Shown here: piece by piece, positions 1 through 64,000 of the stretch
How positions within the stretch are numbered: position 1 is the stretch's first letter
Layout of the letters: each line of letters begins with the position of its first letter
From: Pseudomonas sp. MPC6
Lineage (GTDB): Bacteria > Pseudomonadota > Gammaproteobacteria > Pseudomonadales > Pseudomonadaceae
Length of the DNA: 64,000 nucleotides
Direction: 5' to 3'
Assembly: GCF_006094435.1 (NCBI RefSeq)
Contig: NZ_CP034783.1
Location: 3,685,001-3,749,000, forward strand
Program-made: the position numbers and the translations under genes
Notes under the pieces: model-generated
Database searches by the model: none
Told to the model about the DNA's origin: nothing
What the model saw: only the letters and a program-made list of their open reading frames with translations

Positions 1-1562
1 GGTTCAACCGCCGCTTCGAGCAACTGACCGTAAGTTATCAGGGCTGGGTCGCCTACGCGTTGAAGCGCACCGGTCGCTACCTGTTGATCTACGGCGTGCT
101 GTTGATCGGCCTGGGGATTTGCTTCAGTCGCCTGCCCTCCTCGTTCCTGCCGGTGGAAGACCAGGGCTATACCATCACCGACGTGCAACTGCCGCCGGGT
201 GCGAGCAAGCACCGCACAGTGCAGGTGGTCGAACAGATCGAAGCGCACAACGCCACTGAACCCGGGGTGGGCGACAGCACAGTGATTCTCGGTTTCAGCT
301 TTTCCGGCAGCGGCCAGAACGCGGCATTGGCATTCACCACGCTCAAGGACTGGTCCGATCGCGGCAGCGAGGACTCCGCCAGTTCAATTGCCGACCGCGC
401 CAATATCGCATTGAGCCAGATCAAGGACGCGGTGGCCTTCGCCATCCTGCCGCCGCCCGTGGACGGCCTCGGCACCTCCAGCGGTTTCGAGTTCCGCCTG
501 CAGGATCGTGGTGGCCTCGGCCATGCCACGCTGATGCAGGCGCGCACCGAACTGCTCGAGGCCGCCGAAAAAAGCCCGATCCTGATGAACGTCCGCGAAA
601 GCGCCCTGGCTGAAGCGCCGCAGGTGCAGCTGGAAGTCGACCGCAAACAGGCCAACGCGCTGGGGGTGTCCTTTGCCGACATCGGCAGCGTGCTGTCCAC
701 CGCGGTCGGTTCGGCCTACATCAACGACTTCCCCAACCAGGGGCGGATGCAGCGGGTGGTGGTGCAGGCCGAAGGCGATCAGCGCAGCCAGGTCGCCGAT
801 CTGTTGCACATGCATGTGCGCAACAGCGCTGGAAACATGGTGCCGCTGTCGGCCTTCGTCCAGGCCAAATGGACCCAGGGCCCGGCGCAGCTGACCCGTT
901 ACAACGGTTACCCGGCGATCAGTATTTCCGGCGAACCGAAACCGGGTTACAGCACCGGTGAAGCCATGGCGGAAATCGAGCGGCTGGTGGCGCTTGGTCC
1001 GGCGGGACTGGGCCAGGAATGGACCGGCTTGTCGCTGCAGGAACGCCTGTCGGGCAGCCAGGCGCCGATCCTGCTCGGGTTGTCGTTGCTGATCGTGTTC
1101 CTGTGCCTGGCGGCGTTGTATGAAAGCTGGTCGATCCCGACTTCGGTGTTGCTGGTGGTGCCGCTCGGCGTACTCGGCGCGGTGTTGGCCGTGACCCTGC
1201 GCGGGATGCCCAACGACGTGTTCTTCAAGGTCGGGCTGATCACCATCATCGGCCTGTCGGCGAAGAATGCGATCCTGATCATCGAATTCGCCAAGAGCCT
1301 GGTCGACGAAGGTCACGACCTGATCGACGCCACCCTGCAAGCCGCACGCCTGCGATTGCGGCCGATTGTCATGACCTCACTGGCGTTCATCCTCGGCGTG
1401 GTGCCGCTGGCGATTGCCACGGGCGCCAGTTCGGCGAGCCAGCAAGCCATCGGCACCGGGGTGATCGGCGGGATGATCACCGCGACCCTGGCGGTGCTGT
1501 TCGTGCCGGTGTTTTTCGTGGTGGTGATGAAGCTGGTGCGCACGCGCCCTGACGATATCTAG
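1..1562 (+). CDS. RND multidrug efflux transporter, inner-membrane subunit (3' part)
   Basis: The reading frame is open from base 3 and continues beyond the left edge, so only about 519 C-terminal residues are visible; AcrB/MexB-type pumps are about 1,040 residues. The visible part starts near the middle TM segment, followed by the PVEDQGY motif that opens the second periplasmic half, the porter and docking region, and then the C-terminal TM bundle with [20 protein letters not shown], a hallmark of HAE1-type RND pumps. The family exports drugs or other amphiphiles by proton antiport in a tripartite complex with a membrane-fusion protein and an outer-membrane channel. No channel gene follows, so any partner must lie upstream or elsewhere. 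The family is certain, the substrate unknown. Confidence 0.93.
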
Positions 1563-1577
1563 CCAACAACACATCCC

Positions 1578-1609
1578 CCTGTAGGCGCTGGCAAGCCAGT
1601 TCCTACAGG
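1578..1609. repeat. REP-like palindrome
   Basis: A single hairpin with arms CCTGTAGG and CCTACAGG around TGGCAAGCCA lies just after the RND stop codon. It is a solitary unit of the REP type found elsewhere in the window. It could also act as a transcription-attenuating hairpin between the RND gene and the next gene. Confidence 0.75.
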
Positions 1610-1648
1610 GTGCTATGGTGTTTGCACACCCTGGCCCTTCGAGTACAC

Positions 1649-2290
1649 ATGCCCCTCCTCGCCCGCACCCACCCGCGCCTGTCCGCCGCCGCCACGCTCG
1701 GCATTGCCGTGGGCATCCTGGCTCCGGCCGATTCGATCATCAGCAAAATCCTCTTCGGCTGGAATGCCGGTGTCTGGACTTACCTGGTACTGATGTTCTG
1801 GCTCACCGTGCGCGCCAAGGCGCCGGACGTGAAACGCATCGCCGAGATCGAGGATGAAAACGCCGGGCTGGTGCTGTTCGTCGTGTGCATCGCCGCGATC
1901 GCCAGCCTGGCGACCATCGCTTTCGAGCTGGCCGGCAGCCGGGACCTGGAAACCACCCGCAAGCTGCTGCACTACGGCTTCACTGCCCTGACCGTGATTG
2001 GCTCCTGGCTGCTGATCGGGGTAATCTTCAGCGTGCACTACGCACGACTGTTCTACACCTGGCACGGCAAGGACCCGGCACTGCGTTTTGCCGAAGGTTT
2101 GACGAACCCCGATTACTGGGACTTCCTGTACTTCTCGTTCACCATCGGCGTGGCGGTGCAGACCTCGGATGTCGGGGTGGCGACCCGGGAGTTGCGCAAG
2201 ATCGTGCTGGCACAGTCGCTGATCGGCTTTGTGTTCAATACGGCCATTCTCGGCTTCTCGATCAACATCGCGGCAGGCCTGTTCAACTGA
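1649..2290 (+). CDS. DUF1345 family membrane protein
   Basis: A 213-residue very hydrophobic protein with about five membrane segments, ending in a conserved stretch ([17 protein letters not shown]) typical of the DUF1345 family. I chose ATG 1649 because the longer reading from GTG 1610 would begin inside the REP hairpin. Function is unknown; the family is widespread in proteobacteria. It follows the RND gene in the same direction but is separated by a hairpin, so co-transcription is doubtful. Confidence 0.82.
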
Positions 2291-2366
2291 TCCGTGCACA
2301 AACGTTCTAGTCGCCACCCTCGACACCGGCGTTCAATAGCTCGGCAACCCGTTTCGCAGGTGCAGC

Positions 2367-3206
2367 ATGACCACTCACAACTGGATCGACCTGGCCCAGG
2401 ATGCCGACACCGGCATCGAGACGCTGCGCGCGCATTTCAGGGGCCACGCCTACGACCCGCATTGGCATGACAGCTATCTGGTGGGCGTTACCGAGCAAGG
2501 GGTTCAGCAGTTCCACTGTCGGCGGGCGAAACATCAAAGCACGCCGGGCAAGGTGTTCCTGCTCGAACCCGGTGATATCCATGACGGCGAAGCACCGACC
2601 GAGGATGGCTTCACCTATCGCATGCTGTACCTCGATCCGCAGTGGTTGCAGCGTGAACTCAGTGCGGTGTTCGACAACGCTGCGCAAAACAGTCAATTGA
2701 GTTTCGCCAATACCCTGGCCACTGACGTGCGGCTGGCCCACGCCACAAGCCTGGCATTTCAGGCCCTGCATCAGGGCGAGCTGAAGATCGTGCGCCAGAC
2801 CGCACTCGACGGCTTGCTCGAGCGCCTTACCGGCCATCTGCACTGGCGGGCGCGTTATGGCGAGGATCCACGTCTGCCGCTGGTGGCGAAGCAGGCGCGG
2901 GAGTATCTGCACGCCAACGCTCGATACGACATCGGCCTCGATCAACTGGCCAGCGCAACGGGCGTCGATCGCTTCCGCCTGACCCGCGCGTTCAAGGCGG
3001 CTTTTGGTATCGCACCCCACGCCTATCTGGTGCAACTGCGCCTGGCGACAGCTCGTCGAATGCTGGCCCGCGGTGAGCAACCGGCGACGGTGGCCATGGA
3101 GCTGGGGTTTGCCGATCAGAGCCATCTGGGCCGTTGGTTCGTGCGCGCCTACGGCCTGACGCCCGCACTGTATCGCAAGCGCTGCTCAAATCTTCCAGAC
3201 AGGTAA
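2367..3206 (+). CDS. AraC family transcriptional regulator
   Basis: 279 residues. The N-terminal half is a cupin-like sensor (H-x-H-x-DSYLVGV, then LLEPGDIHDGE). The C-terminal ~100 residues hold two helix-turn-helix units of the AraC/XylS type (IGLDQLASATGVDRFRLTRAFK, shown in part, and a second unit ending in FADQSHLGRWF). Start at ATG 2367 has CAGG seven bases upstream. The next gene, 51 bp downstream on the same strand, encodes a LysE-type exporter. This regulator-exporter arrangement is common in Pseudomonas, and the regulator probably controls the exporter, although the effector molecule cannot be read from sequence. Confidence 0.9.
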   Translation: MTTHNWIDLAQDADTGIETLRAHFRGHAYDPHWHDSYLVGVTEQGVQQFHCRRAKHQSTPGKVFLLEPGDIHDGEAPTEDGFTYRMLYLDPQWLQRELSAVFDNAAQNSQLSFANTLATDVRLAHATSLAFQALHQGELKIVRQTALDGLLERLTGHLHWRARYGEDPRLPLVAKQAREYLHANARYDIGLDQLASATGVDRFRLTRAFKAAFGIAPHAYLVQLRLATARRMLARGEQPATVAMELGFADQSHLGRWFVRAYGLTPALYRKRCSNLPDR

Positions 3207-3257
3207 CCCGGCAATTGTGAAGATCGTATTCAACGATTTTCAACGGAGTTGCCTGCC

Positions 3258-3866
3258 ATGTTGTCTTCTTTCCCGACGTTCTTGCCCTTCCTGTTATTTG
3301 CGTTCGTGGCCTCGATCACCCCCGGCCCGACCAATATCCTGGTGTTGAGCAACAGTGCCCGATATGGCTTGGCGGCTGCGGTCCCGATCATCTTCGGCGC
3401 CTGTGCCAGCGCCGCGACCATTGTGCTGCTGGTCGGCACCGGGGCCGGTTCGTCGTTGACCGCGCTGCCCATGGTGCAATCCACCATGCAGTGGGTAGGC
3501 GTGACCTGGTTGAGTTACCTGGCGTGGCAGATATTCAGCGCACCCGCTGCAGGCCTCAAACCCAATGACAGCGACGCTCGCCTCGGATGGGTGGGGGCCG
3601 CCAGCCTGCAATTGATCAACCCGAAAACCTGGATGATGGCGCTGGCCGTTGTCAGCGTGTTTGCTGGCGGTGGCGAGCAACGCCTGGGCCAGGTGGTGTA
3701 TTTGTCGCTGGCCTTTTTCCTGATATCCCTGCCGTGCCTCGGCGTCTGGGCCTTGCTCGGCGCGGGCTCAACGGGCTGGTTGCGCTCGCCGCGGGCGATA
3801 CAAGGTTTCAATCGCTGCATGGCCCTGTTACTGCTGGGATCGACCTGGTTGGGCGTGTTGACCTGA
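3258..3866 (+). CDS. LysE/RhtB family amino-acid exporter
   Basis: 202 residues with six predicted membrane segments and the family signature ITPGPTNILVLSNSARYG near the N terminus. LysE/RhtB proteins export amino acids such as lysine, homoserine or threonine across the inner membrane. ATG 3258 has CGGAG about nine bases upstream; the longer TTG 3249 start has no room for a ribosome site. It follows the AraC regulator and probably forms a unit with it. Substrate not determinable. Confidence 0.88.
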   Translation: MLSSFPTFLPFLLFAFVASITPGPTNILVLSNSARYGLAAAVPIIFGACASAATIVLLVGTGAGSSLTALPMVQSTMQWVGVTWLSYLAWQIFSAPAAGLKPNDSDARLGWVGAASLQLINPKTWMMALAVVSVFAGGGEQRLGQVVYLSLAFFLISLPCLGVWALLGAGSTGWLRSPRAIQGFNRCMALLLLGSTWLGVLT

Positions 3867-3938
3867 GCACCACCCGTCGACTTTTTTCGTTGTTCGATCA
3901 ATCCGGCACTTGACGGCGGATTCGTTTCTGGTGTCTTC

Positions 3939-3952
3939 TGAAACCGGTTTCA
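3939..3952. promoter_or_regulatory. PtxS operator upstream of ptxS
   Basis: A perfect 14-bp palindrome, TGAAACCGGTTTCA, 47 bp before the ptxS start. This is the known PtxS operator of Pseudomonas 2-ketogluconate loci, so it predicts autoregulation. A further GGTTTCAGACC half-site lies at 3988-3998, directly before the GTG start. Confidence 0.92.
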
Positions 3953-3998
3953 GTGCCAGGCACGCAAACCTAATAAATCCAATAAAAGGTTTCAGACC

Positions 3999-5021
3999 GT
4001 GAACGATTTTTCCGCCGCCCAACGCAGCCGCGTGACCATGCTCGACGTGGCTGAACATGCCAAGGTTTCCAAGGCCAGCGTCTCGCGGTTCATCGGCGAA
4101 GACCGCGCCCTGCTCTCCGATGCGATCGCATTGCGCATCGAGCAGGCAATTGCCGAACTGGGCTACCGCCCGAACCAGATGGCCCGCGGCCTGAAGCGCG
4201 GCCGCACGCGCCTGATCGGCATGCTGGTGGCCGATATCCGCAACCCTTATTCGATTGCCGTGATGCACGGGGTGGAAACCGCCTGCCGTCAGCATGGCTA
4301 CAGCCTGGTGGTGTGCAACACCGACCGCGATGACGAGCAGGAACGCCAGCACCTGGCCCTGCTGCGCTCCTACAACATCGAAGGCCTGATCGTGAATACC
4401 CTCGGCCACCACCGCGATGAATTGCGCGAGCTGCATCGGGAAATGCCGCTGGTGCTGGTAGACCGTAAAGTCGAGCAACTCGAGAGCGATCTGGTCGGGC
4501 TGGACAACCCGGCGGCGGTCGAAATGGCCGTCGCCCACCTTGAAGACCGCGGCTATCGCGACGTGCTGCTGGTCACCGAACCGTTCGACGGCACCAGTTC
4601 GCGAATCGAGCGGGTCAGCAGCTTCAGGGCGCAGATTGCCCAGCGTCCGGCCCTTCGCGGCACCCTGATCGAAACCGGCAGCGGACTGACGGCGCAGCTG
4701 AAAACTTTCCTCGATAACCCTGGCCCCGGGCCGAAAGCACTGTTCTGCGCGAACGGTATTGCGGCGCTGGCCAGCACCCATTCACTGCGCGAATTGCAGT
4801 GCAACCTGTTCGAGGATGTCGGCCTGATCGCCCTTGATGACCTGGATTGGTACCCGCTGGTGGGCAGCGGCATCACCGCCCTCGCCCAGCCGACGGCAGA
4901 GATCGGCGCCAGTGCGTTCGAGTGTTTGCTCAAGCGGTTGCGCGGGGATGACGGGCCGGTGCGGACTGTGGATTTTTCGGCGCGGTTGATTGTAAGGGGG
5001 TCGACCAGTGTTCCAACGTGA
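3999..5021 (+). CDS. ptxS: PtxS, LacI-family repressor of 2-ketogluconate catabolism
   Basis: 340 residues. The LacI-type helix-turn-helix is at the N terminus (VTMLDVAEHAKVSKASVSRF), followed by the periplasmic-binding-protein-like effector domain (RLIGMLVADIRNPY, then FCANGIAALA). The GTG start at 3999 has AAAGGT upstream. It lies directly upstream of kguEKTD, and identical 14-bp palindromes occur before it and before kguE. In characterised pseudomonads PtxS represses this operon and its own gene until 2-ketogluconate binds. Gene order and operator agree, so the assignment is firm. Confidence 0.93.
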   Translation: MNDFSAAQRSRVTMLDVAEHAKVSKASVSRFIGEDRALLSDAIALRIEQAIAELGYRPNQMARGLKRGRTRLIGMLVADIRNPYSIAVMHGVETACRQHGYSLVVCNTDRDDEQERQHLALLRSYNIEGLIVNTLGHHRDELRELHREMPLVLVDRKVEQLESDLVGLDNPAAVEMAVAHLEDRGYRDVLLVTEPFDGTSSRIERVSSFRAQIAQRPALRGTLIETGSGLTAQLKTFLDNPGPGPKALFCANGIAALASTHSLRELQCNLFEDVGLIALDDLDWYPLVGSGITALAQPTAEIGASAFECLLKRLRGDDGPVRTVDFSARLIVRGSTSVPT

Positions 5022-5028
5022 CGACGCC

Positions 5029-5092
5029 TTCGCTGGCAAGCCAGCTCCTACACAGGCACCGCGGTCTCCTGTAGGAGCTGGTTGCCAGCGAA
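5029..5092. repeat. REP doublet (TGGCTTGCCAGCGAA type)
   Basis: Two inverted copies, TTCGCTGGCAAGCCAGCTCC and its mirror, separated by about 20 bp, lie just after the ptxS stop. They can form a long hairpin between ptxS and the kguE operator, and may end ptxS transcription. Confidence 0.88.
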
Positions 5093-5147
5093 GTCACCCG
5101 AACAATCACCACCGAATTCAATTGAACACCCTTTTTTCGAACAAAAA

Positions 5148-5161
5148 TGAAACCGGTTTCA
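5148..5161. promoter_or_regulatory. PtxS operator upstream of kguE
   Basis: Perfect palindrome TGAAACCGGTTTCA, identical to the site before ptxS and ending 13 bp before the kguE ATG. Binding here would block initiation or early elongation of the kguEKTD operon. Confidence 0.93.
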
Positions 5162-5174
5162 GAGGTCAATAACA

Positions 5175-5957
5175 ATGAATAAACCACCCGTCTCCATCAG
5201 CCTCTCCAGCTACGGCGCCGACCTGGTGCGCCAACGTGGCCAAGGCAGCTTCATCGACATCCTGGCCGCCGCCGGCGCCACCCGCATCGAGTGGCGCGAA
5301 GAACTGTTGACCGTCGAAGACCCGTTACAGCTGGCCGACGCCACCCGCGCCCAAGGCCTCGAAAGCGTGTATTCCTCGCCGATGGAGCTGTGGCTGGCCG
5401 GCCAGTCGAAACCCAATCCCGAACTGGCCGAGGCCCTGCAACGCGCCCAGGCCTTCGGCGCCAAATGGCTGAAGGTTTCCCTGGGCTATTTCACCGACAC
5501 CTGCGACCTTCAAACCCTGAATCAACTGCTGGGCAAGAGTACCGTGCAGTTGCTGGTGGAAAACGACCAGACCCTGCACGGCGGGCGCATCGAACCCTTC
5601 CAGCGCTTTTTCGCCGCCGTCGAGCAACACCACCTGCCGATCAAAATGACCTTCGACATCGGCAACTGGCACTGGCAGGACCAGCCGGCCGCCAACGCCG
5701 CGCGGCTGCTCGGTCGCCACGTCGGTTATGTGCACTGCAAGGCCGTGTCGCGCCGCGCCGACGGCAAACTGGTCGCTATCCCACCGACCGCCAGCGACCT
5801 GCAACTGTGGGAACAACTGCTGCGGCACATGGCCCAAGGTGTGATGCGGGCGGCGGAATATCCGCTGCAAGGCGAGGATTTGCTGCAACTCACCACCGAC
5901 CACGTCGCGACGCTTGCCCGCCTCGGCCAACACCGCCTGGAGCGCGCTCATGTCTGA
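5175..5957 (+). CDS. kguE: KguE, sugar phosphate isomerase/epimerase-like protein
   Basis: 260 residues of the xylose-isomerase-like TIM-barrel family (AP endonuclease 2 fold), with metal-ligand-like segments [27 protein letters not shown] and VGYVHCKA. It is the first gene of the operon behind the PtxS operator and overlaps kguK by 8 bp (ATGTCTGA). In Pseudomonas the kguE product belongs to the 2-ketogluconate utilisation pathway, but its exact reaction is not settled. The family call is strong from gene order; the reaction is not claimed. Confidence 0.88.
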
Positions 5958-6996
5958 ATTCGATATCCTGTCGTTTGGCGAAACCATGGCGATGTTCGTT
6001 GCCGAGCAGAGCGGTGAACTGGCCGAGGTCGGTCATTTCCACAAACGCATTGCCGGCGCCGACAGCAACGTCGCCATCGGGTTGTCGCGTCTGGGGTTCA
6101 AGGTGGCGTGGCTGAGCCGCGTCGGTGCCGATTCCCTGGGTCGCTTCGTCGTCGACACCCTGGAGAAAGAAGGCCTGGACTGCAGCAACGTCGCCATCGA
6201 TAGCGCGCACCCGACCGGTTTTCAGCTCAAGTCTCGCACCGATGATGGCGGCGATCCGGTGGTCGAGTACTTCCGGCGCGGATCGGCGGCGAGTCATTTG
6301 TCGCCGCAGTCCATCATGCCCGAGTTGCTCAAGGCCCGGCACCTGCACGCCACCGGCATTCCCCCGGCGCTGTCTGCCAGTGCCCGGGAAATGTCCTTTG
6401 AATTGATGACCCGCATGCGCGACGCCGGGCGCAGTGTGTCCTTCGACCCGAACCTGCGCCCGAGCCTGTGGGCCAGCACGCAACAGATGATCGGCGAAAT
6501 CAATCGCCTCGCCGCCCTCGCCCATTGGGTGCTGCCGGGCTTGAGCGAAGGTCGCCTGCTGACCGGTTTCGAAGACCCGGCCGACATCGCGGCGTTTTAC
6601 CTCGACCAGGGCGCCGAAGCCGTGGCGATCAAGCTGGGGCCGCATGGAGCGTATTACCGCACCCGTCTGGATCAGGGTTTTGTCGCTGGCGTGCCCGTAG
6701 CAACGGTGGTCGATACGGTCGGTGCCGGCGACGGGTTTGCCGTCGGCATGATCAGCGCCCTCCTGGAAAACCACAGCTTTGCCGACGCCGTAAAGCGCGC
6801 CAACTGGATTGGCAGCCGGGCGGTGCAGAGTCGGGGGGATATGGAGGGGTTGCCTACTCGGTCCGAAATGTCCGTCGAATTCGAGGCCGCCTTCGCGAGC
6901 AGGCTCGCTCCCACCGGGGATCTGCAGTGTTCACACAACCCCTGCGGGAGCGGGCTTGCCCGCGAAGAGGCCCGCACAGTCACTGAAAATTTTTAA
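5950..6996 (+). CDS. kguK: KguK, 2-ketogluconate kinase (PfkB family) with REP-encoded tail
   Basis: 348 residues from ATG 5950. It is a PfkB/ribokinase-type sugar kinase: the N-terminal fold starts [11 protein letters not shown], and the C-terminal signature [13 protein letters not shown] carries the catalytic aspartate. It would phosphorylate 2-ketogluconate to 2-keto-6-phosphogluconate in the cytoplasm. The body ends near EFEAAF; after that the reading frame runs through a REP doublet (6891-6967) and gives about 33 extra residues (ASRLAPTG...[10 protein letters not shown]). The tail is therefore derived from the repeat rather than from the kinase fold. Start overlaps kguE, implying translational coupling. 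Confidence 0.9.
6891..6967. repeat. REP doublet inside the 3' end of kguK
   Basis: Inverted arms CTTCGCGAGCAGGCTCGCTC and GAGCGGGCTTGCCCGCGAAG flank about 35 bp. The element lies within the open frame of kguK and is translated. It precedes kguT by 75 bp. Confidence 0.85.
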
Positions 6997-7041
6997 CCCG
7001 TTACCTGCTGCGACAAAAACAACAAGCTCAGGAGCACCACC

Positions 7042-8340
7042 ATGAAAACCGCAACCCTCGCCGCCCGCCGCTGGTGGTACATCATGCCCATCGTGTTCAT
7101 CACCTACAGCCTGGCGTATCTGGACCGCGCCAACTACGGATTCGCCGCCGCCTCCGGCATGGCGGCGGACCTGATGATCACCCCCGGCCTGTCATCCATG
7201 CTCGGCGCGCTGTTCTTCCTCGGCTACTTTTTCTTCCAGGTGCCCGGTGCGATCTACGCACAGAAACACAGCGTGAAAAAACTGATTTTCGTCAGCCTGA
7301 TCCTCTGGGGCAGCCTGGCCACCTTGACCGGGATCGTCTCCAACGCCTACTGGCTGATCGTCATCCGCTTCATGCTCGGCGTGGTCGAAGCCGCGGTCAT
7401 GCCGGCGATGCTGGTGTACCTGTGCCACTGGTTCACCCGTGCCGAACGCTCGCGCGCCAATACCTTCCTGATCCTCGGCAACCCGGTGACCATGCTCTGG
7501 ATGTCGGTGGTGTCGGGCTATCTGGTGCAGCATTACAGCTGGCGCTGGATGTTCATCATCGAAGGCTTGCCGGCAGTGCTCTGGGCGTTTATCTGGTGGC
7601 GCCTGGCCGATGACCGTCCGGCCCAAGCCAAGTGGCTGACCGATCAGGAAAAACAGGATCTGGAAAGCGCCCTGGCCGCCGAACAGGTGGGCATCAAGGC
7701 CGTGAAGAACTACGCTGAAGCCTTCCGCTCGCCCAAAGTGATCATCCTCGCCCTGCAGTTTTTCTGCTGGAGCATCGGCGTCTACGGCTTCGTGCTCTGG
7801 TTGCCGTCGATCCTCAAGGCCGGTGCGCAAATGGACATGATCGAGGCCGGCTGGCTCTCGGCGCTGCCATACCTGGCCGCCGTGATCGGCATGCTGCTGG
7901 TGTCCTGGGGCTCGGACAAACTGCAAAAACGTAAACGCTTCGTCTGGCCGCCGCTGCTGATCGCCTCGATTGCGTTCTACGGCTCATACGCCCTGGGCGC
8001 TGAACATTTCTGGTGGTCCTACACCCTGCTGGTGATTGCCGGCGCGTGCATGTACGCGCCTTACGGGCCGTTTTTTGCCATCGTCCCGGAAATCCTTCCC
8101 GCCAACGTCGCCGGTGGCGCCATGGCACTGATCAACAGCATGGGAGCGCTCGGTTCGTTCGGCGGCTCCTATCTGGTCGGTTACCTGAACAGCTCCACCG
8201 GTTCGCCCGGCGCGTCCTACCTGTTGATGAGCGGTGCGCTAATGCTGTCGGTGGTGCTGACGCTTTTCCTCAAGCCCGGCGCCAGTGACCGGGAGCGGCC
8301 CGGAGTCGCGCTGACACGCCGTACCGCGGCCCACTCCTGA
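7042..8340 (+). CDS. kguT: KguT, 2-ketogluconate MFS transporter
   Basis: 432 residues with about twelve membrane segments, of the anion:cation symporter family of the major facilitator superfamily (start YSLAYLDRANYGFA, then the loop FFFQVPGAIYAQKHSVKK). ATG 7042 has AGGAG eight bases upstream. Third gene of the kgu operon; the family imports sugar acids with protons, and the context points to 2-ketogluconate. The operon relation depends on transcription reading through the kguK REP hairpin. Confidence 0.92.
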   Translation: MKTATLAARRWWYIMPIVFITYSLAYLDRANYGFAAASGMAADLMITPGLSSMLGALFFLGYFFFQVPGAIYAQKHSVKKLIFVSLILWGSLATLTGIVSNAYWLIVIRFMLGVVEAAVMPAMLVYLCHWFTRAERSRANTFLILGNPVTMLWMSVVSGYLVQHYSWRWMFIIEGLPAVLWAFIWWRLADDRPAQAKWLTDQEKQDLESALAAEQVGIKAVKNYAEAFRSPKVIILALQFFCWSIGVYGFVLWLPSILKAGAQMDMIEAGWLSALPYLAAVIGMLLVSWGSDKLQKRKRFVWPPLLIASIAFYGSYALGAEHFWWSYTLLVIAGACMYAPYGPFFAIVPEILPANVAGGAMALINSMGALGSFGGSYLVGYLNSSTGSPGASYLLMSGALMLSVVLTLFLKPGASDRERPGVALTRRTAAHS

Positions 8341-8361
8341 ATCTAGATTGAGATGACCACC

Positions 8362-9339
8362 ATGAAAAAGCAGGTTGTTCTATACAAGAAGCTGTCACCG
8401 CTGCTGATGGCGCGCCTGCAGGCACAGGCTGAAGTGACCCTGATCGAAAGCCTCGACGCCACCGGCCTGGCGCAATTGCGCGAAGCCCTGCCCCGGGCTC
8501 ACGGCTTGCTCGGTGCCAGCCTGAAACTGGATGCCGCGCTGTTGGACCTGGCGCCTCACCTTGAAGCGATCGCCAGCGTTTCCGTGGGCGTCGACAACTA
8601 CGACATCGATTACCTGACCGAGCGGCGAATCCTGCTCAGCAACACCCCGGACGTGCTCACCGAAACCACCGCCGACACCGGTTTCGCACTGATCCTGGCG
8701 ACGGCCCGGCGTGTCGTGGAACTGGCCAACGTGGTTCGCGCCGGCGAGTGGACGCGCAATGTCGGCCCTGCGCAGTTCGGCACCGACGTGCACGGCAAGG
8801 TCCTGGGTATCATCGGCATGGGGCGCATCGGCGAGGCGCTGGCGCAGCGTGGACACTTTGGTTTTGGCATGCCGGTCATCTACCACAGCCATTCGCCGAA
8901 ACCGGCGGTGGAACAGCGTTTCGATGCGCAATACCGCAGCTTGCCGGCGCTGTTGCAGCAGGCGGATTTCGTCTGCCTGACGCTGCCGCTGACGGCTGAA
9001 ACCGAGGGGCTGATTGGCGCCGAACAGTTTGCGCTGATGGGGCCCGAGACGATCTTCATCAACATTTCCCGGGGCAAGGTGGTGGATGAAGCGGCGTTGA
9101 TCGAGGCATTGCGTGAGGGGCAGATTCGCGCGGCGGGGCTTGATGTGTTCGAGCGCGAGCCGTTGAATCCCGACTCGCCGTTGTTGCAATTGAACAATGT
9201 GGTGGCGACGCCGCATATTGGTTCGGCGACCCATGAGACGCGCGAGGCCATGGCTCGTTGTGCGGTGGATAATCTGCTGGCGGCGCTGGCTGGGGAGCGG
9301 CCGGCTAATTTGGTGAATGTGCAAGCGTGGAAGGCCTGA
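8362..9339 (+). CDS. kguD: KguD, 2-ketogluconate-6-phosphate reductase
   Basis: 325 residues (328 if ATG 8353 is used; I prefer 8362 because GAG at 8350-8352 is well spaced for it). It is a D-isomer-specific 2-hydroxyacid dehydrogenase: NAD(P)-binding motif GIIGMGRIGEALAQRG in the middle, active-site arginine in NISRGKVVDE, and histidine in TPHIGSATHETRE. It reduces 2-keto-6-phosphogluconate to 6-phosphogluconate, which enters the Entner-Doudoroff or pentose phosphate routes. Last gene of the operon, followed by a REP doublet. Confidence 0.92.
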   Translation: MKKQVVLYKKLSPLLMARLQAQAEVTLIESLDATGLAQLREALPRAHGLLGASLKLDAALLDLAPHLEAIASVSVGVDNYDIDYLTERRILLSNTPDVLTETTADTGFALILATARRVVELANVVRAGEWTRNVGPAQFGTDVHGKVLGIIGMGRIGEALAQRGHFGFGMPVIYHSHSPKPAVEQRFDAQYRSLPALLQQADFVCLTLPLTAETEGLIGAEQFALMGPETIFINISRGKVVDEAALIEALREGQIRAAGLDVFEREPLNPDSPLLQLNNVVATPHIGSATHETREAMARCAVDNLLAALAGERPANLVNVQAWKA

Positions 9340-9363
9340 TGGATCTAGCGTTTATGAGATAGT

Positions 9364-9457
9364 CTTCGCTGGCAAGCCAGCTCCTACAGGGATCTGCACC
9401 GAACACAGATATTGTGTACGCCGTGGATCCCTGTGGGAGCGGGCTTGCCAGCGAAGG
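9364..9457. repeat. REP doublet downstream of kguD
   Basis: Arms CTTCGCTGGCAAGCCAGCTC and GAGCGGGCTTGCCAGCGAAG face each other across about 55 bp, between the convergent kguD and aruH-like genes. The arms are from two slightly different REP subtypes. Confidence 0.88.
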
Positions 9458-9482
9458 GGCCGACAAACCCGACACACATCTA

Positions 9483-10670
9483 TCAGGCCCGCCGAGCCTC
9501 CAGCAGATCCGCCGCACACAGCGCGATCCGCCGACAAGCATCCGCCAGCTTCAGCCGATCCACCACCAACCCGATCCGGATATGCCCCGCCGCACTCGGC
9601 CCGAACGCCTCCCCGGCCAGCACCGACACGCCGTATCCCTCCAGCAGCCGCTCGGCGAAGCCCTGGGCGCATAACCCGGTCTGGCGCACATCGACCATCA
9701 CGAACATCCCGCCATCGGGGCGGATCGGCCGCAGCCCCGGACACTCGCCCAGGCTCGCGCACACCAGGTCGCGACGCCGGCGATACTCGTCGCGCATCAA
9801 CGCCACCTCTGGCAAGTCCTTATCCAGCGCCAATTGCGCCGCGTTCTGAATGAAATCCGGAATGCCGAACAGCATGCACAGCGACAGGTGCTCCAGGTGA
9901 TCGGCCAGGCGTTTCGGCCCGATCACCCAACCCACTCGCCAGCCGCTCATGGCATGGGATTTGGACAGGCTGTTGATCGTCGCCGTGCGCTCGGCCATCC
10001 CCGGCAGGCTAGCCGGGCTAATGTGCTCGCCCTCGTACAACAGGTCGCTGTAGACCTCGTCGCTGATCAACCACAGGTCATGACGAACGCAGAGCGCTGC
10101 CAGTTTCTGCCAGATCGGCAGCGATAAACTGGCGCCAGAGGGATTGTTCGGGCTGTTGAGCAAAATCGCCCGGGTTTTAGCCGTAATCCGCGCTGCGACA
10201 TCCGCCGGGTCGACCCTGAAGCCATTCTCGGGACGCACCGCCACCGGCACCACGGTGGCCCCGATGGCACCAAACACGCCTTCATAGGTGACGTACATCG
10301 GTTCGGCGACGATCACTTCATCGCCCGGATCAAGCAGGCACTGCGCCACCGAATATACCGCGCACTGGGCGCCGGGCAACACGATCACATGATCGGCCTC
10401 CACCGCCTGACCACTGCGCTGGCGATGACGACGGGCGATGCTGTCACGCAAGCCTCGACTGCCGCGCACCTGGGAATAATGGGTATCGCCGGCCAACAGG
10501 CTGTCGATGGCCGCATGAACGATGGGTAAAGGTGTATCGAAGTCCGGATCGCCGACTGACAACAGCAGTACATCGACGCCCTGTTCGCGCAATTCCAGCG
10601 CGCGGTTATGAATGTGCCAGGCCGCGGCGCCTTCACCGGCGATGCGTTGGGTCAAGCCTGAATAGCGCAT
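9483..10670 (-). CDS. aruH: PLP-dependent aminotransferase, AruH-like (arginine:pyruvate transaminase)
   Basis: 395 residues from ATG 10670, which has GGAG six bases upstream; the TTG at 10703 is less likely. It is a fold-type I aminotransferase with NSPNNPSGA, ISDEVYSDL and the PLP lysine in INSLSKSHAMSGWRVGW. The sequence resembles P. aeruginosa AruH closely along its length as I remember it (start MRYS..TQRIAG.GAAAW, LSVGDPDFDTP, AGEAFGPSAAGHIR). AruH converts arginine plus pyruvate to 2-ketoarginine plus alanine. The neighbouring aruI and two-component genes of the known cluster are absent here, so substrate specificity is an inference. Confidence 0.75.
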   Translation of the reverse strand: MRYSGLTQRIAGEGAAAWHIHNRALELREQGVDVLLLSVGDPDFDTPLPIVHAAIDSLLAGDTHYSQVRGSRGLRDSIARRHRQRSGQAVEADHVIVLPGAQCAVYSVAQCLLDPGDEVIVAEPMYVTYEGVFGAIGATVVPVAVRPENGFRVDPADVAARITAKTRAILLNSPNNPSGASLSLPIWQKLAALCVRHDLWLISDEVYSDLLYEGEHISPASLPGMAERTATINSLSKSHAMSGWRVGWVIGPKRLADHLEHLSLCMLFGIPDFIQNAAQLALDKDLPEVALMRDEYRRRRDLVCASLGECPGLRPIRPDGGMFVMVDVRQTGLCAQGFAERLLEGYGVSVLAGEAFGPSAAGHIRIGLVVDRLKLADACRRIALCAADLLEARRA

Positions 10671-11156
10671 GTAGTTCTCCAGTCGCGCGAAATCCTGATT
10701 CAACCCTATATCAAATCACCAAACGCGCCACCCTGGCAGCTAATTCGCCAGCGCAGCCAGCAGTTGAGCGAGTACCCAGGATTTTTATCCTTGGCTGGGG
10801 GATGGCCGAACCGGTCTTTTTCCAGCGGCATCGCTTGCACTGTGCCTCCTGCTGCCCTCGTTCAAAAAGCCCCGCAAATCAAGAAGTTGATTTCCAAAGC
10901 TGCGGGCGATGGAATGAAAGGAAAATTCCTACATGCGGAATAGCATCGGCTGACAGCTCTTTCCTCAAAGCCTCTTTAAAGTCCGCACCTGTAATTTGTG
11001 ACAGGTTCCAAGACGCGCCAATCGCGCTATAACGAAACCGTGCCTACAGCCCCGCCACCGAGGTCTGAAGGACGGCCGCGCGAACCATGCCTTTTATGAA
11101 ATAGGAAGATTCTGCCGCGCCCACGCCGTCAATGATGATGAATGGGAGATTCAATT
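10671..11156. other. Intergenic region between aruH and luxR-type gene
   Basis: No convincing gene is visible in these ~490 bases. Their main content is the lux-box promoter listed at 10987-11033; the rest includes the divergent aruH upstream region and a ribosome site (GGAG at 11145) for the gene at 11157. Confidence 0.6.
10987..11033 (+). promoter_or_regulatory. Perfect lux box with -10 hexamer
   Basis: ACCTGTAATTTGTGACAGGT (10987-11006) is a perfect inverted repeat with 6-bp arms and 8-bp spacer. Its arms are the same as those of the classical Vibrio fischeri lux box. TATAAC follows at 11028-11033, so the box would be centred near -42 of a start around 11040, the class II position used by LuxR-type activators. 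It reads toward the HTH-only LuxR gene at 11157. Confidence 0.75.
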
Positions 11157-11441
11157 ATGTACCGTTCCACTACCGACTCAGTCCGGTCATCACCTGCCCG
11201 GGCAAGCTTCCAGCCACCGGAGTGCAACCAACCCCAGGCCATCAAGCTCACCGCCAGGGAAAAGGAAGTCTTGCAATGGAGCGCCATTGGAAAATCGTCC
11301 TGGGAAATCGCCCAGATAATCGACTGCACCGAGGCCGGTGTGAATTACCACTTTTGTAACATCCGCCGAAAATTCGGCGTGAGATCGCGCTGGATCGCCA
11401 TGGTCATGGCGCTGGAACAAGGCTTGATCCAATCGTCTTGA
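11157..11441 (+). CDS. HTH-only LuxR-type regulator
   Basis: 94 residues from ATG 11157 (GGAG eight bases upstream; ATG 11142 is an alternative). Residues from about 36 form a LuxR-type DNA-binding domain: [20 protein letters not shown], then [14 protein letters not shown] and ALEQGLI. The pattern (EVLxW, GKSxxEI, NxxRKxGVxxR) is that of acyl-homoserine-lactone LuxR proteins rather than NarL-type regulators. No autoinducer-binding domain is present; the first ~35 residues are polar and look disordered. Its promoter carries a perfect lux box. No luxI-like gene is in the window. It may be a constitutive or dominant modulator of a quorum-sensing regulon (inference). Confidence 0.82.
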
Positions 11442-11491
11442 ACCAGCCCCTCTGCAGCGGTCAGCGTTACATGCCCCTGTAGAGACAATTC

Positions 11492-12217
11492 ATGAATATG
11501 GAACACGCCACACGGTTGACCCCGCTGCGCGAAACAGCCTGTGACGATATGCCGGTATCGCACAGGCAACAGCCGGACAAAACACTGCGCATCATCCTCG
11601 CCGACGACCACCCCGTGGTACTGCTGGGGGTTGAAATGGCCCTCGGCAACACATTTTCCATTGTCGCCCGAGCCCACGACGCCGATGAGTTGATCGCTCA
11701 TCTGCATTGCACGCCCTGCGATCTGTTGATCAGCGATTACTCGATGCCCTACGGGCGCTTGCCGGATGGTTTGGCATTAACGGGTTACCTGAAACGCCAT
11801 TTCGGACAGATACCCTTGATTGTGATGACCATGCTGCGCAACCCTTCCCTGCTGCAGGCGTTGCTTAATTCAGGGGTTCGCGGTCTGTTCGACAAACGCA
11901 GCCCCTTGAGCGAGTTGAAGCAGGCGGTATACACGGTGGCAAGAGGGCGTCGATATCTGTGCCCTGCCTTCAGTAGAATCCTCGATGCCCAGGCGTTGCC
12001 CTCGTCAGGCATCGCCGAGCCTTTGGTCAGCCTTTCCCAGCGCGAGCTGGAAGTGGTGCGGTTGTTCGTGCAGGGGCTGTCCGGACGACAGATTGCCGCG
12101 CAACTGAACCGCAGCGAGAAAACCATCAGCCGACAAAAACGTACCGCCATGGACAAGTTGGGACTTGGCCATGACGGTGGGTTGGTGGAGTTTGCGCGGG
12201 TGAGCGGGTTGAGATAA
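11492..12217 (+). CDS. NarL/RcsB-type response regulator
   Basis: 241 residues. Receiver domain: acidic pair in IILADDHPV, phospho-acceptor Asp in LLISDYSMPYG, and the conserved lysine in LFDKRSPL. C-terminal LuxR-type helix-turn-helix: LSQRELEVVRLFVQGLSGRQ, then EKTISRQKRTAMDKLGL. It follows the HTH-only LuxR gene by 50 bp on the same strand and is convergent with the RHS1 operon. No sensor kinase is nearby. It resembles RcsB/BvgA-like regulators that often control fimbriae or surface factors; the target is not known. Confidence 0.88.
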   Translation: MNMEHATRLTPLRETACDDMPVSHRQQPDKTLRIILADDHPVVLLGVEMALGNTFSIVARAHDADELIAHLHCTPCDLLISDYSMPYGRLPDGLALTGYLKRHFGQIPLIVMTMLRNPSLLQALLNSGVRGLFDKRSPLSELKQAVYTVARGRRYLCPAFSRILDAQALPSSGIAEPLVSLSQRELEVVRLFVQGLSGRQIAAQLNRSEKTISRQKRTAMDKLGLGHDGGLVEFARVSGLR

Positions 12218-12320
12218 TGAAAGCCCCAATAAGGAGTACCGAAGTCAGCGCGAAGCGCACCGCACTACACCACGGGGATACTTCAAAATGATTGGGTCTA
12301 CGAATTTTTCATCGTCTTCG

Positions 12321-13154
12321 TCACCGGTCCCCTTCAAATCTAGGGTTAGGTCTACGCACATCAAGCACGGTCCGTTTCGGTGCGCGATGAATCCGCGTAC
12401 CTGATGGATCAATACCTCCTCGACTTAGGTAGTCGTACCGCTTGACATGCCCCAGGTTATCAAATTCCTTTTGTGTGAGCGGCTTAGGCGTTTTTGCCGC
12501 TCCAGGCAGCTTTGGAGCCGTTTTAGGCACCGCTGCCGGTGGTACCTCAGGATGCACATCCGGCGCAAAACTCACTGAGCGCGGTTCACGTGGTGCAGAA
12601 GAACCTACGCCTCCACCGTGTCCAACGGAGATCCCGGATGGTGCTGCAGCCGTGTACTTCACTGTCTGATTTCCCCCGGTCATCGTGTAACCGGCAAGAA
12701 CATCATCGACTTTCGTGACAATACGAGATGCGCCTTCCATACCAGCACCACCAGACCCTATTGCTCCGCCAGCGTTGCGCCCCAAGTCGACAACAGTGTC
12801 CCCTACCCTCGAAACACCCCTGGCAAGTTGGTTGAACGGAACCATATGCCCCGTCTTATCCGTATGTTGAATCGGATCCCCCATTACATACATATACGCA
12901 TTCAACCCCCCCGCCCCAAACGGACTCCAGCTATCCGGACTGTTAAACCTCATCAACAACGGACTAAACGCCCGATACCCATTCCCCAGTAAATAACCGC
13001 CGGTGTGCGCCTCCCGCAATTCACCGTTGTACCCCAGATGAGTACTTGCCGGGTGTTCGCCACTGCGATGACCGTAGGCCGAATAAGCGAAGTCATTGTC
13101 CGTGCCGGACCCTGCTTCACGCAGCACGCTGTTCTTGTCATCGCCGGCCAGCAT
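12321..13154 (-). CDS. RHS1 C-terminal fragment: core end plus variable tip
   Basis: 277 residues. Residues 1-104 continue the RHS core (YLLGNGYRAFSPLLMRFNSP, GAGGLNAYMYVMGDP, then TDKTGHM, a variant of the usual DPTGH core end). Residues 105-277 are an unrecognised tip with a Gly-rich part, a Pro-rich linker (PEVPPAAVPKTAPKLPGAAK) and a basic end with RRPNPRFEGDR. It overlaps the preceding RHS1 frame as TGATG, and it can be joined to it by a -1 shift. Only 103 bp separate it from the next gene, so there is no immunity gene behind it. The tip could be a toxin; nothing identifies its activity. Confidence 0.75.
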   Translation of the reverse strand: MLAGDDKNSVLREAGSGTDNDFAYSAYGHRSGEHPASTHLGYNGELREAHTGGYLLGNGYRAFSPLLMRFNSPDSWSPFGAGGLNAYMYVMGDPIQHTDKTGHMVPFNQLARGVSRVGDTVVDLGRNAGGAIGSGGAGMEGASRIVTKVDDVLAGYTMTGGNQTVKYTAAAPSGISVGHGGGVGSSAPREPRSVSFAPDVHPEVPPAAVPKTAPKLPGAAKTPKPLTQKEFDNLGHVKRYDYLSRGGIDPSGTRIHRAPKRTVLDVRRPNPRFEGDR

Positions 13155-13179
13155 CAGGACTTTGGGCCAGCACCTTCCT
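13152..13179 (-). other. Putative recoding or reinitiation site in RHS1
   Basis: Reading the minus strand, an AGGAAGG Shine-Dalgarno-like motif (13173-13179) is followed six bases later by CCCAAAG (13160-13166), which fits the X-XXY-YYZ slippery pattern in the zero frame. The zero frame stops at TGA 13154-13156. The -1 frame is open and enters the tip ORF, whose ATG overlaps the stop as TGATG. Programmed -1 shifting, coupled reinitiation or a plain frameshift mutation would all fit. Confidence 0.5.
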
Positions 13180-16100
13180 GATGCTCGGCGAGCACCCTGC
13201 CGTCGGCTTGCATGAATGTGCTGCTGTTGGAGCCCTGCTGCAGTGTGTGAATCTCACCGTCCCGGTAAAAACGGCGCTGTTGATCGGTACCGCTGCTCTG
13301 GCTGGCAAGCACATCCAGAGGGTCGTAGGTGTAACCACTCGGCGTTTCACCAGGCAGCCCGCTGACACTGATCAAACGGCCCAGGTCGTCATACCCGAGT
13401 GTGCGCCCTGCTTCATCGCTCACCATATCGCCGTCGTCGTTGTAAACCAGCTTGATTTCCTTGGGTAGGTAATCCTCATGATCATTGAGCACAGTACTCA
13501 ACTGCGTGGGATCCAGCGGGTTGTCATAGGAATATTCGGCAAAGTTGGTGCCATCAGGAGAAGTGGTTTGCACCTGTATCAGGTTATCCAGTTCGTCGAA
13601 GATGAAAATCTGCATATCGATAGGTTTGTTGTAAGGGTCCAGAGGTTGTTGCGTGCCCGTGCAGATGTACAATTGAAGACGCCCGCGAGCGTCGTAGTCA
13701 TAGGTTTCGTCGCGCAAGACTGTCTCGCCTTCGGTCAAGGCGCGGTGGATCAATTGATCGACGACGTTGTAAGCCTGGCTCAGTTGTTGCGTTCTACCCT
13801 CGCCAAAATCGAACTCGCGTAATATTTCGCGCCCCTGATCGTCGTACGTCAACTTGATCTTCAGGCTCAGTGGGCCGTCCGTGGTTTCGATACGCTCGGT
13901 CTGGCCTTGGGCGTTGTAGGCGAACGTGGCAGCGGTAGTGCCCAATGTCGTGCCCATCAACTGGCCGCTGGATTTTTTGTAGTCATAGACTTGATCCTGT
14001 TCAAGTACGTCAACGTACTTCAACAGTCGGGCTTGCCTGCTGTAGTGATATTCCATCGTGGCTGGCTCGTGGCCTGGCTGTTCCCGGGTTTCGCTCCTTA
14101 TCTCCCCGGTGGAGTAGTACGTGCGAGAAAGTTTCAACCCGCTTTCTTCACTCCAGTCCAGGCGGGCGTTTTGCAGATCGTAGTTGTAGGTTGCAGCAAT
14201 GCCCGCCGCACTGCCTGCGATACTGGCGGTGCTACGTTTAGTCGGCTCCTCACCCAAGGCCGGCACATATTCGTAGTCGACTTCCACGAGCGATGGGCGC
14301 TTGACTTTACAGGGTTGAGTCTCGCCCGGTTTGAAACCATAGACAGTGACACGGCCCCCGGTGATCGATTTGATCATACGATCGAGACCGTCGAACGCTT
14401 GCTGGCCCAACTCTTTCGCGTTGACGCCTATCCAGATGGGCAGGTCCTCGCTGCTATGAGGTGCATAACGACGTTCAACCACGGCCCCATCTGGCAAGGT
14501 GCTCTCGACCATGCGGTCAAAAACGTCATACACATAGGCTGTCTTGTAGCCCAGGGCATCGAACTCATGGGCCGTACGCCCCAGGCCATCATAGTGATAG
14601 CGGTGCTCGCTGTACGGCTCGGCTAGCGGGTCGCTCGGTTCGTCGCCTTGTTTGTAACGCTTGACGTTGTCGGGCTTGTCAAACAGGTTGTTGTGGGTGA
14701 CGGTCTTGCCCATGCCCTCGATCCAGGTCGTGGTGGTCTGTGTGATCGGGTCGCTGACCTCGTGCTCCTCGACCCCGTCCGGACGCACCACGCTGCGCTG
14801 CTCGCCCCAGTCGTCATAACGGTACTGGCTGCGCAGTTGCAGATCGTCCTCTTCGTCGGCGCTGCGCCAGTCCAGCTCGATGTCCTCCACCCGTTGGCCC
14901 AGGGCGTCATAGGTGGCGTAATAGGTGTCGCGAAACGCCTGCGCCAGGGCGCCGGTACGGTGGTCGGGGTCCTGGCGCTGTTCCTTGATCACCCGGTTCA
15001 AGCCATCGAACAGGGTTAGGGTTCGCACGCCCTTGACGTCGGTGGCCTCCTGGCAGGCCTGTTGGCCATCAGCGTTGGTCAGGACGTAGCGGTAAGTGCG
15101 CGACGCCACGTAGTCGGTGTCCGGGGCCACGGTTTCGCAGGTGACCCGCAGCAACGCGTCATAGGTGTAGCGAATTTCCACGTCGCTGTCGTCGCGGGTG
15201 AGCAAGGGTTCGCCGTGCAGCAGCGAGTGTTCCAGGGTCACTGTCTTTTTCGTGTCCGTGCCGTCGACTCCGTGGTCGAAACCCTTCAGGATTTCGGTGG
15301 TTTGCAGCACGGTTTCGCCGGCAAAGGCACTGGGCAGCTTTCGGTAGGCGTAGTCGGTGGTGGTGGTCCGGCCGTTGAGGGTGATGGCCTGCTGTTCGCG
15401 CCGGCCATGCTGCAAGGGGTCGCGCGGTTGGTTGAAGGTGAGGTAGGCGCTGTGTTGCAACGCGTGCTCCTGGTCGCCCTCGACCTGCAACAGGGTCTCT
15501 TCGGTCAGCACCAGCCAGGCGTCCTCGGCAGTGCCCTGGACGGGAGGCATCAGGTCGTAGCGGTTGCGCGTGCGCAGCACCGGGGCACCCTTTTCCCGAT
15601 CGGAGGCAGGGGTCACGGTTTGCTCGTGCAGGTGGCGGACAAAACCGTGCGGGTCAGGCGGGCACTCCCCGGGGATGCCTGCGGCCGGGAAGTAGCTGTA
15701 GCGCTCCTTGACGCCATTGGCCTGGGTCTGTTCCGTCAGGTTGCCGTGGGTGTCGTAGGCCGTGAGCACGTTCTCGGGGCGCCACGTCCCCCCTTCGAGG
15801 CCCCAGCGGCTTTCGACACGTCTGGGCAGTTGGCACTGCGGAGCCTGGTTGCTGAACGGCTCCTCGAGTTTGTCATCGGCGTAATAGGTGGTGAGGACCT
15901 GATGAATGTTTTGGCCCTGGGTGGTTTTTTCTTCGCTGATCAGGTGAAAGCGGTTGAAGGTGCGCTCGATGCGGCGCACCGGCACCTCGTCGGCATAGTG
16001 GGTTTCGGTGGTGCCGTACTGATAGCGCCCGGCGGCTTTGTAGAGGTTGTCCAGCCCATTGTCATCCCAGCCGATCGGGGCGTTGTTACCCAGGAAGTTG

Positions 16101-17023
16101 TTGCTGCTGCCGGGCAGTTCGCTGTTGTCATAGGCGTAATGCACCTCGAGCATCGGCTGCTTGAAACCGGGGCGAATCTGGTGTTTCCAGACCCTGGGCA
16201 GGGGGGCGCGCGCATTGCCCGGAAAACTGTGGCCGACGCCGGCGTATACAATGGTTTCATGGCCGCCTACCGGGGTCTTGACCTCGGTGATGCACAGCAG
16301 GCCATTGACCTTCTGGTAGGTGAACCGCCAGGACGCGTCTGCGGTGGGCAGGACCACTTCATACACCTCATTGCCCGAGCCGCTGTTGCGCAGTTTCATC
16401 TCAAACCGCGCCAGGCCCCCGCCCGGCGTCCCGTCAGGGCGCAACAGGATTTCCACGGCGCTGGTGGGCAGGTTGATCTCCAGCAGGGTGCTGCCCTGGG
16501 CATCGGTCACCGTGTGCAGCCGGCTGATGCCGTTGTTGAACGGCAAGTACCGCAGGCTGACCTCGTGGCCTTCGACGCTGTAAATGCTTTGCGGCAGGAA
16601 GAGGTCGCCTTCGCGCCCCAGTATTTCAACGACCCCGGATTTGTGCACGATCCGATAGCGGTTCGGCGTATCTCGATGGAAGTGGAAGCTCTCGATTTTC
16701 TGCTCGGCCATGAGCAGGCGGGTGGGATCGGTGCTGCTGGAACCGGTGACTTTGAAGGTTTCCCCGGAGGACAGGGCGATCACCTGTTTATCGGCGTCGT
16801 ATTGCGACAATCGCAGTTCCCAGCCCACGCCAAACCCGCTGTCGCGGGTATTGTACGGGTTGAAACTCAGACTGGCGGGCACGACCGGGCCGCTGAGGTC
16901 ATTGGCTTTGATTTCCGGCAAGGCGAGGTTGACGGTGTACTGGCCGGTGCGGGGGTCGACACCGGACTGCACGAAACTGAGGAAGTTGAAGGCGTTGGAG
17001 TGGACCGCGGTCTTGGCGCTCAT
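13154..17023 (-). CDS. RHS/YD-repeat protein RHS1 (core part)
   Basis: 1,289 residues. It has a start MSAKTAVHSNAFNF, an N-terminal sandwich-like region (ALPEIKANDLSGPVVPASLS), then many YD repeats (YDALGQRVED, YHYDGLGRTAHEFDALGYK) ending at EGAGPKS. RHS proteins form hollow shells that enclose a C-terminal toxic tip, and are delivered through T6SS, Tc complexes or other routes. This frame ends before the core is complete, at the site described at 13152-13179. The first 833 codons are the same as those of RHS2. It is the last gene of a leftward operon with the three genes at 17120-24323. Confidence 0.9.
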   Translation of the reverse strand: MSAKTAVHSNAFNFLSFVQSGVDPRTGQYTVNLALPEIKANDLSGPVVPASLSFNPYNTRDSGFGVGWELRLSQYDADKQVIALSSGETFKVTGSSSTDPTRLLMAEQKIESFHFHRDTPNRYRIVHKSGVVEILGREGDLFLPQSIYSVEGHEVSLRYLPFNNGISRLHTVTDAQGSTLLEINLPTSAVEILLRPDGTPGGGLARFEMKLRNSGSGNEVYEVVLPTADASWRFTYQKVNGLLCITEVKTPVGGHETIVYAGVGHSFPGNARAPLPRVWKHQIRPGFKQPMLEVHYAYDNSELPGSSNNFLGNNAPIGWDDNGLDNLYKAAGRYQYGTTETHYADEVPVRRIERTFNRFHLISEEKTTQGQNIHQVLTTYYADDKLEEPFSNQAPQCQLPRRVESRWGLEGGTWRPENVLTAYDTHGNLTEQTQANGVKERYSYFPAAGIPGECPPDPHGFVRHLHEQTVTPASDREKGAPVLRTRNRYDLMPPVQGTAEDAWLVLTEETLLQVEGDQEHALQHSAYLTFNQPRDPLQHGRREQQAITLNGRTTTTDYAYRKLPSAFAGETVLQTTEILKGFDHGVDGTDTKKTVTLEHSLLHGEPLLTRDDSDVEIRYTYDALLRVTCETVAPDTDYVASRTYRYVLTNADGQQACQEATDVKGVRTLTLFDGLNRVIKEQRQDPDHRTGALAQAFRDTYYATYDALGQRVEDIELDWRSADEEDDLQLRSQYRYDDWGEQRSVVRPDGVEEHEVSDPITQTTTTWIEGMGKTVTHNNLFDKPDNVKRYKQGDEPSDPLAEPYSEHRYHYDGLGRTAHEFDALGYKTAYVYDVFDRMVESTLPDGAVVERRYAPHSSEDLPIWIGVNAKELGQQAFDGLDRMIKSITGGRVTVYGFKPGETQPCKVKRPSLVEVDYEYVPALGEEPTKRSTASIAGSAAGIAATYNYDLQNARLDWSEESGLKLSRTYYSTGEIRSETREQPGHEPATMEYHYSRQARLLKYVDVLEQDQVYDYKKSSGQLMGTTLGTTAATFAYNAQGQTERIETTDGPLSLKIKLTYDDQGREILREFDFGEGRTQQLSQAYNVVDQLIHRALTEGETVLRDETYDYDARGRLQLYICTGTQQPLDPYNKPIDMQIFIFDELDNLIQVQTTSPDGTNFAEYSYDNPLDPTQLSTVLNDHEDYLPKEIKLVYNDDGDMVSDEAGRTLGYDDLGRLISVSGLPGETPSGYTYDPLDVLASQSSGTDQQRRFYRDGEIHTLQQGSNSSTFMQADGRVLAEHQEGAGPKS
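14525..17023 (-). repeat. Left arm of 2,499-bp inverted repeat (5' part of RHS1)
   Basis: This segment matches 25770-28268 in reverse orientation with equal length. Translations in the coding frame and in long antisense frames agree, so the DNA is apparently identical. Similarity stops right at the ATG on one side and at GTATGAC on the other. Confidence 0.92.
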
Positions 17024-17119
17024 GAGGTGTACCTCAACTGGACAACAATAGTTGTTGAAAAATGGCAGTCAGGAAAGTGCGCCGCAATAAAATTGCCACG
17101 CACCCTGTTAATGCGTTAA

Positions 17120-19993
17120 TCAGGTCAAAACGTTCAATTCCAACTTGTTTCGATTTCCACGAATCAAATGTATGTTAAGACGATGACGGTTCCCCTCAAG
17201 ATCCACCAAATCCACGATCATCGCCGTGTTGTCTAACTTTTCGAGATCAGTTGCAGTTGAACGACGCAGATCATCGACACGACTTAATGTGATGAGTAAT
17301 TCACCCGATACCGGATTCTGGTCGGATTCATACTCCCGCTTCAGCACTGGCGCATTTCGTTTATCAAGAGCATCGTCGAATTTTATAACTCTGTTCTCCG
17401 GCTTTCCTTCATCGCCGGCGTTGAACTCGTTAAAAGAATAGCCGGTATAGCTGAACATCGTCTCGTTGCCATAGGTACTCTCCCACTGCACAAGAGAGCG
17501 AGGGCCCTCGAAAATGCACCGGGTAAACAAAAGGGGAATACGTCCCTCACGCTGATATCCCACACGCCAGTAATCGGTAGTACGCAGGAAATAATCGAAG
17601 TCATTGTCCCCCGGTGGCAGCGGATCCCAGCCAGGCCCCGTCGGCCGACCGACGCCGCCTGCTCCACCGCCTGCCACACGCACATCCTTGAAACTGTAAT
17701 GATCAGCTATCTTGGTCGGGATTGGCATCGGCGTCAGCGTGACATGGCCCTCGTCCTCTGTTTCGTTCGGGCTCGGATACAAATCCGAGCGAAAATCACC
17801 CTTGTCATTGTCAGCGACAAACATGGCGACATATCGTTCGCTACCAGGGGTGTCCGTTGGACCCTGGCCCCGAACATGCACATAGAGGCTTTTATCTACG
17901 TGGTTGAACAGGTCGTCGCGGGAAACAGGTTCCTTCTCTTGCTGATGGAATCGATTCGGTTCCAACCTGCACGCCCAACGTAGCGGACTACCGTACTCGA
18001 TCCCTGCCTCTTCGATAAAGGGCATGTGACTGGGGGTTGCCTTCGAAACCAACCTCAAGCTGGCTTCTTCATCGCCGCTCAATGGGTAAGTCGTACCACC
18101 CACGGGCTCGGTCACTACCTCGATTCTGACCTGCATTTGTTGCATACCATTGGCATACGCACGACCGACTACCTTACTGATGTTGAACTTGCTCAAGTTT
18201 CTCCAGGTCGGTTCCGTAACGGCATTTGTCAGCTGCACGATGCTGTAGCCGTAATACTGGACTTCTTCCATGTCATCGAGCAGTTCACATACAACAACCG
18301 AAACAGGATTGGAAAATATCGCCGGTGCCTTATAAAGTCCACTTTGCAAAACGTCGCCCTCACCCAGAACCGTCCAGCGGCGCTTGAGCTGCGTATTTCT
18401 GTGGTTCTCTTTCAACTGCAGATCTGCCCCGCGGTTGACACTTCGAGTAAACCCGGGCGAGACATCAAAATCAGGGACAAACCTGAGCAGCAAGACCGAG
18501 GCCTGGACGCTCTCTCCGGTCACGGTGTCCCTGGCTTCAATACATTGCACCACCACATCTTCCGCCAAGGGGTCGGTTGGCGGCGTATAAATGGCCGTAT
18601 TGCCAGCAGCCACCAGTGAACCGTGCTGCGGGACACTCCAGGACAACGCGGCGCCATTCAACGCCGATGCCACGAAGGTCACAGGTTGCGGTTCACCGCG
18701 CACAAAACGCCGCACGGCCGAAGGGGAAATGGCCATTGCCTCGGACGTTACCAGCAGTAAGGCGCAGACCTGATGACCCTGAGCGGTGGCCGGATCGGTA
18801 TATGAGGCCGTCACCACGATACGAACCGTTTCCCGGCCTGCCTGATCGAACGCCACAGGCGTGTATAAACCACTGGTCAGCCCGATTTCGCCGGCAGACT
18901 TATGCGTATTCAGGCTGCGCACACTCCAGCGCACACCCGTCAGAGGCTTGCCGTCTCGCAAGGCCTGGTATTGGAATGGTTTGCTGCCAGCCTGCAGACT
19001 ATGCAACTGTGGATTGATGGTAATGGCCGTACGCGAAGGATCAATATTGCCAAACACCGCCAGGTCATAAGGTACTTCCCGATCCCGTTCGATAAAAACG
19101 TTATCTTCGCCCGGGAACAACAGGCTGTGTATCAGTACCAGTTTGTCCTCATCCGCGTAGGGCACGAATTCCTTTGAAAGGATCAAGGTCGCCGAATACA
19201 TGTCACCCTGGGCGTCCTGGTCATCCGGAATCAGATAGGGAAAATCCCGGGGGGGGATTCCACCACCATGCTCACTGGCCTTGAGCTGGATAAACACCAC
19301 CACCGCTCCATCGCGATACGTCGAGGACTTGACGTCATTGCCACCTGGAGCCGGCTGGGTCCGCATCTCGAATCGCTTCGGCGTCAGCGGGTTGTAGCCT
19401 CGCAAATCGAGCATGCCCAATTCAAAGACTCGCCGGTGAGGAGGCAGTTCGTCGAAACGTTGCTGGAAGTACTCGCCGAGACATTTGCGAGCCGCCGGGG
19501 TACTGGCCAGGTTACATTCGATTTTCTGCACCCGGGACAGATCCAGAATAACCCGTCCAAGATCGTCGATTTCACCGGTTACAATTGCCAGATCGACGTC
19601 GATCGTCACGGTAAAACCATGGGCTTCACTGATGGTATAACTGTACAGCACTGAGTCGAACCCATCACCGACACTATACGCGGTATAACTGCCTGACAGG
19701 ATGTTCAACGTGAGTGTGGCAATGGAATTGGTGAAATCTGCAGTTTCAAACGACAATCGCGGCGAGGCTAAAACAATGTCGCGCAGCTCAGCATATTCGG
19801 TGTTTAGATCATTAGTGAATGCTTTACCGGAGAACGGCGGCATGTAGCCAGAGCCATCGTACTTGTCGATCCATTGTTGTAGCAATATCCGATTGAGACG
19901 AGTGCGGTTGAACACGGTAATAGCGCCCCACCCTTGCGTAATCGAACCTTGTTTCATCTGCCGCACAATATCGGCACGCGAGTTACCAGCCAT
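17120..19993 (-). CDS. P47/TULIP-like protein with Ig-like C-terminal region
   Basis: 957 residues, no signal peptide. Residues 1-310 resemble the clostridial P47/OrfX (TULIP) family: [17 protein letters not shown] at 21-37, a following beta-rich part ([17 protein letters not shown]), and [11 protein letters not shown] near 267. After AVFGNIDPS (about 312) come bacterial Ig-like units with the [10 protein letters not shown]...[10 protein letters not shown] pattern and a long beta-rich C-terminal region with a Gly-rich linker near 780. It is a paralogue of the 783-residue protein upstream. Start ATG 19993 has GGGAG. P47 proteins are thought to bind lipids or assist toxins; that role here is inference from the RHS neighbour. 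Confidence 0.6.
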
Positions 19994-20057
19994 GATAATG
20001 CTCCCAAGTAGTATAATCAGCGTATATTGAAGACTGTAGCTTGATGTTCAATTCAAC

Positions 20058-22409
20058 TTACAGATTGTCGATTGGTTCCGGTTTATTGGGGAGTTCAAAG
20101 AGTGGCCACGGCAAAATAATCCAGCCCTCTTTGCTGGCATCATTGGCCTTGCGTGCGGTGATGAGTACAAATCGTTGCTGCCCGTCCGGATCGCCCGTGT
20201 ATAAACCGTCGCTGTCGATGCCCTCGTTCCCCGCTGAAACTTCCCAGATGGCAGTCACGGGGTTCTCACGATTATCCCGGGCTATCAATTTCGCCTTACC
20301 CTGCGGGAAAGATGAGTTGTCCAAATCGACAGTAATAGTCAAATCCGCTTGATAATGAGTAACAACGACATAGGCCGTTTGGGTTTTACGGGTCGCGAGG
20401 TTCATGACCTCGATTTCATCGATGAGGAAAGAACCTTCCAATGTCGGGTCTTTCAGGCCTGCGGTATAAGTGTTTTTACCGTCGCTCCCGCCCCTGGCCG
20501 GGATGGTGCCAGTGCCTCGTTTGACCTTCCATTCCAGGATACCCTCGCCCAGAGTATGGGCCGACAATACTCGAGTCACGGACGCTTCGGAGGTGGAGGC
20601 GCTGCAAATCTGCACGACCGGGTTGACGGTGATGTCCCGGGCGACCACGGTCACCAGGGCCGAACTGCTGTGATTGGACGCAGTGGCCGTGACCCTGACT
20701 CGGGTGAAAGTGCCAGAAATGTCAGCGAGGGCGGGCGACGAGTACAGTCCAGTGTCCTCGTCAATGCTCCCGATCTCGCCAGTGCTGCCGGGAATGGCTG
20801 CCACACTCCATTTGACTTTGCCGGCGAAGTCTCCTGAGACGGTGAATGGATGCGTGGCACCGTGGCCCATCAAATGTTCCAGGGGGGCAACAGTAAAAGG
20901 GTTGACGACCTTGCCAAAAACAACCATATCGCCGGGAAATTCCGCACTCTTTTGTTTTATAGTTTCATGACCGGCGAACAGAATACTGTTGAGCACAAAC
21001 GTATTAAACTCAATAGTTTTACCGAAAAGCAGTCCAGTGGTATCGTCAAGTGCTCTTTTTATCGTCGTTGCATACTCTCCTCGAGCGGATTCAAGATAGA
21101 TTGCCACCTCCGGAATCGGCACATATCGCGCACTGAGTTTCATATCCACCAGTAGATTTTTTACTTTCGCCACTACACCTCCAGCATCCGCATCAACAAC
21201 AAACTCGATGTCCGCGTTCACCTGCAATGCGATATTCATCGTATACTCGTCTGAATCCTCTTCCCCACCCCTCCTTTTAACCAAACACTTCTGCTGACGA
21301 TAAACGCTGCTGTCCCCCCAGCCAAATCGAATTGTACGATCATCCTGCACTGTTATAGAGAGTCCATCGCTGTCGTTATTCGCAGCAGGAAAAGCAAATT
21401 TCAAAACCTCAACGATATAAGAATCCGTATGCCCCACAAACCCGGGTAAAAAGAATACGCCAATGCTCGGCTGAGCTTTGAGCACATTTAGAAAATTTCT
21501 ATCATCATAGGTTTCAGAAAACTTTACGCCATGAGAGAACATGCCATTCATGCCTTCAGCAATAATTCTACGCATCAGCAGATAATTACTCAGCAACATG
21601 GCCGAGTCATACTCCCCGCCCCCATTATTCGGAATCAAGCTCCTCCAGTCGTCAGTAGGCGGTGTCCCGCCTTCCTGATCACCCTCCATGCAGATAAACA
21701 GCTCCACCGCACCGTCACCAAAATTATCTGCCGTATTGAGCTCTGCGCCTTGCGCCGTGATGGTCCGCAGCCTGAAGGATGCCGGCTTCAGGTATTGCTG
21801 ATCGGTATAGGCAATCTTTCCAAGGTGATAGAGCCTTTTTTCCTTGTCTGCGCCCTTGAAGTATTGCTTGAAGAATTCACCGCCGATACGGCGTTCATAT
21901 GAAGAGTTGGCAAACGTCAACTGCCACTCCCCTTTTGCTGCCTCGGCGGCGCCGAGATCGAGAACCACTTGTCCGGTGTCCTTACCGACCTGGCCACTGA
22001 TTTTCGACAACACTACGTTTTCGGCAATGAGGTCGGGATGATCGAGCGCATCGATAGAGTGCACCGCAATCGCGCGCTTGTGACCGACTGTATTGTCGAT
22101 AGAAACCTGTGTCCCGCCGATGACCGCCATTTTCATATTGGCCTCGCCGCCCGCCGCCTTCGAACTGTCTTCAAAAGACAGTCGTGGCACATCGGTAACC
22201 CAGTCGCTGAGGTGCTGCCAGTTGGCATCGCCAACGGCAACTGGCTCATTGATCGGCTCCAGATAACTATTGACGGTGAATTTGTTAATGTAGTCCTGCA
22301 GCAACAAGGTATTGCACTTGCTGCGATCATAAGCGACCACTGCGCCCCAACCGGCTGTCCTCGGTTTAAGTGCCAGCCATTCCAGCAGTTCTTTTTTTGA
22401 GTTGGCCAT
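20058..22409 (-). CDS. P47/TULIP-like protein with bacterial Ig-like repeats
   Basis: 783 residues. The N-terminal GWGAVVAYDRSKCNTLLLQ (18-36) and the EYDSAMLLSNYLLM segment parallel the 957-residue neighbour and resemble P47/OrfX proteins. The N-terminal unit extends to about residue 480 (VVFGKVVNPF). Ig-like units follow, with IGSIDEDTGLYSSP...RVRVTATAS and a second unit ending ITARKANDASKEGW. No signal peptide is visible, so export would need a non-Sec route or cell lysis. Start ATG 22409 has AAGGGA upstream; 64 bp separate it from the next gene. The family call is by motif only. Confidence 0.58.
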   Translation of the reverse strand: MANSKKELLEWLALKPRTAGWGAVVAYDRSKCNTLLLQDYINKFTVNSYLEPINEPVAVGDANWQHLSDWVTDVPRLSFEDSSKAAGGEANMKMAVIGGTQVSIDNTVGHKRAIAVHSIDALDHPDLIAENVVLSKISGQVGKDTGQVVLDLGAAEAAKGEWQLTFANSSYERRIGGEFFKQYFKGADKEKRLYHLGKIAYTDQQYLKPASFRLRTITAQGAELNTADNFGDGAVELFICMEGDQEGGTPPTDDWRSLIPNNGGGEYDSAMLLSNYLLMRRIIAEGMNGMFSHGVKFSETYDDRNFLNVLKAQPSIGVFFLPGFVGHTDSYIVEVLKFAFPAANNDSDGLSITVQDDRTIRFGWGDSSVYRQQKCLVKRRGGEEDSDEYTMNIALQVNADIEFVVDADAGGVVAKVKNLLVDMKLSARYVPIPEVAIYLESARGEYATTIKRALDDTTGLLFGKTIEFNTFVLNSILFAGHETIKQKSAEFPGDMVVFGKVVNPFTVAPLEHLMGHGATHPFTVSGDFAGKVKWSVAAIPGSTGEIGSIDEDTGLYSSPALADISGTFTRVRVTATASNHSSSALVTVVARDITVNPVVQICSASTSEASVTRVLSAHTLGEGILEWKVKRGTGTIPARGGSDGKNTYTAGLKDPTLEGSFLIDEIEVMNLATRKTQTAYVVVTHYQADLTITVDLDNSSFPQGKAKLIARDNRENPVTAIWEVSAGNEGIDSDGLYTGDPDGQQRFVLITARKANDASKEGWIILPWPLFELPNKPEPIDNL

Positions 22410-22502
22410 GATGCATCCCTTTCAATGAGTTTATTATTTCGATCGCCCGAACGATTCAATACAGAACCGCAGAATTTACAATGCAAGGTTCAACATCAGG
22501 TG

Positions 22503-24323
22503 TCAGGCACGCAATGTCAGCTCGGAAGAGTCCCTGAAGGCAGTATGTGTTCGCCCTTCATCAAAGCTGACTGTGACCGCCACCTTGAACTTGTTACCGA
22601 TCCCGATTTCAGTCCGAAGAAACGATTCGGGCAGCCACGAAGAAATGTGCGGCGCTAGTGCCTCGGTTTCGGTAAGGGGATGATTCTTGATTAAATAATA
22701 ATCCGTCCCTACGACCTTGATATTGAGGATTTGGTCTTGCGCCATATACGCCCAACGTCCTAGCTTGAACTCGGCCCCCTTGGGATCGGTGATCCGTTCA
22801 AGAGAAAGCTCAGAGGTGCCTGCTGCCGGTACACACTGAATGGTCGGGAAACGATCCAGGGGGAATGGCACGATCTTCAACCAGAAGGGGTCGGAGTCCT
22901 GCCAGTTTTCCGGCGGTTCGCCATTGGGAACAACCCGCCAGAACACTTTCAACCGCTCACGCGAATTGACACCCGCCCCCATGTTCATTGCAATGGCATT
23001 CTTTGGAATATCGAATGCTCGCCAGTTGCCTGCAACCGGCGTCGTCACCACGCTATGGCCCGCCGTACCAGGTTCACCCCAATACAAATGGATGGTGTCG
23101 GCTTCATCGACAATCGCCTCGGGGCGCACATTCGCCCGACTGCCGCTTGTGGTATCTGCCGCGTTCATTCGGCCTTCATTCGGCTCGTCACCTGGCTCCG
23201 GTCCAGCGTCCTCGAGGCTCGGCATTGGAATATCCAGCGGCTGGCTTATCAGCAAACGCAGGGGTTCACCGGACAAGACGCTACCTGGGCGCGCATATTG
23301 GTAGGTGAGCTCCGCATTCTTGCGATTGTTGGCCACCAGCCAAGAATGCTCCAGCTGCAATGTCAGGGTACCGCTGTCGAATGTCGAGGGGTCGAGGCGC
23401 ACCGAGACAGCCGCATTGGTGCCGGTGCTCACAGTCGCATTCACCAGTACAGTGTCACCCACCCGAGCCTGGGGGTGTAACGCAACCCGCAACGTCACGC
23501 CCTCTGGAAAACGCACGGGATCGATAGGGCCTGCGCCGTGGCCATCGATCGCCAGTTCAGGTAGACGCGGCAGAGCCGGCGCCAAAATCTGCAGGGTTTG
23601 CAGCGCAGAAACGCTAGGTTCGCCTCCCCCCGCGTAGTCGATGCGATAACTCAACTCCAACCGGCCGCCTGAAATCAGCAGGACTTGAGTTCTGTCCACC
23701 AGTCGCGTCAATGGCCGACCGACCTGCGCGTCTGTCACCTCCCAGACGGGATTCAAGGGCGGCCTTGCGTTACCGTTCCTGTCGAAGCCGCGCCATTGCA
23801 GTGTGACTTTATCGCCCTTCGCTATAGCCGCATACGGCGGTACGGCTACCGTGACGCCAATGGCGGGTAATACTCTTATGTCAGGATCCAATGCCAGATC
23901 ATGGGATTCGCGAACCAGTGGAACAGGCAAGTGCGACGTGAGCGAAGGACGTATTCCGACGTAAAAAAACAATCGTTTTGATTCGGGTCCCGGTGTGGGC
24001 GCCATGGGGTCCTTGACTGAGTATGAATAAAACACCCAGCCCTGATCCAATCTTTGTAGCGAGTCATTGGGGAAGCTAATCGGTAGCCCTTCAGGCGTCA
24101 GGGTGTCATCAATGGGATAGGCAACACCTGCCACGCTATCAATAGCGTCACCTTGTGCCGTACAACCTCGCCAGTTCACAAGAATGAAATGTCCCACGTA
24201 TGTTTCTATGTCCGGAAACCAGACATGGGTAACCAGGCTTCCCGTGTCCAACTGTGCAAGGTCTAGCGCATTATCGGCATCCAGAAAAGGGACTTTCGGT
24301 GCGGGATACGTAACCGCTGTCAT
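22503..24323 (-). CDS. Ig-like multidomain protein, first gene of the RHS1 operon
   Basis: 606 residues, acidic, beta-rich, without a signal peptide. Repeated units contain Ile/Val-x-Lys/Val-Gly-Asp-x-Val motifs (YAAIAKGDKVTLQWRG, ARVGDTVLVNATV), and the protein ends with VAVTVSFDEGRTHTAFRD. The same end pattern is found in the 506-residue protein at 36009-37529 (KAYISFDNGQTWNG), so they belong to one family with the 661-residue protein at 40194. ATG 24323 has GGAG nine bases upstream. A lux-box-like site lies about 100 bp upstream. Function unknown; probably a structural or adhesive component. Confidence 0.65.
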   Translation of the reverse strand: MTAVTYPAPKVPFLDADNALDLAQLDTGSLVTHVWFPDIETYVGHFILVNWRGCTAQGDAIDSVAGVAYPIDDTLTPEGLPISFPNDSLQRLDQGWVFYSYSVKDPMAPTPGPESKRLFFYVGIRPSLTSHLPVPLVRESHDLALDPDIRVLPAIGVTVAVPPYAAIAKGDKVTLQWRGFDRNGNARPPLNPVWEVTDAQVGRPLTRLVDRTQVLLISGGRLELSYRIDYAGGGEPSVSALQTLQILAPALPRLPELAIDGHGAGPIDPVRFPEGVTLRVALHPQARVGDTVLVNATVSTGTNAAVSVRLDPSTFDSGTLTLQLEHSWLVANNRKNAELTYQYARPGSVLSGEPLRLLISQPLDIPMPSLEDAGPEPGDEPNEGRMNAADTTSGSRANVRPEAIVDEADTIHLYWGEPGTAGHSVVTTPVAGNWRAFDIPKNAIAMNMGAGVNSRERLKVFWRVVPNGEPPENWQDSDPFWLKIVPFPLDRFPTIQCVPAAGTSELSLERITDPKGAEFKLGRWAYMAQDQILNIKVVGTDYYLIKNHPLTETEALAPHISSWLPESFLRTEIGIGNKFKVAVTVSFDEGRTHTAFRDSSELTLRA

Positions 24324-24420
24324 GTTCGGAACTCCATCGTTGATCAGTGGGCAGTCACCCGACCCGTAAAAATAATTGCTTCGACGGAGGTGTTTTTACG
24401 CTTTAATTTTCGACTTGCCT

Positions 24421-24440
24421 ACCTAACAGAACTGCTAGGT
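24421..24440. promoter_or_regulatory. Lux-box-like site between two divergent RHS operons
   Basis: ACCTAACAGAACTGCTAGGT fits the Pseudomonas las/rhl-box pattern CT-N12-AG, with ACCTA/TAGGT arms. Rightward, TATGGT starts 22 nt after the box (24462-24467). Leftward, a weaker TAAAAA-like hexamer lies at 24393-24398 (minus strand). One site could therefore activate both the RHS1 and the RHS2 operons. Confidence 0.7.
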
Positions 24441-24528
24441 TTACAGACCTGAAAAATACTCTATGGTTAACTCCAACCGGGCTTCTATTTTATGAGCCAA
24501 GTGCATTACTACTTAGGGAGATCAATAT

Positions 24529-24999
24529 ATGAACATCATTCGAGTTTGGCATCGCGCATTAATATTTGCGGGGAGCTTATTGATGGCAGGACAAATTTTC
24601 GCCGCGCCCGTTGATCCTACGCCAGTTGCATCTGCGACCAGTACTGGATTTTTGGTATTCGAAAATTGTCGCTTGCTAATACAAGAAACCATATATTCGA
24701 TAGGCAGAGGAGACGCTAGCGGTTGCCGAGGCGTTACCATCGATGACACATTTTCGCTTGAAGGGGTTCGCTCAGCCGTCTCGATTAGAATTACGACAGA
24801 GGTTGATTCTCAAAAGTACGGCGCCATCAACCTCAGGACCATCAAAGATAATGTCAACACGCCAAGCATGACGTTTAGATATTTAATGAATGCCCCTGCC
24901 GGAAAAGTCTATGTGCCTGGGCTTATTTTCCAGGGCGTAGAAAATCCTCTTTTCGTTAGCCGCCGCCTTAGTCAAATTGGAATACAATTAAACAAATAG
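24529..24999 (+). CDS. Small secreted protein of unknown family (paralogue A)
   Basis: 156 residues with a Sec signal peptide (MNIIRVWHRALIFAG...IFA, cleavage near residue 26 before APVDPT). The mature part has two cysteines (ENCRLL, SGCRGV) and a core LEGVRSAVSIRI...NLRTIKDNVNT shared with the next gene. The coding sequence is clearly more AT-rich than the surrounding genes. AGGGAG lies eight bases before the ATG. First gene of the rightward operon behind the lux-box-like site. I do not recognise the family. It may be a periplasmic or secreted partner of RHS2. Confidence 0.72.
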   Translation: MNIIRVWHRALIFAGSLLMAGQIFAAPVDPTPVASATSTGFLVFENCRLLIQETIYSIGRGDASGCRGVTIDDTFSLEGVRSAVSIRITTEVDSQKYGAINLRTIKDNVNTPSMTFRYLMNAPAGKVYVPGLIFQGVENPLFVSRRLSQIGIQLNK

Positions 25000-25172
25000 C
25001 CACGAACGCTCACATTTTTCAACGGCTAGAAATACCAACTTTCGACATCCAAAATTCATGTTGTAATTTACTCGCCGAGCAAACATACCTCACGTTCTTC
25101 GGCTTTACGTCTGACTTCACTTCAGCGGGCATTTTATTGCCCGACCTATAAATTTTATGATCGAGGCCTTCC

Positions 25173-25691
25173 ATGAACAATTTAAACTCAGCTGTACTCA
25201 ATACATTCCTGGCTATTTTTTTCTTGCACGCGACGCCATCGCTGGCAGGTACGGAAAGCACAACCGATACGAACCCTGGAAGAATAACATTCATCTACGA
25301 AAACGGCATTGAGCAATGTGGCGTCGACGCATCACCCCAAGTGTTCGAGATTAGTTATTATGCTGGCGGACCTGGAATTCGTCCTTGCGATCATAGCCGG
25401 GTTCGCTTTATTAAATTAGATGGCGTGCGCTCAGCCGTCACTATCCGCCTCTGGAGTTACTTACGCGGTGGTAAACCCGGCGGCTGCCAATCCAGCGAGA
25501 CCCATAATTTTACGCTATATCTAAGAACTATTAAAAATCCAACCAACACCCAGATTATAGATCTGAGAAACCTTGCAGACTACCCATTAAACACCCCTAT
25601 CCAGCCTGGCGTTACGCTAACAAATAAATATATAAAAGACGCCAACAAGATCGACAAAAACTTAAGTTGCGTCCAAGTGATTTATGACTAA
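25173..25691 (+). CDS. Small secreted protein of unknown family (paralogue B)
   Basis: 172 residues with a signal peptide (MNNLNSAVLNTFLAIFF...SLA, cleavage near residue 25). It shares LDGVRSAVTIRLW...LYLRTIKNPTNT with the 156-residue gene upstream. The mature part has four cysteines (EQCGVD, RPCDHS, GGCQSS, LSCVQV), enough for two disulfides. AT-rich; GAGG precedes the ATG. It ends 78 bp before the RHS2 start codon. No recognised domain. The gene pair looks like a local duplication. Confidence 0.72.
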   Translation: MNNLNSAVLNTFLAIFFLHATPSLAGTESTTDTNPGRITFIYENGIEQCGVDASPQVFEISYYAGGPGIRPCDHSRVRFIKLDGVRSAVTIRLWSYLRGGKPGGCQSSETHNFTLYLRTIKNPTNTQIIDLRNLADYPLNTPIQPGVTLTNKYIKDANKIDKNLSCVQVIYD

Positions 25692-25769
25692 CTCAGTCTC
25701 GGCTTATTTATACACGACTTCACTGACATCCCAGTGAGCAGCTTTTCGAAACAGACCAGAGACCTATCC

Positions 25770-28268
25770 ATGAGCGCCAAGACCGCGGTCCACTCCAACG
25801 CCTTCAACTTCCTCAGTTTCGTGCAGTCCGGTGTCGACCCCCGCACCGGCCAGTACACCGTCAACCTCGCCTTGCCGGAAATCAAAGCCAATGACCTCAG
25901 CGGCCCGGTCGTGCCCGCCAGTCTGAGTTTCAACCCGTACAATACCCGCGACAGCGGGTTTGGCGTGGGCTGGGAACTGCGATTGTCGCAATACGACGCC
26001 GATAAACAGGTGATCGCCCTGTCCTCCGGGGAAACCTTCAAAGTCACCGGTTCCAGCAGCACCGATCCCACCCGCCTGCTCATGGCCGAGCAGAAAATCG
26101 AGAGCTTCCACTTCCATCGAGATACGCCGAACCGCTATCGGATCGTGCACAAATCCGGGGTCGTTGAAATACTGGGGCGCGAAGGCGACCTCTTCCTGCC
26201 GCAAAGCATTTACAGCGTCGAAGGCCACGAGGTCAGCCTGCGGTACTTGCCGTTCAACAACGGCATCAGCCGGCTGCACACGGTGACCGATGCCCAGGGC
26301 AGCACCCTGCTGGAGATCAACCTGCCCACCAGCGCCGTGGAAATCCTGTTGCGCCCTGACGGGACGCCGGGCGGGGGCCTGGCGCGGTTTGAGATGAAAC
26401 TGCGCAACAGCGGCTCGGGCAATGAGGTGTATGAAGTGGTCCTGCCCACCGCAGACGCGTCCTGGCGGTTCACCTACCAGAAGGTCAATGGCCTGCTGTG
26501 CATCACCGAGGTCAAGACCCCGGTAGGCGGCCATGAAACCATTGTATACGCCGGCGTCGGCCACAGTTTTCCGGGCAATGCGCGCGCCCCCCTGCCCAGG
26601 GTCTGGAAACACCAGATTCGCCCCGGTTTCAAGCAGCCGATGCTCGAGGTGCATTACGCCTATGACAACAGCGAACTGCCCGGCAGCAGCAACAACTTCC
26701 TGGGTAACAACGCCCCGATCGGCTGGGATGACAATGGGCTGGACAACCTCTACAAAGCCGCCGGGCGCTATCAGTACGGCACCACCGAAACCCACTATGC
26801 CGACGAGGTGCCGGTGCGCCGCATCGAGCGCACCTTCAACCGCTTTCACCTGATCAGCGAAGAAAAAACCACCCAGGGCCAAAACATTCATCAGGTCCTC
26901 ACCACCTATTACGCCGATGACAAACTCGAGGAGCCGTTCAGCAACCAGGCTCCGCAGTGCCAACTGCCCAGACGTGTCGAAAGCCGCTGGGGCCTCGAAG
27001 GGGGGACGTGGCGCCCCGAGAACGTGCTCACGGCCTACGACACCCACGGCAACCTGACGGAACAGACCCAGGCCAATGGCGTCAAGGAGCGCTACAGCTA
27101 CTTCCCGGCCGCAGGCATCCCCGGGGAGTGCCCGCCTGACCCGCACGGTTTTGTCCGCCACCTGCACGAGCAAACCGTGACCCCTGCCTCCGATCGGGAA
27201 AAGGGTGCCCCGGTGCTGCGCACGCGCAACCGCTACGACCTGATGCCTCCCGTCCAGGGCACTGCCGAGGACGCCTGGCTGGTGCTGACCGAAGAGACCC
27301 TGTTGCAGGTCGAGGGCGACCAGGAGCACGCGTTGCAACACAGCGCCTACCTCACCTTCAACCAACCGCGCGACCCCTTGCAGCATGGCCGGCGCGAACA
27401 GCAGGCCATCACCCTCAACGGCCGGACCACCACCACCGACTACGCCTACCGAAAGCTGCCCAGTGCCTTTGCCGGCGAAACCGTGCTGCAAACCACCGAA
27501 ATCCTGAAGGGTTTCGACCACGGAGTCGACGGCACGGACACGAAAAAGACAGTGACCCTGGAACACTCGCTGCTGCACGGCGAACCCTTGCTCACCCGCG
27601 ACGACAGCGACGTGGAAATTCGCTACACCTATGACGCGTTGCTGCGGGTCACCTGCGAAACCGTGGCCCCGGACACCGACTACGTGGCGTCGCGCACTTA
27701 CCGCTACGTCCTGACCAACGCTGATGGCCAACAGGCCTGCCAGGAGGCCACCGACGTCAAGGGCGTGCGAACCCTAACCCTGTTCGATGGCTTGAACCGG
27801 GTGATCAAGGAACAGCGCCAGGACCCCGACCACCGTACCGGCGCCCTGGCGCAGGCGTTTCGCGACACCTATTACGCCACCTATGACGCCCTGGGCCAAC
27901 GGGTGGAGGACATCGAGCTGGACTGGCGCAGCGCCGACGAAGAGGACGATCTGCAACTGCGCAGCCAGTACCGTTATGACGACTGGGGCGAGCAGCGCAG
28001 CGTGGTGCGTCCGGACGGGGTCGAGGAGCACGAGGTCAGCGACCCGATCACACAGACCACCACGACCTGGATCGAGGGCATGGGCAAGACCGTCACCCAC
28101 AACAACCTGTTTGACAAGCCCGACAACGTCAAGCGTTACAAACAAGGCGACGAACCGAGCGACCCGCTAGCCGAGCCGTACAGCGAGCACCGCTATCACT
28201 ATGATGGCCTGGGGCGTACGGCCCATGAGTTCGATGCCCTGGGCTACAAGACAGCCTATGTGTATGAC
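25770..28268 (+). repeat. Right arm of 2,499-bp inverted repeat (5' part of RHS2)
   Basis: Matches 14525-17023 in inverted orientation over 2,499 bp with no length difference. The arms point toward each other with their 5' ends facing the 8,746-bp segment 17024-25769. Confidence 0.92.
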
Positions 28269-30626
28269 ATGTTTAACCGCATGATCAAGACAACGTTACC
28301 CAATGACGATGTGATCGAGCGGACCTATGCGCCGCATAGCAGCGGGGAACTCCCCATCACGTTGAAGGTGACACCCGTCGACTCGCAGCAACTTCCCGTG
28401 CTCGCTGGCGTCCAGGCGTTCGATGGCCTCGAACGGCTGACCCGACTCATCGTCGGCCCGCGTATCGAGGAATATGAATACAACGCCAGTCAGCGGCGGG
28501 TCAGTAGACGCATTACTCCCGCGAAACAGGCTATCGAGTACGTCTATACACCAGGGCTGCCAGATCAACCCATCGCAGTCAACTCCCATGAGGGTGAACA
28601 ATCGCTATTTGACTATGACGTCAAGACCGCCCGCCTGGATGCTTCGCAAAACAGCGAGGGTAGCCATGGGTTCGATTACGACAGTGCGGCCAATTTAACT
28701 GAACATCGCTGGAAGCTGGATGGCAAAACCTGGACTACCGGGTACAGCCACTCATTGAAGGGGCGACAATTGGCACGCTCGGATGTCAACAATATCCAGT
28801 GTCAATATACCTATGGGAAGTTTACGGCGCGACTTGAAAATATCTGTCAGGAGAGCTTGCTGGCCGAATTCGAGTACGACCCTTGCGGCCGTCTGTGCCG
28901 CACCCTCTGCACCGATACCCTAGCCAACACAACACTGACCACAGAACTTGAATTCGACGATCAAGGTCGCGAAATCCTGCGTACCTTGAAGGTGAGCGAC
29001 AAGCCGACCCGAACCATCAGCCAGACTTGGCAAACCGACGATCGACTGTCCACTCGCCATCTGAAAACAGACAGTCAAAGCCTGCTCCTCGAAGAGTTCT
29101 TCTATGACGCGCGGGGCCGCCTGAATATTCATATTTATTCAGGAGATGAATTGCCCCAGGACCGTTACGGTCATGAGATCACCCAACAAATATTCATCTT
29201 TGATGCCTTGGACAATATCCTGGAATGCCAGACCGTTTTTAAAGACGGCACCCTTGACCACGCCGAATTCACTTATGGGCCTGACGATTCCTGCCAGTTG
29301 AAAAGCGTAAGCCACAGCCACCCCTCCTACGTCCCACAGTGTATTGAATTCAAATACGATCTGAACGGCAACATGCTCAACGACGAACAAGGCCGTCACC
29401 TGCACTATGACAGCCAGGGGCGCTTACTTGACGTCAGCCCTGCGCTGGGAGTTGCCGAGACGACCTATCGCTACGACAGCCACAACCACCTCTTCGGCGT
29501 TACGCGTTCGGGTGAAGAAACCCTGCGCTTTTATCAGAACGATCGCCTGAGCAATACCGTAACAGGTGATATCCACCGGCAATATCTCTACAACCAGGAT
29601 CATCCGCTGGCTCAACAACAATCAGGTGATGCCGGGCAGACCTTGCTGTTAATGACCGACGGTAAACACAGTGTAGTGGGTGAAAGCCAGGGAACCGAAC
29701 TGCGCACCGCTACCTATAATGCCTATGGCGAACGCAGCGGCGACAGTTCGCTGCAGAGCCTGCTGGCTTTCAATGGTGAAGTCTGCGAAGAAACCGGCGG
29801 CTGGTACATGCTCGGCCGTGGCTATAGAGCCTATAACCCGGTCCTGATGCGTTTTCACAGCCCGGACAACGAAAGCCCATTTGGTGCTGGCGGGATCAAT
29901 CCGTATCAGTACTGCCTGGGCGATCCGATTAATTTCAGTGATCCGACCGGACATAGTGTCGCTTGGGATATTGCTGGAATTGGCTTTTCCGCGATGTCCC
30001 TGTTCAGCGGTAACCCACTGCTGGTGTTTTTTGGCGTTATTGGCATGTTAGCAGGGCAAACGGCGTTGACCGCAGGCATCATAGGCGATCAAAAAACTGC
30101 GAATGACGCGAGAACCGTAGCGTTGATTGCCGGGTTTGCCGAGATGGGGGTCGGAATGTTGACCAGGGGGGTGGGACAGAAGGCTTCCCGGCATCTGTTG
30201 CAAAGAGCCGAAGACGCCACTAATCCTTTGGCTGGCAGTCCTTTTTCACAAAGGACGATGGACGCGCTTAAAAATGCCGACATTAGTTTGCCGCGATTCA
30301 AGGCTAAGCCTTATTCGAAAAACACAATGAGCGCGCTTCAAAATTCCGACATTAGTTTGCCGCGAGCCACGGTTGCGCCTTTTTCGCCAAACACGATGAA
30401 CGCGCTTCCACAAACCGATTTTAATTTGCCGAGAGCTACGGCGAGGCCGTTTTCTGAAAATACGATAAATGCACTTGAACGCAACATTCCAGACCTGCGC
30501 GTTCCAAAAGAACTTTTAACCAGCCAACCCAACGACAACTGGACAATGAGTTCTAAACGGTTCTGGCCTGACGGAATGTACCTTCCAGAGTACAATAAAG
30601 CGGCATTAACGATTCGCACAGTCTAA
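25770..30626 (+). CDS. RHS/YD-repeat protein RHS2 with membrane and repeat tip
   Basis: 1,618 residues from ATG 25770 (a GTG at 25734 would add 12). Residues 1-833 match RHS1. The rest is a different YD-repeat stretch and a complete RHS core ending GAGGINPYQYCLGDPINFSD, then PTGH (Asp1391). The tip (1396-1618) begins with hydrophobic segments (about 1397-1465: AGIGFSAMSLFSG, LLVFFGVIGMLAG, VALIAGFAEMGVGML). Next come four 23-residue repeats (1491-1582) and a short tail. The reading frame is intact here, unlike RHS1. The tip is not recognised; the hydrophobic part suggests membrane insertion. No immunity-like gene follows before the fimbrial operon. Confidence 0.88.
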   Translation: MSAKTAVHSNAFNFLSFVQSGVDPRTGQYTVNLALPEIKANDLSGPVVPASLSFNPYNTRDSGFGVGWELRLSQYDADKQVIALSSGETFKVTGSSSTDPTRLLMAEQKIESFHFHRDTPNRYRIVHKSGVVEILGREGDLFLPQSIYSVEGHEVSLRYLPFNNGISRLHTVTDAQGSTLLEINLPTSAVEILLRPDGTPGGGLARFEMKLRNSGSGNEVYEVVLPTADASWRFTYQKVNGLLCITEVKTPVGGHETIVYAGVGHSFPGNARAPLPRVWKHQIRPGFKQPMLEVHYAYDNSELPGSSNNFLGNNAPIGWDDNGLDNLYKAAGRYQYGTTETHYADEVPVRRIERTFNRFHLISEEKTTQGQNIHQVLTTYYADDKLEEPFSNQAPQCQLPRRVESRWGLEGGTWRPENVLTAYDTHGNLTEQTQANGVKERYSYFPAAGIPGECPPDPHGFVRHLHEQTVTPASDREKGAPVLRTRNRYDLMPPVQGTAEDAWLVLTEETLLQVEGDQEHALQHSAYLTFNQPRDPLQHGRREQQAITLNGRTTTTDYAYRKLPSAFAGETVLQTTEILKGFDHGVDGTDTKKTVTLEHSLLHGEPLLTRDDSDVEIRYTYDALLRVTCETVAPDTDYVASRTYRYVLTNADGQQACQEATDVKGVRTLTLFDGLNRVIKEQRQDPDHRTGALAQAFRDTYYATYDALGQRVEDIELDWRSADEEDDLQLRSQYRYDDWGEQRSVVRPDGVEEHEVSDPITQTTTTWIEGMGKTVTHNNLFDKPDNVKRYKQGDEPSDPLAEPYSEHRYHYDGLGRTAHEFDALGYKTAYVYDMFNRMIKTTLPNDDVIERTYAPHSSGELPITLKVTPVDSQQLPVLAGVQAFDGLERLTRLIVGPRIEEYEYNASQRRVSRRITPAKQAIEYVYTPGLPDQPIAVNSHEGEQSLFDYDVKTARLDASQNSEGSHGFDYDSAANLTEHRWKLDGKTWTTGYSHSLKGRQLARSDVNNIQCQYTYGKFTARLENICQESLLAEFEYDPCGRLCRTLCTDTLANTTLTTELEFDDQGREILRTLKVSDKPTRTISQTWQTDDRLSTRHLKTDSQSLLLEEFFYDARGRLNIHIYSGDELPQDRYGHEITQQIFIFDALDNILECQTVFKDGTLDHAEFTYGPDDSCQLKSVSHSHPSYVPQCIEFKYDLNGNMLNDEQGRHLHYDSQGRLLDVSPALGVAETTYRYDSHNHLFGVTRSGEETLRFYQNDRLSNTVTGDIHRQYLYNQDHPLAQQQSGDAGQTLLLMTDGKHSVVGESQGTELRTATYNAYGERSGDSSLQSLLAFNGEVCEETGGWYMLGRGYRAYNPVLMRFHSPDNESPFGAGGINPYQYCLGDPINFSDPTGHSVAWDIAGIGFSAMSLFSGNPLLVFFGVIGMLAGQTALTAGIIGDQKTANDARTVALIAGFAEMGVGMLTRGVGQKASRHLLQRAEDATNPLAGSPFSQRTMDALKNADISLPRFKAKPYSKNTMSALQNSDISLPRATVAPFSPNTMNALPQTDFNLPRATARPFSENTINALERNIPDLRVPKELLTSQPNDNWTMSSKRFWPDGMYLPEYNKAALTIRTV
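30240..30515 (+). repeat. Four 69-bp tandem repeats in the RHS2 tip
   Basis: Four in-frame units at 30240, 30309, 30378 and 30447 encode 23-residue repeats of the form PFS-x-NTM-x-AL-x(4)-D-x-x-LPR. The first two are closest to each other; the fourth is degenerate. They follow the hydrophobic part of the tip. Confidence 0.85.
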
Positions 30627-30657
30627 CTTTGACGAACACACGCAATTTAACTTTGAC

Positions 30658-30689
30658 GCCAAGTGCTATTCATTTGAATAGCACTTGGC
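30658..30689. repeat. 15-bp perfect palindrome downstream of RHS2
   Basis: Arms GCCAAGTGCTATTCA and its exact complement are separated by 2 bp. It lies 32 bp after the RHS2 stop. It lacks a T-run on the plus side, so it may be a rho-independent-like barrier, an RNA-stability hairpin, or a protein site. Confidence 0.7.
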
Positions 30690-30874
30690 GCTCGCATTTG
30701 CGCCTTCCATTCATGTGCAAATAATATTGAGAGTTCTCTCATATACCGCCCCCGCCCTGCCCCCTAACATCCCTCCCGCCGAGACACCTGACACTTTACC
30801 CCTACCCTCTACACACTACCCGGTCATGTCTCGCGCTTCAAACTACGACCGCTGTCATAACAGGATTTATTGAC

Positions 30875-31417
30875 ATGAAAAAAGCGCTTCTCGCTATCTC
30901 CATCGGCCTGGCCGCCGGCCTCGCCGGCACTTCGGCACTCGCCAACACTGGCACGATCAACTTCGAAGGCATGATTACCAGCAGCACCTGCTCGATCGAG
31001 GTGATCAACCCTGGTGACGGTAGCCCCGGCAACCTGGTCAAAATGGTCGGGGTCGATGCCAGCCGCTTCACTGCCATCGGTCAAGAATACGGTGGGAAAA
31101 TCTTCGACTTGCGTGTCCATGGGGGCTCCGGTTGTGCTCTGGATCCAGATAACCCTAACGTCGCCACGGTGACTTTCTCCGGCCTTCCGGATGATAGCGA
31201 CACTTATTTTGCAGTCTCGGAAGCCCAAGGCGTTGCAATCGCACTGAGGGATGCTAACAACAAGCTGCTGGCTCCCGGCTCGGAAAGCGACGAATACTCG
31301 ATAAACGCTGACCGTCCGACCGACCTGCGATTCTACGCCACCTATCGCTCCATTGCGACTGCAGTGACTCCAGGCGCAGCCTCCGCAGACATCCAGTTCA
31401 GCGTCGCCGTGAACTGA
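30875..31417 (+). CDS. Type 1-like fimbrial major subunit
   Basis: 180 residues with a Sec signal peptide (MKKALLAISIGLAAGLAG...ALA) and a FimA-type pilin fold: NTGTINFEGMITSSTCSIEV with the first disulfide cysteine, and GGSGCALDP with the second. The end SADIQFSVAVN is the C-terminal beta-strand read by the chaperone. First gene of a chaperone-usher operon (30875-35968). It would polymerise on the cell surface by donor-strand exchange. The 248 bp before it hold the palindrome at 30658 and no gene. Confidence 0.92.
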   Translation: MKKALLAISIGLAAGLAGTSALANTGTINFEGMITSSTCSIEVINPGDGSPGNLVKMVGVDASRFTAIGQEYGGKIFDLRVHGGSGCALDPDNPNVATVTFSGLPDDSDTYFAVSEAQGVAIALRDANNKLLAPGSESDEYSINADRPTDLRFYATYRSIATAVTPGAASADIQFSVAVN

Positions 31418-31519
31418 TACACCCCTGGCCCCCGTCGACATACAGCCTGTAACCGCTGGCGGGGGCACTCTGACAATCGCTCGGATACGTGCTCCACGTC
31501 CAGGCAAAAGGTATTTCCC

Positions 31520-32275
31520 ATGTTCGGCTTGATCAAACAGGTTGCCGCTTGCCGGCCAGCCATGGGCGCCTGCATGACCTTGTTCATGTTGGCGGCCCAT
31601 ATTCCCGCCAGCCAGGCGGCTCTGACCATCAGCAGTACCCGAGTGGTATTCGAGAGCGACAAGCGCAGCGTTTCATTAATCGTCGCCAACCCAAGCGACA
31701 GGCCTTTCGCCGTGCAAACCTGGGTCAATACCGCGGCCGACGATACGACTACCGCTGTGCCGTTCATACCCTCGCCACCCTTGTTCCGGCTCAATCCCGG
31801 CAAACAGCAACAGGTGCAAATCAACGGGCTGCCCAACAGCTTGCCGTCGGATCGGGAGTCGGTCTTCTACTTCAATGTCCAGGAAATTCCGCAGGTCACA
31901 GCCAACGAAGGCAACGTACTCAATATCGCCCTGCGCACCCGGATCAAACTGTTTTATCGACCCGCTCAACTAAAAGGCCATTCCATCATCCACCTCAAAG
32001 ACCTGCAATGGTCTATCCGCCAGGTTGATGGTCAAGCGCAACTACAGGTCCACAACCCTTCCCCGTTCCATGTTTCCTTCAGCCGTATCGATGTAAGCGG
32101 CGCCGGTCAGAGCCAAAAGCTTACGAGCGCCGAGATGGTCGGGCCATTCGCCAGCCAGCGTTATGCCCTGGACGGAATCAAGGCGGCTTCAGGCCTGCAA
32201 GTGGAGTTTGCGGCGATCAACGACTACGGCGGCTACAGCACACCGCTGCTGCAGCCAATCCAGTTGAGCCCTTGA
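31520..32275 (+). CDS. Periplasmic fimbrial chaperone (PapD family)
   Basis: 251 residues, signal peptide ending about ASQA, then LTISSTRVVFESDKRSVSLI, the conserved N-terminal G1/A1 region with the Arg used for subunit binding. LFRLNPGKQQQVQI and FYFNVQEIP are the family signature motifs. It holds subunits in the periplasm and passes them to the usher at 32313. Gap to the pilin gene is 102 bp, to the usher 37 bp. Confidence 0.93.
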   Translation: MFGLIKQVAACRPAMGACMTLFMLAAHIPASQAALTISSTRVVFESDKRSVSLIVANPSDRPFAVQTWVNTAADDTTTAVPFIPSPPLFRLNPGKQQQVQINGLPNSLPSDRESVFYFNVQEIPQVTANEGNVLNIALRTRIKLFYRPAQLKGHSIIHLKDLQWSIRQVDGQAQLQVHNPSPFHVSFSRIDVSGAGQSQKLTSAEMVGPFASQRYALDGIKAASGLQVEFAAINDYGGYSTPLLQPIQLSP

Positions 32276-32312
32276 GGGCTGCCCACGGCCTTTTTCCGTC
32301 AGGATAACGTTT

Positions 32313-34826
32313 ATGACCCTATTCCCCGGACATCGACTGGCGCTCACTCGCCTGCGGTTTATCCAGCTATTTGTTCTCGGCAGCAGCACCGCCTTATTGG
32401 AAATCAAGCCCGCGCACGCCGTTCCGGGCACCGGGTTTCAAGCCGGGTTCATGCACCAGAGCCCAAGCCACGCCAGCGATGCGGGTGCGCTGGCCTTGGA
32501 TGCACTGGCTAACGGCGCAGACCTTGGACCGGGGCAGTATGCGGTCGACATCCAGGTCAATTTTCGCTATTTCGGCCGCCGCGATATAGATTTCGAACTC
32601 AGCCCCGAAGGCGATCGACTCCTGCCCTGCCTGTCGGCGGAACTGTTGGAGGCGTTCGGCGTGCGGCTGGAGAGCCTGGCCGATCCGGCGCTGATGCAAA
32701 ACGCCTGCGTCGATTTGAAGACGCTTATCCCGAGTGCCACCACCGAATTCCATGGCAACGACTTGCGCCTCGATGTTTCAATCCCGCAAATCGCCATGCG
32801 GCGAGACATGATCGGCCAGGTTGACCCCGAACTGTGGGACTACGGCATCAATGCCGCCTTCGTCAATTACCAGACCTCGGCCCAACAAGGCAGGAGCAGC
32901 TACGCAGGCAATTCCAGCAGCCAGGACCTGTACCTCAACAGCGGCGTGAACCTGGGACCCTGGCGCTTGCGCACCAACCAGAGCCTGCGCCAGGATGACC
33001 AAGGGCAGCGCAGCTGGAGTAGAGCCTACGCCTACGCACAACGGGATCTGCCGGGGATGAACGCCAACCTGACCCTGGGCGAAACATCCACCCCGGGTGA
33101 CGCATTCAAGTCTTTGCCGCTCAAGGGCGTGATTATCCGCTCGGACCAAAGCATGCTGCCCGATGTGCTGCAAAGCTATGCGCCGATCATCCGTGGCGTC
33201 GCGCTAAGCCGGGCCAAAGTCGAGGTGCTGCAGAACGGCTATCCGATCTACTCCACCTATGTCAGCGCCGGCCCTTACGAAATCGATGACCTGAGTACGG
33301 CCGGCGGCAGCGGCGAACTCGAGATCGTCGTGACGGAGGCCGACGGGCAGGTCCGCCGTTTCACCCAACCCTACGCCACCCTCGGCAACCTCCTGCGCGA
33401 AGGGACCTGGCGATACAGCGCCAGTGTCGGACGCTACAACGCGTCAACCAAGCTCGAAGACCCTCTGCTTTGGCAGGGAACCTTGGCCATGGGGACCGGT
33501 TGGGGCTCGACCCTGTACGGTGGCCTGATGGCCAGCGAGTTTTACCGGGCCGGCAACGCCGGCGTCGCCAAGGATATCGGCGCCTTGGGGGCTCTGTCCT
33601 TCGACGTCACTCACTCCAGTGCAGAGGTTGATACTTCGGACACCGATTCGACGCAGGGCATGAGCTACGCGATCAAGTACGGAAAGTCGTTTCAGAGCCG
33701 GACCAACCTGCGTTTCGCCGGGTATCGCTACTCGACGGAAGGTTACCGCGACTTCGACGAAGCCGTGCGCCAGCGCAGTCGCGATTCCGCTTTTCACGGC
33801 AGCCGACGCAGTCGCCTGGAGGCAACGGTTTACCAGAATATCGGCAAGCAGAGCTCTCTCGGCCTGACACTGTCTCAGGAAGATTACTGGCGCAGCGATT
33901 ATGAGCGCAGGCAATTTCAGTTCAACTTCAACACCCTTCATCGGGGCGTCAGCTATAACCTGTTTGCCAGCCAATCGCTCACAGACCGCGACAATGTCAG
34001 TGATCGACAATTAGGTCTGAGCGTTTCGATGCCTCTGGACTTCGGCAGTGCGAGTACCGCAACCTTTGATTTGCTCAAAAGCGGCGATACATACAGTCAG
34101 CGAGCCAGTCTCAGTGGCAACACCGATGACAGCCGCCTCAGCTATCAGGCCTCCGTGGCCCGCGATAATCTGCAACAGCAATCCGCCACGCTCGCCGCTG
34201 GTTACCAGACACCCCACGGGAATCTGGGTGCAGGCCTGACCCAGGGCCGCGACCATCGCAGCCTCTCACTCAATGCCAGTGGTGCGATTCTGCTCCACGC
34301 CGACGGCCTCGAACTGGGTCCGTACCTGGGCGAAACGGCCGGACTGATCGAAGTTCCGGATATCGCCGGAGTCGGCGTCGCCAATGCCGCCGGAGTGCGC
34401 ACCAATGCCCGCGGTTATGCGCTTGTGCCTTACCTGCGGCCCTATCGGGCGAATCAGATTGCACTGGAGACTGACCAAATGGGTCCCGAAGTGGAAATCG
34501 ACAATGGCGCGACCCAGGTTGTGCCCCGGCGCGGCGCGATAGTGAAAGCCAGTTTTACCGCGCGCAAGATCAGTCGACTGATCATCACCGGACGCACGGC
34601 GACCGGTCTTCCACTGCCGTTCGGCGCACAAATCAGCAACGTTCAGGGCGAGACCATCGGCGTCGTCGGTCAGGCAGGACAAGTCATGCTGGCGACCAGC
34701 GCCGAACCGCAACGACTTGAGGTGCGTTGGGGCGAAGAAGGCGAGCAGCGCTGCCAAATGAGCATCGACCCTCAAACGATGGAGCAGGCTCAGGGTTATC
34801 GCCTGCAAGAAGTGTCGTGCCTCTAG
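32313..34826 (+). CDS. Outer-membrane fimbrial usher
   Basis: 837 residues. The order of domains is that of FimD/PapC ushers: signal peptide, periplasmic N-terminal domain (FQAGFMHQS, then VDIQVNFRYFGRRDIDFEL), a 24-strand barrel with the plug (GPYEIDDLSTAGGSGELEIV), and C-terminal domains (FTARKISRLIITGRTATGLP, then FGAQISNVQGETIGVVGQAG). Two cysteines near the end (QRC, VSC) fit the family. Slightly shorter than a typical 850-residue usher but appears complete. AGGATA precedes ATG 32313. Confidence 0.94.
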   Translation: MTLFPGHRLALTRLRFIQLFVLGSSTALLEIKPAHAVPGTGFQAGFMHQSPSHASDAGALALDALANGADLGPGQYAVDIQVNFRYFGRRDIDFELSPEGDRLLPCLSAELLEAFGVRLESLADPALMQNACVDLKTLIPSATTEFHGNDLRLDVSIPQIAMRRDMIGQVDPELWDYGINAAFVNYQTSAQQGRSSYAGNSSSQDLYLNSGVNLGPWRLRTNQSLRQDDQGQRSWSRAYAYAQRDLPGMNANLTLGETSTPGDAFKSLPLKGVIIRSDQSMLPDVLQSYAPIIRGVALSRAKVEVLQNGYPIYSTYVSAGPYEIDDLSTAGGSGELEIVVTEADGQVRRFTQPYATLGNLLREGTWRYSASVGRYNASTKLEDPLLWQGTLAMGTGWGSTLYGGLMASEFYRAGNAGVAKDIGALGALSFDVTHSSAEVDTSDTDSTQGMSYAIKYGKSFQSRTNLRFAGYRYSTEGYRDFDEAVRQRSRDSAFHGSRRSRLEATVYQNIGKQSSLGLTLSQEDYWRSDYERRQFQFNFNTLHRGVSYNLFASQSLTDRDNVSDRQLGLSVSMPLDFGSASTATFDLLKSGDTYSQRASLSGNTDDSRLSYQASVARDNLQQQSATLAAGYQTPHGNLGAGLTQGRDHRSLSLNASGAILLHADGLELGPYLGETAGLIEVPDIAGVGVANAAGVRTNARGYALVPYLRPYRANQIALETDQMGPEVEIDNGATQVVPRRGAIVKASFTARKISRLIITGRTATGLPLPFGAQISNVQGETIGVVGQAGQVMLATSAEPQRLEVRWGEEGEQRCQMSIDPQTMEQAQGYRLQEVSCL

Positions 34827-34864
34827 ATCAGAGCAATATTCTCCTCATACCCAGGAAAAAAAAC

Positions 34865-35968
34865 ATGAACGCGACGATACGACATCTGACCGTCCTGACG
34901 GCCCTTGCTGTCGGCCCCATGGCGCAGTCGGCTGTAGCGGCGTCGGACGAAGCCAATGGTTGCCACTGGGGAACCGCACCCGGCCCCATGACATTCAACG
35001 TTGATGTGGGCACAGTCTATGTGCCACGTGATGCGCGGTCCGGGAGTCTGATCGGTACATTCGACAGATATGCCTTTACCAGAAATGCGGAAGGCTTGAG
35101 CCTAGAGTGCTTCAACGACGGCAACCACCGGCTGAGATTCGAGGCAAGCTCCATCGCGCCGGTTTTTTCGGGTACCTTGCCGCCGATAAATGGCGAAGAT
35201 GTTAATGGAAAGGTCCTGGAAACGGGCATCAACAATGGCATCGGCGCCCGCATCCGGTTAGGGTTCCCTTACTCGGGCGATTACGAAAACGAATTCAGGC
35301 CAATTGGGCCGCCTGTCGTGCCTTTTGCGGCTGAAGTCAACCACAGCGTTCCTAGCTCGATCCCCCTGAATTCATTGACCAGCCACGTGACGCTGATCAA
35401 AATCGGGCCTATTGCCCCGGGGACGCAGGTGTTCAACAGCAGATTATTCAGCGGCAGTGTGACGGGCCTCAACACCATCTTCAATTACCAGATCCGGGGT
35501 ACCGTCATACAGTCGCAATGTACCGTGCTGGGCAATCCGGTGAGTGCAAACCCTGTAGATCTGGGCACCTGGCCCGCATCGGACTTCACTCACAAAAACT
35601 ACGGCACCACCCCAATACCCTTTGACATCACCCTCAGCGACTGCGAGTCGGACCCCAACGGCGGTAACGTCGCCACCGCACACATTCGTCTGGACGGGGC
35701 AAAAGGTTCGGTGCACGTGGACGACGGCAGTAACGGGGTGTTCACATTGGGCAATGGCTCCACGGCAAGCGGCATGGGCATTCAAATAATGCTCGAGGAC
35801 GGCATAACCCCGGTTCCACTGGGCACCCAAGTATCGTTAAAGAGAATCGAACCTACTGGGGCCACAAAACTGCCATTTACCGCGCGGTTCTTTCAAACCG
35901 AAAACAGTGTCGATATTCGGGGGGGTGTAGCCAAGGGTGCCCTGAGCTTTACTGTCACCTATCAATAA
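34865..35968 (+). CDS. Fimbrial tip adhesin
   Basis: 367 residues from ATG 34865 (AGGAAA upstream), with signal peptide ending near SAVAA. It has two domains, as in FimH-like adhesins: an N-terminal lectin-like or binding part (about 27-210, with CHWGTAPGPMTF) and a C-terminal pilin domain (QCTVLGNPVSANPVDLGTW, LSDCESDPNGG, ending GALSFTVTYQ). The pilin part carries the paired cysteines and terminal strand for chaperone pairing. Last gene of the operon. Receptor unknown. Confidence 0.88.
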   Translation: MNATIRHLTVLTALAVGPMAQSAVAASDEANGCHWGTAPGPMTFNVDVGTVYVPRDARSGSLIGTFDRYAFTRNAEGLSLECFNDGNHRLRFEASSIAPVFSGTLPPINGEDVNGKVLETGINNGIGARIRLGFPYSGDYENEFRPIGPPVVPFAAEVNHSVPSSIPLNSLTSHVTLIKIGPIAPGTQVFNSRLFSGSVTGLNTIFNYQIRGTVIQSQCTVLGNPVSANPVDLGTWPASDFTHKNYGTTPIPFDITLSDCESDPNGGNVATAHIRLDGAKGSVHVDDGSNGVFTLGNGSTASGMGIQIMLEDGITPVPLGTQVSLKRIEPTGATKLPFTARFFQTENSVDIRGGVAKGALSFTVTYQ

Positions 35969-35973
35969 CCCTG

Positions 35974-35997
35974 CGCAAGCCCTGCCAAGGGCTTGCG
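35974..35997. terminator. Hairpin between convergent adhesin and Ig-like genes
   Basis: CGCAAGCCC and GGGCTTGCG form a 9-bp stem with a 6-nt loop. It lies between the ends of convergent genes and has no clear T-run, so it is a weak candidate for a bidirectional terminator. Confidence 0.5.
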
Positions 35998-36008
35998 TCA
36001 ACGGGATT

Positions 36009-37529
36009 TCAGGCAACCAGCGTCACTTTGAGCCAAGGCAAATGCGCTGATGCCGGATTGGGCGCGGCTTGCCCATTCCAGGTCTGGCCGTTGTCGAAAC
36101 TGATATAGGCTTTTACCGTCAGTTGCGATCCAAGCCTGATGCGGGACAGGAAGTCTGCTTTCGCCATCAGTGCCTCACCCCGGGCGATACCCGCAATCGC
36201 CTGGGCTGGCGTGACCTCATGCTTATCCAGCGCAGCATACCGGATAGTCTTCCCGCTTGAGTCTTCGATGCCCTCGACAAAAATCGAGATACGCTGCTGG
36301 CCCGCACTGAATGGCCAACGCCTGAGAACGATACTGGCACCTTCCGGTGGGACCTTGTCCAGACTCAAAGGCAAACCATCCGCGCTTTCAGGCGCCGGCA
36401 GCCTGTTAGCCGGATAGTTAAGAACGGTCAAGGTGTAGGGGACTGATTCATGGGGTTTGCCGAACTTATCCTTAAAGTGATAAACAACCGGTATAGCCTT
36501 GCCAAAATGCGGTGCCATGTACTCTTTCGGGATTTTGTACTTCCATTCGTCGACACTGATCGGGTCTGCAAGGTAAGCACCCAGTTGACGTGCCACCCCC
36601 CATTGCACCTGGGGTATTTCGCCCGGGTAGAGCTCCGACGCCGGATTCAAGATGACGTTAACGCCGCCTGTTGCATCGGTGGGTTCGAGCGTGCCCCTCA
36701 CTGGCCAGCCAGTGCCCGAGGCTTCAACGACTTTCGCGGGAGGTAGACTGCGCGGGTGAGGTTGAGCCTTGACGATCAGCATTTGCACCTGTGACAGGCC
36801 ACTGGGGGGATTGCCTGCACGATCGGTAATCGTGTACCAGACGTATCGTTCACCGTCATCCTGACTGCGAATCCAGTCACCACCGATATCAATGAACAGT
36901 GGCTGATCATAGTCCTGGGCATTCAACTCTTTGGTGCCGCCGAGAGTTGTTCCGGACAGGCTCCGGTCCCAGTACCAGGCAATGACGTCGCCCACCTTGG
37001 GTGTCGTGTAAGCAGGGAGATGAGCCCTTACCTTGTCTTCATCTTCAAGGTAGTAAGCGGTGAGTTGCTGGGGAGGGAGAATGTCAGGGGGAAATTGCAA
37101 CTTGCTGGTCGCCGCCAAAATCGGTGGGCGGGTGTCGATGGTAATGGTCACAGGGTACGATTGCGTCGGATTATCCGGATCGCCGGACCAGTTCTTTGCG
37201 TCGTAACGCAAGACCAGCGGGCCTTGTCTGTTCGCCCACTTATCGCTGGGAATATTGACGAACAGATCCTCAGGCTGGATGGGGTGTACCGTCCAATGTT
37301 TGGCGGCAACCTCGTCATCGTCCAGAAAGATACGGACACGCTCTGGAAACGCTACAGAGGGCAGCGAGTTCTGCCAGAGGGGAAAGGTGACCTTCAACGG
37401 TTGAACCAGAGCGCTGGCGGGTATGAGGTTGATGTCGCCACCGGGGACATCGGGTAGTGCAGCCGGCACATGGGGCGCGACGAGTTCTCTGGCGTTTTCA
37501 GGGGATGTTTCGGGTGCGGATCCAGGCAT
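36009..37529 (-). CDS. Ig-like repeat protein (family of 22503-24323)
   Basis: 506 residues, no signal peptide. Repeated beta units carry PAYTTPKVGDVIAWYWDRSL and DRAGNPPSGLSQV; the C terminus KAYISFDNGQTWNG parallels the 606-residue gene of the RHS1 operon. The opening PGGDINLIPASALVQPLKVT resembles the LPLVVNIPAW start of the 661-residue gene nearby. A lux-box-like site with TTTAAT 22 nt away lies upstream (37611-37657). Role unknown: a surface, matrix or secreted component is inferred from family and context. Confidence 0.7.
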   Translation of the reverse strand: MPGSAPETSPENARELVAPHVPAALPDVPGGDINLIPASALVQPLKVTFPLWQNSLPSVAFPERVRIFLDDDEVAAKHWTVHPIQPEDLFVNIPSDKWANRQGPLVLRYDAKNWSGDPDNPTQSYPVTITIDTRPPILAATSKLQFPPDILPPQQLTAYYLEDEDKVRAHLPAYTTPKVGDVIAWYWDRSLSGTTLGGTKELNAQDYDQPLFIDIGGDWIRSQDDGERYVWYTITDRAGNPPSGLSQVQMLIVKAQPHPRSLPPAKVVEASGTGWPVRGTLEPTDATGGVNVILNPASELYPGEIPQVQWGVARQLGAYLADPISVDEWKYKIPKEYMAPHFGKAIPVVYHFKDKFGKPHESVPYTLTVLNYPANRLPAPESADGLPLSLDKVPPEGASIVLRRWPFSAGQQRISIFVEGIEDSSGKTIRYAALDKHEVTPAQAIAGIARGEALMAKADFLSRIRLGSQLTVKAYISFDNGQTWNGQAAPNPASAHLPWLKVTLVA

Positions 37530-37610
37530 CGGTGTTCTCCCTCACGTGGCAGCGAAGAGGCAGAATGAACCAGCAACGCTGGCCTCTTCACGCAGTTGGC
37601 ATGAATGGCC

Positions 37611-37657
37611 ATTAAACGCTTGGGTGTCGATTTTCGATACTGACAGAACTGACAGTT
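37611..37657 (-). promoter_or_regulatory. Lux-box-like promoter of the 506-residue Ig-like gene
   Basis: On the plus strand TACTGACAGAACTGACAGTT (37638-37657) follows CT-N12-AG. On the minus strand, TTTAAT (37611-37616), five of six matches to TATAAT, begins 22 nt beyond the box. The same geometry is seen at 10987-11033. It would start transcription about 75 bp before ATG 37529. Confidence 0.65.
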
Positions 37658-37735
37658 GGACGATAAAAACCGGGGTTTTCCCGGGGTTCGATTGCAACGT
37701 GAAGTCGCAATTGAGCCCCCGGTGTGATCGTCCCG

Positions 37736-39949
37736 TTACCAGCTGTAGCGAACGCCGACGTTGGCCCCCCACGGCTGCTCGATCTTGTCGCCGTTGCTGT
37801 AATCGAGGTCGACATGGATCGATACCTTGTCGGTGACTGTCATCGCCACACCCGCACCCAACTCGCCACGGCTACCGGACAGGTCATTGTTGAACGAGTT
37901 CTGGTTGACTTTGACCTGGTTGTTTTTTGCAAACTCATGAGCATAGGCGGCACGGATATACGGCTGCACCACGGTGTCGGCGCTGAGATTGAAATTGCGC
38001 CCGACCGTCGCACCGACCTTGCCCAATAATGAGCGAGTGCGGTCGCCTTCGGCAGACAGGCCATTATCCAGGTCGTAGTCCTTACCCTCGACGATCAGGC
38101 CCGACAGTTGAGTGTAAGGCTCGACAAAGTAGCCGTCGTCCAGCGTGATGTGCCGACCGAACTCCAGGGACGCGCCAATGCCATTGTTGTCGTAGTTGCC
38201 CTTGGTTTTCTTGCCATCGCTGAGCTGAACGTCCGACTTGTTCTGGAAGCGGTTGAACTTGAGCACGCCGTCGAGGTAGTAACCGTTTTCGCGATCCAGC
38301 CATGTGGTGTAAGCGCCAACGTAGTAGCTGTCGACCGTACCGTCAGTGCCGCGGCCCAAGTCCAGGTCGGATTTGCTGTAACCGCCCAACAGACCGACCA
38401 GCCACTGTCCGTCACCGATCGGCAACGGCGCGTCGGCACCGAACGACAGGCCTTGCTGGGCTTGCCGGTAGCTGACGCCTGCGCTGGCACTCACATCGAA
38501 TCTGTTGCCATAAGCGCGAACCCAGCCACCGGCCTTGCCTTCATCCATTCGTACTTCGCCCATGCGGCTGCGCAGGGTACTGAGTTCGCCGTACCAGACG
38601 GTCGGTGCCGTGTTGAACAGTGCCAACACCGAACGCGTGCCGGGGCTGACGACGCGAGTGGTGGTATCCAGGTACCAGTTGTTGCTGTCGCGTTGAATCA
38701 GATCGTAAGAGAACGCTCCCAGATCCACCGCCCCGCCCAGCAGCGAAAAGCGGGCGTCACCGCTGCCGGCATGCACCACATGCAAGCTGCTGGTGGCGGT
38801 CGGGTCGGTGCCGCTGCTGCCGATCAACAGGCGGTGATCACCGGTCGCAGTACCGGTCACGTCAAGGAAGTCGACATTGCCGGTGCCGAAGTCGGCATCC
38901 ATGATGAAGGTGCCGTTTCCGGACAAGGAGCCTACCGACAAGGTGTAAAACTCACTCGGATCACCGAGCTTGATTGCACCGCCGTCCATCGACAGCCTGG
39001 CGATATCGCCATCGCCCACCATCACCCAGGTGGCATCGCTGTTGATCGTCAGCTGTTCGAGATTATCCAGGCGCCCGGTGAGTGTCGCAGCGTTTTCCAG
39101 CTGTACGGTGCCGACGCTGCCGGCCTCGACAATGACATTGCCAACGAGTGAGCTGTTGCTGACGAGCAGATTGGCCGAGCCCCCGCCATTGACTTCAAGC
39201 AGCGTGCCGTTGCTGCCCTCCAGCGTGGATTTGTTGCGCACTTCAATGTTGGCCGATGGCGTACTGACGTTGAATCCATCGACGAGGATGGCCGACCCGT
39301 TTTGCCCGATAACGCTCGATTGGTTGTCCAGTATCAATGTGCTGGGCGCCGATATCCCGGGATTGACCGCTATCCATACGCCGTTCTTGCCGCCGGTAAT
39401 GGAACTGGAACTGGCGGTGGCGTTACCGCTGGACATGAGTAGCCCGGCACCCTCGGGGTTCGTACCGGCGAGGGAGGATCGCTCCAGATTCAACTGGCTA
39501 CGACCATTGACCAACCCGCCATTGCGCCCACCGGTGATGGTGCTGTCGAGCACTGTTACCTTCGAGCTCGTGGTGCCGTCCGGGCCGTCGCCCACGGACA
39601 ATCCCGTTGCGTTGGTGCCGCCATTGATCTGGCTGGCGGTAATATTCGCGGTGCCGCCGCTGACCCCGACTCCATCGTCAAAACCATCGCCCGTTACGTG
39701 GCTGCGGTCGAGAGTCAGGGTAGAACCGCTCCTGACCCTGATATCGAACGTGCGTGCGTCGATGGCGGTCAGAGTCGCCCCGTTCTGCAGCTGGTAGCGA
39801 TCTTCAGAATTTCCCGAACCTATGGTTTCACTCGTATTGTCAATGACCCGCGCCGTCACGTGTGGGCTGACCAGCAGCAATGCGGCCATGGACATAAGGT
39901 TCATGGCACAAAACAGCCGGCAACAAGCAAAGGGTTTTATCGAAATCAT
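37736..39949 (-). CDS. Autotransporter with pertactin-like passenger and beta-barrel
   Basis: 737 residues. Signal peptide about 1-33 (ending HVTA). The passenger (34-430) is rich in short beta-helix turns (GATLTAIDARTF, SGSTLTLDRSHVTG, NATASSSSITGGKNG), typical of pertactin/AidA-type adhesins. The C-terminal ~280 residues form the 12-strand translocator, starting at GGWVRAYGNRFDVS and ending in the canonical aromatic GVRYSW. GAGGTGG precedes ATG 39949. Passenger shorter than in many adhesins. It probably acts as a surface adhesin; ligand unknown. Confidence 0.92.
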   Translation of the reverse strand: MISIKPFACCRLFCAMNLMSMAALLLVSPHVTARVIDNTSETIGSGNSEDRYQLQNGATLTAIDARTFDIRVRSGSTLTLDRSHVTGDGFDDGVGVSGGTANITASQINGGTNATGLSVGDGPDGTTSSKVTVLDSTITGGRNGGLVNGRSQLNLERSSLAGTNPEGAGLLMSSGNATASSSSITGGKNGVWIAVNPGISAPSTLILDNQSSVIGQNGSAILVDGFNVSTPSANIEVRNKSTLEGSNGTLLEVNGGGSANLLVSNSSLVGNVIVEAGSVGTVQLENAATLTGRLDNLEQLTINSDATWVMVGDGDIARLSMDGGAIKLGDPSEFYTLSVGSLSGNGTFIMDADFGTGNVDFLDVTGTATGDHRLLIGSSGTDPTATSSLHVVHAGSGDARFSLLGGAVDLGAFSYDLIQRDSNNWYLDTTTRVVSPGTRSVLALFNTAPTVWYGELSTLRSRMGEVRMDEGKAGGWVRAYGNRFDVSASAGVSYRQAQQGLSFGADAPLPIGDGQWLVGLLGGYSKSDLDLGRGTDGTVDSYYVGAYTTWLDRENGYYLDGVLKFNRFQNKSDVQLSDGKKTKGNYDNNGIGASLEFGRHITLDDGYFVEPYTQLSGLIVEGKDYDLDNGLSAEGDRTRSLLGKVGATVGRNFNLSADTVVQPYIRAAYAHEFAKNNQVKVNQNSFNNDLSGSRGELGAGVAMTVTDKVSIHVDLDYSNGDKIEQPWGANVGVRYSW

Positions 39950-40127
39950 GAAAAGCCACCTCTATATAATGTTTCACCAGAATGAGTCCGTCATTTCCCA
40001 CAACGAACTCGGCTCGAACCTACAAAGGCGGCGAATAATATTGAGATAAAGTTCCAGCGGATGTAGGAAAAATCCTAAGCAGTGGCGGGTGTTATCCCGG
40101 AATGGAAATCCCACTCACCACCGGTGC

Positions 40128-40162
40128 AAAAAAAAGGGGTGCCGCTGCCGCTGCCCCCCTTT
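40128..40162 (-). terminator. Rho-independent terminator after the 661-residue gene
   Basis: On the minus strand AAAGGGGGGCAGCGG... pairs with ...CACCCCTTTTTTTT, giving a GC stem followed by a T-run, about 32 bp past the stop at 40194. Confidence 0.7.
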
Positions 40163-40193
40163 CCGTTCCGTCAAAAAAAGCGGCGCCCTCAGC

Positions 40194-42179
40194 TCAAGGG
40201 CGTGTTATCGGGCAAACGCCTGTCCCTGTCCCCAACGCGACATTGAGCGTTGCGTCCGGCGACGGCGATGTCACGCCGCTGACGGTGTAACTGACGATAC
40301 CCCGGCCAACCTGATCCGACTCACCGCCATACAACGGCAGAATTTTTGTATCGTAAGGCCGCACGATCCAGTCAAGGCCAGTACGCTCCTGGTCCTTGGT
40401 CAGAGGGTCAAATATGTGTTCCAGATCGGTGCCGCCAATAGGGTCGGCAGGAAGAGGGCCGCTCGGATCATAGCCTTTATGACCTTGCCACTTGACCGTG
40501 ACCACTACGTCCTTTTTCAGGTAGCGAGGGTTGGCCGGGATATGCACTTTGATTCCGAGGCCTTCGACCGGATCCCAATCCAACAAGTGGCAAAACATGA
40601 AATCGCCGGGGGCCTTGTCCGGGAACTGTACGGCGTCGGGGACGACGGTATGGACATTCACGTCGACTGGCGTAGGTTTTGAACGCTCTGCGTTGATAAC
40701 ACCGGGGCGACGAAGCCAGTAGAACACTGGCAACGCGGGATCATTACTGCGTTCATCGATGACGTCCCACGGGATTGGAATTTCCATAGGGGTGCCCGCT
40801 GTCTCGGTGGTGATGGTGGTCACGGGTAACACCGGCAACCCACCCCACATCACGTGAATTTCATCCCCCGGCACCGGTGGGTCGTAAAGCGTAAACAAGA
40901 CTTTGGCGTCTTCTTCCGCATCGCTCAGTATCAGTTGGTTTTCAAGGTCCGACCTGCCCCGCACCTCCACCTCATCCAGGTTGGGGTTGGTAATGTCCGG
41001 CCAATCGGGGTTGACCGGCCCTACCCTGGAAAAATCCACCTGAACCGTAATGCCAGGTGCTGTGAAAGGCCGCGATCCACGACGGACCTCGTATTTCACC
41101 GGCGTTGTCTGTTCACCGGTGGCTTGGGTGTATTGGGCCTTTAAAACTTCCAGCGGGACCTTGATCCGGGTTTCAGACCGAGGCACTAACGGATGCGGCT
41201 GCAGCTCCTTTGTTCCCCAAGTGACATAAATATCATCGGTCGACTTGCCATTAGTCACCTCGGGGATCACCACTGTCACCTCCCGGCTGGCAGCATCGAG
41301 CTGATCGATCAGGCCGTTATCGTCTGCCAGCGGTACATGGGGTATAGGCAAAGGTTCGATGGGGAGCTTCCCGAGCGCAACGTTGCGCAGCCGCATGAGG
41401 GACAAACGGCTGGGATTGCCGGCCTTGTCAAACAAACGGTAAGCACAAAAGGCCGGACCATCCTCCAGCAACGACAGTGGGATTTCGAGTTTTCGATCTA
41501 CCGGAATGTCTATCGGTACCGGGGTAATCGGCACGATGTCTTCCGGATTGATCGGTTCGACTTTTTGCCAGCCGTAAGAGATCGTGTCCCCCAGCTCGTA
41601 ATCAGCGTAAGCGGGGATCTCGACCATTACTTTATTGCCGTTGGCCGTCAGGTAAGCGTCGTTTATTTCATCCGCAGCCAGAATGAATTCCGCAGGATTG
41701 AGCAGATCGTACGGCGGCGTTCGGTCGATACGCAGCGGCGAGGTCGTTGATTGACTGACGAAATCCGGGTCGCTGTAGAGCTTCAACGTCCATCTGAGAT
41801 TGAATCGACCCTGAATGTCTTTATCGAAAGGGTCAAGTGTGACCGGCTTGGGGAAATCGTCTCTATCTTGCGGGTAAGGAAAGGGTTCGTCCTTGAGTTT
41901 CTTATAGGTACTCTCGCCCACCCGCGCCCATTCAATCCGGACGGTGGCGTCCGCGTTGGGAAAAGGTGGAAGATTTTTCCATGCGGGAATGTTGACGACT
42001 AATGGCAAGTCATTGCTCGAGGCCGGGCGCAACCCTTCGGTATCTCCAGGGATCAGGCCATCCATGGTAAGGGGATCGAGCGCTTCGGAATCTGCCGTTG
42101 CGTGGTCACGCTGGGCCATGCGCTCGCGTTCCGCCCAACGTACCCGCTCCGCGTTTTTCTGTTTGTCTGAACTTGCCAT
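40194..42179 (-). CDS. Ig-like repeat protein, longest of the family
   Basis: 661 residues from ATG 42179 (GGAG upstream; the frame reads 26 codons further back, but without a ribosome site). It has a charged N-terminal helix (KQKNAERVRWAERERMAQRD) that the other family members lack, then repeated beta units (IPAYADYELGDTISYGWQKV, VLFTLYDPPVPGDEIHVMWG, DVVVTVKWQG). Many units have xxGDxIxxxW. No signal peptide. A lux-box-like motif lies about 160 bp upstream. Function not recognised; structural or adhesive role inferred only from fold. Confidence 0.72.
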   Translation of the reverse strand: MASSDKQKNAERVRWAERERMAQRDHATADSEALDPLTMDGLIPGDTEGLRPASSNDLPLVVNIPAWKNLPPFPNADATVRIEWARVGESTYKKLKDEPFPYPQDRDDFPKPVTLDPFDKDIQGRFNLRWTLKLYSDPDFVSQSTTSPLRIDRTPPYDLLNPAEFILAADEINDAYLTANGNKVMVEIPAYADYELGDTISYGWQKVEPINPEDIVPITPVPIDIPVDRKLEIPLSLLEDGPAFCAYRLFDKAGNPSRLSLMRLRNVALGKLPIEPLPIPHVPLADDNGLIDQLDAASREVTVVIPEVTNGKSTDDIYVTWGTKELQPHPLVPRSETRIKVPLEVLKAQYTQATGEQTTPVKYEVRRGSRPFTAPGITVQVDFSRVGPVNPDWPDITNPNLDEVEVRGRSDLENQLILSDAEEDAKVLFTLYDPPVPGDEIHVMWGGLPVLPVTTITTETAGTPMEIPIPWDVIDERSNDPALPVFYWLRRPGVINAERSKPTPVDVNVHTVVPDAVQFPDKAPGDFMFCHLLDWDPVEGLGIKVHIPANPRYLKKDVVVTVKWQGHKGYDPSGPLPADPIGGTDLEHIFDPLTKDQERTGLDWIVRPYDTKILPLYGGESDQVGRGIVSYTVSGVTSPSPDATLNVALGTGTGVCPITRP

Positions 42180-42312
42180 GTTCACTTCTCCCGTACCGTT
42201 CAAATTCAGCCATGACCCTCGCCATGGCTGTGGAACCCGTCTGGCAGTTCGATCCATTTGCGCACTGCATACGACGCTTCATCGTTCTGCCAGGCTTGCG
42301 AAGCCTGACCGA

Positions 42313-42359
42313 ATTAGGCACGAGATTTTATTGCTCCGATACTGTCAGAGTTGACAGGT
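42313..42359 (-). promoter_or_regulatory. Lux-box-like promoter of the 661-residue Ig-like gene
   Basis: TACTGTCAGAGTTGACAGGT (42340-42359, plus strand) has perfect CTGTCA/TGACAG arms and CT-N12-AG spacing. On the minus strand CCTAAT (42313-42318), four matches to the -10 consensus, lies 22 nt away. It shares CGATACTG-x-CAGA with the site at 37635-37659. Confidence 0.65.
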
Positions 42360-42421
42360 GGCGATGCATACAGAGGGTTGGCGGGCGCGGGAGTCGCGCG
42401 ATCTCTGTGGTGAAGGAAGTG

Positions 42422-43564
42422 TCAGACCCTGCGCGCGGCTATCCGCCAGACCCGCGCTATATCGCTCGCCCGTTCACGCAACAATCGCGGAGCCTCGGCA
42501 CAGGCCTGGGCCAATGTCATCGGCCCGCTCGCCAGGGCAAACGCGGCATCGATGCCATGGGCATACAGTTGCTGGTACCCCTCGCCCAGCGTGCCGGCGA
42601 TGACGATCACCGGCACACCTTGTTGCCTGGCGATCCGCGCGACGCCAAACGGCGTCTTTCCACGCAGAGTCTGCGCATCGAAACGCCCCTCGCCAGTGAT
42701 CACCAGATCGGCGTTTTTGACCGCTTCGGCCAGGCCAACCAGTTCGGCGACCACTTCAACGCCGGCTTGGAATTGCGCTCCCAGAAACGCCTTGGCGGCA
42801 AACCCCAGGCCGCCTGCCGCACCGCTGCCGGGCTCGTCGCGCACCTCTGTTTTCAGGGTTTGGGCGCACAGTTCGGCGAAGTGCCCGAGGGCGCGATCCA
42901 GCTGTTCGACCTGTTCGGGCGAGGCACCTTTTTGCGGGCCGAAAATCGCGGAGGCGCCGTGGGGACCGCACAGTGGATTGTTGACGTCGGCGGCGATGTC
43001 GAAGCGCGCGTCGGCCAGACGAGGATCGATGTCAGTCATGTCAATGCGGGCCAGTTGCGCGAGCGCCAAACCGCCTGGTTCCAACACCTTGTCGTGTGCG
43101 TCGAGCAATTTCACGCCCAACGCCTGCATCGCTCCCGCGCCGCCATCGTTGGTGGCGCTGCCGCCAATCGCCAGGATCACCCGTTGCGCTCCGGCATCCA
43201 GTGCCGCGCGGATCAATTGCCCCGTGCCAAAGGTGCTGCTCAGGCAGGCATCGCGCTGATCGACCGGCACCAACTGCAGCCCGCTGGCTTCGGCCATTTC
43301 GATGATTGCGGTGTGGCTGTGGGGCAACCAGCCCCAGGCGGCATTGACCGTTGCACCCAGCGGGCCGCGGACCTCGATCCGGCGAAGCTCGCCCTTGCAA
43401 GCAGCCAGAACCGATTCAATCGTCCCCTCCCCGCCGTCGGCCATCGGGCATTTGACCAGTTGAGCATCAGGCCAGACATCTGCCAGGCCCAGAGCAATGG
43501 CGTCGGCTACGCCTTGGGCGCTGAGGCTGTCTTTGAACGAATCGGGGGCGATCACGATTTTCAT
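42422..43564 (-). CDS. Glycerate 2-kinase (GlxK/GarK family)
   Basis: 380 residues. Starts MKIVIAPDSFKDSLSAQGVA, followed by KCPMADGGEGT, and later ILAIGGSATNDGGAGAMQAL, all signatures of the GarK-type glycerate kinase. It phosphorylates D-glycerate to 2-phosphoglycerate, feeding glycolysis from glyoxylate or sugar-diacid degradation. The CdaR-type regulator gene lies upstream on the same strand, with a REP doublet between them, which supports a role in glucarate/galactarate or glycerate use. It marks the right end of the accessory block. Confidence 0.92.
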   Translation of the reverse strand: MKIVIAPDSFKDSLSAQGVADAIALGLADVWPDAQLVKCPMADGGEGTIESVLAACKGELRRIEVRGPLGATVNAAWGWLPHSHTAIIEMAEASGLQLVPVDQRDACLSSTFGTGQLIRAALDAGAQRVILAIGGSATNDGGAGAMQALGVKLLDAHDKVLEPGGLALAQLARIDMTDIDPRLADARFDIAADVNNPLCGPHGASAIFGPQKGASPEQVEQLDRALGHFAELCAQTLKTEVRDEPGSGAAGGLGFAAKAFLGAQFQAGVEVVAELVGLAEAVKNADLVITGEGRFDAQTLRGKTPFGVARIARQQGVPVIVIAGTLGEGYQQLYAHGIDAAFALASGPMTLAQACAEAPRLLRERASDIARVWRIAARRV

Positions 43565-43680
43565 GGGTGTTCTCCAGTTCCAATGACTTCATGCTGCCAG
43601 TTGGCATCGACAATGACGCCAGGCCGCGGCACAAATTACGACCGGGTTTGTTGTTCATTGTCACAAAACCCGTGCCGCCC

Positions 43681-43780
43681 TGTAGGAGCGAGCTTGCTCG
43701 CGATGGACTTGAAGCTGACGCGATCCAACGGGAGGAACGGGTTATCGTTCACGTCCATCGCGAGCAAGCTCGCTCCTACA
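43681..43780. repeat. REP doublet (GAGCGAGCTTGCTCGCGATGG type)
   Basis: Arms TGTAGGAGCGAGCTTGCTCG and the inverted copy flank an inner part containing GTTATCGTT. It lies between cdaR-like and glycerate kinase genes, which also covers most of this 231-bp gap. Confidence 0.9.
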
Positions 43781-43795
43781 GGGGGGTTGTGTCGT

Positions 43796-44917
43796 TTAGG
43801 GTTTTGCGTCGGTGTCGGGCAATAGCTGAACGCCCAGATAAAGTGCCAGCATGCCGTCCAGGCGCAAGGGATCGACGCCGCTGAGTTCGGCGATGCGTTC
43901 CATTCGGTAGCGCAGGCTGTTGCGGTGGATGCCCAGTGCATCGGCACAGGCCTGGCTCTGGCCGTCGTGGTCGCACCAGCTGCGCAAGGTTGCCAGCAGT
44001 TGGCCGTTACCGTCCTTGGCGATGACTTGGCGCAACGGTTTGAGCAACTCGTCCAGTGCGTCGTCGTTGCGATGGCGCCAGAGCATCACCGGCAGTCGAT
44101 AGCGGTTCAACGTCAGCACACGGGTGCGGGGCACTACATCGCGCCCGTAGGCCAGCAAGTCTGAGACCTGCCGATTGCAACGACGTAAACCCGACAACCC
44201 ATCGCCCTGCCCGCCCACGGCAATGCGCAGGATGCTCCAGCCGAGGCCGTCGAGCTTTTCCAGCAGCCGCTGGTTCTCGACTGTCTGGCTGGCCGGTCGG
44301 CACCACAGCAACGAAGACTTGGCCGAGCTTATGCACCAACTGTCCGGGTAGCGCGAGGTGAGCCAGGCGCCGAGCGCTTCGACGGTTTGCCCCGGCCCCT
44401 GTTCCACACCCAACTCGAACAGATAGGGTACCCGGTTCATCTGTGGCTTGAGCCCCAGTTGCTGTGCTTCGTCGATCAGTCGCGGCGAATCCCCGGCCTC
44501 GCTGAGCAGCAACGCCAGCAGGTCATCGCAACGCTGGCGTCGCCATTGCTGGTCGGCTTGTTGATTGCGCTGGGCCACCAGCATCTCGGCGGTCATGCGC
44601 ACCAGTTCGGCATAGGTCCGCAGTTGCTCGGGGTCGCCGGTGATACCGAGCACGCCAATCAGGCGCTGGTCGAGCAACAGCGGCAGGTTGATGCCCGGCT
44701 GCACGCCCTTGAGGTGCATCGCTGTCTGGGCGTCGATCTCCACTACTCGAGCATTGGCCAGTACCAATTGCGCGCCTTCATGGCGAGTGTTGACCCGCTC
44801 CGCTTCGCCGCTGCCGAGAATCAGTCCCTGGCTGTCCATGACGTTGACGTTGTACGGGAGGATGGCCATCGCCCGGTCGACGATGTCCTGGGCCAGATCG
44901 TGATCGAGTTCAAACAT
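43796..44917 (-). CDS. CdaR-type sugar-diacid regulator
   Basis: 373 residues. The N-terminal diacid-recognition domain reads LAQDIVDRAMAILPYNVNVM and VLANARVVEIDAQTA...QPGINLPLLL; the C-terminal PucR-type helix-turn-helix is SQACADALGIHRNSLRYRME, ending LDGMLALYLGVQLLP. CdaR proteins activate genes for glucarate, galactarate and glycerate catabolism when a diacid or glycerate binds. The downstream glycerate kinase is the probable target. Start ATG 44917. Confidence 0.9.
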   Translation of the reverse strand: MFELDHDLAQDIVDRAMAILPYNVNVMDSQGLILGSGEAERVNTRHEGAQLVLANARVVEIDAQTAMHLKGVQPGINLPLLLDQRLIGVLGITGDPEQLRTYAELVRMTAEMLVAQRNQQADQQWRRQRCDDLLALLLSEAGDSPRLIDEAQQLGLKPQMNRVPYLFELGVEQGPGQTVEALGAWLTSRYPDSWCISSAKSSLLWCRPASQTVENQRLLEKLDGLGWSILRIAVGGQGDGLSGLRRCNRQVSDLLAYGRDVVPRTRVLTLNRYRLPVMLWRHRNDDALDELLKPLRQVIAKDGNGQLLATLRSWCDHDGQSQACADALGIHRNSLRYRMERIAELSGVDPLRLDGMLALYLGVQLLPDTDAKP

Positions 44918-45111
44918 AGCGGTGATCCTTGCAAGCGGGATGGGGCTGGCCGAGCTTCATTCGGCGATCAACGTTAACCTCGCTTTGCGAAAAAACATAA
45001 TAAAGAGAGTGCCCCGCCTTCTGCGGTCCGGGGTATTCGATATTTCAGTTTGATCCCTGCGGTCGTTCTGGTATTTGATTGAGCCTTTCCCACTGGCAAA
45101 AGGATTTCTTC

Positions 45112-46125
45112 ATGAGCTACCGCACGCTGGGTCATTCGGGCCTGCAGGTGTCGACCCTGACCCTGGGCACCATGATGTTCGGCGAACAGACCAGCACCGA
45201 GGATTCCCTGCGGATCATCGACAAGGCCTGGGACCAGGGCATCAACTTCATCGACACCGCCGACGTCTACACCAACGGCCGCTCCGAAGAAATCGTCGGC
45301 GAAGCCATCGCCAGTCGCCGTCAGGAATGGGTGCTCGCGACCAAGGTCGGGTTCGGCCCGGTGGACGGCGTGCCGAACCGCAGCGGCCTGAACCGCAAAC
45401 ATATTTTCAACGGCATCGACGCCAGCCTGACGCGCCTGGGCACCGACTATCTGGACATTTATTACCTGCACCGCGAGGACCACAACACGCCGCTGGAGGT
45501 CACGGTGTCGGCCATCGGCGACCTGATTCGCCAGGGCAAGATCCGCTATTGGGGTGTGTCGAACTACCGTGGCTGGCGCATTGCCGAGGTGATTCGCGTG
45601 GCGGATAAACTGGGGGTCGACCGACCGGTGATCAGTCAGCCGCTGTACAACATCGTCAATCGCCAGGCCGAAACCGAGCAGATCACTGCCGCACACACCT
45701 ATGGTCTGGGGGTGGTGCCTTACAGCCCGTTGGCGCGCGGGGTGCTCAGCGGCAAGTACGCGCCGGATGTGCAGCCCGACGCCAACAGCCGTGCCGGGCG
45801 TGCCGACAAACGCATTCTGGAAACCGAGTGGCGGGTGGAATCCCTGCGTATCGCCCAGCAGATCCAGGCGTACACCCAGAGCCGCGAGGTGGGGATCGTC
45901 GAGTTTGCGATTGCCTGGGTGTTGAACAACAGCGCGGTGACGTCGGCGATTGTCGGCCCGCGGACCGAGGAACAGTGGGACGCCTACACCAAGGCACAGG
46001 CGGTGAAGATCACGGCTGAGGATGAAGCCTTTATCGACTCGCTGGTGACGCCGGGGCATGCGTCGACGCCGGGGTTCAATGATGTGAGCCATTTTGTGTC
46101 CGGGCGCAAACTCTTGCCCCTGTAG
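45112..46125 (+). CDS. Aldo/keto reductase
   Basis: 337 residues from ATG 45112 (AGGAT upstream; ATG 45079 would add 11 residues). AKR fold with catalytic tetrad in place: NFIDTADVYTNGRSEEIVGE (Asp, Tyr), VLATKVGF (Lys) and DIYYLHRED (His). Ends with the REP doublet just past the stop. It reduces carbonyl compounds with NADPH; closest to the Tas/YajO-type subgroup by SRAGRADKRILE and GPRTEEQWD. Physiological substrate unknown. Confidence 0.88.
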   Translation: MSYRTLGHSGLQVSTLTLGTMMFGEQTSTEDSLRIIDKAWDQGINFIDTADVYTNGRSEEIVGEAIASRRQEWVLATKVGFGPVDGVPNRSGLNRKHIFNGIDASLTRLGTDYLDIYYLHREDHNTPLEVTVSAIGDLIRQGKIRYWGVSNYRGWRIAEVIRVADKLGVDRPVISQPLYNIVNRQAETEQITAAHTYGLGVVPYSPLARGVLSGKYAPDVQPDANSRAGRADKRILETEWRVESLRIAQQIQAYTQSREVGIVEFAIAWVLNNSAVTSAIVGPRTEEQWDAYTKAQAVKITAEDEAFIDSLVTPGHASTPGFNDVSHFVSGRKLLPL

Positions 46126-46220
46126 GAGCGAGCTTGCTCGCGATGAACCAGAGAGCGCCGCGGGGTGTCAGGTTTCCAGCGTTATCGTTGACGACCATCA
46201 CGAGCAAGCTTGCTCCTACA
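46121..46220. repeat. REP doublet after the aldo/keto reductase
   Basis: TGTAGGAGCGAGCTTGCTCG at the left and its inverted copy at the right, with GTTATCGTTGACGACC inside. The left arm overlaps the stop codon (TAG) of the aldo/keto reductase gene. Confidence 0.88.
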
Positions 46221-46314
46221 ATGATTGGGCCGGTGTTGATTGATCGGTCAATATTCGGCTCGAAAACCACGTATCCTCTGCGCCCCGTTTCACGTTCAAC
46301 CTCGCGAGGGCAGT

Positions 46315-47196
46315 TTGTCTAAAGGTATCGTTTTATCGGTCTCGGCCTCGGTGCTGTTTGCCGTCATGTATTACTTCACCTCGTTGCTCTCCCCCCTGAG
46401 CGGCGTGGAAATCTTCGGCTGGCGCATGCTGCTGACCCTGCCCTGCATGACCGTGTTCATGGTGGTCTCCGGCGAATGGAAACGGGTGATCGCGCTGTTT
46501 CGGCGGCTGGTCGGCCAACCCAGACTGCTTGCCGGCATGGCCCTCTCCGCAACGCTGCTCGGCCTGCAACTCTGGCTGTTCATGTGGGCTCCGCTCAACG
46601 GCTATAGCCTCGACGTGTCCCTGGGCTACTTCCTGTTGCCGCTGTCCATGGTCCTGACCGGGCGGTTCGCCTATGGCGAGCGCTTGTCCTACCTGCAGAA
46701 GGTCGCGGTGTTTTTTGCTTCCCTCGGCGTGCTCAACGAGCTGTATCAGATCGGCGGTTTTTCCTGGGCGACCTTGTTGGTCGTCATCGGTTATCCGCTG
46801 TACTTCATTCTGCGCAAGCGCCTGGCGACCGACAACCTCGGCGGTTTGTGGATGGACATGGCCATTATGCTGCCCGTGGCGCTGTGGTTCGTTCAAAGCG
46901 GCGAACAAGGCTTCGGCGTGTTCGATCAACATCCATGGCTGTCGCTGCTGATCCCGTTGCTCGGGGTGATCAGTGCTTCGGCGCTGGTGGTCTACATCAT
47001 CGCCAGCCGGTTGCTGCCGTTCAGCCTGTTCGGGTTGTTGAGCTATGTCGAACCGGTGCTGCTGCTCGGGGTGGCGTTGTTGCTGGGGGAAAGCATCAAG
47101 CCCGGGGAATGGCTGACCTATATTCCGATCTGGCTGGCGGTGGTGGTGTTGGTGTTTGAAGGGTTCAAGCACATGGTCCGTAACCGCAGACCTTAA
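46315..47196 (+). CDS. rarD: RarD/EamA family membrane transporter
   Basis: 293 residues from TTG 46315 (GAGGG upstream; the frame extends back to 46240 without a good site). About ten membrane segments with FGWRMLLTLPCM and LSYVEPVLLLGVALLLGE, features of RarD-type drug/metabolite transporters. E. coli RarD was linked to chloramphenicol sensitivity, but its substrate is unsettled. The start and symbol are moderately sure. Confidence 0.75.
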   Translation: MSKGIVLSVSASVLFAVMYYFTSLLSPLSGVEIFGWRMLLTLPCMTVFMVVSGEWKRVIALFRRLVGQPRLLAGMALSATLLGLQLWLFMWAPLNGYSLDVSLGYFLLPLSMVLTGRFAYGERLSYLQKVAVFFASLGVLNELYQIGGFSWATLLVVIGYPLYFILRKRLATDNLGGLWMDMAIMLPVALWFVQSGEQGFGVFDQHPWLSLLIPLLGVISASALVVYIIASRLLPFSLFGLLSYVEPVLLLGVALLLGESIKPGEWLTYIPIWLAVVVLVFEGFKHMVRNRRP

Positions 47197-47212
47197 GGTC
47201 GCGCAAAACCAA

Positions 47213-47303
47213 TTGTGGGAGCGGGCTTGCTCGCGAAGGCGTCGAATCAGTCAACAAAAACGTTGTCTGACACACCGCTTTCGCGAGCAAGCCCGCTCCC
47301 ACA
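47213..47303. repeat. REP doublet (GTGGGAGCGGGCTTGCTCGCGAAGG type)
   Basis: Arms TTGTGGGAGCGGGCTTGCTC and the inverse lie between the convergent rarD-like and hpd genes and may serve as a bidirectional terminator. Confidence 0.88.
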
Positions 47304-47323
47304 GTTTTTACAGCAGTAGCGGT

Positions 47324-48400
47324 TTATTCGGTGGCGAGCACACCACGACGAACCTGATCACGCTCGATCGATTCAAACAACGCCTTGAAATTGCCTTCAC
47401 CGAAGCCATCGTCGCCTTTACGCTGGATGAACTCGAAGAACACCGGGCCCATCAGGGTTTCCGAGAAGATCTGCAGCAGCAGGCGCTTGTCGCCCGACTC
47501 GGACGAACCGTCCAGCAAGATGCCCCGCGCCTGCAGTTCGTTGACCGGTTCGCCGTGGTTCGGCAAACGGCCTTCGAGCATCTCGTAGTAGGTTTCCGGC
47601 GGCGCGGTCATAAAGCGCATGCCAATGCTTTTCAAGTGATCCCAGGTCTTGAGCAGGTCCTCGCTGAGGAAAGCCACGTGCTGGATGCCCTCGCCGTTGA
47701 ACTGCATCAGGAACTCTTCGATCTGCCCGGCGCCCTTGGACGACTCTTCGTTCAACGGGATGCGGATCATGCCGTCCGGCGCGGTCATCGCCTTGGACGT
47801 CAGGCCGGTGTATTCACCCTTGATGTCGAAGTAGCGGATCTCGCGGAAGTTGAACAGCTTCTCGTAGAAGTTGGCCCAGTAGGCCATGCGCCCGCGGTAC
47901 ACGTTGTGGGTCAGGTGGTCGATGATCTTCAGGCCGGCCCCGACCGGGTTGCGGTCAACGCCTTCGATGAACACGAAGTCGATGTCGTAGATCGAGCTGC
48001 CTTCGCCGAAACGGTCGATCAGGTACAGCGGCGCACCGCCGATGCCTTTGATCGCCGGCAGGTGCAGCTCCATCGGGCCGGTCTCGATGTGGATCGGCTG
48101 GGCGCCGAGTTCCAGGGCGCGCTTGTAGGCCTTCTGCGAATCCTTGACCCGGAAGGCCATGCCGCACACCGACGGGCCGTGTTCCGCCGCGAAGTACGAC
48201 GCAACGCTGTTGGGTTCGTTGTTGAGGATCAGGTTGATCGCGCCCTGGCGATACAGATGCACGTCTTTGGAGCGATGGGTCGCGACCTTGGTGAAGCCCA
48301 TGATCTGGAAGATCGGCTCCAGGGTGTTGGGGGTTGGCGATGCGAATTCGATGAATTCAAAGCCCATCAGGCCCATTGGGTTTTCGTATAAATCTGCCAT
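47324..48400 (-). CDS. hpd: 4-hydroxyphenylpyruvate dioxygenase
   Basis: 358 residues, the usual bacterial length. Two vicinal-oxygen-chelate domains: the N-terminal domain starts [20 protein letters not shown], the C-terminal domain binds iron through His in [12 protein letters not shown], His in [11 protein letters not shown] and Glu in [19 protein letters not shown]. It turns 4-hydroxyphenylpyruvate into homogentisate in tyrosine breakdown. No hmgA or other tyrosine genes are beside it in the window. ATG 48400; the stop is 19 bp from a REP doublet. Confidence 0.97.
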
Positions 48401-48842
48401 TTTGGCGCCTCATCATGCTTTTAGAATCAACAGCTGAAAGTAACGGATCGTTAGTTGCTGGCAATGCTGAGACCGGCGGGTGGCGCGCAGGAGATGCCCC
48501 GCACGCTGCGGGCGAGGAAGTCACCGTAGATCAATTGAAACCCAAATATCTTCATGGTCGACCCAAGGCTATGACGGGCGAGGCTTCTGCTGCCAGAAGA
48601 CGATTATTCTTATATGCGTAACCCGATTCTACACAGCGTAAATCGTTTTGTCCGCCTTCTGTATCAAATCGCCTTTTTCCCTGCGCGCGCAAGGGGTTTG
48701 TCAAAAGGCCCTGTACTACCGTTGATCGGCAAGAAACCCCAAGTCGTTCTATCATGCCCGTTAGCTGAACTCTTTTTGGGAGGCCCGCTGTCGTCCTGCC
48801 TGCATTTGAGAGCCCTCTTTTTCACCGCAACAGGTCCCATGA
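48401..48842. other. Intergenic region between divergent hpd and EAL gene
   Basis: These 442 bases are the shared upstream region of hpd (leftward) and the c-di-GMP phosphodiesterase (rightward). Only short overlapping reading frames without ribosome sites are visible, and I see no RNA gene. Confidence 0.6.
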
Positions 48843-50378
48843 ATGCCACTGAACGTCAAAAACCGCCGCAAACGCGGGATCAGGATTGCTGTGACCGTCT
48901 TGAGCGGTTTACTCCCGGTATCGTTGGGGTTCGCCATTCTGTATATGCAGGCTGAACGCACACTGCAACAAAGTTCCCGGTTAACGGCGGAACAAGCCGT
49001 GAGCCAGTTCGAATTGATGTTCGACAACACTGCCGAGGCCGCGCGCGAGTTGCTGCCGCTGGCGGGCCAACGCTGCAACGATGTCAAACTGGCCTTGCGT
49101 GAACAGGTCACCCGCCGCCCCTTCGTGCGCTCGGCCAATCTGGTCTGGGACGACAGTATTTACTGCAGTTCCCTGTTCGGTGACTATCAGGAAAGGATCA
49201 ATGCTGGCGACTACGCCCATGGCCAGTTGTTGTTGATGAAGAGCAATCCGGTCACGCCCGATAGCGCGCTGCTGGTGTATCGACTCAGTGAAGGACAACG
49301 GAGCGCCCTGAGCGCTCTGGACGGTTATCACCTGAGCAATGTATTGCGTCTGATCGGCCGCAACACCTTATTGGCGCTGCAAGTCGGCCCACATTGGCTG
49401 GCCGCCGACGGTCAGTTCCACGATGGAGCCCTGCCGCTCTTTCCGGTAGCGCAAAACGAACTGGCCTCCTCGCGATACGCTTTTACCGTGGCAGCCGGTT
49501 TCCCCGAGGGCGAAACCTGGCGCTATATGAAAAGCGAATATCCGCCTCTGTTCAGCTTGCTGATATTTTTCGGCGTGGTATCCGGCTCGATCGGGCATGT
49601 TCTGCAAAAACGCGCCATGTCCCCCAGCCATGAAATGCAACGCGCGATGGAAGCCGCGGAGTTCATTCCCTACTTCCAGCCGGTGGTCCATGGCGACAGC
49701 AAGCGGTGGTCCGGTTGCGAGGTGCTGATGCGCTGGAATCATCCAAAGGAAGGTCTGGTGCGCCCGGATCTGTTCATCCCGTTTGCCGAATATTCCGGGC
49801 TGATCGTGCCGATGACCCGCTCATTGATGCAACAGACCGCCGCGTTGCTGGCGCCCCTGTCCCCGTCGTTCACAGAACCCTTTCATATAGGCATCAACAT
49901 AACCGCCAGCCACTGCAAGAACCTGGATCTGGTCGAGGATTGTCGCGAGTTCATCAAGGCCTTCGACCCGGGCTCGATCAACCTGGTGCTGGAGTTGACC
50001 GAGCGCGAGCTCATTGAGCCCACGGCCATGACCCATCAATTGTTCGAACAGCTGCACGGTTTGGGCGTGATGATCGCGATCGACGATTTTGGCACCGGCC
50101 ACTCGAGCCTGGGCTATCTGCGTCAATTCAATGTGGACTTCCTGAAAATCGACCAGAGCTTCGTCGCCATGATCGGAGTCGACGCCCTCTCAAGGCACAT
50201 TCTTGACACCATCATCGAGCTCTCGGCCAAGCTCGATCTGGGCATTGTCGCCGAGGGCGTGGAAACCCTGGAGCAAAGTGATTACCTGACCGCCCACGGG
50301 GTGAACTTCCTGCAAGGTTATCTGTTTGGCCGACCAATGCCCGGCGCGGAATTCATTAATGCATTAAGTCACCATTAA
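48843..50378 (+). CDS. Cyclic-di-GMP phosphodiesterase with CSS-motif sensor and EAL domain
   Basis: 511 residues. TM helix at about 13-32, a periplasmic CSS-motif domain (QRCNDVK and SIYCSSLFG with the CSS cysteines) to about 235, second TM near 230-255, then the EAL domain: GCEVLMRWNHPKEG (catalytic Glu), IDDFGTGHSSLGYL and LKIDQSFV, VAEGVETLEQ. All metal and catalytic residues appear present, so it should hydrolyse c-di-GMP. CSS proteins are activated by loss of the DsbA-made disulfide. Start ATG 48843; ATG 48839 is in another frame. Lower c-di-GMP would favour motility. Confidence 0.93.
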   Translation: MPLNVKNRRKRGIRIAVTVLSGLLPVSLGFAILYMQAERTLQQSSRLTAEQAVSQFELMFDNTAEAARELLPLAGQRCNDVKLALREQVTRRPFVRSANLVWDDSIYCSSLFGDYQERINAGDYAHGQLLLMKSNPVTPDSALLVYRLSEGQRSALSALDGYHLSNVLRLIGRNTLLALQVGPHWLAADGQFHDGALPLFPVAQNELASSRYAFTVAAGFPEGETWRYMKSEYPPLFSLLIFFGVVSGSIGHVLQKRAMSPSHEMQRAMEAAEFIPYFQPVVHGDSKRWSGCEVLMRWNHPKEGLVRPDLFIPFAEYSGLIVPMTRSLMQQTAALLAPLSPSFTEPFHIGINITASHCKNLDLVEDCREFIKAFDPGSINLVLELTERELIEPTAMTHQLFEQLHGLGVMIAIDDFGTGHSSLGYLRQFNVDFLKIDQSFVAMIGVDALSRHILDTIIELSAKLDLGIVAEGVETLEQSDYLTAHGVNFLQGYLFGRPMPGAEFINALSHH

Positions 50379-50484
50379 CTAATCGCTAAAAGTGACGAGA
50401 CAGAGCGGCGCGCAGCCATTTGAATCAAAATATTAGTCTAGTTACATGACGAAAAAGACAGGATTTACTCTTGGCTCATTAACT

Positions 50485-50522
50485 ACTACAATTTTTCATG
50501 CCTGCACTACAATTTTTCATGC
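50485..50522. repeat. 17-bp direct repeat upstream of the mvaT-like gene
   Basis: ACTACAATTTTTCATGC occurs at 50485-50501 and 50506-50522, period 21 bp (two helical turns). It lies in an AT-rich stretch about 110-150 bp before the mvaT-like start, a plausible regulator or autoregulatory site. Confidence 0.75.
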
Positions 50523-50632
50523 ATGCGCAAAAATTGGCAGGTGAGCCACTATCACCGAGTCGCTACAAGGCGCCTGGCTTTTAGCCTTGTTTGCGGTTGG
50601 TATCAGCCAAATACACTATTGGAGTAAAGATA

Positions 50633-50998
50633 TTGTCCAGACTCGCTGAATTTCGTGCAGCTGAAAAGGCCCTTCAGGAACAGCTCAAGCAGCTCGAAGC
50701 GCTGAAGAACGATGCCGGGCTCAAGAAAGAAATCGAATTCGAAGAAAAGCTTCAGGGACTGATGAAAACCTATGGCAAGAGCCTGCGCGACGTCATCGCC
50801 ATTCTCGATCCGAACCCGGGCAAATCCGGTCTGCAACAGGCCGCAGCGCCTAAAACCCGCCGTGCTCGCGTGGTCAAGGTCTATCAGAATCCGCACACCG
50901 GTGAACTGATTGAAACCAAAGGCGGCAACCACCGCGGCCTGAAAGCCTGGAAGGAACAATACGGTGTCGACACCGTGGATTCCTGGCTGCGTGGTTAA
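50633..50998 (+). CDS. MvaT/MvaU-type H-NS-like xenogeneic silencer
   Basis: 121 residues from TTG 50633 (GGAGT seven bases upstream). N-terminal coiled-coil dimerisation helix (SRLAEFRAAEKALQEQLKQLE...), a linker (PAPKTRR-like), and the C-terminal DNA-binding part with ARVVKVYQNPHTGELIETKG and NHRGLKAWKEQYG. In Pseudomonas MvaT and MvaU bind AT-rich DNA and silence horizontally acquired genes. The accessory block at 12-42 kb includes such AT-rich targets. Which paralogue (MvaT, MvaU or MvaV) cannot be decided; the length and start resemble MvaU/MvaV. Confidence 0.88.
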   Translation: MSRLAEFRAAEKALQEQLKQLEALKNDAGLKKEIEFEEKLQGLMKTYGKSLRDVIAILDPNPGKSGLQQAAAPKTRRARVVKVYQNPHTGELIETKGGNHRGLKAWKEQYGVDTVDSWLRG

Positions 50999-51041
50999 GT
51001 ACCCGCGGTAATAAAAACCCTGCCAATGCAGGCAATGTTGT

Positions 51042-51142
51042 TGTAGGAGCGAGCTTGCTCGCGATGGTCGCCAACGATAACGCGTATTTTCTGGATAGTA
51101 CGCGGTGTTCTGGAATCCATCGCGAGCAAGCTCGCTCCTACA
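51042..51142. repeat. REP doublet after the mvaT-like gene
   Basis: TGTAGGAGCGAGCTTGCTCG and the inverse copy, with GCCAACGATAACGCG inside. The inner AACGATAACG matches the interior of the doublets at 43681, 46121, 55963 and 63754. Confidence 0.88.
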
Positions 51143-51214
51143 GTGTGCTTAGTCCCTTCGGCTATCTAAAAATGTCCGTAAGTACTTACGCCTGCAGCAC
51201 ATTGAAATCTTCAA

Positions 51215-51739
51215 CTAAAGTTTCAAGCTGTTACGGGCAGCGTCTATCTCAGCCTGGCTTGCCTTATAAACCTCAGCCTGCCCCGCGCAAGAAAAAACAT
51301 AGGCCTTATCGGCATCCACGGCCGCTACCAATAGTTGAGACAGCACATGACGACCGTTCTGGGTAATGGTGCAGGTAGTTTCCAGCGCTTCCAGGCGGCT
51401 CAAGCGAGCGGGGTGAATCTTGTTGCAGACACTTTGATAGCCGCCTTGAAAGAAGTCTTTCTGCACCGACTTGCGCATCTCCAGCAACACACCCTGCAGA
51501 TTCACCTGATGGTCACCTTGTATCTCCGTCATGGTCACCTCCATCACCATCACCGGCGTTCCGCCCTGATCGTGTTTCACTGCGCGCTGGCGGGACACCT
51601 GGGCATTGGCGGCTTCCTGGGGAACAGCTTCGACCTCCCAACCGGCAGGCCAGGTCATGACGGGTGCATCGGCGTGAGCAGTATTTGCAGCCAGGAGCAC
51701 ACCCAGCAGGACGAAAATCGATGGAAAGAACCGAATCAT
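51215..51739 (-). CDS. DUF4946-like secreted protein
   Basis: 174 residues with signal peptide (MIRFFPSIFVLLGVLLA...AHA, cleavage near 24), then WPAGWEVEAVPQE and two cysteine pairs around SVCNKIHPARL and TTCTITQNGRHV. The pattern matches small Pseudomonas proteins classed as DUF4946, of unknown function. Monocistronic, convergent with the mvaT-like gene region and divergent from gloA. No further role can be read. Confidence 0.7.
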   Translation of the reverse strand: MIRFFPSIFVLLGVLLAANTAHADAPVMTWPAGWEVEAVPQEAANAQVSRQRAVKHDQGGTPVMVMEVTMTEIQGDHQVNLQGVLLEMRKSVQKDFFQGGYQSVCNKIHPARLSRLEALETTCTITQNGRHVLSQLLVAAVDADKAYVFSCAGQAEVYKASQAEIDAARNSLKL

Positions 51740-51876
51740 TGCAATGAATACTCAGGGTTTGATCCGCAAAGTCTGAGCCTCGCCCGTCGGCCAGGCAATA
51801 GCTGAAATTTGGTGATGCCCGCGCCCTTGCGTATCATGGTCGCCATCGCTAGCCCCACTTATTGTCCGGAGGGCCC

Positions 51877-52398
51877 ATGAGCCTGCACGAATTGAATACC
51901 TTCCCCGGCGTGACCGCCCAGCCTGATACCGCGACCCACAAGTTCGTGTTCAACCACACCATGCTGCGGGTCAAGGACATCACCAGATCCCTGGATTTCT
52001 ACACCCGGATCCTGGGTTTCTCGCTGGTGGAAAAACGCGACTTCCCGGAAGCCGAATTCAGCCTGTACTTCCTGGCGCTGGTCGATAAAGACCAGATCCC
52101 GGCCGACGCCGCGGCGCGCACCGAATGGATGAAATCGATCCCCGGCATCCTCGAACTGACCCATAACCACGGCACCGAAAACGACGCGGATTTCGCCTAC
52201 CACAACGGCAACACCGACCCGCGCGGTTTCGGCCACATCTGCATCTCGGTGCCGGACATCGTCGCCGCCTGCGAGCGCTTCGAGGCACTGGGCTGCGATT
52301 TCCAGAAACGCCTGAACGACGGCCGCATGAAGAGCCTGGCGTTCATCAAGGATCCGGATGCCTACTGGGTCGAAATCATCCAGCCCGCGCCACTCTGA
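51877..52398 (+). CDS. gloA: Lactoylglutathione lyase (glyoxalase I, Zn-type)
   Basis: 173 residues from ATG 51877 (GGAGGG upstream). Vicinal-oxygen-chelate fold: metal ligands His in FVFNHTMLRVKD, Glu in GILELTHNHGTE, His in GFGHICISVPD and Glu in WVEIIQPAPL. The extra N-terminal and middle segments place it with the longer, Zn-dependent type known from Pseudomonas GloA3 and eukaryotes. It converts the hemithioacetal of methylglyoxal and glutathione to S-lactoylglutathione. gorA, further on, supplies glutathione. Confidence 0.95.
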   Translation: MSLHELNTFPGVTAQPDTATHKFVFNHTMLRVKDITRSLDFYTRILGFSLVEKRDFPEAEFSLYFLALVDKDQIPADAAARTEWMKSIPGILELTHNHGTENDADFAYHNGNTDPRGFGHICISVPDIVAACERFEALGCDFQKRLNDGRMKSLAFIKDPDAYWVEIIQPAPL

Positions 52399-52408
52399 CG
52401 TACACCCC

Positions 52409-52492
52409 TGTAGGAGCTGGCTTGCCAGCGAAGGCGGCCTCAAGCCTTGCGGCGCCCATGCAAACGCCTTCGCCAGCAAGTTGGCTCCTACA
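52409..52492. repeat. REP doublet after gloA
   Basis: TGTAGGAGCTGGCTTGCCAG and an imperfect inverse copy (GCCAGCAAGTTGGCTCCTAC) flank about 35 bp between convergent gloA and ahpF. Confidence 0.87.
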
Positions 52493-52514
52493 AAAAGCTT
52501 GCAACGGCGCGCAC

Positions 52515-52543
52515 AAAAAAACCCATGATCGCGCATGGGTTTT
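52515..52543. terminator. Bidirectional terminator between gloA and ahpF
   Basis: AAACCCATG and CATGGGTTT form a 9-bp stem with a 6-nt loop. A-run on the left and T-rich DNA on the right fit termination in both directions. Confidence 0.82.
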
Positions 52544-52562
52544 GTGTTTTCAGCGTCCGGGC

Positions 52563-54125
52563 TTACGCCGGGGCCGAAGTCCGGATCAGGTGATCGAATG
52601 CGCTCAGGGAAGCCTTGGCCCCCTCGCCCACCGCAATCACGATCTGCTTGTATGGCACAGTCGTCACATCACCGGCCGCAAACACGCCCGGCACCGACGT
52701 CTCACCACGGGCATCGACAATGATCTCGCCGCGCGGCGACAACTCGATAGTTCCTTTAAGCCAATCGGTGTTGGGCAGCAGACCGATCTGCACGAAGATC
52801 CCTTCCAGCTCCACCGTCCGCAATTCATCCGACTGACGATCCTTGTAGCGCAGGCCATTGACCTTCTGACCATCGCCAGTCACTTCAGTGGTTTGCGCAT
52901 GGGTGATCACGGTGACGTTCGGCAGGCTGTGCAATTTGCGCTGCAGGACCGCATCGGCGCGCAGTTGCACGTCGAACTCGAGCAGCGTCACATGGGATAC
53001 GATGCCGGCCAGGTCAATGGCTGCTTCGACGCCGGAGTTGCCGCCGCCAATCACCGCCACCCGCTTGCCTTTGAACAGCGGACCGTCACAGTGCGGGCAG
53101 TACGCCACGCCCTTGTTGCGGTATTGCTGCTCACCGGGGACGTTCATTTCACGCCACCGCGCACCGGTCGCGAGGATCACGGTCTTGGCTTTCAATGTCG
53201 CGCCGCTGGCGAAGTGGACTTCGTTCAATTCACCGTTCTTGCCCGGCACCAGTTTGTCGGCGCGTTGCAGGTTCATGATGTCGACGTCGTACTGCTTGAC
53301 GTGCTCTTCCAGGGCCACGGCCAGTTTCGGCCCTTCGGTTTCCTGCACGGAGATGAAGTTTTCGATGGCCATGGTGTCCAGCACCTGCCCACCAAAACGC
53401 TCGGCCGCGACACCGGTGCGAATGCCTTTACGGGCGGCGTAGATCGCTGCCGCAGCACCGGCCGGGCCACCGCCGACAACCAGTACGTCAAAGGCTGCTT
53501 TGGCACTGATTTTCTCGGCCTGACGCTCGATACCGCTGGTGTCGATCTTCGCGAGGATTTCTTCCAGGCCCATGCGGCCCTGGCCGAAGTTCACGCCGTT
53601 GAGGTAGAGACTGGGCACGGCCATGATCTGGCGCTCGTCGACTTCGGCCTGGAACAGCGCGCCGTCGATGGCGACGTGGCGGATGTTCGGGTTCAACACG
53701 GCCATCAGGTTCAGCGCCTGGACCACGTCCGGGCAGTTCTGGCACGACAGCGAGAAGTAGGTCTCGAAATTGAATTCGCCCTTGAGCGAGCGGATCTGTT
53801 CGATCACCTCGACACTGGCTTTCGAGGGGTGGCCGCCGACTTGCAGCAAGGCCAGCACCAGGGACGTGAATTCGTGGCCCATGGGGATGCCGGCGAAACG
53901 CAGGCTGATATCGGCACCCGGGCGATTGATCGAGAACGATGGTTTGCGTGCATCATCACCGTTGTCGAGCAAGGTAATCTGGCTGGATAGACTGGCAACG
54001 TCTTTCAGCAATTCGAGCATTTCCCTGGATTTCGCACCGTCGTCGAGGGAGGCAACGATCTCGATCGGCTGGGTGACCCGTTCCAGGTATGACTTCAACT
54101 GGGTTTTAAGATTGGCGTCCAACAT
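52563..54125 (-). CDS. ahpF: Alkyl hydroperoxide reductase subunit F
   Basis: 520 residues. An N-terminal thioredoxin-like domain with SCQNCPDV, then FAD- and NAD-binding domains with [17 protein letters not shown], the redox pair in [10 protein letters not shown], and [14 protein letters not shown], ending [10 protein letters not shown]. It passes electrons from NADH to AhpC for peroxide reduction. It lies downstream of ahpC on the same strand, with a strong terminator between, so some transcription must read through or start internally. Confidence 0.97.
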
Positions 54126-54152
54126 ACGGGCGATTTCCTTTTTGAATGTGTA

Positions 54153-54190
54153 AAAAAAAACGCCCGAGCGAATCTCGCCCGGGCGTTTTT
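54153..54190 (-). terminator. Terminator between ahpC and ahpF
   Basis: AAAAACGCCCG and CGGGCGTTTTT form an 11-bp stem with a 13-nt loop, with long A/T runs on both sides. In the ahpC direction it is followed by a run of T, so it should end most ahpC transcripts before ahpF. Confidence 0.85.
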
Positions 54191-54252
54191 ATTGGGCGGT
54201 GCAGCGTACTCAGGAGGTGCGGAGTTCCGCCCTGATCAAGCGTGTCACAGAC

Positions 54253-54816
54253 TTAGATCTTGCCGACCAGGTCCAGGGACGGAGCCAGTGTGGCCTCGCC
54301 TTCTTTCCACTTGGCTGGGCAAACCTGGCCCGGGTGAGCGGCGACGTACTGGGCTGCCTTGATTTTGCGCAGCAGTTCGGAAGCGTCACGACCCACACCA
54401 CCGTCGTTCAGTTCGACGATTTTGATCTGGCCTTCAGGGTTGATCACGAAGGTGCCACGGTCAGCCAGACCGGCGTCTTCGATCAGCACGTCGAAGTTGC
54501 GGGAGATGGCGTGGGTCGGGTCACCGATCATGGTGTACTGGATTTTGCCGATGGCTGGCGACGTGTTGTGCCAGGCAGCGTGGGCAAAATGGGTATCGGT
54601 GGAAACGCTGTAGATCTCGACGCCCAGTTTCTGGAACGCGTCGTAGTTGTCAGCCAGGTCTTCGAGTTCAGTCGGGCAAACGAAGGTGAAGTCGGCTGGG
54701 TAGAAGAACACGACAGACCACTTGCCTTTCAGGTCAGCGTCCGACACTTTTACGAAGTCGCCATTTTTGAAGGCGTCAGCTTTGAACGGTTTAACTTGGC
54801 TGTTGATGATAGGCAT
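54253..54816 (-). CDS. ahpC: Alkyl hydroperoxide reductase subunit C (peroxiredoxin)
   Basis: 187 residues, the normal length for AhpC. Peroxidatic Cys in [19 protein letters not shown] and resolving Cys in [20 protein letters not shown]. It reduces H2O2 and organic peroxides in the cytoplasm and is recharged by AhpF. Start ATG 54816 after CGGAGAG. In Pseudomonas the gene is controlled by OxyR; I do not mark a site with confidence in the 190-bp upstream region. Confidence 0.97.
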
Positions 54817-55009
54817 CGATGACTCTCCGTCAGGGTTGAAAAGTTGATGGAATGAATCCTACCTATTCAATCCCCCGATAGCTCATTGGCAAACCTCATG
54901 CAGCTGATTGGTTTTCGCTATTAGCGGACAGTATTAATAGAAGAAAACGCTCCTAGGAGCCTTTCTCAATGGATTCCTCTGCGAGACGGGGAAATAGCTT
55001 GAGACGTTC

Positions 55010-55948
55010 CTAGGGGCTCACGGGCTTTTCAACGATCCGGGGCATCACCGGAAACGGATTGGCGTCGACGTAGCGCATGGCCGACTTCATGTCCTTCCAG
55101 CCGACGTAACTCATCAACGATTTCAAATCCCACCCGCTCTGATGCGCCCAAGTGGCGAAGCCGCGCCGCAAGGAGTGGCTGGTGTACTGTTCGGCGGCAA
55201 TTCCCGCGCGCTCCAGCGCCTGGCGCAATAACGGGATCACGCTATTGGCGTGCAACCCCTCCTCGCTCAAGTTGCCCCAGCGATCGATTGCGCGGAACAC
55301 CGGACCACGGACCAACGCCGCCGCGCTGATCCAGTCGATGTACGCCTGCACCGGACACAACCGCTGCAAGGCCGGCGTCTGATAGGTCTTGCCGAGGTTC
55401 TCACGATCGCTTTTGCTGCGCGGCAGGTACAGCGTGATGCCGGCACCGGCGCTCGCTTGCACGTGCTCAATCTGCAGGCGACACAACTCATCGCTGCGAA
55501 AGCCACGCCAGAAACCCAGGAGGATCAGCGCGGTGTCACGCCTTGCCCGCAAGAGCACCGGTTGATCGCCTGCAGATTTTGCCGATTGCGCCTCCTGCTC
55601 CAGCCAGGTCACCGCCTGTTCGAGATGTTGCAGCTGCAACGGCTCGGCCTGTTTCTCCTGCGCCGGATGCAGCGCGCGAATGCCCTTGAACACCTTGCGC
55701 ACCACCGGCGCCTTGGTCGGATCGGAAAAACCCTGGCTGTTGTGCCATTGCGCCAGTGCCGACAAGCGCAGCTTCAAGGTGTTGATCGACAGCTCACCGG
55801 CATACGCCACCAGGTAGCGCGCGATGCTGTCCGCCGTTGCTGGCAGAAACCCGCCCCAACTGACCTCGAAGTGCTCGATGGCCGCCCGATAGCTGCGGCG
55901 AGTGTTGTCGCGGGTGGCAGCTTGCAGGTAACGATCCAGCTCGCTCAT
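55010..55948 (-). CDS. Tyrosine recombinase/integrase-like protein
   Basis: 312 residues from ATG 55948 (the frame reads 28 codons further into a REP unit, so I do not use the longer start). N-terminal SAM-like domain (TRRSYRAAIEHFEVSWGGFL), catalytic domain with Arg in GFWRGFRSDELCRL, HSLRRGF (His-x-x-Arg), HxSGW-like region and Tyr in SAMRYVDAN. All catalytic residues seem present. It is not next to an obvious phage or island; it faces away from the kfrA-like gene. Such an orphan recombinase-DNA-binding pair is common in Pseudomonas chromosomes and its target is not known. Confidence 0.88.
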   Translation of the reverse strand: MSELDRYLQAATRDNTRRSYRAAIEHFEVSWGGFLPATADSIARYLVAYAGELSINTLKLRLSALAQWHNSQGFSDPTKAPVVRKVFKGIRALHPAQEKQAEPLQLQHLEQAVTWLEQEAQSAKSAGDQPVLLRARRDTALILLGFWRGFRSDELCRLQIEHVQASAGAGITLYLPRSKSDRENLGKTYQTPALQRLCPVQAYIDWISAAALVRGPVFRAIDRWGNLSEEGLHANSVIPLLRQALERAGIAAEQYTSHSLRRGFATWAHQSGWDLKSLMSYVGWKDMKSAMRYVDANPFPVMPRIVEKPVSP

Positions 55949-55962
55949 GAAAATAACCTGTA

Positions 55963-55990
55963 CCTGTAGGAGCGAGCTTGCTCGCGATGG
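55963..55990. repeat. Single REP unit upstream of the recombinase
   Basis: CCTGTAGGAGCGAGCTTGCT begins a solitary GAGCGAGCTTGCTCGCGATGG unit, followed by ACGTGAACGATAACGC; the opposite arm is missing. Confidence 0.8.
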
Positions 55991-56072
55991 ACGTGAACGA
56001 TAACGCTGCCTGCCTGAATGCCCGCGCGGCACCCTCGGGTTTTGTGCGCCAATCCCGAAATTGACACCGCCC

Positions 56073-56165
56073 CCTGTAGGAGCTGGCTTGCCAGCGAAGG
56101 CGTCCGTTCAGTTAAAAATAGGTCGACTGACACACCGCTTTCGCTGGCAAGCCAGCTCCTACAGG
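56073..56165. repeat. REP doublet between recombinase and kfrA-like genes
   Basis: Arms CCTGTAGGAGCTGGCTTGCC and the inverse, with an interior ATAGGTCGACTGACACACCG that resembles the interior of the doublet at 47213. Confidence 0.88.
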
Positions 56166-56275
56166 GGGTTTGCGTACCGAACACTAGCGACGAACGCTTC
56201 AGAAACGCTCTCACACGGGGTAATACCAGTATATCCCGTGTCATTAAACACGGCATATATAACTTTCAAGATGGC

Positions 56276-56308
56276 GTGGTACAATGTGTATTTAGTGGTA
56301 CGTACCAC
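56276..56308. promoter_or_regulatory. Palindromic operator of the kfrA-like gene
   Basis: A perfect 14-bp palindrome GTGGTACGTACCAC (56295-56308) lies 23 bp before the ATG; a GTGGTAC half-site is at 56276-56282. The spacing suggests autorepression, as known for plasmid KfrA. Confidence 0.75.
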
Positions 56309-56331
56309 ATTACGAAATCGTAGGAGAGCAC

Positions 56332-57348
56332 ATGGCCCGTGGCGGCATCAACAAAGCAGTGGTTCAAACGGCCCGATTGGCAATCCTCGCCCGCGGCGAA
56401 AACCCAAGCATCGACGCGGTACGGATCGAAATGGGCAATACCGGCTCGAAAACCACCATTCACCGGTATCTGAAAGAACTGGATGACGGCGCTGAACCGG
56501 CCGAGTCTTCTTCCGAGCCCCTCGACGACGAGCTGGCAGGGCTGGTCTCGCACCTGGCGCAGCGCCTCAGGGAGCAGGCGCAGGAACCGATCGATCAGGC
56601 GCGCGCGCAGTACGAGCAACAGCGCACAGCGCTTGAAACTCAGCTAACTGAAGCCCGGCAAGCCAACACGCTGCTGCAGCAGCAATACGAAATCCAAAGC
56701 CTGGCCTACGCCCAGGAATCCGACGCGCTGGAAAACACCCGCGCCCTGTTGCAGACCGAGCAAACCCGCAACGCCGGGCTGAACCAGGCATTGACCGATT
56801 TCGAATTACGCTTGCAAGACAAGGACGAGCAGATCCGCTCCCTCGAAGAGAAACACCTGCACACCCGCGACGCCCTGGAGCACTACCGCACCGCCGTCAA
56901 AGAGCAGCGCGAGCAGGAACAAAGTCGCCATGAAGGCCAGGTGCAGCAGATTCAGATGGAATTGCGCCAGGCCCAGCAAAGCGCACTGGTACGCCAGGAT
57001 GAAATCACCCAGTTGCACCGCGACAATGAGCGCCTGCTGACCGAGAACCGCGGAACGCTGCGCGAGCTGAGCCTGCTGCAGGAACAGCTCAAGCAAACCC
57101 ACCATCGCCAGGACCAGTTGCTGGAACAGGTCAATCGCATCGACAGCGAGCGCACCCTCCTCCAGGAACGCTTGCGCACGGCCCTGCTGGAAAGTCAGTC
57201 ACTCAAGCAGAGTGTCGAGGAACACGCCCAGGCCCATAAATCCCTGGAAGCGGAATTGACCCAGACCCAGTCGCACCTGGAGCAACTGCGCCTGGCGGCC
57301 GTCGTTGCGACAGCCCCAGACGCAGCAGATCAGCAGAAGGACGATTAA
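56332..57348 (+). CDS. KfrA-like DNA-binding coiled-coil protein
   Basis: 338 residues. N-terminal KfrA_N-type helix-turn-helix ([20 protein letters not shown], then [12 protein letters not shown]) followed by a ~250-residue alpha-helical coiled coil rich in Gln, Glu and Arg ([18 protein letters not shown]). Plasmid KfrA proteins bind their own promoter and form filaments that help partition. The chromosomal copy sits near a tyrosine recombinase (55010-55948). Its stop overlaps the gorA stop in the convergent direction (TTAA at 57345-57348). Confidence 0.85.
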
Positions 57349-58703
57349 CCGGCGACCGGCGACCGCATGGTGACGAACTCTTCGGCGGCAGTGGGGTGCA
57401 CGCCGATGGTTTCGTCGAAGTCACGCTTGGTGGCGCCGGCCTTCAAGGCAATCGCCAGGCCCTGGACGATTTCACCGGCATCGGGGCCGACCATGTGGCA
57501 ACCCAGCACCTTGTCGGTCTTGCCGTCCACCACCAGCTTCATCAGCGTGCGCTCCTGGCATTCGGTCAGGGTCAGCTTCATCGGCCGGAAACGGCTTTCA
57601 AAAATCAGCACCTCGTGCCCGGCTTCCCGGGCCTCCTCCTCGGTCAAACCGACGGTACCGATGTTCGGCAGGCTGAACACCGCCGTCGGGATCATCTTGT
57701 AATCCACCGGGCGATACTGCTCAGGCTTGAACAAACGCCGCGCCACCGCCATGCCTTCGGCCAGCGCGACCGGCGTCAGCTGCACCCGACCGATGACATC
57801 GCCCAGCGCCAGGATCGACGGCTCGGCAGTCTGATACTGCTCGTCGACCTCGACGAAGCCCTTCTTGTCGAGCTTGACCCCGGTGTTTTCCAGCCCCAGG
57901 TTGTCCAGCATCGGACGCCGCCCGGTGGCGTAGAACACGCAATCGGCTGCCAGCTCGCGACCGTCCTTGAGGGTGACTTTCAGGCTGCCATCAGCCTGCT
58001 TGTCGATGCGCTCGACGTCGGCATTGAATTGCAGATTCATGCCACGCTTGGTCAGCTCTTCCTGCAGGTGTTTGCGCACCGCACCGTCGAAGCCACGCAG
58101 GAACAACTCACCGCGATAGAGCAAGGTAGTGTCGGCGCCCAGGCCGTGGAAGATCCCGGCGAACTCGACGGCAATATAACCGCCACCCACCACCAGCACC
58201 CGCTTGGGCAGCTCTTTGAGGAAGAACGCCTGGTTGGAACTGATCGCGTGTTCGTGCCCCGGAATCTCTGGAATCTGCGGCCAGCCGCCGGTAGCAATCA
58301 GAATGTTCTTGGCGGTGAAGCGCTCGCCGTTGAACTCGACCGTATTCGGGCCGACGATCTTGGCGTGACCTTCATGCAAGGTCACACCGCTATTGACCAG
58401 CAAGTTGCGATAGATGCCATTCAGGCGATTGATCTCGCGATCCTTGTTGGCGATCAGCGTTGCCCAATCGAACTTCGCCTCGCCCAGCGTCCAGCCAAAA
58501 CCGGAAGACTGCTCGAAGTCTTCGGCAAAATGCGCGCCGTAGACCAGCAACTTCTTCGGCACGCAGCCGACGTTCACGCACGTACCACCCAGGTAGCGGC
58601 TCTCGGCCACGGCCACCTTCGCACCAAAACCCGCCGCAAACCGCGCAGCCCGCACACCGCCGGAACCGGCGCCAATCACATAAAGGTCAAAATCGTAGGC
58701 CAT
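57345..58703 (-). CDS. gorA: Glutathione reductase
   Basis: 452 residues. FAD-binding [20 protein letters not shown], the redox cysteines in [18 protein letters not shown]-binding [13 protein letters not shown], and the C-terminal catalytic [11 protein letters not shown]. It regenerates glutathione from its disulfide with NADPH. It faces the kfrA-like gene. In related pseudomonads gorA and galU are close neighbours; here the PAAR effector cluster is between them. No regulatory site marked. Confidence 0.95.
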
Positions 58704-58849
58704 TTCTTTCTCCTCGGCAGGCTACCAGCATACCTGCGGGTGCCCATTGAGCAAGCATCACGCCGAAATGGCCGGGCCGAATGCTGGCGCACCAGGCTGC
58801 GGCTCGAAATGCCAAGGGGCGTTTTCAACTTGGGGAATCGTTCATCAAG

Positions 58850-59239
58850 TTACTTAAACTTCAACAGCATGACTCCAATCGCAATCCAAATTATTGCAAC
58901 AGCCACCATCACCACGTAGATGATAAGTAGACGCTTCAGGCGCGGAGGAAAGTTTTTTATTTCGACAGGATCCACTTCGCCGTGGCGTATATACATTCCT
59001 GGCATTACCACAATTCCGGCGATTTTTGTGACCAGTACAACGCCCCCAAACCAGCCTTGCCCCCGCAACCCAGAGCCCCAAACATACAGGTAACGACTGG
59101 TTTTCAAGGCTTCCATCATGGCATCCAGATGACGGCGGCTCAGGTACAGGCTGAATGCAAAACTCACATAGCTCAGCAGGATTGGGCCGGCCAATAACCA
59201 GAAAGCTAGCCAAGATTTCCAAAACCCTCCCGTCACCAC
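58850..59239 (-). CDS. Putative membrane immunity protein for the PAAR effector
   Basis: 129 residues with three hydrophobic segments (WLAFWLLAGPILLSYVSFAF, GGVVLVTKIAGIVVMPG, YVVMVAVAIIWIAIGVMLL) and a C-terminal lysine. GTG 59239 overlaps the effector stop by 7 bp, so translation is probably coupled. Position and inner-membrane topology fit an immunity protein against a membrane-active effector. No family was recognised by name. Another frame (58854-59306) covers the same DNA but is Cys/Arg-rich and is not used. Confidence 0.65.
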   Translation of the reverse strand: MVTGGFWKSWLAFWLLAGPILLSYVSFAFSLYLSRRHLDAMMEALKTSRYLYVWGSGLRGQGWFGGVVLVTKIAGIVVMPGMYIRHGEVDPVEIKNFPPRLKRLLIIYVVMVAVAIIWIAIGVMLLKFK

Positions 59240-60651
59240 GGTCGAATTCTCTCGTAAAGTACTTCTCCCGCACCCTCACCAGCCATCCCGCCAACAGTTG
59301 TCCCACCCCATGAGCCCACTCCTATCACCGTCGCAACACAGATAACACCTCCGATCCCCGTGGAAACCCCAAGCGCCAGACAAATAGAACCAGCAGTCAA
59401 CGAAGCTCCCCCGCCCCCCGCAAGCCCAACAGCAGTAGACCCAAAAAATTTACCCCCTTCAGTAAACTTGATTTTCTCGCAAGCTTCCGCCGAGCCAGTA
59501 TTACAAACCTCCTTAATACTCAGCAACGAAGACACCCCGCCGATACCAATGCCGATGTAACCACCACTCTGCATGTATTTGGCAGCACGACTGGTTGCCT
59601 CCACATGAGTGGCATAACCCGGTATCTGGCCCGGAGCACCAGCCTTGTCCCAGTGATGGACCAGGCTGCGACTGGAGATACCGAGAGCTGTTTTCAACTT
59701 GGGATGATCACCCAAGGTCGTCTGCCCACGCAGGCGAGTGGAATTCAGCAAGTGTGCATCCAGCTGGGCGAGCAGGCGCTGGCGCTCGGCGAAGAACTGC
59801 GGCGATCTGAGGTGGCCGTGCTGGCGATAGTTGTCCTGATGCAGGCGCTCCATGGCTTGAAGGGTATCGCGCAGCCGGGTCAGGTGCTTTTCCATCACCA
59901 CCGCGCTGACGCCAAGCCAGGTCGAGGTCTGGCCGGTAAAGCTGGCGATTTCAGCAGCGTGGCGAAACATGAAATCGGCGGCCTCCGCCGTCAGGGGATC
60001 GAGGTCCGCCTTGATCTGTTCAGCGGCCTGCATCAGCAGCGCTTCCTGGTAGGTGCAGGAGGCGTTGCCCGGATCGCTCAGCACGATCATCGAACCCGCT
60101 TTGAAATCGCCTGACGGAGGGTTGAGCGCCTGAAACTTGCTCATCACGGCCGGGTCGCGCGTAGGGAAAAGCGTCGCTTCCAATGCTTCGCGAGTCATGC
60201 TCTTGGGCACGACATAGAAGCCAGGCTCCTGGGGCTTTGCTCCATTAAAAATCGCTGGCGCTGGCGGGTTCGAAGGAGCGAAACCGGATTGACGCGGCGC
60301 TACCGAATGACGGGTAGCCGCAGGAGAAGTCGGTTGAGCAGCGCTACGGGTGGCATGCCGCGCAGGGCGTGCTTCATTCTGATAGGTGGCTGTGAACACC
60401 GAAGGGATCAGTTGCGCTTTACAGGGGCAATTGCTGAAGCTGTCCAGCGTGCCAGCCACGTGTTTGCCATGACTGATAAAGTGCGAAACGCCACCGACGA
60501 TCTGATAGATCTTCCCGTCCTTTCCACAAGTGACTCGATCACCTTCGCGAGCATGGGCAAGGCCATACAGCATGAGCCTGGTATCACCATCCAGGACTTT
60601 GCCACCACAGGTGGTCTTGTCATCCAAGCCAATGTAATAGCCTTCATTCAT
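59233..60651 (-). CDS. PAAR-domain T6SS effector with LysM-like middle and glycine-rich membrane C terminus
   Basis: 472 residues from ATG 60651. Residues 1-95 are PAAR-like (MNEGYYIGLDDKTTCGGKVL, EGDRVTCGKDGKIYQ, CPCKAQLIP), the part that caps the VgrG spike. A Pro/Ala-rich linker follows. Residues ~150-210 look LysM-like (EPGFYVVPKSMTREALEATL, ALNPPSGDFKAGSMIVLSDP), then a helical part and a C-terminal Gly-rich hydrophobic region (about 380-465: YIGIGIGGVSSLLS, STAVGLAGGGGASLTAGSI, GGVICVATVIGVGSWGGTTV). The hydrophobic hairpin and the membrane-type neighbour suggest a pore-forming toxin; activity is inferred. No vgrG or core T6SS genes in the window. Confidence 0.8.
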   Translation of the reverse strand: MNEGYYIGLDDKTTCGGKVLDGDTRLMLYGLAHAREGDRVTCGKDGKIYQIVGGVSHFISHGKHVAGTLDSFSNCPCKAQLIPSVFTATYQNEARPARHATRSAAQPTSPAATRHSVAPRQSGFAPSNPPAPAIFNGAKPQEPGFYVVPKSMTREALEATLFPTRDPAVMSKFQALNPPSGDFKAGSMIVLSDPGNASCTYQEALLMQAAEQIKADLDPLTAEAADFMFRHAAEIASFTGQTSTWLGVSAVVMEKHLTRLRDTLQAMERLHQDNYRQHGHLRSPQFFAERQRLLAQLDAHLLNSTRLRGQTTLGDHPKLKTALGISSRSLVHHWDKAGAPGQIPGYATHVEATSRAAKYMQSGGYIGIGIGGVSSLLSIKEVCNTGSAEACEKIKFTEGGKFFGSTAVGLAGGGGASLTAGSICLALGVSTGIGGVICVATVIGVGSWGGTTVGGMAGEGAGEVLYERIRPW

Positions 60652-60776
60652 CGATTGACTTCTCCATTTTATGCGACTGAGTCCAGAATGTTTTCGACCG
60701 TAGGTTGCGACCGTCAGAGTTGCGAATATTTGTGAGAGCGCGACACATAAAAGGAGCAGCGTCACGCCTCATAACT

Positions 60777-61244
60777 CAGCCCTTGATAGATGGCAGAAAG
60801 TCCTCTGCCATCGGCACCCTCTCCCGCGCAATGACCAAGCCACTGCCTTGCGGCGTATTGATGATTTCGTCGTCGTTGCTGAGACGGCTGCCAACCAGCG
60901 CTAGATGGCCAAATCCTTCCCCTGAGGCCGTTAGCCTTCGGCATACATGACGTAGTCGCCTTTCTGCGCTAAGCGCACTTGCTGACCGTTATCCAACGTG
61001 AACTCCATCGGCGCTGTCGCTTGTTGGACCACCCGCCGTTACGGGTTTGACTGCCCTCGGTTGCCCACCGGTAAACAGCGATGGGGGGATGAGCGATAAC
61101 GTAATCCTGCTGCTGACGAATAAGCGCCTGGGCCTTTTCGTCGAATTTCGCAACTTGCTCCTCCGTAAAAGGCGAATCGTTCAGACTGTCGAGAAATTCA
61201 GGAGAGACATCGTTCGTATACAAGGGATGCAAGGGTGTATTCAT
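60777..61244 (-). pseudogene. Frameshifted gene upstream of the PAAR effector
   Basis: Coding signal moves between three frames. The first (from ATG 61244) reads MNTPLHPLYTNDVSPEFLDS...RWATEGSQTRNGG. The next, offset -1 near 61040, reads VVQQATAPMEFTLDNGQQVR...DYVMYAEG and stops at 60931. A third ends at 60777 and contains GEGFGHLALVGSRLSNDDEI...ERVPMAEDFLPSIKG. Together they resemble one ~150-residue protein, broken by at least two small indels (one probably in a GGG run). It sits where a chaperone or adaptor for the effector would be expected. A sequencing error at one of the sites cannot be excluded. Confidence 0.65.
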
Positions 61245-61255
61245 TCGCAGGATCC

Positions 61256-61408
61256 TTATCCTTGGGGCTCTGGGTTACCTGCCCCTCTTCCCGCGGCAAG
61301 AGCGCTGAGCCGGACAAATATGGGGGTGGTCATAAATGATAAGGCGAACGCTAACAGCGTCGCGGCCCCCAAGGCAGGCTCAAAAAGACGATTAGGAAAT
61401 TTCGCCAA
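61256..61408 (-). CDS. Small one-TM protein upstream of the frameshifted gene
   Basis: A 50-residue frame from TTG 61408 with one membrane segment (LGAATLLAFALSFM) and a basic, Gly/Pro-rich end, stopping 12 bp before the next start. TAGGA lies about 14 bases upstream of the TTG. The sequence composition looks coding; the start is uncertain and it might be the remnant of a longer gene. Function unknown. Confidence 0.4.
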   Translation of the reverse strand: MAKFPNRLFEPALGAATLLAFALSFMTTPIFVRLSALAAGRGAGNPEPQG

Positions 61409-61633
61409 AACAAAAACTCTTTTTCCTACAACAGTGCTGTTATGGAGTTGTTATTCGGGCAGGAGAATCTGTTTTATGGCCGGTTGAACAGCCACATCTC
61501 TTTAATGTTGCGCTGATACCCAGCGTCGAGGCGACGTCAATCCACGAGATGTTCCTCGACGATCAACTCTTTCAGAGGAGGATGGAGATAATTTGGCCCA
61601 GCGCCGCAACGCTCTTTGCAAACAGGCCATAAC

Positions 61634-61670
61634 GAAAAATGCCCCGTATCTTTCGATACGGAGCATTTTC
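61634..61670. terminator. Terminator downstream of galU
   Basis: AAAATGCTCCGTATC, GAAA loop, GATACGGGGCATTTTT on the minus strand: a long stem with one G-T-like mismatch and a T-run. It lies about 70 bp after galU and can also work from the other side. Confidence 0.87.
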
Positions 61671-61737
61671 GTGGATCGCCAAGCAGAGGTTTTCACCCTG
61701 CCTGCGGGCGGTCTTCCATTACAAGCAGCTCAAGCTA

Positions 61738-62577
61738 TCAGTAAGCCTTGCCAGTCTTGTAGAAGTTCTCGAAGCAGAAGTTGGTCGCGTCGATGTAGCC
61801 TTCGGCGCCACCGCAGTCGAAACGCTTGCCCTTGAACTTGTAGGCCATCACGCAGCCGTTTTGCGCCTGCTTCATCAGGGCGTCGGTGATCTGGATTTCG
61901 CCGCCCTTGCCTGGTTCCGTATCTTCGAGCAGGTCGAAGATGTCCGGGGTCAGGATGTAGCGACCGATGATCGCCAGGTTCGACGGCGCGTCTTCCGGCT
62001 TTGGCTTCTCGACCATGCTGTGCACGCGGTAGATGTCGTCGCGGATCATTTCGCCGGCGATCACGCCGTACTTGTGGGTTTCCTGCGGATCGACTTCCTG
62101 GATGGCGACGATCGAGCAGCGGAACTGCTTGTACAGCTTGACCATCTGGGTCAGTACGCCGTCGCCTTCGAGGTTAACGCACAAGTCATCGGCCAGGACC
62201 ACGGCAAAAGCTTCGTCGCCGATCAGTGGGCGGCCGGTCAGGATCGCGTGGCCCAGGCCTTTCATTTCGGTCTGGCGCGTGTAGGAGAACGAGCAGTTGT
62301 CGAGCAGCTTGCGGATGCCGACCAGGTATTTTTCCTTGTCGGTGCCCTTGATCTGGTTTTCCAGCTCGTAGCTGATGTCGAAGTGGTCTTCCAGGGCGCG
62401 CTTGCCGCGACCGGTGACGATGGAGATTTCGGTCAACCCGGCGTCCAGTGCTTCTTCGACGCCGTACTGGATCAGTGGCTTGTTCACCACCGGCAGCATT
62501 TCTTTGGGCATGGCCTTGGTCGCTGGGAGGAAGCGAGTGCCGTAACCGGCTGCTGGGAACAAGCATTTCTTGATCAT
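61738..62577 (-). CDS. galU: UTP-glucose-1-phosphate uridylyltransferase
   Basis: 279 residues. Nucleotidyltransferase start FPAAGYGTRFLPATKAMPKE with the catalytic lysine, followed by GLGHAILTGRPLIGDEAFAV and ADDLCVN. It forms UDP-glucose for exopolysaccharide and LPS. It is separated from gorA by the PAAR cluster. The 292 bp between galU and the next gene (62578-62869) hold no visible gene beyond its upstream region. Confidence 0.97.
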   Translation of the reverse strand: MIKKCLFPAAGYGTRFLPATKAMPKEMLPVVNKPLIQYGVEEALDAGLTEISIVTGRGKRALEDHFDISYELENQIKGTDKEKYLVGIRKLLDNCSFSYTRQTEMKGLGHAILTGRPLIGDEAFAVVLADDLCVNLEGDGVLTQMVKLYKQFRCSIVAIQEVDPQETHKYGVIAGEMIRDDIYRVHSMVEKPKPEDAPSNLAIIGRYILTPDIFDLLEDTEPGKGGEIQITDALMKQAQNGCVMAYKFKGKRFDCGGAEGYIDATNFCFENFYKTGKAY

Positions 62578-62869
62578 ATAAGTCCTTGAAAGGGCTGTGT
62601 GTTCGAGTTTCGGCGCAGTCTAAGTCAGGCGACGCGCACCTTACAATGCCCCGCACTGGCTAACCAATGCCATCATAGAGAAATATTCTCGCGGATAGTT
62701 CCGCATAACGCTCTGCAGATCTTCCGCCGCCCTCTATAAATAGCCAAGGTTGGCAGACTTGCACGGTCATCGACCGGACAGGCAACCGCACCACCATACG
62801 CCCATCAGCACCTGTTGGCTGCATTTGGCGCTATCATTGCGCGATTGAACCAGCCAACGAGGCAGATAG

Positions 62870-63058
62870 ATGTCGGAAGCAAAGAGCGTCAACGGGTACC
62901 TGATCAACCAGGCGAAAGACGGCCAGTGGTGGGTCGACAGCGTCGGCGGCGAGAATATCGCCGGGCCGTTCCCCAGCGAAGCGTTGGCGATCGAAGTGGC
63001 ATCGGTGTTGCAAGACCAGCCTGCAGCCCCTAAACGCCGTGGCAAGGACAAGAGCTGA
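62870..63058 (+). CDS. Small conserved hypothetical protein
   Basis: 62 residues (MSEAKSVNGYLINQAKDGQW...), with a GAGGCAG site before ATG 62870. It has an aromatic-rich beta part (WWVDSVGGENIAGPFPSEAL) and a Lys/Arg-rich tail (RRGKDKS). A strong terminator follows. Function unknown. Confidence 0.75.
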   Translation: MSEAKSVNGYLINQAKDGQWWVDSVGGENIAGPFPSEALAIEVASVLQDQPAAPKRRGKDKS

Positions 63059-63074
63059 TCCGCCCTGTCCACAC

Positions 63075-63100
63075 AGCCCTGCTTCACGCAGGGCTTTTTT
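63075..63100 (+). terminator. Rho-independent terminator
   Basis: AGCCCTGC, five-base loop, GCAGGGCT, then TTTTT. It ends the transcript of the 62-residue gene. Confidence 0.93.
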
Positions 63101-63195
63101 GTGATTACCCGCGGCGAAGTGGCCAATCGCTATAACCTTTTGCAACCAGCGCTGTCACAGGCTTAGCCCCATCATCCCGACGACGACCCCACTAC

Positions 63196-63477
63196 ATGAA
63201 TAGATTTTTGCCACTGATTGCGCTTCTGGCCCTGACCGGTTGCGCCACGTCGGAAACGACTTACCTGCACAATGGCCAACAGGGCCTGACGATCGACTGC
63301 TCCGGGGAAGCCAATTCCTGGGGTACCTGCTACGAAAAGGCTGACGCCTCCTGCGCGGGCACCGGTTACAACATCGTCGGGACGGATGGCACACCTTCGA
63401 CCAAGGAAAGCGACAAGACCCTGGGCGTGGATGTCGGCAATTACAAGAACCGCAGCGTGGTGGTGGTCTGCAAGTAA
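63196..63477 (+). CDS. Small secreted lipoprotein
   Basis: 93 residues. The signal sequence ends in the lipobox LTGC at residues 13-16, so Cys16 should be lipidated. The mature part (ATSETTYLHNGQQGLTIDC) contains four more cysteines (DC, TC, SC, VC), which could form disulfides. No named domain. Monocistronic. Confidence 0.8.
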   Translation: MNRFLPLIALLALTGCATSETTYLHNGQQGLTIDCSGEANSWGTCYEKADASCAGTGYNIVGTDGTPSTKESDKTLGVDVGNYKNRSVVVVCK

Positions 63478-63488
63478 GGCACCCTGCC

Positions 63489-63719
63489 CTACATGTGGAT
63501 CTCGGCGAACTTGATCCCCAGGCCGCGCACGGTCTCGATCAAGTCGTCGAGAGGCGCGAAGGATTCGACTTCATCGTTGTCATCCACCAGGAAATAACTG
63601 CGCCCGGCGCTTTTCTTGAAAAACACGATCCATTCTCCCGGGTTCGCCGGGTTCTGAATCACGTGGGTGGCAGAGATATGACCCTCTGCATGGCACTTGC
63701 GTACCTGCTCTCGCTTCAT
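63489..63719 (-). CDS. Small conserved hypothetical protein
   Basis: 76 residues from ATG 63719, preceded by CTGGAG. Sequence MKREQVRKCHAEGHISATHV, then EWIVFFKKSAGRSYFLVDDN, and an acidic C terminus (ESFAPLDDLIETVRGLG). A small basic-acidic protein seen widely in Pseudomonas; function not assigned here. Confidence 0.72.
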   Translation of the reverse strand: MKREQVRKCHAEGHISATHVIQNPANPGEWIVFFKKSAGRSYFLVDDNDEVESFAPLDDLIETVRGLGIKFAEIHM

Positions 63720-63753
63720 GCTCGACTCCAGAAATGACAATGCGGCCCTGCCC

Positions 63754-63853
63754 CTGCAGGAGCAAGCTTGCTCGCGATGGTCGTTAACGATAACGCGTGT
63801 TTACCGGTTAAACGCGGCGCTCTTGAGCCCATCGCGAGCAAGCTCGCTCCTAC
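63754..63853. repeat. REP doublet at the right end
   Basis: CCTGCAGGAGCAAGCTTGCT and the opposite arm AGCGAGCTTGCTCGCGATGG, with GTCGTTAACGATAACGCG inside. Confidence 0.87.
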
Positions 63854-63877
63854 ATAAACGTGGCGTTCTTGAGTCCA

Positions 63878-64000
63878 TCAGCCGGAAATGCACGCGGTGG
63901 CGGCATCGCGAACATCCTGGGGGCGCAACGGCACATTGGAAATGCGTTCGTGCAACTTGATGCTACTGCCGCTGGAGCGCTCTTCGATGTCGAATACCGC
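63878..64000 (-). CDS. Partial gene, C-terminal 40 residues
   Basis: The frame AVFDIEERSSGSSIKLHERI...VRDAATACISG ends at TGA 63878 and continues beyond the right edge. It has no membrane segments. Too little is visible to assign a family. Confidence 0.6.
   Translation of the reverse strand, partial: AVFDIEERSSGSSIKLHERISNVPLRPQDVRDAATACISG

Follow-up and report, generated by a model that had tools for sequence, protein, structure and literature searches.

The window, 64,000 bp from Pseudomonas sp. MPC6 (genome G000), holds two RHS genes placed head to head (Table 1). Between them lie the partners of an operon that ends in RHS1, and a divergent pair of genes for small proteins on the side of RHS2. 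Both RHS genes have features of RHS polymorphic toxins, with PF05593, TIGR01643 and TIGR03696 ahead of a variable tip; for RHS1, the TIGR03696 motif is on a separate ORF. The sequence-only reading of this DNA had described RHS1 and RHS2 as two genes with a common stretch of 833 codons. The common stretch stands (see below), but RHS1 is not one continuous gene in G000: it is split in frame, the first frame ending at 13154, and the corresponding frame of P. lini ends at about the same place. A Pfam search (E 0.001) gave RHS_repeat as the sole family in RHS1 and RHS2, finding neither SpvB/TcB-type N-terminal domains nor the N-terminal PAAR or VgrG link of type VI secretion Rhs proteins, and a phmmer search of the arm protein against the PDB gave no match. 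The gaps downstream of the RHS ends, where an antibacterial RHS toxin would have a directly adjacent immunity gene, measure 248 bp (RHS2 to fimbrial gene) and 103 bp (RHS1 tip ORF to response regulator), and neither contains a Met-started ORF of at least 40 amino acids.

Table 1 Features of the paired RHS locus, in window positions
Feature	Position	Strand	Remarks
Left flank: LuxR-type regulator (11142-11441) and response regulator (11492-12217)	11142..12217	+	Outer marker accompanying the O end
277-aa ORF with RHS-associated core motif TIGR03696 and tip of O end	12321..13154	-	Different frame, overlaps RHS1
RHS1 (operon RHS, O-type core), 1,289 aa	13154..17023	-	Frame stops before RHS core motif
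Arm A	14525..17024	-	First 833 RHS1 codons plus 1 upstream base; 0 mismatches to arm B
Putative invertible segment between the arms, 8,744 bp	17025..25768	.	Opposite orientation relative to RHS ends in G110, G370, G018, G313 and drafts G331, G039
P957	17120..19993	-	P47-fold domain (residues 12-317), then Ig-like domains
P783	20058..22409	-	Related to P957 by profile: P783 and P957 profiles match each other's genes in G331; no Pfam family
P606, Ig/FnIII-like multi-domain protein	22503..24323	-	First gene of the operon; model pLDDT 86.9, pTM 0.60
Divergent intergenic region	24324..24528	.	Presumed promoters for both gene sets, from gene layout
Small, probably secreted protein 1 (156 aa)	24529..24999	+	Hydrophobic N-terminal stretch judged by eye; no Pfam/NCBIfam family
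Small, probably secreted protein 2 (172 aa)	25173..25691	+	Hydrophobic N-terminal stretch judged by eye; no Pfam/NCBIfam family; weak tblastn matches in some relatives
Arm B	25769..28268	+	First 833 RHS2 codons plus 1 upstream base
RHS2 (solo RHS, S-type core and tip), 1,618 aa	25770..30626	+	Frame open throughout; TIGR03696 at residues 1316-1395
Right flank: chaperone/usher fimbrial operon	30875..35968	+	Usher adjoins S end in 43/52 records, O end in 9/52

The earlier description of an Ig-like/P47-like operon is right for P957 at the fold level: the protein has a P47/OrfX-type fold. The top 50 whole-chain Foldseek matches contained Ig-rich chains with TM scores of about 0.1, and P47 surfaced only at a second look. 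The P957 profile found no match in the PDB. The P606 model likewise matched Ig/FnIII-rich chains in Foldseek, with low whole-chain TM scores. A promoter scan of 24200-25850 yielded 4 sites against 2.5 (sd 1.4) in shuffled sequences, which gives no support for promoters there, and a terminator scan did no better than shuffles.

The inverted repeat and the two RHS ends

Base-by-base pairing (position i with 42793-i) revealed a perfect inverted repeat of 2,500 bp, with 0 mismatches between 14525-17024 on the minus strand and 25769-28268 on the plus strand. It extends from one base upstream of each RHS ATG through 833 codons. Immediately upstream of the arms there is no relation between the sides, as 8 of the 10 bases at 17025-17034 mismatch their partners, and past codon 833 RHS1 and RHS2 differ at 27 of the following 90 bp. 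The sequence-only reading had thus seen the identity correctly; the exact length exceeds its 2,499 bp by the base before the ATG, and its spacing of 8,746 bp between the arms is corrected to 8,744 bp (17025-25768). The arm had two matches in the G000 genome (7.22 Mb, 4 contigs) by DNA search, among the best 40 of 82 candidates, and two by protein search at E 1e-100; neither search, within these limits, found a further copy. The identity of the arms is not due to chance and is not easily explained as a local artefact.

Related loci were collected from genomes matching the G000 arm, in overlapping draws of 298, 398, 57 and 398 genomes. Only the best three or fewer candidates per genome were scored in three of these draws (298, 398 and 398), so copies may be missed. 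Loci were picked by eye, as G000-like pairs or in some cases for a match at the end of a contig, rather than by taking every match, and contig C36 of G039 was left out. Judged from these genomes, the locus with two RHS genes head to head is conserved in Pseudomonas.

Phylogenetic analysis of the cores of 93 RHS proteins gave two clades with support 1.0, comprising 46 (S) and 47 (O) leaves. The O core normally terminates the operon with the P47-fold protein, and the S core normally lies on the opposite side. For 85 of the 93 leaves the clade agrees with position (operon or solo). G110, G018 and G313 account for six of the eight exceptions, with both of their copies, and G331 and G157 for one each. 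The swapped genomes, preselected on the core tree, did not enter the O and S profiles, so the perfect O/S split that these profiles give is by construction, and 85/93 is the independent figure for agreement between core and position. The two cores of one genome were sisters in none of 43 genomes. The core tree shows, at the level of sequence, that each locus has an O and an S end of RHS, which separated long ago. It also refutes recent duplication as the origin of the whole locus. A recent inverted duplication of one RHS gene, which the identical G000 arms might suggest, is vanishingly improbable, as the ends beyond the arms are old paralogues across the genus and a diverged head-to-head pair is present in many species.

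The N-terminal tree gave a different picture, the two N-termini of one genome being sisters in 18 of 43 genomes. Support for these pairs was at least 0.97 in 15, 0.84 in G319 and 0.29 in G198, with no value for G000, where the two are identical. Within genomes (n = 43), DNA identity between the two copies was 41-53% for the core and 51-100% for the N-terminal part. The homogenised tract ends near codon 833 in G000, 740 in G018 and G313, 610 in G110 and G200, 590 in G298 and 500 in G160 and G215. The G000 arms, mutually identical, differ by about 10% from the 0.88 kb of arm on a P. lini contig, which indicates that they were equalised after the two species parted. Together, the trees and tract ends show that the arms have been homogenised again and again, from the gene start inward, with the O and S ends staying distinct. 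Recombination between the arms, as originally proposed, is borne out by this recurrence of sister N-termini joined to cores that are never sisters.

Orientation of the segment across genomes

The sequence-only reading had cast the segment as a candidate switch and pointed to its orientation in related genomes. We scored the state as flipped where the operon RHS continues into the S end and the other RHS into the O end. The 94 region records, G000 included, comprise 60 with both ends on one contig and scored, nine single-ended in the common state, three single-ended in the flipped state (G331, G039 and G157), 17 unscorable and five contigs of the inner segment. Both orientations exist: four of the 60 two-ended genomes (G110, G370, G018 and G313) are flipped and 56 are in the common orientation, among them G000. 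This ratio suggests that flips are rare or that one orientation is favoured; with one genome per species, the comparison is between species. G157, scored as flipped by script, was excluded because the locus is degenerate, its inner operon is mostly gone and its S end is on the other strand. The closest relatives are uninformative on orientation, as G107 and P. fluorescens PS691 retain only the later part of the O-type RHS, beside the regulators, and the P. lini contig stops inside the arm.

Where the arms reach 95% identity or more over 400 bp or more, 4 of 11 genomes are flipped, against 0 of the 49 others (Fisher p 0.0007, kinship ignored); with G370 dropped and G018 and G313 merged, the figures are 2/9 against 0/49 (p 0.022, Fisher, kinship ignored). 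Arm identity in the four is 98.3-99.1%, and the flipped state occurs in at least two lineages. G110 and G018 are single-contig genomes and G313 has two contigs; G331 and G039 are drafts broken at the locus. A flip had been predicted to place an RHS2-type tip on the operon in frame. This holds for G110, G018 and draft G331, where an unbroken operon RHS frame has the length of the S type (1,661, 1,653 and 1,690 codons, stop included), but not for G313, where the flipped operon copy falls into two frames inside the arm, or G370, where both copies are in pieces. G313 and G370, half of the four flipped loci, may thus be in decay; the inner genes of G370 match the operon profiles weakly.

The flanks provide outer markers. 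The LuxR-type flank adjoins the O end in all 31 records that have one, and the usher gene is an imperfect marker of the S side (S in 43 records, O in 9). The first synteny test, on 52 loci, found 378 of 420 genome pairs concordant and 42 discordant: 31 with G331, one between G110 and G200, two with G018 and eight with G142 or G144. The last eight were rejected as evidence for inversion, since core typing places these genomes in the common state with the fimbrial genes on the O side. Flanks are about 90% identical between G110 and G200 and between G110 and G370, with G200 in the common state and G110 and G370 flipped. The between-species comparison supports the conclusion that inversion has happened in nature, and with it the idea of a switch on an evolutionary scale.

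Proposed account and related systems

The locus is likely to be a module of two RHS genes in which the N-terminal halves, as mirror images, exchange sequence with each other through ordinary homologous recombination. The exchange would be carried out by the cellular recombination machinery (RecA), non-crossover events between the arms leading to homogenisation and crossovers to inversion of the segment. Homogenisation may be favoured by pressure for a common N-terminus, suited to one set of operon-encoded partners. No recombinase family was found among 14 proteins in Pfam (7 of the 14 lacked any Pfam family) or 8 in NCBIfam, a scan covering part of the ORFs; this absence is weak evidence, and homologous recombination is the economical mechanism.

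Inversion would swap which toxin-like tip accompanies the P47-type operon and which the small secreted proteins, and the tips would thereby come under the controls of the two divergent transcription units, whatever these are. As the O end of G000 is split in frame, inversion here would give the operon RHS the intact S tip in place of one encoded on a separate ORF. A genus-wide, reversible RHS-delivery switch is a possible but, on balance, doubtful extension of this account: the N-terminal half would be kept alike in both genes through repeated copying, and a flip would set which of two payload ends joins the P47-type operon, and would act as an on/off control for the attached tip where the O end is split, as here, or carries no detectable core motif.

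The switch reading, rather than the recombination account, is opposed by a scheme of gene conversion only, in which non-reciprocal copying keeps the N-terminus alike for the same partners and flips are rare accidents without a role. We regard this scheme as evenly poised between right and wrong. Near-identical arms are commoner than inversion, 7 of the 11 genomes with arms at least 95% identical having the common orientation, as do 56 of 60 overall, and an arm has broken frames in two of the four flipped loci. Conversion between inverted copies should, however, also produce crossovers, and flips are found in at least two lineages, all four with the nearly identical arms described above.

Import offers another, less probable source of flips: a module arriving from another strain might recombine at the arms in either direction. 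G110 and G200 fit such module exchange in having flanks of about 91% DNA identity around inner genes of 38-41% protein identity, and other similar-flank pairs, such as G160/G290 and G091/G265, have no listed inner DNA similarity. Yet arms of G110 and G200 are only 74-79% identical over short stretches, poor substrates compared with the 98-100% within one genome. The two genomes also differ in cores and tips as strongly as in the inner genes, so replacement probably affected the entire locus, and this would not on its own turn the inner part round.

Collapsed or misjoined repeats could mimic both identity and inversion, and draft assemblies do break at the arms. Among the hand-listed contig edges (31 records of 25 genomes, the G157 edge omitted), one lies inside an arm in 15 of the 25 genomes, several of which were chosen for a match at the end of a contig; the broken ones include G331 and G039. 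Such an assembly artefact, which the sequence-only reading had itself named as a way to be wrong, is nonetheless highly improbable, because the pattern recurs in independent assemblies: the arms are nearly, but not wholly, identical in single-contig G110, G018, G341, G160 and G200 and in two-contig G313, and core type and flank agree with the flipped state.

The recombining module that we favour would be a natural case of concerted evolution within genes, with a built-in control in the alike halves joined to old, unmixed ends. It implies that RHS ends may move between operons by inversion instead of tip displacement, and that orientation is unreliable in short-read assemblies of the RHS-pair locus. 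Should flips occur in culture, the module would serve as a payload switch that runs on general recombination alone.

The sap locus of Campylobacter fetus has genes with an identical 5′ region in opposite orientation, and recombination inverts the intervening segment and changes the expressed end; this segment bears a promoter, which flips among several cassettes. The RHS locus is alike in its long, near-identical inverted coding repeats at 5′ ends with differing 3′ ends, and in occurring in both orientations in nature (between species, 4/60 flipped plus the single-ended drafts G331 and G039). It differs in having only two genes, both preceded by upstream genes of their own, and in a segment that bears the P47-type operon. 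Most gene-altering programmed inversions and intragenic invertons rely on short sites and a recombinase of their own, unlike the RHS repeats of about 1-2.5 kb of coding sequence. Like the RHS case, they alter part of a coding sequence (Milman 2023 and Chanin 2024, as cited in PMC11892184). For C. fetus, multiple sap copies (PMC4943207) and switching in a recA-disrupted strain (PMC5634654) are reported.

Titles and abstract openings of the open-licence papers listed yielded no RHS precedent for inverted arms. Clusters of orfX-p47 with RHS-repeat genes are described, for example in Arsenophonus, Bacillus and Erwinia (PMC7020563); in the searched part of that source 'inverted' is absent, 'Pseudomonas' occurs once, in a reference title, and the two-gene layout was not found. 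The arms of human Y palindrome P6 retain a similarity above 99.9% through gene conversion, with rare inversions; its abstract opening does not describe the exchange of gene ends seen at the RHS locus (PMC3723533). Two mating-type loci of Hansenula polymorpha flank an invertible chromosomal segment and swap context, in this case in a yeast and, unlike the RHS locus, toggling between an active and a repressed site (PMC4238957).

An exact inverted repeat spanning two RHS genes

The operon RHS gene (RHS1) and the solo RHS gene (RHS2) had been claimed to share their first 833 codons as an inverted repeat. The repeat is exact: pairing position i with position 42793-i, arms A and B agree at 2,500 of 2,500 positions, without a mismatch. 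The arms were also said to begin at the start codons, which is borne out, as the match opens one base 5′ of each ATG; it stops after codon 833. Past this codon there are 27 differences in 90 bp, and 5′ of the start codons the sequences bear no relation to each other, 8 of 10 bases being different. Searches of the Pseudomonas sp. MPC6 genome (G000) with arm DNA and arm protein found no further arm copy. The inter-arm segment is 8,744 bp long.

Features of the RHS locus and of short repeats in the window
Feature	Coordinates	Strand	Remarks
Left outer flank			LuxR-type and response regulators
RHS1 core motif and tip	12321-13154	-	overlapping ORF in another frame
RHS1	13154-17023	-	frame terminates 5′ of its core motif
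Arm A	14525-17024	-	
P606, P783, P957	inter-arm, left part		leftward, toward RHS1
Two small, probably secreted proteins	inter-arm, right part		rightward, before RHS2
Arm B	25769-28268	+	
RHS2	25770-30626	+	
RHS2 C-terminal part	28269-30626	+	by eye, S tip with hydrophobic glycine-rich stretch, then four ~23-residue repeats
Right outer flank			chaperone/usher fimbrial operon
Palindromes and short repeats, about 30-110 bp	43678-63854, 5023-9456, 52405-56168, 30263-30690		

The O frame of P. lini stops at about the same place as that of RHS1, whose end may reflect recoding, a naturally split gene or an ancient break. The short repeats common to several places in the window are probably REP/REPIN-like.

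Segment orientation among relatives

Arm protein matched in 67 of 298 genus genomes (E 1e-100) and arm DNA in 97 of 398 genomes (E 0.001), while a family draw gave matches in 49 of 398 (E 1e-70); the three draws overlap. Many matching genomes carry a head-to-head RHS pair, mostly spaced 5-19 kb apart, enclosing homologues of the same operon. The comparison set comprised 94 region records, G000 included, from one genome per species picked for likeness to the G000 arm. Each RHS end was typed as O or S using profiles built without five swapped-looking genomes, and orientation was scored by which copy follows the P47-type operon.

Both ends lie on the same contig in 60 genomes. The operon is followed by O in 56 of these (the common state) and by S in the other 4: G018 and G110, each a single contig; G313, assembled as two contigs; and G370, a draft whose two ends nevertheless share a contig. 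The four flipped genomes all belong to the 11 with arms that reach at least 95% identity across 400 bp or more, against 0 of the 49 others (Fisher p 0.0007 across 60 genomes, related species being non-independent). In the core tree G018 pairs with G313 as its sister, and a single flip may account for both; counting them as one and omitting G370 leaves 2 of 9 versus 0 of 49 (p 0.022, with the same non-independence). The flanks of flipped G110 are ~90% identical to those of G200, which is in the common state, and to those of G370, which is flipped. Two drafts with contig breaks in the locus also read as flipped, G331 with the S end and fimbrial flank on the P957 side and G039 with the O end and regulator flank on the P606 side.

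The O end adjoins the regulator flank in all 31 records having that flank (24 on the operon side, one, G039, on the solo side and six unscored). Because this flank stays tied to the O end, it is the inter-arm part that turns. In G107 and P. fluorescens PS691 (L074, L033), the regulators adjoin an O-type RHS of which only the later portion was found, starting at about residue 214 or 352, and no inner segment or S-type RHS was seen in the stretches examined.

Old ends and shared beginnings

In a core tree (residues 860-1290), 93 RHS proteins divide into one clade of 46 and another of 47 (support 1.0, branch 0.67). For 85 of 93 leaves the clade agrees with position, S with solo and O with operon; the 8 exceptions are the two G110, two G018 and two G313 copies, a G331 copy and a G157 copy. 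Copies from the same genome are sisters in 0 of 43 genomes in this tree and in 18 of 43 in the N-terminal tree (residues 1-800). In codon-aligned DNA, the two copies are 41-53% identical in the core in each of 43 genomes and 51-100% in the N-terminal part.

Where clear, high-identity tracts begin at or near the gene start. They end near codon 833 in G000, 740 in G018 and G313 (the latter compared past its first 350 codons, owing to its frame), 610 in G110 and G200, 590 in G298 and 500 in G160 and G215. Such a pattern is given by repeated exchange between mirror-image copies, which could extend to the start codon, the limit of homology, and would halt at variable intragenic points. The G000 arms do not differ from each other and differ by ~10% from the available 0.88 kb of the P. 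lini arm, so their exchange postdates the split from P. lini.

Recombination between the arms

At the level of sequence, these comparisons show that the arms exchange and that the segment lies in both orientations between species. General recombination would act between the arms, yielding either conversion or crossover, and would swap the end that is made together with the P47-type operon. For G110 and G200, import of a module is a live rival, as their inner genes have diverged much further than their flanks. For the locus as a whole, we consider recombination and inversion likely. The flip proposed in the sequence-only reading is thus supported across related species; a working switch within populations is a tentative suggestion.

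The Campylobacter fetus sap locus is presumably the nearest known system by action. In layout, the locus resembles the yeast mating-type inversion. We found no account of mirror-image RHS arms in the accessible parts of the open-licence literature; the main survey of gene-altering inversions may mention them. RHS genes in P47-type clusters are already described in PMC7020563.

Contigs end within an arm in 15 of the 25 genomes with listed edges, some chosen for that reason, and on four contigs (G117 C6, G170 C77, G174 C59, G634 C37) the inner segment is flanked by arm pieces at both ends. This fits common near-identity of arms and makes drafts untrustworthy for orientation. The N-terminal halves are frame-broken in one or both copies of G313 and G370, so these loci may be decaying. 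In G370 (L143-L144) the inner genes are strongly unlike the usual operon, with weak profile matches (P606 157 bits, P957 134 bits), a P783-like gene is located beyond the arms, and the arms match in several overlapping registers, as if internally repetitive. In G157 (L118-L119) only about 2.4 kb of inner segment remains, and the S end, behind its arm, is encoded on the other strand, as though it had itself been inverted.
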